The notes beneath the pieces are model-generated. The model was not told where the DNA came from. It ran no database searches and worked only from the letters and a program-made list of their open reading frames with translations. Below, in pieces: positions 1 to 36,336 of a stretch of 36,336 bases of DNA. The stretch is from Bacteroidota bacterium (GTDB lineage: Bacteria; Bacteroidota; Ignavibacteria; UBA10030; UBA8401), in assembly GCA_030679145.1 (NCBI GenBank), contig JAUXTU010000068.1, positions 1 to 36,336 on the forward strand. Direction: 5' to 3'. The number at the start of each line of letters is the position of its first letter. The stretch's first letter is position 1. The translations under genes and the position numbers were made by a program.

Positions 1-159
1 ATCAAGAAGCAATTATGGGGCGGACATATTTGGACAAGCGGGTATTATGCAAATACTGTTGGCCAGTATGGAAATGAAAAAGTAATTCAGCAGTATGTGC
101 AATCACAAGGAAAGCATTATAAACGAATCTTAACGCAGCAATTTTCCTTGTTTGAATAA
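1..159 (+). CDS. tnpA: IS200/IS605-family transposase TnpA, C-terminal 52 residues (5' part outside window)
   Basis: The window opens inside a reading frame that runs from base 1 to a TAA at 157-159. The translated end contains LWGGHIWTSGYYANTVG followed by IxxYVQSQ. This is the characteristic C-terminal half of HUH/Y1 transposases: Trp-Gly-Gly, Gly-Tyr-Tyr and Thr-Val-Gly, then the helix carrying the catalytic tyrosine in a YxxxQ motif (Tyr codon at 94-96, Gln at 106-108). In the family this enzyme cuts and rejoins single-stranded DNA at subterminal hairpins. The HUH half lies upstream and cannot be seen, so whether the gene is intact is unknown. A hairpin follows about 20 bases after the stop, as expected for the right end of such an element. 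Confidence 0.9.
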   Translation: MKKQLWGGHIWTSGYYANTVGQYGNEKVIQQYVQSQGKHYKRILTQQFSLFE

Positions 160-212
160 ACTTACATTAACAATCAGATACCTCGACGCTTGCGTCGGGG
201 TTCTTCATTCAA
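160..212 (+). mobile_element. Right end of the IS200/IS605-like element with subterminal hairpin
   Basis: Bases 181-200 form a hairpin: CGACGC (184-189), TT loop, GCGTCG (192-197), extended by C181/G200, C182/G199 and a T183-G198 wobble. IS200/IS605 elements carry such a hairpin just inside each end. The outer boundary was placed by comparing the 3' end of the interrupted gene with its paralogue at 1007-3553. Similarity to that gene's end resumes at T209 (TCAAACTCATCTTCCC in both). The element therefore ends between 208 and 212. TCAA at 209-212 matches the right-end cleavage sequence known from IS608, but this is only an analogy. Confidence 0.7.
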
Positions 213-944
213 ACTCATCTTCCCGATCTGTCGTTGATTGCCAACATTGAGATGGTAGAAATAAATTCCGCTAGCTGCAGCTTTACCATTCTCTATCGTT
301 CCATCCCAGCGTGCGCCATAGTTTCCTTCCGGCATTTGATGGTTTATCAATTGTTTTACCTCTCGTCCCTGCACGTCGTAGATTGTCAATTCAATACGAT
401 TATTTGACATTGAACGGGGAATTGAAAACGTAATGACCGTTGATGAATTGAATGGATTAGGATAATTGGAGAGTTGAGTAATCTCAGGTTGAGAAGTTTC
501 CGTTCTCTCAATACCAACGGGAACACCTCCACATCCGGATTGGTAAGTGCTGAATGAAAAATATGGAAGTACACTGATATTCGTTATCATAAAATTCGTT
601 GAACCAATAAAATATGTTGTGTCTTTTGGATAATTATTGATCGTTAACTCTTGCCGATATACTTTCACGATATATTTTCCAGAATCAAGATGTACAATTG
701 CAACGTTGAGGTCAAAAGTGCAATTACATTTGGCGTGATTCTTTGAGGTGTCACGTTCAATAATGGTGATAGTATCGTGAACAATTGAGACATCAAATAC
801 AAATTTTGCAACACATTGTGATCCGGCGTTCATATGCCACACCGTTGCCGTATCTCCGCTTACTTTCACGAAGAGAGAATCAAATCCAGCATACGTAAAA
901 CTATTAAAGACCAGAAGCATCAAAAATATTTTATGCGTTTTCAT
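174..944 (-). CDS. Small secreted protein with T9SS type A sorting domain; 3' end altered by IS insertion
   Basis: This 256-residue protein has a signal peptide (MKTHKIFLMLLVFNSFTYA). The N-terminal half is unrecognised (about residues 20-155) and beta-rich, with several Cys including a CNC. A T9SS sorting domain begins at NYPNPFNSST and runs to the C-terminus. The ATG at 944 was chosen because AGAAGG lies 6 bases upstream and a signal peptide follows at once; an upstream GTG at 977 lies inside a palindrome. The sorting domain is 72/86 identical to that of the next gene up to KMSL. There the paralogue ends IK-stop, but this protein continues NEEPRRKRRGI, encoded by the IS end and its hairpin. 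It may form a transcription unit with the gene ending at 1007, but a strong palindrome lies between. The function of the N-terminal half is unknown. Confidence 0.85.
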   Translation of the reverse strand: MKTHKIFLMLLVFNSFTYAGFDSLFVKVSGDTATVWHMNAGSQCVAKFVFDVSIVHDTITIIERDTSKNHAKCNCTFDLNVAIVHLDSGKYIVKVYRQELTINNYPKDTTYFIGSTNFMITNISVLPYFSFSTYQSGCGGVPVGIERTETSQPEITQLSNYPNPFNSSTVITFSIPRSMSNNRIELTIYDVQGREVKQLINHQMPEGNYGARWDGTIENGKAAASGIYFYHLNVGNQRQIGKMSLNEEPRRKRRGI

Positions 945-963
945 AGTAGCCTTCTTTCTCGCT

Positions 964-998
964 AAGATGTAGGACACCTTTGAGGTGTCCTACATCTT
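964..998. terminator. 16-bp perfect hairpin with TTG loop between two T9SS cargo genes
   Basis: AAGATGTAGGACACCT (964-979), a TTG loop and the exact reverse complement (983-998) form a perfect stem. On the plus strand five T follow, as in an intrinsic terminator; on the minus strand, the direction of both flanking genes, the T-tract is very short. It is either a weak terminator/attenuator for the minus-strand pair or one of a family of mobile palindromes. Its layout matches the hairpin at 3773-3805. Confidence 0.55.
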
Positions 999-1006
999 TT
1001 TGCAAT

Positions 1007-3553
1007 TTATTTTATCAAACTCATCTTCCCAATCTGACGCTGAGTGCCAACAGTGAGATGATAAAAGTACACTCCGCTGGCTGAAATTTTCCCATTCTCC
1101 ATTGTTCCATCCCACCGTACAGCGTAATTTCCTTCAGGCATTTGTTGGTTAATCAACTGTTTCACCTGTCGTCCCTGTACATCATAGATTATCAATTCAA
1201 TGCGATCATTCGATAACGAGCGAGGAATGGAAAACGTAATAATTGTTGATGAATTAAATGGATTGGGATAATTATTTCCCAGAACAAGCTGCGCTGGTAT
1301 TTTCACATCATCCGGTTGTTTGATAATTCCCGTAACAAGCGAAGCACCTGTGCCTCGCGAACCGCCAAGTGAATCCGCAAGATAGAGATTGACAATATCA
1401 GGGCGGAATGCAGGCAATATCTGGTAATTGCTCTTCCACTCTTCATCAGTTAATCGCTTAAAATTAGTGCTCACATATTCATAATAACTCATCACCGGAC
1501 CAATAAATGATATTAATCGTCCATCAGGAGCTTCGGTCGTTACGACTGCAAGATTCACCGGACCAGTTCCGGTATGTAATACCCATCCGACAAAACTTCC
1601 AGATTCATCGGTTGGACATGTGTGAACATCTGCAACGACCAGATCGTTCTTCAAAAATCCTTCGTCTCCCGTGTAGAATAAACGATAATACCAGCCATTG
1701 TATACCGGACCGCATACGTTATTCAAATACAGCATTCGTTTTAAAAAATTCTTTTCTTTGTCATCCAGCGGTGTATGATCAAGTTCTTTTTGTGCAACAG
1801 ACTGTAACGTATCCGCAACATTTTTCAAATGATTCCAATAATAAACAGTGCTGCTGTTTGCCCAAGGAAACGATTGAAATTTTTCGGCGGCAACAGCGGC
1901 AAATGTTTTTACTGCTTCATAAAATTTTGGTATCGGTTCAACATAACTTTCAGGAAATGAACAAATGATCCCTCCTGTATACGATTGTTTTGCATACAAC
2001 AAATTATCATGGCGAAGCTGCGCCCATGACGCAAGCTGCGTGTTCATCTTTTCCTGCCACCATGCTGCTGTTTGCATGAAGGAAGGCAATGCCGTTCGAT
2101 CAGCCGGAGGGACAAGCGTGCGAATTGAATTCAGCCAGTTATTGTAAAGCGTGCTCTGCCAAAATTCTGGGTCATATGAATCAATCAAATAACGAAGTGC
2201 GGCAAGGTTTGATGCATAGTGATATGTTGATAATTCAGTTTCGAGCAATTGTGCAGCAGCGTTGTTTCCAATGGAGAATAACAAATCATACCGTGACGGA
2301 AGAGCCCGCCATATTTTTTCCTGATTATATTTAATTTTATCGTAGACAACATTTCCTGTCACGTACGAATCGATAACGAACCGTTGACCCAACAGTAAAA
2401 AAGCAGATGCTGGTTGTATGCTATCCGGACTATATGGATCAGAAATAATGATCTGAGAAAGAATACGCTGAAAGGCAAACGATTTTTGCCTTAATGTGTC
2501 TTGAAAAATTTTATATAACTTCACATCCAATAATGCACACGCGCTGTCAATGTTTGTTGTTTGTATAAGTGTTTGAACATTGGGGAGCGTAACATTATCC
2601 GATTCTCCGACAAAAAAGCGAATAATACTGTCAATCTCTTCCACCATCGGATACGCATTGCTTTGCTGCGCCGCTTCAGCAAGTAACACAGCATCAATTA
2701 TCTGCCGCTGGATATCGTTATCGTTTTGAGGCGGAATAGAATTTACTGGAGCAATCAAATACATTTCCGTTCGACCGAGCCACATCATTGCTTGAAAATA
2801 TTTTTTTAACTCTTCTGACTGAGTGTAATGCCCGCGAACAGTGAACTGACTGAAGTCGATGATTCTTGGAACTGATGAAAATAAAGCGAACTTCATCGGT
2901 TTTTCCGTTACGATGAAATCCATCATTGAATCCACCGCTGCCGCATTTTCAGAAAAAACCGGAGTGGCAATGTTTCCGAGGAGTTTTCTTGGAACCGTTA
3001 CATACAGATCAACATCCAACAACATTTGTTTCATTGCAGGATACTTTTCATATCGTACCGCAAGTGCCGGCAGCTGTGTGTGCAGTTTTGCAAGGAGTGA
3101 ATCGAGTTTTGCAATGAGAATTCTTTCTTCAACGTCTTTCAATATCGCATCATACGACATATGAATGGCGTGAAGAATGGCATCAGTGGAAACAAACACA
3201 GGCAAATCATTATGAAATATTTCACTGAACGCCGCGCCAAACGATTCACGTTTCAAACGCTCCGTCACCATAAAACCATTTGTTTCAATCAGTGATTGTT
3301 CATAACTGGTTAATGTGTATTTTTTCTGGATAGAATCTGAATAGAACGCCGTGCTAAAGTTCGTTCGAGCTTCTTTTGCAAAACTTCCTGCAGGATGAAT
3401 TAGCCGCAATTGATCCGCATCCATATTTTGATGGGCATCTAAAAATTGCTTGTATGCTTTAAGGTCAAACGATGTGGATGATTGGGAATGTGCAATGCTG
3501 GTGAGAAGAAGAATCAGAAGCGATAGCACAATGTTTATCTTTGGGATTAACAT
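1007..3553 (-). CDS. DUF3160-type secreted protein with T9SS type A sorting domain
   Basis: This 848-residue protein has a signal peptide (MLIPKINIVLSLLILLLTSIAHS), a long alpha-helical domain over about residues 25-750, and a T9SS type A sorting domain over the last 90 residues (NYPNPFNSST to IGKMSLIK). The helical part matches the DUF3160 pattern as I know it: a stretch like LPVFVSTDAILHAIHMSYD near residue 120 and a late VADVHTCPT segment. The biochemical role of DUF3160 is not established. The ATG at 3553 is preferred over 3565 because GGAGG sits 5 bases before it and the signal peptide begins directly. By family knowledge it would cross the inner membrane by Sec and be exported and anchored by T9SS. 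Confidence 0.8.
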   Translation of the reverse strand: MLIPKINIVLSLLILLLTSIAHSQSSTSFDLKAYKQFLDAHQNMDADQLRLIHPAGSFAKEARTNFSTAFYSDSIQKKYTLTSYEQSLIETNGFMVTERLKRESFGAAFSEIFHNDLPVFVSTDAILHAIHMSYDAILKDVEERILIAKLDSLLAKLHTQLPALAVRYEKYPAMKQMLLDVDLYVTVPRKLLGNIATPVFSENAAAVDSMMDFIVTEKPMKFALFSSVPRIIDFSQFTVRGHYTQSEELKKYFQAMMWLGRTEMYLIAPVNSIPPQNDNDIQRQIIDAVLLAEAAQQSNAYPMVEEIDSIIRFFVGESDNVTLPNVQTLIQTTNIDSACALLDVKLYKIFQDTLRQKSFAFQRILSQIIISDPYSPDSIQPASAFLLLGQRFVIDSYVTGNVVYDKIKYNQEKIWRALPSRYDLLFSIGNNAAAQLLETELSTYHYASNLAALRYLIDSYDPEFWQSTLYNNWLNSIRTLVPPADRTALPSFMQTAAWWQEKMNTQLASWAQLRHDNLLYAKQSYTGGIICSFPESYVEPIPKFYEAVKTFAAVAAEKFQSFPWANSSTVYYWNHLKNVADTLQSVAQKELDHTPLDDKEKNFLKRMLYLNNVCGPVYNGWYYRLFYTGDEGFLKNDLVVADVHTCPTDESGSFVGWVLHTGTGPVNLAVVTTEAPDGRLISFIGPVMSYYEYVSTNFKRLTDEEWKSNYQILPAFRPDIVNLYLADSLGGSRGTGASLVTGIIKQPDDVKIPAQLVLGNNYPNPFNSSTIITFSIPRSLSNDRIELIIYDVQGRQVKQLINQQMPEGNYAVRWDGTMENGKISASGVYFYHLTVGTQRQIGKMSLIK

Positions 3554-3711
3554 ACGTGCCTCCATTATTTAACTAATCGTCAATACAAACGTACGGCAAC
3601 TTCAAGGAGATGTCAAGAGAAGGAATAAAATTTAACAGTGAAATAATTTATCGCTAAAAAAACTAGGACAAAATTGTCTGTTGATAATGTTAGAAGGATA
3701 AAGAAATGCTA

Positions 3712-3733
3712 AAGGCGGACTTTCGTCCGCCTT
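3712..3733. repeat. 9-bp palindrome, intergenic
   Basis: AAGGCGGAC (3712-3720), a TTTC loop and GTCCGCCTT (3725-3733) form a perfect hairpin in the gap between the genes ending at 3826 and starting at 3553. It lies 40 bases from the larger hairpin at 3773-3805. It could add to transcription termination of the upstream minus-strand gene or be a short interspersed palindrome. No other feature was seen in 3566-3711. Confidence 0.6.
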
Positions 3734-3772
3734 GCCTTCACCACACACCAATCAACAGCCTCAATTGTTTAG

Positions 3773-3805
3773 AATGAACCGTTCGCTTTGAGCGAACGGT
3801 TCATT
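3773..3805 (-). terminator. 15-bp perfect hairpin downstream of the 867-residue T9SS protein gene
   Basis: AATGAACCGTTCGCT (3773-3787), a TTG loop and its exact reverse complement (3791-3805) lie 20 bases past the stop codon of the gene at 3826-6429. The stem is strong, but only a short T-rich stretch follows on the minus strand, so termination efficiency is uncertain. Loop and closing pair (CT-TTG-AG on plus) are the same as in the hairpin at 964-998. Confidence 0.55.
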
Positions 3806-3825
3806 TACTACCAATGAATCTTTTT

Positions 3826-6429
3826 TTATTTTAAAAGTAGCATCTTCTTTACAACATTGAACTGTCCAGCGTCAAGTCGATAGAAATAAACGCCGCTTGA
3901 AAGAGTTGAAGCATTGAAAGTCACAGTATATTCACCCGAAGTCTGGAATGTATTGATCAGCGTTGCAACTTCCTGACCGATCAAGTTGTAGACTTTCAAT
4001 GAAACTGTACTGTTACTCGGCAGCGAATATTTTATTGTTGTATTTGGATTGAATGGATTCGGATAATTCTGTTCAAGCAAATAATTTTTCGGCTGAACGG
4101 TTGACGTAACCGAAACACTCAATACAGAATTGATTGTGAAACTAACATCTCCATTTACCGGATTTCCCATCAAATCGTATGATACATTCACTTCTTTGGA
4201 TGCAGATTCATCGTATCCCGCTTTATCCACGGAAACATTATATTTACCGGGAGCAAGACCATCAATCCTATAGTTACCCATACCATCGGTGATTGCATAT
4301 CCGGCAATTTCACCATCCCTCATTGCAAATACAAACGCACCTGCTTTCGATGAGTTATCCTGTTTGTTCCCTATGCTGAGATTAATATTACCGATAATTC
4401 CTGTATAACCATTTGCAGATGCACCGAAGGGTTTCACATAGATATTGATATTGTCAACACTGTTTCCGTTTATAACAATTTTAGAAGCACGTTTCCAGCG
4501 ATTATTGACTGTATCAAACGAAGTATAGAATGATGGTGCATAATTTCCGAGCGGCAGTGCCATCACAAAATATGTTCCGGGAAGCAGTTCGTTGAATTCA
4601 AACTTGCCGAGAGAATCTGTATCGGTAACATATACACGTGAAATGCGATGATCATCCTTGATTCTCCAGCCGTCGCGGAACGCAACAACTCGCGCAGGAA
4701 TTGCAATATCTTTTACCGAATCCGACACTGATCCTTTAATCCCGCCAAGAACAACCGGCGGAAGCGGTGAAAGAGTAAAATCGTATGTTGGTTCCATAGG
4801 CGGCATGGTGGGACTTGGAATGAGAATAATGTCCGCTGAAAAAATATTTGATTGGTTTTTATAGAATTCTACGGCGTAACCTTTTGCACGTGCAAAGGCT
4901 ATATATTTACCAATCGGCAGTTCTATTTTGTAATTGCCGAGAGAATCTGTCTTTGTTTTAAACACAAACTCGGAATTTCCTTCCAATCTGAAATCACCGT
5001 GACCGTTGAACTCAAAATATTGTCTGAAATTCTCAGCCATGATCGAATGTCCGCCGACAAGATTTAGTGCAAACTCGGCGCGAACAAAAACAACTCTCGT
5101 TTCGGCATTATTGATTGCTAATCCTGTAGTATCAGTAACGGTTCCTTTAACAGTGATCTTTGGAACTGTAAATATTCCGCCACGCAATTTGAAATTAACG
5201 AGTGTCGGACCAACTTTTGCTGAATCATCAACAGGGACGATATCCGCCTGTGATGCATCTCTCTTTCCTTCATACCACTGACTTTGATATTTTCCTGAAG
5301 GAGCGTTTGCTTTTATTTTATACTTGCCCAGTTCAACACGGGCAATATGATAATTTCCATTATTGTCTGTTCGTGCAGAATACGCAAAAGATAATGTATT
5401 ATTGTTTTCCGTGTTAAATACTTCAATAAGCACATTCGGCACCGGCGTTGCAAGCGTATCGGTTACTTTGCCTTGAATGAATCCATTGCCGCCAGAGACA
5501 ACAACCGTAAAGTATTGCTTTGCTATTCCACCTTTATTAGATTTCGCATAAATAACTACGTTATAATATCCTTTCTCCTTCGGAGTCCAATCAACGACAC
5601 CAGTGATCGAATCGATATTAATGGGAACAACAACAGTCAACATGCCGGGACTTGCCCATCCTGAATAACGGATCACAGCAGTTGGATCCGAAGAAACAGC
5701 TTTTGCCGTGTAATTGTATTTTACGCCTATCTGTCCATGAAGATTTGGACTAGAAACAAATTTTATATCGTCATGGGGTATCCTATTTTCAATCGTTAAT
5801 TGAACAGATGTGCTTTGTAAAAATTCACCGGATGAAAGTTTTGCACGTACAAAATAATTAAACTCCAGTTTTGTTCCCGGAACAACTGCGGGAATTTTGG
5901 TGATTGAAAACTGATTCGTAGTTGAATCAATTTGAACCAATGCGCTCATCCACACCGGCATTCCATATACTAAATAATATTCAACCGGAGTATTAATCGG
6001 TGGTACTTGCCAAAATAGTTTCACTTTTCCACTGTCAATCTTTCCTTCTAACTTAAATGCGCCAGCGATAGGAACTCCGGGTAACGGAACATTGATGATA
6101 TTACTTTTTACTGTTACCGTTCCAGTTTTTGCAAGAACGTAATACGCAAAATATTGCGGTGTAGTTGAAACGACCTGAAGAATCTTGTCAACAAAGAACG
6201 TGTCTAACGTTGTATGGATTAAGGCAGCAGTTGTATCGGGAAGTTTTATCCGATATAACTCATACTGTGTTGATTTATCTGCATCGAGTGGCTTTGTCCA
6301 TGCTAATTTTACTTCGCCGGATAATTCCACTTTTGTAGCGGTAAGTTTTATTTCTGACCGCGTGGTCTGCGCAAGCAGCAGAACAACTCCAAGCAGCATC
6401 AACAAAAAAACGGTAAGGCGTTTACTCAT
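3826..6429 (-). CDS. Multidomain secreted T9SS protein with Fn3, Ig-like and carboxypeptidase-regulatory-like repeats
   Basis: This 867-residue protein has a signal peptide (residues 1-22, ending LLAQT), two Fn3-like domains (about 25-115 and 120-210), and a putative Ig/cadherin-like domain (about 220-312, with the ITGVVDWTP signature). Three or four carboxypeptidase-regulatory-like beta-sandwiches follow (about 315-415, 425-545, 560-670, 675-770), each with the repeated pattern G-x-V-x-D and D-S-x-G-x-Y/F. A T9SS type A sorting domain (786-867, EQNYPNPFNPNTTIKYSLP to KKMLLLK) closes it. No catalytic domain is visible. The architecture suggests a surface adhesin, scaffold or structural protein. 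AGGAGG lies 5 bases before the ATG at 6429. It stands alone, with intergenic gaps on both sides. Confidence 0.85.
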   Translation of the reverse strand: MSKRLTVFLLMLLGVVLLLAQTTRSEIKLTATKVELSGEVKLAWTKPLDADKSTQYELYRIKLPDTTAALIHTTLDTFFVDKILQVVSTTPQYFAYYVLAKTGTVTVKSNIINVPLPGVPIAGAFKLEGKIDSGKVKLFWQVPPINTPVEYYLVYGMPVWMSALVQIDSTTNQFSITKIPAVVPGTKLEFNYFVRAKLSSGEFLQSTSVQLTIENRIPHDDIKFVSSPNLHGQIGVKYNYTAKAVSSDPTAVIRYSGWASPGMLTVVVPINIDSITGVVDWTPKEKGYYNVVIYAKSNKGGIAKQYFTVVVSGGNGFIQGKVTDTLATPVPNVLIEVFNTENNNTLSFAYSARTDNNGNYHIARVELGKYKIKANAPSGKYQSQWYEGKRDASQADIVPVDDSAKVGPTLVNFKLRGGIFTVPKITVKGTVTDTTGLAINNAETRVVFVRAEFALNLVGGHSIMAENFRQYFEFNGHGDFRLEGNSEFVFKTKTDSLGNYKIELPIGKYIAFARAKGYAVEFYKNQSNIFSADIILIPSPTMPPMEPTYDFTLSPLPPVVLGGIKGSVSDSVKDIAIPARVVAFRDGWRIKDDHRISRVYVTDTDSLGKFEFNELLPGTYFVMALPLGNYAPSFYTSFDTVNNRWKRASKIVINGNSVDNINIYVKPFGASANGYTGIIGNINLSIGNKQDNSSKAGAFVFAMRDGEIAGYAITDGMGNYRIDGLAPGKYNVSVDKAGYDESASKEVNVSYDLMGNPVNGDVSFTINSVLSVSVTSTVQPKNYLLEQNYPNPFNPNTTIKYSLPSNSTVSLKVYNLIGQEVATLINTFQTSGEYTVTFNASTLSSGVYFYRLDAGQFNVVKKMLLLK

Positions 6430-6609
6430 ATATCCTCCTGAATTGTGTTTGTGTTAAATTACGTTAGTTAATATTAATTATATTTTTGCCGATCATTTTC
6501 GGCGGCTCAAGTTCACCCCGATCATTTGGACAGAACCAAATACACCGGGATCAATGGTGCTTCAATGCGAGAACGACAATCATACTACTACAACCATTGT
6601 ACCACAAAT
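6430..6609. other. Intergenic, possible decayed IS21-like end
   Basis: No credible coding sequence was found. After an AT-rich stretch (6450-6490) that probably holds the promoter of the gene starting at 6429, bases 6487-6560 contain spaced, similar pieces: GCCGATCATTTTCGGC, CCCCGATCATTTGGACAG and CACCGGGATCA. This resembles the multiple terminal repeats seen at IS21-family ends, but no transposase sequence accompanies it. The identification is a guess from style, not a match. Confidence 0.2.
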
Positions 6610-6643
6610 AAAATCCCCGAAACTGTGAAATTCCGGGGATTTT
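6610..6643. terminator. Intrinsic terminator-like hairpin
   Basis: AAAATCCCCG (6610-6619) pairs with CGGGGATTTT (6634-6643), with T/A-rich sequence on both sides so it could act in either direction. It lies about 115 bases downstream of the last gene of the signalling operon (stop at 6758) and is the best candidate for that operon's terminator. Confidence 0.6.
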
Positions 6644-6674
6644 ATAATTTTAACCATGCATATTTTGCACTGCA

Positions 6675-6746
6675 GACGCACGATTTGCGTCCCTGTTTTA
6701 ACCTTGCGAAGGTTATTTACCATTTTCATAAAACCTTCGCAAGGTT
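6675..6746. repeat. Cluster of nested palindromes
   Basis: GACGCA-CGATT-TGCGTC (6675-6691) is followed by AACCTTGCGAAGGTT (6700-6714) and, 17 bases on, its reverse complement AACCTTCGCAAGGTT (6732-6746). Each 15-mer is itself a small hairpin (AACCTT/AAGGTT), so the pair can form either two small hairpins or one long one. The cluster sits just past the stop of the gene at 6758-7528. Roles as terminator, mRNA stabiliser or REP-like mobile sequence are all possible. Confidence 0.6.
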
Positions 6747-6757
6747 TTGCACATTTA

Positions 6758-7528
6758 TTAAAACCGAATGGTCAAAAGAAACTGATTTCCTTGATTTGCT
6801 GAGTATTTCGGTTGAATTGATACTTCCGTTGATGTAAACACATCAATTTCCGAGGCAATATAGATGAGAGCAAATGCTGCAAAAGAATAGATCTCAGCTT
6901 TACGATAAGAGTTATAGGTATCATATTTTGATGAGATATCAGAAAGCAATGTTGCGGATAAATATTCCTTTCGTGCATCGGATCGGAGTATTTCAAAAAC
7001 AATTCCCGATGTCAATGTGATAATTCCTGCACCGCTATGCACGTAGCCTGATGCAGTTCTTCCTTGATAGAATTGTTCCCATCCGGGAAAAATTATCGTT
7101 CTGTATGAAACGGTTTGTTGTTCGGAAAAGAACTTCGAAGAATCAATCACTATAGTTTTCTTTTGAGAAATGAATTTCACCCGCGCATCATTGAAGACAG
7201 AAAGAATCTTCGGTGATGTCAAGATGGGATCAAGCTCAAATGTTCCGTCGATAGTAAACAGGGCTACAAATCGTTCTTTTGCCAATGATGATTTTCCCTG
7301 TGCGATCAAAGCAAAGGCTATCCATTTTTCTAATTGAACTTTTGTCGAATCGGTCAATCCTGATTGTTCATACATTCTGCGCGCTTCTAATTCTGCTGAA
7401 AGGTATTGTCCATTATTATAAAGTATTTCAATGTCATTCAAAGTGGAAAAAGTAGAGCCGTTCTGTGCACTTAACAATGTGCAGAATGTTGTCACCGCGA
7501 AAAGTATTTTTTTAAATGTTGAAGTCAT
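6758..7528 (-). CDS. Exported TPR-like/DUF5683-like membrane protein, last gene of the signalling operon
   Basis: This 256-residue protein has a signal peptide (residues 1-22, ending LLSAQ). A helical segment (25-120) resembles one or two tetratricopeptide units, with the pattern LYNNGQYLSAELEARRMYEQ. A C-terminal part carries two hydrophobic stretches (about 158-180 and 212-230). The first follows PGWEQFYQGR, similar to the PGxGQxYxGR signature of DUF5683-type proteins. The start codon overlaps the stop of the upstream kinase gene by ATGA (7525-7528), which indicates translational coupling. The context suggests an envelope partner or sensor for the kinase; no enzymatic motif is visible. The family assignment is tentative. 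Confidence 0.75.
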   Translation of the reverse strand: MTSTFKKILFAVTTFCTLLSAQNGSTFSTLNDIEILYNNGQYLSAELEARRMYEQSGLTDSTKVQLEKWIAFALIAQGKSSLAKERFVALFTIDGTFELDPILTSPKILSVFNDARVKFISQKKTIVIDSSKFFSEQQTVSYRTIIFPGWEQFYQGRTASGYVHSGAGIITLTSGIVFEILRSDARKEYLSATLLSDISSKYDTYNSYRKAEIYSFAAFALIYIASEIDVFTSTEVSIQPKYSANQGNQFLLTIRF

Positions 7529-9036
7529 TTGGTGAATGTCATCGAAACGTGAATGGTGTCTTTTGCTTTTACAATAACCTCTTTTACAAGATCAGTGAAA
7601 GCAGAATTCTTAAATCGAATAGAATGTTTCCCCGCAGAAAGCATGATCGGTTTTTCAAGCGGCGTAATATTTTTGTATTGTTCATCAACATATACTTCCG
7701 CCCACGGATGCACCACACACATCACGTATCCTGCACTCTCCATGAAATCTCCCGCAACGCTGATATCTCGATTCGATTCAACAATGATCGTTTTGACGAT
7801 CGGATCGAATGATGGATTTGAAAACATTACGGTATTACTTCCCGCTGCCAGGATAATCGGTTTTGAAATGGGAGTTTCCCCGATGAGTTCATTATTCACA
7901 TACACCTTTGCCCAGGGCATGCTGGTAATGTATACTCTTCCGGAATCCATTCGAGATACAGTATCATTTCTTTTGTCGTTATTTTCATCTTTTGGTTTGA
8001 CTACGTTTTCCATTTCAGAAATTGAAGCTGGTTTTTCATTGACCACTTCAGATGTTTGTACTTTCTGCGAATTGGTCACCGGGATTTCTTTTTTAGGTTT
8101 TATATATTCAGTCTGACTAGGTGATAGTAATGTCGTCCAACCAAAAATAATGATCGCTAGAAGCGCAATAGCGGTAATACCAACCGTGATATATATATTA
8201 TTGTTTTGTGGAAAAATCGGAGGGACAATTGTTGACGATTTTCTCTCATCAATAACATCTAATGCTTCTCGTGCAGATGAAAAACGATCATTTTTATTAG
8301 GATTCAATAATTTCCGTAAAAATTGCGAAAACTCAGGATTCGATTGTAGATCAAATCGGTCTAATTCTTCGGTCTTAAATGCAAGCACTTTTTTCATGCA
8401 CTCGGTGTAGGTTGAACCTTCAAAGATCCTTTCGCCGCTCAACACTTCAATCAATGTTACGCCAAGTGCAAATAGATCAGTCCGCGTATCCACCTCATCT
8501 CCGCGAACCTGTTCCGGAGCCATATACGCGGGAGTGCCAAGCACCATTCCTTCCATTGTTACTATTGGAGAAAGGGCAACATAGGCTAGACCGAAATCTG
8601 TTACTTTTAGTGTGCCATTTTCTGAAAGAAGAATATTTCCCGGTTTGATATCCCGATGAATAATTCCCCGCTCGTGAGCAATAGAAAGAGCACGTAACAA
8701 ATGAATAGCCGTCTTTTTTGCAAACTCAAGATTCGCATTTTCACCAGAGGCAATCACATCTTTCAGTGATTTCCCTTCCACAAATTCCATCACAATTGCA
8801 GGTGCGCCGTCGATCTCCGTCAGGTCATACACTTGAACGATATGCTCACTTTGCAGCGCAGCACACGCACGCGCTTCCCGCATAAATCGCTGGCGCAAGT
8901 CCGGATCATTCGCGAGATGCTTGTGTAGAACTTTTAACAGAACCGTCCGATGCAGCACCTCATCAAATGCACGATACACAATTGTTGTACTGCTTTCGTT
9001 GATCTTTTGTTCTATTTTAAATTGGGTGTCGTTCAT
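7525..9036 (-). CDS. Membrane Ser/Thr protein kinase with two C-terminal PEGA domains
   Basis: This 503-residue protein has a Hanks-type kinase domain at residues 6-265. Lys35 (VLLKVL), a likely helix-C Glu54, HRDIKPGN with Asp129, DFG 147-149, and the APEQ activation-segment end at 173-176 are all present. A single transmembrane helix (about 280-304) leads to a low-complexity linker and two PEGA domains (about 365-432 and 435-501), each with WAxVYV and TPxxKPIxLxAG. Topology should be kinase inside, PEGA outside. Oddly, the nucleotide-binding loop reads INESSTTIVYRA and has no glycine where GxGxxG is usual, while the catalytic residues are intact. Activity is likely but not assured. It lies 50 bases downstream of the sigma-54 activator gene and is coupled to the following gene. 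Confidence 0.92.
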   Translation of the reverse strand: MNDTQFKIEQKINESSTTIVYRAFDEVLHRTVLLKVLHKHLANDPDLRQRFMREARACAALQSEHIVQVYDLTEIDGAPAIVMEFVEGKSLKDVIASGENANLEFAKKTAIHLLRALSIAHERGIIHRDIKPGNILLSENGTLKVTDFGLAYVALSPIVTMEGMVLGTPAYMAPEQVRGDEVDTRTDLFALGVTLIEVLSGERIFEGSTYTECMKKVLAFKTEELDRFDLQSNPEFSQFLRKLLNPNKNDRFSSAREALDVIDERKSSTIVPPIFPQNNNIYITVGITAIALLAIIIFGWTTLLSPSQTEYIKPKKEIPVTNSQKVQTSEVVNEKPASISEMENVVKPKDENNDKRNDTVSRMDSGRVYITSMPWAKVYVNNELIGETPISKPIILAAGSNTVMFSNPSFDPIVKTIIVESNRDISVAGDFMESAGYVMCVVHPWAEVYVDEQYKNITPLEKPIMLSAGKHSIRFKNSAFTDLVKEVIVKAKDTIHVSMTFTK

Positions 9037-9086
9037 TTTTATTCAATCAAACAATCTTTGTACCTTTGTGTCTCTGCGAGATATTT

Positions 9087-10562
9087 TTATTCATTTCCCC
9101 ATTCTTTAATACGATATTGAAGCCATCGCAATGAAACACCAAGTTTCTCAGCAGTTCGTGTTCGATTTCCGTTCATTTCTTCCAATGTCGATTCGATCAG
9201 TTGCCTTTCAAAATCAGCGAGCGTAACGGCATTTTTCTGCAATGCGGATTGATCGCTCGAATCAAAGAGAAAATCTTCCTTCATCAATGTGTTCCCGCGG
9301 CACAATACCACCGCCCGCTCGATCAGATTTTGAAATTCCCGAACATTCCCTTGCCATTGATTAACAAGTAGCAACTGCATTGCATCCGGATGAATTCCGT
9401 CGATCGGTCGTTTATAATTCTCCGCAGCACGCTTCACAAAATAACTTGCAAGGAGTGGGATATCATCTTTCCGTTCGCGTAACGGAGGCAAATGAATTCC
9501 GATCACATTCAATCGAAAGAAGAGATCTTCTCTAAACCGTGTTGTCTTGACCTCTTCTTTCAAATCTTTATTTGTTGCGGCAATAATCCGAATGTCAGCA
9601 GTTCGATTGTTTGAGTCGCCAACTCTCCGATATTCCTTTTCCTGGATCAGTCGGAGAATTTTTGCCTGAAGCGACAATGGAAGATCACCAATTTCGTCTA
9701 GGAACAGCGTTCCACCATTTGCAACTTCAACTAAACCTTTTTTATCAGATGAAGCTCCTGTAAATGACCCTTTAATGTGACCGAACAATTCACTTTCAAT
9801 CAAATTTTCAGGGAGAGCCGAGCTATTGACGGCAACAAATGATTTCCCTTTCCTCGTTCCGTTCTCATGAATTGCGCGTGCGATAACCTCTTTGCCCGTT
9901 CCACTTTCACCGGTGATCAACACAGCAGCATCAACATCCAGCACACGTTGTGCGATTTCAAGAACTTTTTTCCACTTTTCACTTTTCCCAATAATGTTTC
10001 CGAACAAATGAGTAACTTCAACTTCATTTTTCAACCGAACATTCTCTTTTTCCAACAATGAAATTCTCTGGGCATTTTCAATTGCAATAGCGGCTAAACT
10101 TCCAAAGACGGTGAGAAATTTTAGAGCATCTTCCGTGAACGCTTTGCGGGATTTGCTGCTGTCCAAGTAGACTGCACCGGAAATTCGTTCGCCCGCTCTA
10201 AGGGGAATACAAATGATCGACAAGATCTTCTGTGCCATGATGCTGACCGATGATTCGAACCGTTCATCGCTCATCGCATCAACAGTCAACACTGGTTCAC
10301 CTGATTGCAGCACGGATGTTACAACGGATGAAGAAGCGGCAAACTCATTGCTTATTTTTTTAGAATTGAAATTCTTCAAGCAGACCACAGTATAACCGCT
10401 TTCACTCAAGCTATCTGCAAGCATCACAAATCCCCGCTCGGCCGAAAGATGCGTCATTGCAATTTCCAGAACTTTTTCCAACAATACATTCGGATCGAGA
10501 ATGGAATTGATCGTTCTCGTTATTTCAAAGAGTGCGTTGAAGTTGTCTTTTTGATTTTCCAT
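9087..10562 (-). CDS. GAF-domain sigma-54-dependent transcriptional activator (bEBP)
   Basis: This 491-residue protein has an N-terminal GAF domain (about 8-165), a short coiled linker (165-185), an AAA+ sigma-54 interaction domain (about 187-420) and a Fis-type helix-turn-helix (about 447-488, NGNRTRTAEKLGV). Walker A is GESGTGKE (218-225) and Walker B is GGTLFLDE (283-290). The sigma-54 contact loop reads GSFTGA (265-270) rather than the standard GAFTGA. There is no receiver domain, so it probably responds to a ligand or to a partner rather than to a classical histidine kinase. The start is 4 bases after the stop of the preceding lipoprotein gene, implying coupling. The Ser/Thr kinase gene follows 50 bases downstream, an attractive partner. 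No convincing -24/-12 site was found by eye. Confidence 0.93.
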   Translation of the reverse strand: MENQKDNFNALFEITRTINSILDPNVLLEKVLEIAMTHLSAERGFVMLADSLSESGYTVVCLKNFNSKKISNEFAASSSVVTSVLQSGEPVLTVDAMSDERFESSVSIMAQKILSIICIPLRAGERISGAVYLDSSKSRKAFTEDALKFLTVFGSLAAIAIENAQRISLLEKENVRLKNEVEVTHLFGNIIGKSEKWKKVLEIAQRVLDVDAAVLITGESGTGKEVIARAIHENGTRKGKSFVAVNSSALPENLIESELFGHIKGSFTGASSDKKGLVEVANGGTLFLDEIGDLPLSLQAKILRLIQEKEYRRVGDSNNRTADIRIIAATNKDLKEEVKTTRFREDLFFRLNVIGIHLPPLRERKDDIPLLASYFVKRAAENYKRPIDGIHPDAMQLLLVNQWQGNVREFQNLIERAVVLCRGNTLMKEDFLFDSSDQSALQKNAVTLADFERQLIESTLEEMNGNRTRTAEKLGVSLRWLQYRIKEWGNE

Positions 10563-10566
10563 AATT

Positions 10567-11553
10567 TTATTCTACGGTAAACGAATACTCTTTTGAACGG
10601 GAATAATTTCCAAAATCATCCACGATTGCCACCGCCCAGACATAAACTCCTTTATCCTGAAATGAAAGCATACTTCCATCAATAGGATAATCTTGATAAA
10701 AAGAATTTACATTGGTATATGTCTGCACTAACGTCGGTATACCGCTGATGATCCGTGAAATAATAATCGTGTAAGTATAATTGAACTGTACAATTGGCTG
10801 TGACCAATGGAATGATATCGAATCAGCCTTCACTGTTGCATTATTGATCGGAGATACCGGTTCGGCGGCATCTTCAATAATATTGGTGATGGAGAACGAT
10901 TCACTTTTATTGATAGCCTTATTTTCATCGCGTGAAATGATGTACAATTTTCTTCCCCTCAGAAAATCAATCGTATTGGTTGGGAAATCTCCTTTGTCCA
11001 GAGTCCTTGTAAAATATTTACTTGTTCCCGAAGGCTCTGATAATGGAAACATCATTGAGTCAACATTGAACCAGACTGAATCAAGATCACCGCCGCTGTT
11101 CGGATCGATGACTTCAGCAATGATATCTACTGAATATATTGTGGCGGGCCAAAACTGATCGATCTTCCGTGTAATGATCTTCGATGATACCGTTACGGGT
11201 GCACCGTTCAAATTGCGAAAGATTTCCGTCTTCTGTCCAGTTTGAATTGAGACGGAAAATGTATCTGCCGTAAAATTCTCTTTCGTGCAGATAAATGTCT
11301 GTTTCCCGCTGGAGAGCCATGGAAACGAAAAATACCCGAGCGCATCAGTTTGAACTGATATGTTGTCTGCCGTGGATGTGACCGTTGCCTCGTCAATTCC
11401 GGACAAAACATTGGCAACTAAAAGCCTTCCGGTTAAACTACCTTTTTTTGCAAAACCGGGAGCCTGAGGATCAAGAGGATTATCGCGCGGAGCATCGCTG
11501 ACGCAGCCGTTCAACAACAGAATAATAAATAAATAAATGGGAACAATTTTCAT
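10567..11553 (-). CDS. Lipoprotein with carboxypeptidase-regulatory-like and Fn3-like domains, first gene of the signalling operon
   Basis: This 328-residue protein has a lipoprotein signal peptide with lipobox LLNGC (Cys17) followed by a DNPLDPQ stretch common at the start of surface lipoproteins of this group. A carboxypeptidase-regulatory-like domain (about 38-115, with DALGYFSFPWLSSG), a central beta-rich domain, and a C-terminal Fn3-like domain (about 235-327) follow. No enzymatic residues were recognised. The gene overlaps nothing upstream and is followed after 4 bases by the sigma-54 activator, so the envelope protein and the regulator are co-expressed. It could be an outer-membrane sensor or a target of the pathway; this is inference. 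Confidence 0.82.
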   Translation of the reverse strand: MKIVPIYLFIILLLNGCVSDAPRDNPLDPQAPGFAKKGSLTGRLLVANVLSGIDEATVTSTADNISVQTDALGYFSFPWLSSGKQTFICTKENFTADTFSVSIQTGQKTEIFRNLNGAPVTVSSKIITRKIDQFWPATIYSVDIIAEVIDPNSGGDLDSVWFNVDSMMFPLSEPSGTSKYFTRTLDKGDFPTNTIDFLRGRKLYIISRDENKAINKSESFSITNIIEDAAEPVSPINNATVKADSISFHWSQPIVQFNYTYTIIISRIISGIPTLVQTYTNVNSFYQDYPIDGSMLSFQDKGVYVWAVAIVDDFGNYSRSKEYSFTVE

Positions 11554-11589
11554 TGGAAACAGGATAGTTTACACCATATTAGCTGAAAA

Positions 11590-11835
11590 GTGCGTAAAAC
11601 ACAAATTAGACAACACTCAGATGAGAAAGGTTATAGCGAAGGAAAACAAATTGTGCTGCGTGTCATTAAAATAGCAGCACTCGATACTTCCGATATGCCG
11701 TGGTTCGCTCATTCAATGCGTTCATTTGAAGATACTACCACTTCGGCAATCATTGATGTTGGTCTGCTTGGATTTTTTTCTCTTGCGGCATTTATTTGTG
11801 CGTTCGTGAGGTTCTTATGGTATGATGTAAGGTGA
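11590..11835 (+). pseudogene. Possible 3' remnant of an ABC-2/DUF3526-type transporter permease
   Basis: An 81-codon plus-strand frame ends with a hydrophobic helix and the tail FVRFLWYDVR-stop. The segment DMPWFAHSMRSFEDTTTSAI followed by a membrane helix and F-L-x-YDVR resembles the extreme C-terminus of DUF3526-type ABC permeases as I remember them. The first 20-25 residues do not look like a permease. No upstream permease sequence or ATP-binding gene is present, so this would be a decayed fragment. The rest of 11554-11874 holds nothing recognisable. It could also be a chance frame. Confidence 0.35.
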
Positions 11836-11874
11836 GGTTTTTTTGTGGAGATGGATAGTTATCAGTCTCTACAA

Positions 11875-12282
11875 TTATTTTCTATTTTCTTTTCTAATCA
11901 CCAGCTTCAATCCTGACCAAACTTCGTCCACCGCACAGACTTTAATATCAACGAGACCGAGAGGAAGAGCGATATCACGGATACGATCTTCTGTAATATC
12001 AGTCGGTACATTAGAAGATTTTTTAGGCCACGATACCCAGATGATTGCGTCTTGTTTTATTTTTGTCAGTGTGGAGCGAAGCATTTTTGACAATTCAGCT
12101 TTGCTGGTTGTAAAGAGATGAACAAGATCGGTTTTGTTGGTAATCTTTGCTGCAATCGTAACCCCTTCCGGCAATGGAGCGACAAGAGTCATATACTGTT
12201 TGGGCGGGTTCACAAGAACAATCGTGAACTCTTTTTTAATCCCAAGTTTTTCTCCCAATGGTTTTCCGGAATACCCTGCCAT
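11875..12282 (-). CDS. DUF3052 domain protein
   Basis: This 135-residue soluble protein begins MAGYSGKPLGEKLGI and continues with FTIVLVNPPKQY, PLPEGV and a central VHLFTTSKAEL...IWVSWPKKSS segment. That matches the DUF3052 pattern, in which the protein typically starts AGYSGTPLxxKLGI. The function of the family is not established. It is last in a closely spaced set, 4 bases after the DUF1801 gene. There is no signal peptide, so it should be cytosolic. Confidence 0.8.
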   Translation of the reverse strand: MAGYSGKPLGEKLGIKKEFTIVLVNPPKQYMTLVAPLPEGVTIAAKITNKTDLVHLFTTSKAELSKMLRSTLTKIKQDAIIWVSWPKKSSNVPTDITEDRIRDIALPLGLVDIKVCAVDEVWSGLKLVIRKENRK

Positions 12283-12286
12283 TATT

Positions 12287-12664
12287 CTATACCTTTACCT
12301 TAGTTTTTATAATACCTTTTCTATAAAGATCAAGCGCTTGCTTTGTGATTGCAGTGATCGTTCTTATCGGTAGGTCTTTCTCCGCATCAAACAGCAATAT
12401 CTTCATTCGTGAACGTTTTTCGGAAATAAGCTTGGGGTGATCGATCCGTTTTCCTTCTACAAATTCAATATATGGCTGGCGAGTCTTTTTGTTGACCCAT
12501 AGGAAACAGAACATCTTTCCTTTATAACAAAAGCAAGGCATAAAGTATTTCCACACTTCGGTGATATTCTTGTCCTGCTTTAGAATAATTTCACGGAGCG
12601 CAAGCAATGTGCCACACACAGGTTCTTCATGGTTAAGATAAAAATTATCAACCTTGCTTGGCAT
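12287..12664 (-). CDS. DUF1801 domain protein
   Basis: This 125-residue protein has the DUF1801 look: an N-terminal LLALREIILKQDKNITEVWKY, a beta strand MPCFCYKG/MFCFLWV, then YIEFVEGKRIDHP and KILLFDAEKDLPI. Family members are small cytosolic proteins of unclear biochemical role. It lies 8 bases after the TIGR01777 epimerase stop and 4 bases before the DUF3052 start. No signal peptide was seen. Confidence 0.8.
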   Translation of the reverse strand: MPSKVDNFYLNHEEPVCGTLLALREIILKQDKNITEVWKYFMPCFCYKGKMFCFLWVNKKTRQPYIEFVEGKRIDHPKLISEKRSRMKILLFDAEKDLPIRTITAITKQALDLYRKGIIKTKVKV

Positions 12665-12672
12665 CGTTAGGT

Positions 12673-13584
12673 TTAACTCAGAATATTTTTCAGTGCTATT
12701 TTCAAATCTGAAAACGAGAATCGATATCCAGCGGTCAATAATTTCTCCGGAACTGCTCGTTGTCCGGAAAGAATTACTTTTGATCCTTCACCGTAAAGAA
12801 TTTGCAACGCAACATTAGGGACATGAATCCACGATGGCCGATGTAAAACATTTCCAAAACTTTTTGAAAACTCATTCATTGTTATCGGATTAGGAGAGAC
12901 AAGATTGTAAACACCGTGAAAATTTTTGTTCTCAATTGGATATAGAATTCCGCGAACCACATCATCCATATGAATCCATGGAAGGAATTGTTGTCCGCTT
13001 CCAATTGGTCCTCCGACAAACAATTTAAATGGCAGCAGCATTTTACCGATCACTCCGCCGGATTTTTCAAGTACTAATCCGATACGCGGAGTTACGACAC
13101 GTACATCGTATTGTTCTGCTTCGCATGCTGCTTCCTCCCATTGTTTTACAACATCCGCAAGAAAATCATTTCCTCCGGAACTTTGTTCGGTAATAACTTC
13201 ATCATTCCTGTCGCCGTAAAATCCCACCGCCGATATTGAGATCAGAAGCGACGGTTTTCGTTCCATACGTGCAATCGCTTCTACCAATAATTTTGTTGGG
13301 GTAATTCTGCTGTTCAAAATTTCTTGTTTTACTTTTCCATTCCATCGCTCTTCAAAAATATTCTTTCCAATAAGATTGATAACGATGTCACAGCCATCCA
13401 ATTCTTTTGACCATGTATCTGTTGTTTGTGAATTCCAGTGAACATACTTTACCTCTGCTTTGTTCACCGTTGTTGTTCTGGATTCGCTTCGGGTGAGAAG
13501 AATGATGTGGTGAGTTTCTTGCGAGAGTTGATGAAGCAGATACGAACCGATGAAACCTGTTCCGCCGGTGATAAGAATTTTCAT
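12673..13584 (-). CDS. TIGR01777 family NAD(P)-dependent epimerase/oxidoreductase (SDR)
   Basis: This 303-residue protein has an N-terminal Rossmann motif GGTGFIGS (residues 7-14), a middle section with NLIGKNIFEERW and ISAVGFYGDR, and a C-terminal DUF1731-like tail with P-x-W-x-x-VP and QRAVPEKLLTAGY. These are diagnostic of the TIGR01777/YfcH group of atypical SDR proteins. The substrate is unknown; related plant and bacterial proteins act in cell division or plastid processes. The gene follows the hybrid kinase stop after 32 bases and probably heads the set of three small cytosolic genes. Confidence 0.9.
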   Translation of the reverse strand: MKILITGGTGFIGSYLLHQLSQETHHIILLTRSESRTTTVNKAEVKYVHWNSQTTDTWSKELDGCDIVINLIGKNIFEERWNGKVKQEILNSRITPTKLLVEAIARMERKPSLLISISAVGFYGDRNDEVITEQSSGGNDFLADVVKQWEEAACEAEQYDVRVVTPRIGLVLEKSGGVIGKMLLPFKLFVGGPIGSGQQFLPWIHMDDVVRGILYPIENKNFHGVYNLVSPNPITMNEFSKSFGNVLHRPSWIHVPNVALQILYGEGSKVILSGQRAVPEKLLTAGYRFSFSDLKIALKNILS

Positions 13585-13616
13585 AGTACGTCTACTTCAG
13601 ATTACATCCTTCGCCG

Positions 13617-16600
13617 TCAATTATTGGTGATGATTCTTCGAACGGTTGAGGAGATTACATCAAAACGATACGGCTTCGTCAGCACATCTTGGATACCTTT
13701 GCGTAAAAGATTGGAACGTGTTGATGTATCCAGAAAACCGGAGGAAACGACAACTTTCACATTGGGATTCATTGCACGAAGTTTTGCAAATAGGTCTTCA
13801 CCACCCATACGAGGCATTCCAAGATCGGTAATCACAAGTGCAATCGTATCTTTCTTTTCAACATAGATCTTCAAGGCCTCAACTCCGTCCGAGGCAGAAA
13901 GAACGTTATATCCTTCATCTATTAAACTTTCAGACAATATATCACGCAGCATTTCTTCATCATCAACGATCAATATTGTTTCGCAATTCATTATGGACAC
14001 TTCTTGTTCTGCATGTTGTTCATCTGAAAGTTCAACCGAAATCATCGGAAAATACATGGTAAATGTCGTGCCTACCCCTTTCTTGCTCTCCACGTCAATG
14101 AACCCTTGATGCAGTTTAACGATACCATGAACGATAGCAAGACCAAGCCCTGTTCCTTTGCCGCGCGCTTTTGTTGAAAAGAACGGTTCAAATATCCGTT
14201 GTTGTATCTCGTCATCCATTCCGGAACCGGTATCGTTGATCGAGATAGCAACATAATCGTGATCAACTGCTTCAGAAAATCGTTCTTTCACCCGTTCGCC
14301 TCGGATCAATTTTGTTCCAACAGTCAGTACGCCCCCTTCCGGCATTGCATCTTTTGCGTTGAGCGAAAGATTCAGAATCGCCTGATGCAAATGCCCCATA
14401 TCTCCCATGATCACAGCAGAAGTACTTTCGATGTTGTAGTGTACGGAAATTGACTTCGGCAGAAAATGTTTCAGAAATTCCGTTACCTGTTCAGCAACCA
14501 TGTGAACGGACATCGGTTGCAATTCCGCCTGATCAGGGCGAGAGAAGAGCAGCAATTGTTTTGAGATCGAAGAACCACGGTCTGATGCTTCAATAATTCT
14601 GTCAATATAATTTTGGATCGCAGGTATTTCCTTCGTCTGGCGTTTCATCAGTTCGGCAGTCCCAAGAATCATCGCCAAAAGATTATTAAAATCGTGTGCA
14701 ATTCCTCCCGCCAGCGTACCGATACTTTCCATCTTCTGCGCCTGTATCAACTGTTGTTCAAGCTGTTTCTTATCGGTAATATCACGCATCGAACCATTGA
14801 ACAATATCGGATGCCCTTTTTCATCTCGCACCACAACAGCGGTCAGTAACACATGAACTTTTTCTCCCCCTTTTACCTTGAAAGTAATTTCGTAGTCTTT
14901 GACAAAATCTTTCGTCGCAAATTCTTTAATAAATTTTTCTCTCTCTGCATCATTGAGATAGAACTCGGAAGCATTACGATTCAGTAATTCATTTTTATTT
15001 TCGAATCCAAGAATATCCACGGCGGCGGAATTCATATCAAGGATTATTCCGTCAATCGTAGTAATATAAATTCCATCTTTTGAGTCCTCAAAAAGGCGAC
15101 GATATTTTTCTTCACTCTGACGGAGATTTTTTTCGGCAAATTTTCGTTCTGAAATATCACGGAAAATTCCCTGTGCAATAATCCGTTTATCGTCTAATCG
15201 AATAACACTTGCTTTGATCTCTACAGGGATCTTTTTTCCGTTCGAATCGATCACTTCAAATTCCATCGGATGTTCACCAAGCAGGAGAATCTGTTCGCGA
15301 AAAAGTGATTCCGCTTCCTGCGCGCGATCGGGAGGATGAATGAACGACTGGTGTTTGCCGATGATCTCTGTGCGTGAGCGTTTCAATAATTTTTCCGCCT
15401 CCGCATTCACTTCAATAATGTTCCCCGTTTTTGTATCGGATAGAAAAACGGCATCCTTTGCATTCTCGAAAAGAGAACGAAAGCGAAGTTCGGATTCGAG
15501 CAACGCTATCTCATGTTGTTTCCGCACCGTGATATCACGGGCAATAATCTGTGCAGCAGTCTGTCCTTCAAACATGAATGGTATTGAACCGATCTCCACC
15601 TCCACAACGGCACCGTCCAAACGCATCCATGTTTGTTCCATATTCGGCACCGCCTGATTTCCATAAACACTTGCAATCCGCTTTGCAACGCTTTCACGAA
15701 AATCAGGATGTACAAAATCTATTACTTTTTTTCCGATCAGATCTTCGGCAGAATGCGCTCCCATCAACGTGATCGCCGCTTGATTTACAAACTGAATGAT
15801 TCCATTGAAGTGAACCGCAATTGCATCGGTGGAATGTTCAACAAGATCGCGATACCGTTCTTCACTGTCACGGAGCAGTTTTTCGGCACGTACTTGCTCT
15901 TCAATATGTCTGGTCATCTCAACATTTTGTTCTCGTATCTCTTTAAATAGTTGCGAATTAGCTATTGCGACAGAGATATGGTTTGCAACGATCTGTAAAT
16001 GTTCAAGATCGGTTCTGGAAAATTCTCTCGGGTCATCTTTGGTGAACAGCCCAATAATACCAACCACTGCCTGTCCAATAAGAAGCGGTGCTCCGGCATA
16101 CGAAACGAAGCCGAATTTTGTGATCTCTTCCTCGGTAGAGCTTTTTGAAAAATACGCTTCATCATTTGCGTCAATATTCTTGATCGCAAGCGCGTGTCTG
16201 TTCATAATGATCTGATACGCAATGCCGCAATTTGCCGGGATCGATCTATCGAGTTGAGCTTCCTCCACGCCAATACTTGCCAATAAATTCAACTGGCCAT
16301 CATCGACAACACGCACAATAACGGAATCCACGGTGAATGCATGCTTCACCTGTTCGATCATTTTTTTAATTTGTTTCTGTATTGGCAGAGCGCCGATCAC
16401 TTCGCCGGTAATGCGGGACAATAGATTGAGGCGTTTGTTGATATGATTAAGCTTTTCTTCCGATTCTTTTTGATATGTTATATCCCGAAAATTAACAACA
16501 ATTCCATTGACTGCAGGATCATTGATAAGATTTGTTCCGGTTGCCTCCAGCCATCTCCAGTCTCCGTTTTTATGACGAAATCGCAGCTGTGAAACAATGC

Positions 16601-17606
16601 TTGTTCCATTACGCGAAAGTATTTTTGAAAGATTTTTTTTGCTCTGCTCTATGTCTTCCTCATGGATAAAAGCAAATGCGTTCTTCCCAACAAGATCCTC
16701 GAACGAATATCCAAGAATAGCGTGTGAAGCACCGCTGGTATATTGAATGATTCCGTCACTGTCCATAATGGAAAATGACTCCGCGCTTTTTTCGATCAGC
16801 GCACGGAATCGTTTTTCGTTCTTGTTCAGTTCATCCTGAATCTTTCGACGTTCTGTCTCATCACGAAACGTGAACACAATTCCGGTGATCTCACCCGAAT
16901 CGTTAAAAATTGGTGATGCGGAATCCTCAATACTTGTGCGCGTTCCATTCTTTGCAAGAAGAATAGTATTATGAGCTACAGCATTTACTGAACGAGAAGA
17001 CAAAATTTTTGCAACGGGATTGAGAATGCGCTCACCGGTCTTTTCATTCTCAATAATAAATACATCGTCAAGCTTTTTTCCTATTGCATCTTCTTGTTTC
17101 CACCCCGTTAACTGCTCGGCAATAATATTAATGAATTTTATAATCCCTTTTTTATCCGTTGCAATCACCGCATCGGCAATGCTTCGCAATGTTGTTGAAA
17201 GCCAGCCTCGTTGCTCTTTTACCTCTGATTCCACTTTGTGTTTGTATAACGCCATCTCAACGGCTGTAAGAACATCTCGCTCTTCAAATGGTTTAAGAAT
17301 GTAGCCGTACGCTTCAATACGTTTTGCGCGCTGTACGGTTTTTTCATCGGAATATGCAGTGAGGAAAATAATTGGAATATCGAACTGTTTAAGAATTTTC
17401 TCGGCAGCATCAATACCGTCCATATCTTCTTCTATGACGATATCCATTAGAATAATATCGGGCGGAGATGCCATAACGGCTTCTATTGCCTGTGTTCCGG
17501 ATGACACTTCATCAATTGTTGTATATCCGGCAGAAGAGAGGATTGAGCGAAGATTTTGCGCAACCGTCTTTTCATCTTCAACAATAAGTGCCTTTTTTCG
17601 TTTCAT
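13617..17606 (-). CDS. Hybrid sensor histidine kinase, REC-PAS-PAS-GAF-PAS-PAS-PAS-HisKA-HATPase-REC
   Basis: This 1329-residue cytosolic protein has no membrane helix. It has an N-terminal receiver (1-122, phospho-acceptor Asp55, Lys105), PAS (about 136-255), PAS (262-380), GAF (395-555), and three more PAS domains (582-695, 705-820, 830-945). The HisKA domain has His971 in GGIAHDFNN. The ATPase domain has an N box around Asn1083, DTGSGM 1125-1130 and GKGTGLGL 1149-1156. A C-terminal receiver (about 1208-1325) has Asp1261. The HDFNNLL box marks the large family of cytosolic hybrid kinases. Having receivers at both ends suggests a phosphorelay that is itself gated by an upstream kinase. No dedicated output regulator is adjacent. 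The ATG at 17606 lacks a good Shine-Dalgarno sequence. Confidence 0.93.
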
Positions 17607-17766
17607 CGGGTTACAGATTGCGTACAGAGAAATTCAAAATAATCTTGTTTGAATTGTATTGAAATAATTATAAAGCGCAATATCAGTAAGTAAAAGGTAG
17701 AGAAGAGGCAGACGAAAATCAAACGATTTTGTCTAATTTAAGTCCATTTCGTACCCAAATCACAAA

Positions 17767-18795
17767 TTATTGAAAGAACAAACGTATCTCTTTACTACAC
17801 CGTTCAAATTCACATCCAGGTGCTAAATGACCACAATCGTTTGTCAGTTGAATAATCTTTGCATTGACCACTTTGCCGAATTGAATTGCAGCTTGAGGAT
17901 TGACAGTAAGATCTTTGGTTGCAACAATTAACAGAAGTTTAGTTTTGATCCGGTAAACTGATGATGAAACACGATTGCTATCATACTGAAAGATATTATG
18001 ATTGATCATCGCTTTTAACTGATACGAAAGATCTGTGAACCGTTCCGTATGAATAGTATCACGTTCGAACGAGCGGATGTATTCCTGATATTTTTCCATT
18101 GTCACTTCTTTGTTGATGAATTCCGGTGTGCGAAGAACTAATGCAAATGCCATGGAATATAACTCGGATTGATCGATCTCGCTCATAGAGTATTTTTTTC
18201 CGTTTGCAATGATCTTTTCGAGAACGGTGAAAAACAATCTGTTATAACTGCTCAGCCGCGGTGTTCCAACGTACGCAACCGCATGTTTCATATAGTTCGG
18301 ATATGCCACGATCCATTCAAATATCTGCATTCCGCCCATCGAACCGCCGATCATTCCATGCAATTGTGTGATTCCAAATTCTTTTTTCAGCATCAGATAC
18401 TGCGATGTTACCATATCTCGGATCGTAAACAGCGGAAATTTTTCTCCCGGCTGGCGGATACTGTTCGATGGTGATGAAGAAACTCCGTCTCCAAGCGCAT
18501 CAACCGCAATCACAAAATATTTTGTCGAATCAACAAATGAATTGTTCCCGATCAGTCCTTGGAGATCGGCGCTGTTTCCCATATACCATGTACAGAAAAG
18601 AATTGCATTCGATTTTTCTTTGTTCAGCACGCCGAACGTTCTGTATCCCACCGAACAATCATACAATGTATCACCGCTTTGCAGCGCAAGATTGCCAATA
18701 GAAGAATATTGCTGGTGCGAATTTGAATATGAAAGAGAAACAGAGATGCAGAGTAAAACGAGAATAACGATGGACCGAACCTGTTTCATTTTCAT
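17767..18795 (-). CDS. Exported alpha/beta hydrolase of the homoserine O-acetyltransferase (MetX)-like fold
   Basis: This 342-residue protein has a signal peptide (residues 1-24). The body aligns in style with MetX: an oxyanion region FCTWYMGNS, ALGDGVSSSPSNS, nucleophile elbow IGGSMGGMQ (Ser152), KDLTVNP (Asp295) and CGHLAPG (His323). True homoserine acetyltransferase is cytosolic, so with a signal peptide this is more likely an esterase or acyltransferase acting in the periplasm. It starts 12 bases after the stop of the SGNH-esterase gene, last of a three-gene set with a NagX-like protein. The start has AAAGG just upstream; an in-frame ATG two codons later is equally possible. Confidence 0.85.
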   Translation of the reverse strand: MKMKQVRSIVILVLLCISVSLSYSNSHQQYSSIGNLALQSGDTLYDCSVGYRTFGVLNKEKSNAILFCTWYMGNSADLQGLIGNNSFVDSTKYFVIAVDALGDGVSSSPSNSIRQPGEKFPLFTIRDMVTSQYLMLKKEFGITQLHGMIGGSMGGMQIFEWIVAYPNYMKHAVAYVGTPRLSSYNRLFFTVLEKIIANGKKYSMSEIDQSELYSMAFALVLRTPEFINKEVTMEKYQEYIRSFERDTIHTERFTDLSYQLKAMINHNIFQYDSNRVSSSVYRIKTKLLLIVATKDLTVNPQAAIQFGKVVNAKIIQLTNDCGHLAPGCEFERCSKEIRLFFQ

Positions 18796-18807
18796 TTTTC
18801 CTTTGAG

Positions 18808-20610
18808 TTATTTTAGCAGTGCCATCATTTTTGTTTCGAAATAATTTCCGGCCCGAAGCGTGTAAAAATATAGTCCGGATGCTAATCGCGACCCGTTGAA
18901 TCGTACGGAATATCTTCCTTTCTCTTGCTCCTTGTTTACTATGACATCAATTTCTTTTCCAAGAATATTATACACTTTCAATGAAACGGTACTAGTTACC
19001 GGTATTTGGTAACTGATATCAGTTGTAGGATTGAATGGATTGGGGAAATTTTGTTCCAACGTATATTCTTTTACAACCGATTGCTCTGATGCCTTATCAA
19101 CAGATGTAAGATTGTTTGTTCCAAACACTTCTACTTCGTTCAAAATATAGGAATCGTTAAGTGTTGAATTATTTAAAAATAAAATCTTCAATTGACGGCC
19201 AATTCCGGAAATCTCCGAAATATCATCAACACCCCCATCGCCGATTGAATTATTATAGATTGGTTCAGTTTCTCCGGACTCTTTTGTGAGAAGTAAATAA
19301 TAATTTGTTGCGCATACTTTCCCCCAGCGCATTATTGCTTTATTTATGGAGATTGTTTTCCCGAAGTCTATCGATATCCATTGTGTTTTTCCGGAAACGC
19401 TTTTCCAATACGTAGTAGAGTCGCCGTCATTTACAGAAGATACAGAAAATCCCCAATCCGTTGTTGATGCCGTTGCTCTTCGCATCAATGCGCGATTATA
19501 TTTTTCAGTTTCAATCCCTTCTATATGGATTATTTGTGTATCGGTAACTTCTCCGACTGCTCGCAATGTAAACATTGTATCGCTGCGAACAGGAACAATC
19601 AATGCATCATTTTCTTTCACTGATATTCCGTTAAGGGATACTGAAGAACCTGTACCTGTCTGCCAAAACAAAGTGATCGAATCAACGCTTCCTATTTCGT
19701 ATGACAAAATACTTGGACGAAACAATTTTATTTTCCCGGGCGGATAATAGAAAACTGTTCGGGAAATAGAATCCGAAATCATTCCTTGTGTTGTCAATGT
19801 GTATGCTGCAGTACTTGTTGGAACGATGGCGAGAGAATCGACTGCATTGACAGGATTTCCATTGAGAAATGCTTTTGAATTTTCAGATGTATTCCAATAT
19901 AATGTTGTAGTTTCATTTTTATGAAGTGTGTCTTTCTGCGCATAGAAATACCGGATCACACCGCTTTGTCCATACATCACAGTATCATAGACAAGTTGCG
20001 CCATTTTTTCATAGCCGATGGCGTTCGGGTGCACACCATCCGGAAACAGTGCCCCTTGATCTTTCATTGCAGAATAAAAATCAATCAGAAATGTTTTTGC
20101 AGATTTCCTTACAGAATCAATAAGAGGAATAATCTCGTTCTTCACGATCGGTTCATTGATTCCCCAATTGGTTTGGAATACAGGGACAGGAAAACAGACA
20201 TATATTTGCGGACGCCGATGAAGCATTCTGAATGCAGCAACTAATTCCATATAATCACCAAAGAATTGGTCTTTATAGATCCAGTTCTGAGGCTTACTAT
20301 CATTTGTTCCAAGTTTGATGATGACAATGTGCGGATCGAAATTACGCGCATCTATGAATTCCGGTTCCTTCCAATATGGAAAATCGCCGTTCTTTAAAAG
20401 TGTTCGTGCCGAGATTCCATAATTTCTCACGTCGTATTGCAAACCGAGCTTTTTTTGAAGCTGCTGCGGATAGGAAAGATCTCCAAGACCTCCCCAGGTG
20501 ATGCTGTTCCCAATACACGCTATTCGGATCTTTGCTGGCTGCGCGTCGGCAAATATAACTACGATTAAAAAAATGAACCCTATCTTTTGCAGTACCGATC
20601 TTTTACTCAT
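18808..20610 (-). CDS. SGNH/GDSL-type esterase with discoidin-like domain and T9SS sorting domain
   Basis: This 600-residue protein has a signal peptide (MSKRSVLQKIGFIFLIVVIFADAQ). The SGNH hydrolase domain covers about 28-220: GNSIT with Ser36, a Gly in block II, GTND with Asn103, and DGVHP with Asp191/His194. Two short beta domains follow (about 220-370), then an F5/8 type C (discoidin-like) carbohydrate-binding domain (about 374-500) and a T9SS type A sorting domain (519-600, NFPNPFNPTT to KMMALLK). This architecture fits an acetyl-esterase acting on polysaccharide at the cell surface, such as a sialate or glycan O-acetylesterase. The start at 20610 was chosen because it gives a clean signal peptide and lies 11 bases after the upstream stop; 20652 would overlap that gene. 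Confidence 0.88.
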   Translation of the reverse strand: MSKRSVLQKIGFIFLIVVIFADAQPAKIRIACIGNSITWGGLGDLSYPQQLQKKLGLQYDVRNYGISARTLLKNGDFPYWKEPEFIDARNFDPHIVIIKLGTNDSKPQNWIYKDQFFGDYMELVAAFRMLHRRPQIYVCFPVPVFQTNWGINEPIVKNEIIPLIDSVRKSAKTFLIDFYSAMKDQGALFPDGVHPNAIGYEKMAQLVYDTVMYGQSGVIRYFYAQKDTLHKNETTTLYWNTSENSKAFLNGNPVNAVDSLAIVPTSTAAYTLTTQGMISDSISRTVFYYPPGKIKLFRPSILSYEIGSVDSITLFWQTGTGSSVSLNGISVKENDALIVPVRSDTMFTLRAVGEVTDTQIIHIEGIETEKYNRALMRRATASTTDWGFSVSSVNDGDSTTYWKSVSGKTQWISIDFGKTISINKAIMRWGKVCATNYYLLLTKESGETEPIYNNSIGDGGVDDISEISGIGRQLKILFLNNSTLNDSYILNEVEVFGTNNLTSVDKASEQSVVKEYTLEQNFPNPFNPTTDISYQIPVTSTVSLKVYNILGKEIDVIVNKEQEKGRYSVRFNGSRLASGLYFYTLRAGNYFETKMMALLK

Positions 20611-20621
20611 TTTTGATTTGC

Positions 20622-21773
20622 CTACACTTTTAAGAACCAGCGTTGTTTCCACAACAAAAAGAGCATACCATAAATAACTGTGACTGTAAGCAGTCCATAG
20701 ATCAGTGAAGCATTCAACGGGGAGAAATATTGATTAAAGAATGCCTGCATCCAAAAATCTTTTAGTGAGATTGTGTCCAATTGCCCGCTGCTTGTAACAA
20801 TTGATGTTGTCAATCCATATACAGCACTTTCTTGGATGGTAGAAATGCAATATGCGGCAATCGCATTCGATCCGTACACGATAAATGGAAGTGCCCATCG
20901 CTGGATTCCTTTTACATCAATAAAAAAATAAAAGATGGAAAAGATCACCAATGACCAGCCAGCCATAAAGATTGCGTATGATGATGTCCAGAGATTTTTA
21001 TTGATGGGAAGCCACATATCTAAGATCACACCCAACAGTAACAATATTGAACCTGTAACAAACATCCAATTCACTTTTTCTATTTTGGAATGTATTCCTG
21101 TGCGGATATATTCACCTGCAAGCACTCCTCCCAACACAGTTGCAATTGCCGGCACCGTACTAACAATTCCTTCCGGGTCCCATGTGAATGTATTTTTCCA
21201 CATATGTCCTTGAAGAAACAAAGAATCAATATACGCTGCAAAATTATTTCCCTCTTGCATGCTGCCAAGTTCAACACCGGGAACAGGAATCCATTTCATC
21301 ATGATCCAATACGTTGAAAGCAATACTCCAATCGTTATTCCTATCATTTTTTTTGACAGAAAAAGATATGCTATTGAAGCAGCGCAATATCCAACAGCAA
21401 TGCGCTGTAAGACACCGGGGATGCGTATCGTTGAGAAACTAAATGGAATATTCCACAATAAGCCAAACGGAAAACCATTGAGAAACAGGCCGATCAAAAA
21501 AATAAGGATTGTTCTCCGAAAAATTTGAAGAACAATTCTTGATCGTTTGTCGCCGCGATCCACTCTGCTGTTCAATGAGAATGTAATTGACATTCCTACT
21601 GACCATAAAAAAAACGGGAAAATAAAATCTGTAAATGTCCAGCCGTTCCATGCCGCATGTTCCAATTGTGGATAGATATGCTCCCACGAGCCGGGATTAT
21701 TCACCAACACCATCACAGCCATGGTAAATCCGCGAAAAGCATCGAGCGATAATAGGCGTTCAGTTTTTTTCAT
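20622..21773 (-). CDS. DUF5009/COG4299 multi-pass membrane protein (NagX-like, HGSNAT-like)
   Basis: This 383-residue protein has about ten hydrophobic segments. It opens RLLSLDAFRGFTMAVMVLVN and continues with EHAAWNGWTFTDFIFPFFLW, the family signature of DUF5009 proteins, which are related to heparan-alpha-glucosaminide N-acetyltransferase. The His in this segment corresponds in position to the conserved loop histidine. In other bacteria nagX genes of this family occur in N-acetylglucosamine utilisation loci, where a transport or acetylation role is proposed. Here the neighbours are GH20, a ROK kinase and an esterase, supporting the same association. The start at 21773 avoids a hydrophilic extension that would begin in the terminator at 21801-21837. 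Confidence 0.85.
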   Translation of the reverse strand: MKKTERLLSLDAFRGFTMAVMVLVNNPGSWEHIYPQLEHAAWNGWTFTDFIFPFFLWSVGMSITFSLNSRVDRGDKRSRIVLQIFRRTILIFLIGLFLNGFPFGLLWNIPFSFSTIRIPGVLQRIAVGYCAASIAYLFLSKKMIGITIGVLLSTYWIMMKWIPVPGVELGSMQEGNNFAAYIDSLFLQGHMWKNTFTWDPEGIVSTVPAIATVLGGVLAGEYIRTGIHSKIEKVNWMFVTGSILLLLGVILDMWLPINKNLWTSSYAIFMAGWSLVIFSIFYFFIDVKGIQRWALPFIVYGSNAIAAYCISTIQESAVYGLTTSIVTSSGQLDTISLKDFWMQAFFNQYFSPLNASLIYGLLTVTVIYGMLFLLWKQRWFLKV

Positions 21774-21800
21774 TACGTCTGATTGATAATAGTACGTAAA

Positions 21801-21837
21801 AATATCCGTGCTCTCTTGTTCAGAGAGCACGGATATT
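21801..21837 (-). terminator. Strong intrinsic terminator, 16-bp perfect stem
   Basis: AATATCCGTGCTCTCT (21801-21816), a 5-base loop, and its exact reverse complement (21822-21837) are followed on the minus strand by a T run (ATATTTTTAC). It lies 11 bases past the stop of the CBM9 gene and separates the GH20-ROK-propeller-CBM9 block from the NagX-esterase-hydrolase block, so the second block needs its own promoter or read-through. Confidence 0.85.
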
Positions 21838-21847
21838 ATACTACAAC

Positions 21848-24397
21848 TTATTTCAACAACATCATTTTTTTAACGCTATGGAACGAACCTGCTTCTACAG
21901 TATAGAAATATACACCACTGGCAAGTTTTCTGCCGAGTGACGCATCAACTCGTGCAGTATATGTCCCTGCGGTCTGATATTCGTTGACGATCGTTGCAAC
22001 TTCTCTTCCAAGAATGTCGAACATTTTCATTCTCACCATTCCGGATTGAGCAATTGAATATCGAATTTCCGTTGATGGATTGAAGGGATTCGGGAAATTC
22101 TGCCATAACTCGTACGATTGAGCAACGGAATTATCTTTTCGTACACTTGTCGCGTATCCACCCAACCAGGTAGAGGTCCAATATCCTGTAACATACGCCC
22201 ACGAATTATCTTCGTTGCTTGGCGAATAGGTCATAATACCTTCACGGTATCCCAGTGAATCGGCATCGTTGATTGCAAAATCGATCGGCATTTGCATTCC
22301 AACTTTTGGAACAAAGAGATCATCATCTCCTTCGCTTGCTAATAACGCCAGCGGAATTTTTGCTTCAACGGTATATCCTGGTGTCAGCCCTTTCTTTTTC
22401 CAAGAATAATTTACACCGGGACGCATGATCGTCTTATCAAACATCAACCAGTGACTCAAGTGAATTTCGTTTTGGCCAAAGCGTAAATGATAATTAGGTT
22501 CAGCTCCACGACCATAGAACCAACGGAAAATACCTTTTGAATCATCATATAAACCGATGAACAATTCCGGTGAATCATTCTTCCAGCCCGGTGAGAATGT
22601 GGAATCGAAAAGCACGATATCGTCAATAACATCGAATGCTACATACATGTTTGCATTATCGAATGCTACATATGCTTTCACATTTAAATCGAGGCTATCG
22701 GTAACTTTTGTATTGGAAACTACAGATCCCGATTTATCTTTTGGATTCATTCGGAACGGGGTAATGGTTGCCCATTCAGAAAGATTTCCATCTGCGACAA
22801 ATGATGGCGGCGCTGTTGGTGAAATAACGGTAATACCTTTTGCGGTATTGGTTACTTTTGCGCTTACACCGGCTGCGCTTTCATTTCCCATGGAATCAAC
22901 ACACGTTACAGCGTAATAGAAATCAACTGTTTGATCATTTTTTGGAACTCGAATATCTTGATCGAACAAGCCCACTCCTTTTGCAATTGCAAGCTTTGCA
23001 ACGGTCACTCCCGAAGCTTTTACGGATGTAATTAGCTGAGTACTTTGATAGATGTTATATAATTCTTGAGTTTCTGTTGCAATATCTGTCCACGAAACGG
23101 TATTGATATATTTTCCGTTTGCTAAACCGACTACTCCTGATGGGGCAGCGGGTGCGGTTATATCAAATGTTGGTTTACCGGTCCAAATATTATCGAAATA
23201 GACAACCTTATCTTTGATAACTTGTCCGTCTCCTTCAATACGGAATTGTGTCACTTTTGATGAATCCATCCATTTGCTCTTATCTCTCGCTGGATCCCAT
23301 GATCCCCATTGTTCAAAATCCTTCAATGGAATCTTTACAAGTTTCCAATTTCCATTGTAACCGCCAACAGAAGTTTCGGTCATTGTATACACCGCTTGAT
23401 AACTTCTATCCGGTAAACCTTCATCCGCATCAGCAAGAGCAACATACAACGTTCCAAATCCTGCGGGCGCTTTTATTGCAAATTGAACGGTATCGTTTTT
23501 CCAATTTGCTCCAAGGTTTCTTGGGTTTGCAAAATCCCACCAAACACCATCCCAGCCGTCATCACCGATCCATTTTACTGCACCAGTCCCTTTGCTGTCA
23601 AAATCTTCAACCGGATCAACGGTTACTGAACCGCTCCATCCAACAGCCATACTCACATCATTTTGTGTTCTCCGTCCGTTAAATAGAACTAACGGAGTTA
23701 CTTTTTTTCCAATTGCCATCATATTGTCAATATAAAAAACACAAGAGTCATACGTGTTCACAGAATCAGAATCGAATTCTAAATAGAAACCGCGGATCGC
23801 TTCAAGATCGAAACGGGTATTGTTCTTTTTTCCGCCAACACTTTGTCTGTTCCAGCCTTCATTCCAGTCTGAAACTTTTGGATCGCTCGTATTGCCGACA
23901 ACTTTCAATGGAACGCTTATTCGTTTCCATGTTTTCGACGTATCATTAAAAATATAATTGTACTGATGCCGCCAGAACTCCGCATAACCATTGCTTCCGG
24001 TCGGATTAGAGTTATGAGAAACATCGCTCGGATTTTCCACGAAGATCATAGCCAAGTACGTATCTTTCTGTTTTGCCGGTCTCTCAACATACATCCAGAA
24101 CACGAGCGAATCATAATCTGCAATGTTGATCACTTCATTGGCGCCGAGATTGTTTGCAAAACTTACGCCGGCATATTGCCAGTCAGTATACGTTTTGTTC
24201 ATCCATTCAATTTTTAGCGAAGCTGCACCTTCGTATTTGAATGTTGAATCGTATGAAAATTCTTTTAGCTCGCTCCCTTCGCTCCACCATAGATCCTGCA
24301 AGTTTGTCCACGTACCGTCGAACCGTTCTACTCTTCCCTGCGAGAACAGCGATATGCTGAGCGCTACCGAGAGAAGAAAAATGTATCGTGTTTTCAT
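21848..24397 (-). CDS. Secreted CBM9-like carbohydrate-binding protein with T9SS sorting domain
   Basis: This 849-residue protein has a signal peptide (MKTRYIFLLSVALSISLFSQ) and two galactose-binding-like beta-sandwiches (about 22-235 and 236-410), each ending in a YIDNxxx/YFDNIW strand. A Fn3-like domain (about 418-520) follows, then a CBM9-like domain (about 535-745, starting FVADGNLSEW and including DxxYVAFDVxDD, NDSPELFIGLYD and YTVEAKIPL), and a T9SS type A sorting domain (765-849). No hydrolase motif was seen, so it is likely a surface glycan-binding or accessory protein. AGG lies upstream of the ATG at 24397. The strong terminator at 21801 follows directly. Confidence 0.85.
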   Translation of the reverse strand: MKTRYIFLLSVALSISLFSQGRVERFDGTWTNLQDLWWSEGSELKEFSYDSTFKYEGAASLKIEWMNKTYTDWQYAGVSFANNLGANEVINIADYDSLVFWMYVERPAKQKDTYLAMIFVENPSDVSHNSNPTGSNGYAEFWRHQYNYIFNDTSKTWKRISVPLKVVGNTSDPKVSDWNEGWNRQSVGGKKNNTRFDLEAIRGFYLEFDSDSVNTYDSCVFYIDNMMAIGKKVTPLVLFNGRRTQNDVSMAVGWSGSVTVDPVEDFDSKGTGAVKWIGDDGWDGVWWDFANPRNLGANWKNDTVQFAIKAPAGFGTLYVALADADEGLPDRSYQAVYTMTETSVGGYNGNWKLVKIPLKDFEQWGSWDPARDKSKWMDSSKVTQFRIEGDGQVIKDKVVYFDNIWTGKPTFDITAPAAPSGVVGLANGKYINTVSWTDIATETQELYNIYQSTQLITSVKASGVTVAKLAIAKGVGLFDQDIRVPKNDQTVDFYYAVTCVDSMGNESAAGVSAKVTNTAKGITVISPTAPPSFVADGNLSEWATITPFRMNPKDKSGSVVSNTKVTDSLDLNVKAYVAFDNANMYVAFDVIDDIVLFDSTFSPGWKNDSPELFIGLYDDSKGIFRWFYGRGAEPNYHLRFGQNEIHLSHWLMFDKTIMRPGVNYSWKKKGLTPGYTVEAKIPLALLASEGDDDLFVPKVGMQMPIDFAINDADSLGYREGIMTYSPSNEDNSWAYVTGYWTSTWLGGYATSVRKDNSVAQSYELWQNFPNPFNPSTEIRYSIAQSGMVRMKMFDILGREVATIVNEYQTAGTYTARVDASLGRKLASGVYFYTVEAGSFHSVKKMMLLK

Positions 24398-24449
24398 AAA
24401 CACCTCATATTGGTTAAAGAAATGATGAATTAATGTGTATTGCTTGGGT

Positions 24450-25727
24450 TTATTGTATGGTGACCATTGTTTTTGTTTGTATAAACGATCCTGCCGTTAT
24501 TCGGTAAAAGTATATGCCACTTTGAAGATTATATGATTCTGTATTCAACACGTATCGATGTTCGCCGCTATATTGAAATCCGTTCACCAGCGTTGCAATT
24601 TTTTTTCCCAGCACATCAAATAGATCAACAGTCACATCCGATTCCTGCATCAGTTCATATCGAATTGTTGTTTCGGGGTTGAACGGATTTGGGTAGTTCT
24701 GATGAAGAAGTGCCACAGGATTCGTTGGCTGATCTGGTGTGAGAACAGAAAGTGGCAAAGAATTTTTTGTATAACAGACACCAAGCTCATGCCGAACAGT
24801 ATTTATACCGAATAAATTCAATGAACGGGTTTCACCTGTTTTGAGATTCCCAATCCAAAGATCATATCCACCTTTGCCTCCGGATCTATTGCTGGAGAAA
24901 AGAACAATTGCACTATCAACAGGATATGGGTCTGAATCATCCGAACCACTCAAATTAAATACTACCGGTTGAATTTCACCCGTATTGATATTTGCCAGAT
25001 AAATATCATCACCTTTACTGGATGATGATGCCCATCGAGCATATAATAATGTTGAATCATCACGCACGATGGAATAATAATTTTGCACTCCCGGTGTTTG
25101 TACAATTGGACTGATTTGTTTTGTGGCTATATCAATTTTATAGATAAAGGAATTTGGTTCATCACCTTCAACATAAATAATGCTTTTTCCATCTGCTGTT
25201 GGATATTCCATAGATTTTTCGCTCAACATTCCTTCGTTGGTAAGTTTTGTCAACATACCGGTGGTTGTATTTACAATTCCAATATCTCCGTTATGTTTAA
25301 ATGTTACCTGAAGACCATCGGGAAAAAATTTTGGATCCTGATCCATTAAACTGTTTCCTTGCAGCAACTCTTTCGGTTGTTCGCTGGAACCAACCGTCCA
25401 AAGATAAATATTCCAACTGCTTCGCGTCCGCGCACCTTTGGGCACAGCCATAAAAACTAATTTCGTGCCATCGGGAGAAAAATGAGCATTTGTTGTATGC
25501 TCAATGTTGTCCCAATTCATACTGATATTGTCCAACGACCGAGCGGTAAAATCATAGATGAATAATTGTCCGTCCCACGCTGTCCAATCTGTATATCGGT
25601 GAAACACAATCTTCCCACTCGAAATCGGAAACAGCGCTTGTGCACTGCTGGGTTGTGTATCTGCGAGCAGTACACAGATCAATTTCAGAAGGAATTGGGA
25701 ATATATTTTGTTGCGTTTATTCGGCAT
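24450..25727 (-). CDS. TolB/PD40-like beta-propeller protein with T9SS sorting domain
   Basis: This 425-residue protein has a signal peptide-like N-terminus (MPNKRNKIYSQFLLKLICVLLADTQPSSAQA). About six PD40/TolB-like repeats follow (about 35-320), with recurring FSPDGTKLVF, FPDGLQVTF, ADGKSIIYV, DDIYLANI and VLFSSNRSGGKGGYDLW. A T9SS type A sorting domain (342-425, HQNYPNPFNPETTIRYEL) ends it. Its start overlaps the 3' end of the ROK kinase gene by 11 bases, so the two are translationally coupled. The propeller probably mediates binding rather than catalysis. Confidence 0.85.
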   Translation of the reverse strand: MPNKRNKIYSQFLLKLICVLLADTQPSSAQALFPISSGKIVFHRYTDWTAWDGQLFIYDFTARSLDNISMNWDNIEHTTNAHFSPDGTKLVFMAVPKGARTRSSWNIYLWTVGSSEQPKELLQGNSLMDQDPKFFPDGLQVTFKHNGDIGIVNTTTGMLTKLTNEGMLSEKSMEYPTADGKSIIYVEGDEPNSFIYKIDIATKQISPIVQTPGVQNYYSIVRDDSTLLYARWASSSSKGDDIYLANINTGEIQPVVFNLSGSDDSDPYPVDSAIVLFSSNRSGGKGGYDLWIGNLKTGETRSLNLFGINTVRHELGVCYTKNSLPLSVLTPDQPTNPVALLHQNYPNPFNPETTIRYELMQESDVTVDLFDVLGKKIATLVNGFQYSGEHRYVLNTESYNLQSGIYFYRITAGSFIQTKTMVTIQ

Positions 25728-26712
25728 ACACAACACGCAACGTATGTTTTGGTAATTGCAATTCATGCCAGATAAGCGCACACGCACCAAGAATTGCAAC
25801 ATTTCCTGTTGTCAATCCCGATGCAAGGATCTGGACTTTGCCTTTGAAAAGATTCAACAGATTTTTTTCCATATGGAATTTTGTCGGACGAATGATCAGA
25901 TCACCGGCAAGCGCAAGTCCTTCGGATAGAATGATCGCTTCCGGACTGAGAATTGCAACAGCATTTGCAAGTGATTCGCCGAGCATTTGTCCTGTAGTTT
26001 CAAATGCAGTATTTGCAACTACATCGCCATTAATGGCTGCTTTGTAGATCAATTTTGATGTCATTTCATGAATGGGAATTTCGCGCATAACACTTTCGTC
26101 ATTGTGCATTGCCAGCAATTCCGAAACTGTTCTGATAATACCGCTTGTTGAAACATACGTTTCCAAACATCCTTGCCGTCCGCATCCGCAGTGTCTGCCA
26201 TTGCGAACGACTGTAGTGTGTCCTATCTCTCCGGCAAAACCATCGGTACCATATACAATATTGCCGTCAACCACGATCCCGCTTCCGAGTCCTGTGCCGA
26301 GTGTGATCTGTATAAAGTTCTTGAAATTCTTTGCTACTCCATACCGCGCTTCACCAAGTGCTGCCGCGTTCGCATCGTTAGTGATAACAACGGGGATATC
26401 CCAATATTTTTGAACAAGCTCTACAACGTTCACATGTTTCCAATTTAAATTGGACGAATTTTCGATCGTTCCGGTAGCGTAGTTTGCGGTAGGTGCAGCA
26501 ACGCCAATACCTAACAACTTATATTTATCAGAGACGGAACTATAGATATCGTTGAATTTTTTATTCAACCGGAGAAACAACGATTCCGGAGGTTCATGGG
26601 CTTTCATCGGAATTTTTTCTTCAAGGACATAATTCCCGAACTTATCTACCAAACCAAATGAAACTCTGGTACCTTCAATCTCTACTCCCAAAACAACATC
26701 AATCGTCGCCAT
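25717..26712 (-). CDS. ROK family sugar kinase (probable N-acetylhexosamine or glucose kinase)
   Basis: This 331-residue cytosolic protein has an N-terminal ATP loop VVLGVEIEGTRVSFGLVD (about 5-22) and the catalytic Asp113 in TNDANAAALGE. ATP-binding TLGTGLGSGI (about 137-146) and GFAGEIGH are followed by the ROK zinc site CGCGRQGCLE, with His165, Cys175, Cys177 and Cys182. There is no N-terminal helix-turn-helix, so it should be a kinase rather than a NagC-type repressor. AAGGA is 6 bases before the ATG at 26712, and the upstream GH20 gene ends 10 bases before it. Coupling to a hexosaminidase makes N-acetylglucosamine a likely substrate; glucose or ManNAc cannot be excluded. Confidence 0.9.
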   Translation of the reverse strand: MATIDVVLGVEIEGTRVSFGLVDKFGNYVLEEKIPMKAHEPPESLFLRLNKKFNDIYSSVSDKYKLLGIGVAAPTANYATGTIENSSNLNWKHVNVVELVQKYWDIPVVITNDANAAALGEARYGVAKNFKNFIQITLGTGLGSGIVVDGNIVYGTDGFAGEIGHTTVVRNGRHCGCGRQGCLETYVSTSGIIRTVSELLAMHNDESVMREIPIHEMTSKLIYKAAINGDVVANTAFETTGQMLGESLANAVAILSPEAIILSEGLALAGDLIIRPTKFHMEKNLLNLFKGKVQILASGLTTGNVAILGACALIWHELQLPKHTLRVVYAE

Positions 26713-26722
26713 AGTTTTTCCT

Positions 26723-28756
26723 TTATTGTTGTGCCGCAAAGTTCAGTAATCGTTTCATCGATTCAATTATCACTAATTCACATTGCCCGCGCTGCAGCGA
26801 GGCTTTGGTTAATTGTTCAGACATTCGTTCGAATTCTTTGAAACTCATCGTCTCTTTGGAAGAAATGATCTTTAGACATTCCTCTCCAAGCGCACCAACA
26901 AATGCAAGATCTGCTGAAAGAGTTTCAACTTCTCGAAGAATTGGAGCGGTTTGCTGAACGGTAGTAAACTGCACATGATTCATTTTCCACAGCGCAAAAA
27001 ACATTGATAGAGAATCATGTGCTGAAGAATCATTGTTGTTGATATGACGATTCACAAGCGATGCAACAATTCTTTTAAGCGGTGCATCAGAAACGGCAAC
27101 ATCCATAAATCGGGAATAGGAGGAATATGATGTGAACTCTTTTCCTTTATCAAATCGATTATATTCTTCCAGCGGTTCAGCAACATCAAGCAAATGCTGC
27201 ACTATTCTATAATCGCCATTGCTGACTAACCTGCGGAGCATCATCATTTGATTTTTTTTATGAAGAAGACCGAGCTCTTCCAACTGAAAACTTATTACGC
27301 CCATACGGCGGTACATATCATCAACATTTCGGATTTCACGCGGCGACCAGAATCGTTCCGCAATCGCGGCAACGCGTGGCCAAATACGTGAATCGACATT
27401 CTCCGGCGTAACGAATTCTGACCACATGGTTGTTTCACCACCGAGAATTAATTCTTGTTGTGGTACAGAAAGAACTTCGTCAGCCGGAAAAGGATCGTTG
27501 GTATAATGGTTCTCCGCAGAATACATCAGGTCGATGTAATATCCGCGTGAGACCAACACTTGATATCCTTTTTTCAAAGCATTAATAAGTGATTTATCCT
27601 CACGCCATGTTTGAAGCACTGTGCTTTTCAACGTTCCTTCCTGCAGAATTTCCTCCCACCCAATGATCTTCTTATTATATTTTGTCAACAGTTCTGAAAC
27701 ACGTTTAATAAAATAATTTTGAAGCGCGTGATTACTGGTAATCTTCTTCTCTTTTTTGAACCTCGAAATTTCGACACTTGAATCCCAGTCTTTTCCTGTA
27801 TTCTCATCGCCGCCAATATGGAAATACTCGTCATTGAACAGCGCAGTCATCTCTTTAAAGACATTATCTAAAAATCCATAGGTCGATTCTTTTGTTGGAT
27901 CCATTACCGGATTGAATACGCCCCACGACCGTTCAATTGTATATGGTCCGGGGGCACTTGCCAATTCCGGATAGCCGACAAACCAACTTGTTGAATGTGC
28001 GGGCATATCAAATTCCGGAACAACTCTAATTCCTCTGTCATTTGCATACATTATGATCTCACGAATCTGCTCGTGTGTATAATAGAATCCATCCGATCCC
28101 ATTTCATGAAGTTTCGGATAGGTCTTGCATTCAACACGAAATCCCTGATTTTCACTCAGATGAAGATGCAACACATTTAATTTTACCGCCGCCATTCCGT
28201 CAATATTTCTGAAAATTACATCCAACGGCATATAATGGCGTGCAACATCAATCATTAAACCGCGCCATGCAAATCGCGGTTTATCATTTACAGAACATCC
28301 GGTGAAAAAATATCCAAAAGAATCCGCACCTAATAACTGCATTAGTGTTTCCAGTCCATGCATTGCGCCAAGATCGGTTGCAGCGTAAAGCAGAACAGAA
28401 TCTTTTGTTACGGATAATGAATATGTTTCGTCTTCACCTACTTTTAATATTCCGGTGCGGGAAATGGAAACAATAAATTGAGCAGTTGATACGGTGCGAT
28501 TCGATTTGTAATCTGTTGATAAGAATAATCCTGTGCGTCCTGCGATTCTATCAAATATTCTTACCACAGCTTTGTGCAGACGCGGAGATGATTGACCGGA
28601 AATATTGACCGTGAAAGATTCGTTGACACGAAATTGTTCGGAGGTAAACTGTATCGAAGAAGGATACGGCATCAACACGGCAGTATTTGATGAACCTAAT
28701 GCTGTCACAACAAAAAGAAGTGACGCTAAAAACATTTTGATCTGTATTCTATTCAT
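26723..28756 (-). CDS. Secreted beta-N-acetylhexosaminidase, GH20
   Basis: This 677-residue protein has a signal peptide (MNRIQIKMFLASLLFVVTALGSS). A GH20b-like N-terminal domain (about 25-160) precedes the catalytic TIM barrel (about 160-490). RGLMIDVARHYMPLD, NVLHLHLSENQGFR, VVPEFDMPAHS, and the catalytic pair in FHIGGDE (Asp317-Glu318) are followed by IIGWEEIL, the acetamido-pocket TW and GGETTMWSE. A helical C-terminal extension (about 490-677) follows. The enzyme removes terminal GlcNAc or GalNAc by substrate-assisted catalysis. There is no sorting domain, so it is probably periplasmic. GGAG lies 6 bases before the ATG at 28756. It heads a tight run with the ROK kinase. Confidence 0.93.
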   Translation of the reverse strand: MNRIQIKMFLASLLFVVTALGSSNTAVLMPYPSSIQFTSEQFRVNESFTVNISGQSSPRLHKAVVRIFDRIAGRTGLFLSTDYKSNRTVSTAQFIVSISRTGILKVGEDETYSLSVTKDSVLLYAATDLGAMHGLETLMQLLGADSFGYFFTGCSVNDKPRFAWRGLMIDVARHYMPLDVIFRNIDGMAAVKLNVLHLHLSENQGFRVECKTYPKLHEMGSDGFYYTHEQIREIIMYANDRGIRVVPEFDMPAHSTSWFVGYPELASAPGPYTIERSWGVFNPVMDPTKESTYGFLDNVFKEMTALFNDEYFHIGGDENTGKDWDSSVEISRFKKEKKITSNHALQNYFIKRVSELLTKYNKKIIGWEEILQEGTLKSTVLQTWREDKSLINALKKGYQVLVSRGYYIDLMYSAENHYTNDPFPADEVLSVPQQELILGGETTMWSEFVTPENVDSRIWPRVAAIAERFWSPREIRNVDDMYRRMGVISFQLEELGLLHKKNQMMMLRRLVSNGDYRIVQHLLDVAEPLEEYNRFDKGKEFTSYSSYSRFMDVAVSDAPLKRIVASLVNRHINNNDSSAHDSLSMFFALWKMNHVQFTTVQQTAPILREVETLSADLAFVGALGEECLKIISSKETMSFKEFERMSEQLTKASLQRGQCELVIIESMKRLLNFAAQQ

Positions 28757-28896
28757 TTCACGCTCCATGATATGTCATACGGTGAAATTTTCTTAGAGAA
28801 AGTATTCTTTCAAAACAATCAATTCTGTCATATTTCTATCAACGAAACAATAATGCTGTAAACGAGATATGCACACAGATAAACGAGCAGAACAAT

Positions 28897-29961
28897 TTAT
28901 TTGATCAGTAAACTTTTTATTGTTGCTGTGCCATGCTCAGTATGTAATCGAATAAAATATATCCCGCTCGGAACGTTGTACGCATTCCACGAAACAGAAA
29001 AACTTCCTGCGGATTGCTTCCGCTCATCAACTAATGTTGCAATGTTCTTGCCGAGAATATCGTGAACAACAATTTTCACCGAACTCTGCTTTGGAATTGT
29101 GTATTGAATGACCGACGAAGCATTAAATGGATTTGGATAACTTGAAATAGAGAATCGCTCCGGCGCAAGAGTGGATTGAGTTTCATTGTTTACAGAAGTA
29201 GGATTCAGGATTGACAGTAGAACTTGCGGATAATTTGTTATAACGGCATCAACCTTTTTATCAATAAAACTTCTCATCGCAAGAGAATCATCAATCGTCC
29301 ATGGCCAGAACTCTATTCCTTTCAGGTGTGCGTAATCAATTGCTGCTTGCGTATTCCCGTTTCCGGATCCGATCACCGAACCGCCAATACTTTTCACTGT
29401 ATCAATTAATGCTGTAGTAACAGGATCGACATAGAGCAGTGTTGATGCTTGCGGATTTATTTTTTTCGCTTCGATCAATGCATCAATATGGAAACAACAG
29501 ATATACACTTGACCAATCATTCCCATCTCTTCGATCAATTTGACGGTATTTGAAGTGATATTGGTATTCTTTATTTCGATTGCTGCTTTGGCATTCTTTT
29601 CTTTCATTAACGCCAACACTTGGCGAAGCGTTGGTATCCTTTCATCTTTAAATTGCGGGGAAAACCATGTGCCTGCATCCCATCGGGCAATTTGAAAATA
29701 GTACATCGCAGTTACCGTTCCTGTACCATTTGTTGTTCTCTCAATCGTATTGTCATGAATAACAATCAGCGAATCATCAAACGTATTCCATACATCCAAC
29801 TCTAAATAATCAACGCCGAGATCAATCGCTTTCTTAAATGCGGCGAGAGTATTTTCCGGTGCAAGCGATGATGCGCCGCGGTGAGCGATAACTTTTACCT
29901 GTTGTGCTTTCATTGGAACGACCAATACAACCCACAACAGTGCGATCAATAAAAGTTTCAT
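28897..29961 (-). CDS. Glycerophosphodiester phosphodiesterase with T9SS sorting domain
   Basis: This 354-residue protein has a signal peptide (MKLLLIALLWVVLVVPMKAQ) and a GDPD TIM-barrel domain (about 22-255). His27 lies in AHRG, Glu54 and Asp56 in LELDV, His69 in VIHDN, with a late EFWPWTIDD and DAVITNYPQ. A T9SS type A sorting domain (272-354, YPNPFNASSVIQYTIP to KSLLIK) follows. The enzyme class splits glycerophosphodiesters into glycerol-3-phosphate and an alcohol. The fusion with a sorting domain places it at the cell surface rather than in the periplasm. It is a single gene, divergent from the kinase gene at 30163. Confidence 0.92.
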   Translation of the reverse strand: MKLLLIALLWVVLVVPMKAQQVKVIAHRGASSLAPENTLAAFKKAIDLGVDYLELDVWNTFDDSLIVIHDNTIERTTNGTGTVTAMYYFQIARWDAGTWFSPQFKDERIPTLRQVLALMKEKNAKAAIEIKNTNITSNTVKLIEEMGMIGQVYICCFHIDALIEAKKINPQASTLLYVDPVTTALIDTVKSIGGSVIGSGNGNTQAAIDYAHLKGIEFWPWTIDDSLAMRSFIDKKVDAVITNYPQVLLSILNPTSVNNETQSTLAPERFSISSYPNPFNASSVIQYTIPKQSSVKIVVHDILGKNIATLVDERKQSAGSFSVSWNAYNVPSGIYFIRLHTEHGTATIKSLLIK

Positions 29962-30162
29962 ACGGTTTAATTATAGATGATTGTAACCGAATAATGATTG
30001 GGTAAAAATACACTTTGACAGCATACAGTTGCATCACTAAATCTATGAGCGCAACAAATCTGCTGTAAACGAGCATTTTCCCATCTTCAGCGCACGAGGA
30101 TTGTATGGCGGTGAATATTTTCCTATTATTTACACGAAAATATTTTTAGTTTCACAGTAATC
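29962..30162. promoter_or_regulatory. Divergent intergenic region with a 9-bp inverted repeat before the kinase gene
   Basis: The 201-bp gap separates the minus-strand phosphodiesterase gene from the plus-strand kinase gene and must hold promoters for both. AATATTTTC (30114-30122) and GAAAATATT (30136-30144) form an inverted repeat with centres 22 bases apart, about two helical turns, ending 18 bases before the kinase ATG. It could be an operator for autoregulation by the LytTR protein; no proof is available from sequence. Confidence 0.4.
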
Positions 30163-30951
30163 ATGCAAACATCAGCGGATCTTCAAAAAAAAATAGATGA
30201 ACTGGAGCGATTGATTATTGAGCTGCAAGACGCTCTTCAACGCGAACAGAAAGACAATTCTCTTAAATCACAATTTATCGGGACTGCCGCGCATGAATTT
30301 AGAACTCCATTGACCACAATTTTAAATTCAGCCGATTTTTTAGGAATGGTCGGTCGGTCCTGCGACGAAGAAAAATATCGGGAACACATTACAAAGATAC
30401 AGCGGGCAGTAAATTATCTTGCTGAATTCTCGGAAGATGTTTTAACGATCTCAAAATTTGAGAGCAGCAACTCATTTGTAAAACCGGTCCGTTTTTTGAT
30501 CGATGAGTTTTGCCAAAATCTCATCGAAGAAATTTCGGATACACAGGATAAATCCCACAGGATCGCTTTCGTTTTTTCAGGTGCGACCACAGCACTGTAT
30601 CATGACAAACATTTGTTGCAGCATATCATTCTTAATCTTTTAGAAAATTCAATAAAATATTCTTTACAGAAAACGCCGATCGAATTATATGCCACCGTTA
30701 CATCAACTCATCTCGAACTAAGCGTGAAGGATCAAGGACGAGGTATTCTTGAAGAGGATAAGCAACGATTGTTCGAGCCATTCGAACGCGGAAGCAATAA
30801 CTACGATACAATGGGGACTGGCTTAGGACTTTCTATCGTTAAAAAATCCGTTGATATACTCAATGGCACAATAAATGTTAAAAGTGAACTGAATGTCGGC
30901 ACGATGGTTATTGTAACAATTCCATTATTACAGAATACGGCACGTCAATAA
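30163..30951 (+). CDS. Short cytosolic sensor histidine kinase
   Basis: This 262-residue protein has no transmembrane helix and no recognisable sensor domain. A coiled coil (about 5-35) leads into HisKA, with phospho-acceptor His44 in AAHEFRTPL. The HATPase domain has an N box (LNLLENSIKYS), DQGRGI, LFEPFERG and GTGLGL. Signal input would have to come through the coiled coil or a partner protein. The response-regulator gene begins 7 bases after its stop, so they form a two-component pair. It is one of the few plus-strand genes in the window. No good Shine-Dalgarno sequence precedes the ATG. Confidence 0.92.
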   Translation: MQTSADLQKKIDELERLIIELQDALQREQKDNSLKSQFIGTAAHEFRTPLTTILNSADFLGMVGRSCDEEKYREHITKIQRAVNYLAEFSEDVLTISKFESSNSFVKPVRFLIDEFCQNLIEEISDTQDKSHRIAFVFSGATTALYHDKHLLQHIILNLLENSIKYSLQKTPIELYATVTSTHLELSVKDQGRGILEEDKQRLFEPFERGSNNYDTMGTGLGLSIVKKSVDILNGTINVKSELNVGTMVIVTIPLLQNTARQ

Positions 30952-30958
30952 TATAGCC

Positions 30959-31732
30959 ATGGCAAAAATCTTAATTATCGATGACGATCAACCTGTGAGA
31001 TCAGGAATACGCGATCTGCTGGAAGTAAAAAATTATACTGTGTTCACTGTAGATAATGGACTTGATGGGATTCGAATTGCCAAAGAAATAGATCCCGATC
31101 TTATCCTTTGTGATATTATTATGCCGAAAATGGATGGGTATAAAGTTCTTGCTGAAATTAAAAAAGAGCCGGCACTGATGCTTGTTCCTTTTATTTATCT
31201 TACGTCAAAAACGGATATGGCAGATATGCGGTACGGAATGGGGCTTGGGGCAGATGATTATATCATAAAACCATTTGCGGCAAAAGATCTTTACCGGGCG
31301 ATCGAGACACGGTTGAACAAACAACAGCTGCTGATGCAGCAAATGATTAACAAAAAAAAAGAACCCGTTTCAAAACTGTCTGATGAAAAAAATCAACAGA
31401 CCGATCATTTATTTCTTCCGGTCGGTAACGAGATCCAATACATTAAGATACAAAGCATCGAATGTATCACCGCATTCAGTGAATACACAAACGTATATGT
31501 TGACCCGGGTAAAAAAATTGTTGTGCGTAAATTCTTAAAAGAATGGGAAAAATTCCTGCCTCACTCAACATTCCTACGTATTCATCGTTCCACAATTATC
31601 AATCTGGACTTTGTGGTAAAAATCGAGAAATTCTTTAAACGTTCATACATTGTTCATTTAAAAAACATCAAGCAGCCATTCACCATTAGTCAACGGTTTG
31701 CTGCAAAACTGAAATCACATAATTTGTTTTGA
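30959..31732 (+). CDS. Response regulator with LytTR DNA-binding domain
   Basis: This 257-residue protein has a receiver domain (1-122) with IIDDDQ, the phospho-acceptor Asp52 (LCDIIMPKMDG), the switch Thr in YLTSK and KPF. A charged linker (about 123-150) precedes a LytTR domain (about 155-257, with IECITAFSEYTNVYV, FLRIHRSTIINLDFV and IVHLKN). LytTR proteins bind DNA as dimers and often control secretion, exopolysaccharide or signalling genes. It is co-transcribed with the kinase and ends at a strong bidirectional terminator. Targets are not evident, except possibly its own promoter region. Confidence 0.93.
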   Translation: MAKILIIDDDQPVRSGIRDLLEVKNYTVFTVDNGLDGIRIAKEIDPDLILCDIIMPKMDGYKVLAEIKKEPALMLVPFIYLTSKTDMADMRYGMGLGADDYIIKPFAAKDLYRAIETRLNKQQLLMQQMINKKKEPVSKLSDEKNQQTDHLFLPVGNEIQYIKIQSIECITAFSEYTNVYVDPGKKIVVRKFLKEWEKFLPHSTFLRIHRSTIINLDFVVKIEKFFKRSYIVHLKNIKQPFTISQRFAAKLKSHNLF

Positions 31733-31762
31733 CAAATTGAAATAAATGCCAAATTTTCAAAA

Positions 31763-31793
31763 CAAAAAAAGAGGATAACATCCTCTTTTTTTG
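31763..31793. terminator. Bidirectional intrinsic terminator
   Basis: CAAAAAAAGAGGAT (31763-31776), an AAC loop and its exact reverse complement (31780-31793) form a 14-bp stem whose arms supply seven A and seven T. It sits between the stop of the plus-strand response regulator (31732) and the stop of the minus-strand lipoprotein (31815), so it serves both converging units. Confidence 0.9.
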
Positions 31794-31814
31794 TTTCCTT
31801 ATTTGTACTAAACT

Positions 31815-33050
31815 TTAATTCACTTTAACAATTTTTACTCCACCCAATCCGGAAGCGATCACCAACGTCTCTCCATCGAATGCCACATGATTTACTGATT
31901 GAAGTGATTGAAACATTAATTTGCCTTGTATCGTTAACGAGATGTTTGTGTCTCCTGTTGATGAAGTAAGGTCTTGTCCACTCTTCGCTTGATACACACC
32001 TGCTTCGCCATTGGAGAGGTATACATATTCACCGGACGCAGCGGCGGCATTGGTCACCGTTACGGAAGGATCCAATCCGGTAACAATCGTTCTCGGGATT
32101 GATCCTACTACTTTACCTGTTGCTAAATTCATCAAAACCATTCCTCCATCACCCGCCGCAATGAGAGCTTTTCCACCGATGATCTGTACGGTCGATTTCG
32201 ATTCTGGAATCGAGGTTCCTGTAAAATTATATGTGTTGATGAAAGTTCCTGTTGTCGCATTGAATACTGAAAGTTTTCCGCCCCCTTGAACCACTGCGAT
32301 ATAATTTGCATCGACATCAACCCAGCGAGCATCGGAAATTGGATAATTTGAAAGTTCTTTCAAACTATCTTTCGTAAGTGTATAGAGACCACCGGTATTT
32401 CCAGTAGTAGCATACACTTTGTTGTTTTTTGCTAATACAGATGTTGTAACATAGCTTGAGAGAACCGTTTTTGTTGTACTGCTAAGACTTAGTTTGTTTC
32501 CACTGGTTCCGACCTTTTCAACAACTGCCGGAGAAGCTAACGCGGCGTTTCCATTTGCTTCTGCCAGATAAACATTGGTTGTCGTTTTATCATAATACAC
32601 AGCGCTCACTTTGGTATCGTTGAACAACGCTTGTGAACGAATCGTCGCCTTTTTACCACCTTTAACCTGAACGATGTCAATAGCGCCAGCGTATGTATTT
32701 CCTTGAATATTGTAACTGATATAAGCAAAATCTCCATCCAAGGAAACAGATGTTGCCTGCAATTTCTGTCCGTTTATGGATGGCGGAGCAATCTCAGCTT
32801 CTAACACTAATTTCACCGCATTTGGTGATGTTCTCTTCGCAAGAGTGCTGTCTTTTACTTGGATAGTATCACTAAATATTGTTACCCGATCATTCAACTT
32901 ATCTTCATCATTAACAATCGTAATCCGTCCATCTGTTTGATCTGGAGTTGCGTTGGTTCCTGTTGGACTTTCATCCTTATCGCAACCAATAATTAATCCC
33001 ATCAATCCAAAAAGAAGAGTAGCTATGATAATTTTTATCGTATTGTACAT
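31815..33050 (-). CDS. Lipoprotein with propeller-like (LVIVD-type) repeats
   Basis: This 411-residue protein has a lipoprotein signal peptide with lipobox LIIGC (MYNTIKIIIATLLFGLMGLIIGC), followed by DKDESPTGTN. The rest is beta-rich with repeated short units that pair a hydrophobic strand with a turn, such as VSLDGDFAYISY, VDANYIAVVQGGGKLSVFNATTG, GGKALIAAGDGGMVLMNLATG, and a last VNHVAFDGETLVIASGLGGVKIV. This suggests a beta-propeller of the LVIVD or YVTN type. No catalytic residue was identified. The ATG at 33050 is preferred over 33086 because GGAGG lies just before it and the lipobox is then at the usual distance. Confidence 0.8.
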   Translation of the reverse strand: MYNTIKIIIATLLFGLMGLIIGCDKDESPTGTNATPDQTDGRITIVNDEDKLNDRVTIFSDTIQVKDSTLAKRTSPNAVKLVLEAEIAPPSINGQKLQATSVSLDGDFAYISYNIQGNTYAGAIDIVQVKGGKKATIRSQALFNDTKVSAVYYDKTTTNVYLAEANGNAALASPAVVEKVGTSGNKLSLSSTTKTVLSSYVTTSVLAKNNKVYATTGNTGGLYTLTKDSLKELSNYPISDARWVDVDANYIAVVQGGGKLSVFNATTGTFINTYNFTGTSIPESKSTVQIIGGKALIAAGDGGMVLMNLATGKVVGSIPRTIVTGLDPSVTVTNAAAASGEYVYLSNGEAGVYQAKSGQDLTSSTGDTNISLTIQGKLMFQSLQSVNHVAFDGETLVIASGLGGVKIVKVN

Positions 33051-33297
33051 ATGTCCTCCATCTATTATACTAAAGGTACCATGCACACCGCAAAGATGAA
33101 AGAGGAAATCAATTAGAGTAGTTTAATGTTGAAAATTGCTTGATAGAATTTTTCTCGTTTTTAAAACTCTGTTTCACATATTTCCCAGTAAAATAGTGTT
33201 TCAATAGCTCTCTATATTGATTGGGAAGACTTGATTTAACAAAACGAGACTTCTGAAAAATTAAATTGGCAGGTTAACGATAAACTGAAAAAAATAG

Positions 33298-33327
33298 AAA
33301 ATCCTCACCATTTCTGATCGGGATTTT
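33298..33327 (-). terminator. Probable terminator of the phosphoesterase gene
   Basis: AAAATCC (33298-33304) and GGATTTT (33321-33327) can pair, followed on the minus strand by CTATTTTTTTC. It lies 5 bases past the stop of the gene at 33333. The stem is only 7 bp with a long loop, so the call rests mostly on the T-tract. The rest of 33051-33297 holds no gene that I can support. Confidence 0.5.
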
Positions 33328-33332
33328 TTCGA

Positions 33333-34835
33333 TCATATTTTTTGTGTAAATATTTTACCTTGTCGGTTGATTGCTTCAACAACAATCGACTTTGCCTGTT
33401 TTGATGCAGGAGCAAAATATATATGATCTGCATTCACCGGAGAAACCCAACTGTATCGCTTAGGAAGATTCTCATCACCGTAAAGTTTTACCGATAACGG
33501 ATCGAATGAACGTTTCTGAACCATTTCTCCTTTTCTAATTCCATCCTCGTACCAGAAAATTTTCCATTCTTTATCAGCATCCCATATGTTGGCAAGAATT
33601 TCATCGGGAAATTGTGGGTTTGCTCCGTGTGCATACACCGTAAGCTGATGATCATTCGGCTTACCGGTTGCTTTGTAGAAACAATTTAACTCACTTCCGT
33701 TTACATCGTACACAGCATAACCATTTGGCGTTCCATCAAAACATATATCCGATGTCCACCACGCACCGCACACCGCACCCGCAACGTAAATCGGAATTCC
33801 CCCATCTATAATGCGTTCGCTCTCATGCATATGCCCGGAAATGATGTGTGCGTTGTATCCTTCAAGAATTTTATATAACTGCATGCGATTCATGACGATA
33901 TTGGATTTGCTTGCAGAATTTCCTCCTCCTCGAATATGATTCTCATTATACGGCGGAATATGCATGAACACCACAACCGTTTTCCCTTTTTCAACAAGAG
34001 CAAGATCGGCAGCGAGCCAATCGTATTGCTGTTGTTCAACATACCCGATATAACCGTTACCATGCCAAAGAATATCATCCAGCACAACATAATGCACATC
34101 TCCACGGTTAAACGAATAGTATGTCGGACCGAAATATTTCATAAACGTCCGCGCGGAATCTTCATCCGTTAGTGCAATATTTTCCACATCGTGGTTGCCG
34201 AGCACCTGAAAGAACGGAAATGCTGTTTGCGCAATTCCTTTTTCATAATCGGGATTCAATTCCAGATGGTCGAACATGATGTCGCCGCAAGCAACACCAA
34301 ACACCGGGTCGGTGTATGATTTTATTAATTGTTGAATATCGGGAATGGTTTCGTTCTGAAAACGTTTTACATCGTACGGATCCAGCATTTGCGGATCAGC
34401 AAGTTGAAGGAATGTATGTTTCTTGTCCGAGATCTTTGACGGAACAAGATTCCATACCACTTCCGCTTCATTTTTTTTATTTGGTTGGATTGGCGTATAG
34501 AATTTTGCCGTCCACACCGGATTTGTTGGAATTTCATATCCCGACGGAATCGAAAGAAATACAAACGGTCTGCGGGAATTTGAAACAAGCTCAAATGTTC
34601 CATCCGCCTTTGTTGACACAACTGAAACTCCGTCGGAAACTGCAATACCCTTCAGTCCTTTGCCCAGAGATTTTACTATTCCACGAACTCGAATTGGTGC
34701 GACAGGATCGGTTGATATAAGAATCGACGAGTACGGATCTGCGAGAATTTTCTCCACCGTTAAGAGACTGACGGCTGAAATTCCAACGGAGCGAAGAAAA
34801 GAACGGCGGTTAAATGCAATTGGAGTGTTGCTCAT
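33333..34835 (-). CDS. Tat-exported calcineurin-like metallophosphoesterase
   Basis: This 500-residue protein has a twin-arginine signal (NRRSFLRS, Arg10-Arg11). An N-terminal beta domain (about 47-130) is typical of the phosphoesterase N-domain class. The metallophosphatase core (about 140-375) has LADPQ with Asp147, CGDIMFDH with Asp185, GNHD (213-216), FMHIPP and SGHMH. A C-terminal beta domain (about 385-500) follows. The first motif is DxQ rather than DxH, as in this subfamily. The family uses a two-metal centre to cleave phosphate esters; the substrate is not evident. AAAGG precedes the ATG at 34835. It is a single gene. Confidence 0.9.
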   Translation of the reverse strand: MSNTPIAFNRRSFLRSVGISAVSLLTVEKILADPYSSILISTDPVAPIRVRGIVKSLGKGLKGIAVSDGVSVVSTKADGTFELVSNSRRPFVFLSIPSGYEIPTNPVWTAKFYTPIQPNKKNEAEVVWNLVPSKISDKKHTFLQLADPQMLDPYDVKRFQNETIPDIQQLIKSYTDPVFGVACGDIMFDHLELNPDYEKGIAQTAFPFFQVLGNHDVENIALTDEDSARTFMKYFGPTYYSFNRGDVHYVVLDDILWHGNGYIGYVEQQQYDWLAADLALVEKGKTVVVFMHIPPYNENHIRGGGNSASKSNIVMNRMQLYKILEGYNAHIISGHMHESERIIDGGIPIYVAGAVCGAWWTSDICFDGTPNGYAVYDVNGSELNCFYKATGKPNDHQLTVYAHGANPQFPDEILANIWDADKEWKIFWYEDGIRKGEMVQKRSFDPLSVKLYGDENLPKRYSWVSPVNADHIYFAPASKQAKSIVVEAINRQGKIFTQKI

Positions 34836-35067
34836 ATAAACCTTTCAGTGTAGTTCAATATCGCGTTGACAAAAAAAACGACAAAAATGTGTGGGAAGTG
34901 TCTTTATGACTCTAAAAATTAAATATTTTGAATATCTAAAATCCGTACAACCTTTTTCACAATAGAAATAATATATATTTATCTCCGCTGTCACAATAGC
35001 ACGTTTGTGGTATCTTACAATGTTTGCTATAGACAGGATTCTCTATAAAAAAAATTCAACACTATTA
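34836..35067. other. AT-rich intergenic region
   Basis: No credible gene was found. The stretch is very AT-rich, with runs such as AAATATTTTGAATATC near 34920, and presumably contains the promoter of the phosphoesterase gene starting at 34835. A plus-strand frame at 35005-35364 runs through the adjacent repeat and antisense to the esterase and is not believed. Confidence 0.5.
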
Positions 35068-35206
35068 GAGACATCAGAAAAATCTACAATCATATTCATT
35101 CCCAGATACGATGTAATGAGGAATCTTTCTTTTCAACTCAAAATCAAGAACGAGATTCTTCACTTCGTTCAGAATGACAAAAGACAATCAATTTTTCAGA
35201 TGTCTC
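35068..35206. repeat. 139-bp MITE-like element with 16-bp terminal inverted repeats
   Basis: GAGACATCAGAAAAAT (35068-35083) and ATTTTTCAGATGTCTC (35191-35206) are inverted repeats, 15/16 matching. Each arm continues inward into a related unit. On the minus strand the right arm reads on into GTCATTCTGAACGAAGTGAA and GAATCTCG (35178 down to 35151). The left arm carries a degraded version (TTCATTCCCAG...GAATCTTTC, about 35095-35130). It is therefore a head-to-head pair of a short interspersed unit. A third unit starts at 36180. It encodes no protein and ends 1 base from the stop codon of the esterase gene. Confidence 0.7.
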
Positions 35207-35207
35207 A

Positions 35208-36131
35208 TTATTTAATTCCAATTTCTTCCAAAAACTTCCAGATCGCACTAAAATTTTCACTCATTTCTTTCTCATCAAAATCGCCATGTTTTTTTCCTTT
35301 CATTACAATCAGGTTATTCTTTACGCCATATTTGTCAAGCGATTCATGTAACAAGGTTGCATGAATAAACGGCACAGAATTATCTGCGTCACCATGGATT
35401 GTAAGAACAGGAACAGTAGAAGAATTCACATAGGTTAAAGGAGAACAGCTTTTGAAAATTTCTTCCTTTTTTGTTGTATCACCCACCAGTGTTTCCGTAA
35501 AACTTTTGGAATTCCAAAAATCCAATAATCGTTCAACATCACTTACTCCAAACCAGTTTATAACAGCTGCAGTTTTTAATTCTCTCGTAATTGGTTTATT
35601 GGGAATTGAAATTTCTCTATCGTTGGTCAAGAAACCTGTCATCAATGCCAGATGCCCTCCTGCCGATTCTCCCGAAACAACAATTTTTGTAGTATCGAAT
35701 TTATACTTGTCGGCATTTTCATATATCCAATTGAGTGCATACCTGCAGTCTGCAATGCATGCCGGAAATGGCGCTTGACCAAGCAAACGATAATCAATAT
35801 TGACAACTGCCCAGCCTTTATCGATATACGGCAAAAAATTCAAATTTCTTACGGATCGATTTAAACCGCCCCATCCACCGCCATGAATATACATCAGCAC
35901 CGGTTTACGGTCCGCAGAATATTCAACCCAGGGAGCGCCGCCCAAATTTTTGGCGGGAATATATGCGTCAAGTTTTAGATCAATACTATCTATAATAAGA
36001 TATGAAATGTTGGGTATTACAATTGACTTGCTATAGAGACTAGCTACTGCATCTATTTTGGATGGGGGTTGATGAGCACATGAAATAAGGAAAAACGAAA
36101 GAATAACTGGGAAAAAAATTGAATTTTTCAT
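35208..36131 (-). CDS. Esterase/lipase-type alpha/beta hydrolase lipoprotein
   Basis: This 307-residue protein has a lipoprotein signal with FFLISC (Cys18). The core resembles the HSL/BD-FAE esterases: HGGGW oxyanion motif (83-87), VNIDYRL, nucleophile elbow GESAGG (Ser156), HGDADNSVP (probable Asp250) and KKHGDF (His282). The likely reaction is hydrolysis of short acyl or acetyl esters, perhaps deacetylation of glycans, at the envelope. The start at 36131 gives a normal lipobox distance, whereas 36170 would add an unlikely extension. The gene is bracketed by repeat units at 35151-35206 and 36180 onward, pointing outward on both sides. Confidence 0.88.
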   Translation of the reverse strand: MKNSIFFPVILSFFLISCAHQPPSKIDAVASLYSKSIVIPNISYLIIDSIDLKLDAYIPAKNLGGAPWVEYSADRKPVLMYIHGGGWGGLNRSVRNLNFLPYIDKGWAVVNIDYRLLGQAPFPACIADCRYALNWIYENADKYKFDTTKIVVSGESAGGHLALMTGFLTNDREISIPNKPITRELKTAAVINWFGVSDVERLLDFWNSKSFTETLVGDTTKKEEIFKSCSPLTYVNSSTVPVLTIHGDADNSVPFIHATLLHESLDKYGVKNNLIVMKGKKHGDFDEKEMSENFSAIWKFLEEIGIK

Positions 36132-36179
36132 TGGTATAAGTAAGTTAAAAAATATTACCTGGTAAATCATTATGAACTA

Positions 36180-36217
36180 GAGACATCTGAAAAACCTCAC
36201 ATCAATGTCATTCTGGG
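36180..36217 (+). repeat. Third copy of the short interspersed unit
   Basis: GAGACATCTGAAAAA (36180-36194) followed by TGTCATTCTGGG (36206-36217) has the same order and spacing as the arms of the element at 35068-35206. It then diverges. Its orientation is opposite to the unit at the 3' end of the esterase gene, so the two flank that gene as inverted copies. The remaining bases to 36336 hold no supported gene; a GTG at 36307 opens a short frame that stops at the window edge. Confidence 0.6.
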
Positions 36218-36336
36218 CATAATAGTCAAAAAGTGTTGCTAAAATCACTGTAAGTTGTTCTTTGAAATAGCGTTATTGGTAGAAAACTCCAACAAGGTGT
36301 AGAATCGTGACGAAAAAAACATTGTGCTCGATGTAG

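Follow-up and report, generated by a model that had tools for sequence, protein, structure and literature searches.

A putative amino-sugar glycan utilization locus in an Ignavibacteria-type genome and a candidate SusC/SusD stand-in at the matching locus of a relative

SusC and SusD are the sugar-import pair of gut bacteria. In ChiUL, the chitin locus of Flavobacterium johnsoniae, SusC/SusD-like pairs and GH18 chitinases are encoded within the locus, and surface capture is followed by the action of a periplasmic chitobiase (PMC5127042, PMC7426924), namely FjGH20, which is active on chitooligosaccharides and to whose description the structure 6YHH belongs (PMC7426924). The nag gene sets of Shewanella and other bacteria contain NagX, NagP and NagK, of which NagX has a role in glucosamine use in five bacteria according to fitness data, is frequent in chitin operons, has been proposed to function like HGSNAT and is distantly related to the putative MurNAc transporter TfMurT (PMC9007349); active-site roles in HGSNAT have been published for N258 and H269. 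The xylan locus Rmar_1067-1081 of Rhodothermus marinus encodes, in this order, a TonB receptor, a cell-attached hypothetical protein, a hypothetical protein, a second cell-attached hypothetical protein and a GH10 enzyme (PMC6987092). In the Ignavibacteriales, susCD genes are reported to be scarce in gene clusters despite many CAZyme clusters, and none of the clusters of two metagenome-assembled genomes (about 55 in each) was matched to a known substrate (PMC10576277). A SusCDE operon has been described in Melioribacter roseus.

The locus described here lies on a contig (C74) that corresponds in full to the 36,336-nucleotide stretch of DNA analysed, hereafter the window. It resembles ChiUL in having a GH20 enzyme of the same architecture (6yhh) and, as predicted, surface capture ahead of a periplasmic chitobiase, but it has neither the SusC/SusD-like pairs nor the GH18 chitinases (PMC5127042, PMC7426924). 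As in the nag sets, a NagX-family gene stands by GlcNAc functions, with a NagP-like MFS permease encoded in the closest relative and NagA elsewhere; curated models, however, do not call the kinase NagK or the permease NagP, and T9SS surface proteins are added (PMC9007349). With the canonical SusC/SusD PUL it shares a surface binder, a periplasmic glycosidase and a kinase in one cluster, and the receptor of the relative carries the SusC-style CarbopepD_reg_2 N-terminal domain; unlike that PUL, it has no SusD, its binders are T9SS cargo, and a PorV-like protein belongs to the module discussed below. The locus is a variant of a known locus type; the more notable point is a candidate SusC/SusD replacement that is shared across the lineage and lies outside the window.

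Open reading frames and domain searches placed seven genes head to tail on the minus strand at 17767-28768 (Table 1), in a metagenome-assembled genome of the Ignavibacteria type that comprises 3.83 Mb in 123 contigs (100% complete, 0.86% contamination). All seven families named in a first-pass annotation of the window were recovered by domain or profile matches at the same place and on the same strand. That annotation had described a head-to-tail row; the order and the strand stood, but the row is more than a single continuous unit, for a perfect 16-bp hairpin separates the CBM9 and NagX genes. Just upstream of the row, on the same strand, lies a gene for a T9SS-tailed glycerophosphodiester phosphodiesterase (GDPD), and because a GDPD homolog lies inside the corresponding locus of the closest relative, the locus probably extends to 29961. 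Matches to Por_Secre_tail/TIGR04183 exceeded the cutoff in the propeller, CBM9, SGNH and GDPD proteins, which marks these four as T9SS cargo. The discoidin part of the SGNH protein is most similar to domains of a Paenibacillus-type glucanase/chitosanase, a weak lead toward chitosan binding. Searches of the window for tRNA genes, Rfam families and composition anomalies found none.

Table 1. Features of the locus, with positions in the window
Feature	Position	Strand	Evidence and remarks
Exported alpha/beta hydrolase, MetX/PRK07581 group	17767..18795	-	N-terminal signal-like segment
SGNH/GDSL esterase, T9SS-exported	18808..20610	-	PF13472, F5/8 type C (discoidin), Por_Secre_tail; likely start ATG 20610
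NagX/HGSNAT-like transmembrane acetyltransferase	20622..21773	-	NF046061 E=3e-57; ATG 21773, past the hairpin, more likely the start than GTG 21830 inside it
Terminator-like hairpin	21801..21837	-	Perfect 16-bp inverted repeat, 5-nt loop, U run; about ten bases past the CBM9 stop
CBM9-domain protein, T9SS-exported, putative surface glycan-binding	21848..24403	-	PF06452 E=2e-13 and Por_Secre_tail
TolB/PD40-like beta-propeller, T9SS-exported	24450..25727	-	TolB-like repeats and Por_Secre_tail; likely start ATG 25727
ROK-family sugar kinase	25717..26712	-	PF00480 E=2e-58; likely start ATG 26712
GH20 beta-N-acetylhexosaminidase	26723..28768	-	PF00728 E=2e-96; signal peptide, no T9SS tail; start ATG 28756 or 28768
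GDPD, T9SS-tailed glycerophosphodiester phosphodiesterase	28897..29961	-	PF03009 E=6e-39; 45% identical to the GDPD of the closest relative's locus

The evidence for amino-sugar utilization, which the first-pass annotation had proposed and which we also favour, begins with the GH20 protein. It matches 6yhh over its full length (residues 32-675, E=2e-165, 555 bits) and retains HIGGDE, and thus combines the full-length similarity and the HxGGDE motif of FjGH20-type chitobiases; it is probably a chitobiase itself, and its signal-like N-terminus without a T9SS tail suggests a periplasmic location. Further genes that would be needed were sought elsewhere in the genome and found: nagA on contig C93, three nagB-like genes on contigs C76, C27 and C113, a homolog of the GluP/NagP-type MFS permeases at C18:79191-80573, and four GH18 matches, including one within a 786-aa protein that ends in a T9SS-like tail (C23). 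Judged from gene content, the amino-sugar catabolic route appears complete on paper and dispersed through the genome. The kinase is less telling: the nearest solved relatives of the ROK protein are glucokinases (3vgk, 2qm1), its best model is the ROK glucokinase family at a score below that model's own cutoff, the NagK models score lower still, and its closest paralog in the same genome sits in a beta-glucan-like locus. That the matches of both the ROK kinase and the MFS permease are as glucose-like as GlcNAc-like counts against a chitin reading, and the cluster in the window encodes no chitinase.

The NagX-like protein scores 194.5 bits against NF046061, for which the equivalog cutoff is 480, and is accordingly assigned to the family rather than to NagX proper. 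Compared with human HGSNAT (E=5e-30), it keeps the VN...HA-WNG region of the catalytic domain, which covers the equivalents of Asn258 and His269. This HGSNAT-like active site, the record of NagX in glucosamine use and chitin operons and the FjGH20-like character of the GH20 enzyme together suggest that glucosamine is re-acetylated ahead of GH20 cleavage. The locus would in this way tie an HGSNAT-type acetyltransferase to a GH20 enzyme, in parallel to the lysosomal order of acetylation and then hydrolysis. Elsewhere, one genus (genomes G006, G007 and G008; loci L021-L023 and L028-L030) carries its NagX-like genes in tandem duplicate. A paralog about 55% identical to the window NagX directly follows a GH13-looking gene in several Ignavibacteria-type genomes (L037, L041, L050, L124 and L129), so the NagX family need not be amino-sugar specific.

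The strongest competitor to a chitin- or chitosan-derived substrate is another glycan with GlcNAc or GalNAc, such as a glycoprotein, an exopolysaccharide or a glycosaminoglycan, from which the esterases would remove O-acetyl groups while NagX acetylates a different hexosamine. GH20 enzymes attack a variety of beta-linked HexNAc ends, the cluster encodes two exported esterase-like proteins but no chitinase, and the pairing of GH20 with NagX evidently serves other glycans too, as in a second cluster of the same genome (C75:1-20000) that encodes both together with a PfkB kinase, DUF4861, KDPG aldolase, KduI, a GH2 beta-galactosidase, GH109, an SSF symporter and a GHMP kinase, and that looks like a uronate/galactosamine glycan locus, also without SusC/SusD. 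Yet the closest solved relative of the window GH20 is a chitobiase over the full length, C-terminal region included, and genes for uronate, fucose or sialic acid were not found in the window. We therefore regard this alternative as rather unlikely, though deserving of weight, and retain chitin- or chitosan-derived oligosaccharides as our best guess.

The absence of a SusC/SusD pair, to which the first-pass annotation had drawn attention, was confirmed: the window contains no SusC/RagA-type TonB receptor and no SusD domain, and PF14322 had no match in the whole source genome. SusD was found in 190 of 395 sampled genomes of the phylum, but only two of 17 from the order of the window had it, as a single copy, and no genome of the window's own family did; this fits both the published scarcity of susCD in Ignavibacteriales clusters (PMC10576277) and the SusCDE operon of Melioribacter roseus. 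Since SusD is absent genome-wide and rare in the order, the missing pair is a trait of the lineage rather than of this locus in particular. The accompanying suggestion of an alternative layout is not supported in the form given, for the absence belongs to the genome and to most of the order, and the genes that might provide a replacement in the closest relative are missing here.

In that relative (G010, contig C272 = JAQUOA010000029.1), where a search of other genomes recovered the same cluster with extra genes, a single strand carries in succession GH20, ROK, propeller, CBM9, a TonB receptor, a 1,092-aa T9SS-like protein, a PorV-family protein, a GluP/NagP-type MFS permease, GDPD, NagX and SGNH. 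Five genes, from the receptor through the T9SS protein (~1,090 aa), the PorV-like protein and the MFS permease to GDPD, are thus additional in mid-cluster when compared with the row of seven in the window. Identities between the two loci are 58% for GH20, 71% for ROK, 52% for the propeller, 55% for CBM9, 74% for NagX and 78% for SGNH; the full gene set was found in just two genomes, in one of them on a truncated contig. The receptor has a CarbopepD_reg_2 N-terminal domain but does not qualify as SusC/RagA-type (57.7 bits, where TIGR04056 requires 368). The 1,092-aa protein had no Pfam match and no phmmer match against PDB, and single-sequence structure prediction gave no reliable fold for it (mean pLDDT 29).

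The window, compared with this locus, contains nothing recognizable of the receptor, the large T9SS protein, PorV or the MFS permease. What remains there of the four-gene module, whose members are all adjacent and co-oriented in the relative and at other loci, is the CBM9 gene and its hairpin. The CBM9 protein, for which phmmer found no match in PDB, is 55-57% identical to the CBM9 protein of the relative's cluster and 35-49% identical to the module CBM9 proteins of its own and the relative's genomes; by these alignments its gene is paralogous to the one that opens the CBM9-TonB receptor-T9SS protein-PorV module. The source genome has two close module receptors, one beside GH2 and other glycan genes (C60) and one beside GH65 and GH3 (C114), which are 73-80% identical to the receptors on contigs C126 and C233 of the relative versus 58-59% to the receptor on C272; it encodes no ortholog of the latter and no homolog closer than these two. 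At almost all other loci CBM9 is followed by the module, which favours loss at the window over gain in the relative, and secondary reduction of the window locus is, by parsimony from two genomes, the more likely history, with a residual chance that an assembly error at the CBM9-NagX junction accounts for the absence.

To what extent the module is a unit is indicated by its recurrence. At 27 loci, spread over many genomes of the order and class, CBM9 is followed directly and in the same orientation by the TonB receptor and then the large T9SS protein, with PorV next wherever contig and open frame permit. Since these loci were chosen by matches to CBM9 or to the T9SS protein, the selection itself ensures the presence of the queried gene, but of no other. 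Among loci chosen by the T9SS protein alone, receptor and PorV both lie within 1.5 kb in 28 of 30. The 83 flanking genes scanned include 14 sodium symporters, 10 GH16, nine GH3, six GH2, three GH9 and three GH5 genes. A second form of the module (receptor-T9SS protein-PorV) is flanked by ABC permeases (15 of 57 genes scanned), GH130 (10) and binding proteins (eight). Triads of this form (L230-L239) adjoin GH130 phosphorylases, ABC importers and LacI regulators, and some are followed by a PPIC-type rotamase-like protein. Variants occur in Rhodothermus-like genomes, one of which (L254 in G100) has the order receptor-T9SS protein-PorV-CBM9, and this, with the gene after it, fits the order in the R. 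marinus locus Rmar_1067-1081, although that locus has xylan enzymes and a true SusCD pair as well, and its authors gave the unit no name (PMC6987092). Nor did we find a name for the module in the other open-licence papers searched.

The module probably takes the role of SusC/SusD. As a more general proposal, which we advance tentatively and rate a little short of probable, a receptor, a dedicated T9SS partner of ~1,000 aa, a PorV-like protein of its own and CBM9, the last with its expression set apart by a conserved hairpin behind its gene, would form a PUL core that replaces SusC/SusD in the Ignavibacteria and partly in the Rhodothermia, the window copy having kept the enzymes and the binder and lost the transporter. 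The four genes are in any case a concrete candidate for glycan uptake, recurring with beta-glucan and mannan-type enzymes, and, if the proposal is true, methods that find PULs through SusC/SusD could be made to cover a large group of environmental bacteria. Two loci elsewhere in the source genome carry the module. At C60:8000-46900 it stands intact in a co-oriented run of GH16-like, GH3-like, FucP-type MFS, ROK, GH5 and GH2 genes, with a sigma-54 response regulator upstream, which is apparently a beta-glucan locus. At C114:1-8500 the gene for the large T9SS protein seems to be tandemly duplicated, with between one and a half and two copies.

The hairpin behind CBM9, which was found by reading the junction and by an inverted-repeat search and was not reported by a pattern scan, folds with -31.8 kcal/mol (z -9.2). 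Given a hairpin between CBM9 and NagX, one simple transcript for all seven genes is not assured, and the reading suggests itself that GH20-ROK-propeller-CBM9 and NagX-SGNH-hydrolase are two transcription units of unrelated roles in a loose run, the more so as the cluster is common to two genomes only. However, a perfect stem of 8 bp or more beginning no more than 30 nt from the stop follows 20 of 29 CBM9 homologs (0.05 expected from shuffles), as opposed to none of 29 TonB receptor genes, none of 27 T9SS protein genes and six of 131 other genes. A hairpin at this place is therefore the rule inside intact modules and is as compatible with differential expression as with a unit boundary, and in the relative both halves belong to one co-oriented run despite the five genes between them, so we consider two unrelated units improbable. 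The stem sequences differ between most loci, and the hairpin likely yields more CBM9 message than downstream message, through termination or as a 3' stabilizer. Peptidoglycan recycling, in which GH20 and the kinase would salvage GlcNAc from cell-wall fragments, is the least probable reading and very unlikely: a GlcNAc-releasing enzyme and a ROK kinase are present and NagX is distantly related to TfMurT (PMC9007349), but peptidoglycan, which the first-pass annotation had listed among the possible polymers, receives no specific support, MurNAc etherase, amidase, NagZ and muropeptide permease being absent from the domains of the window, and the presence of several surface-binding T9SS proteins speaks for a polymer outside the cell.

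We conclude, with fair though limited confidence, that the window holds a reduced copy of an amino-sugar glycan utilization locus, most plausibly for chitin- or chitosan-derived oligosaccharides, and that the module of the relative is a probable stand-in for SusC/SusD; the substrate, the specificities and locations of the proteins, the function of the module and its loss are all read from genes and their arrangement. According to this model, GH18 chitinases encoded elsewhere, including the one with the T9SS-like tail, would cleave the polymer outside the cell, and the T9SS-delivered CBM9, propeller and SGNH-discoidin proteins would bind and de-esterify it at the surface. Oligomers would then pass the outer membrane by a route encoded outside the locus in the window. 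In the periplasm, NagX would use cytosolic acetyl-CoA to re-acetylate glucosamine, a step needed because GH20 catalysis requires the N-acetyl group, and GH20 would free GlcNAc, which the MFS permease encoded elsewhere would import and which the ROK kinase, NagA and NagB-like enzymes would pass to glycolysis.

Several regulatory genes share the window with the locus. A sensor kinase and a LytTR response regulator form a pair on the plus strand at 30163-31732, divergent from the GDPD gene, and are possibly regulators of the locus. On the strand of the locus, some 160 bases beyond its downstream end, a 1,329-aa hybrid histidine kinase with a receiver at its start and many PAS domains is encoded at 13617-17606, and at 7525-10562 a serine/threonine kinase with PEGA domains adjoins a GAF sigma-54 activator.
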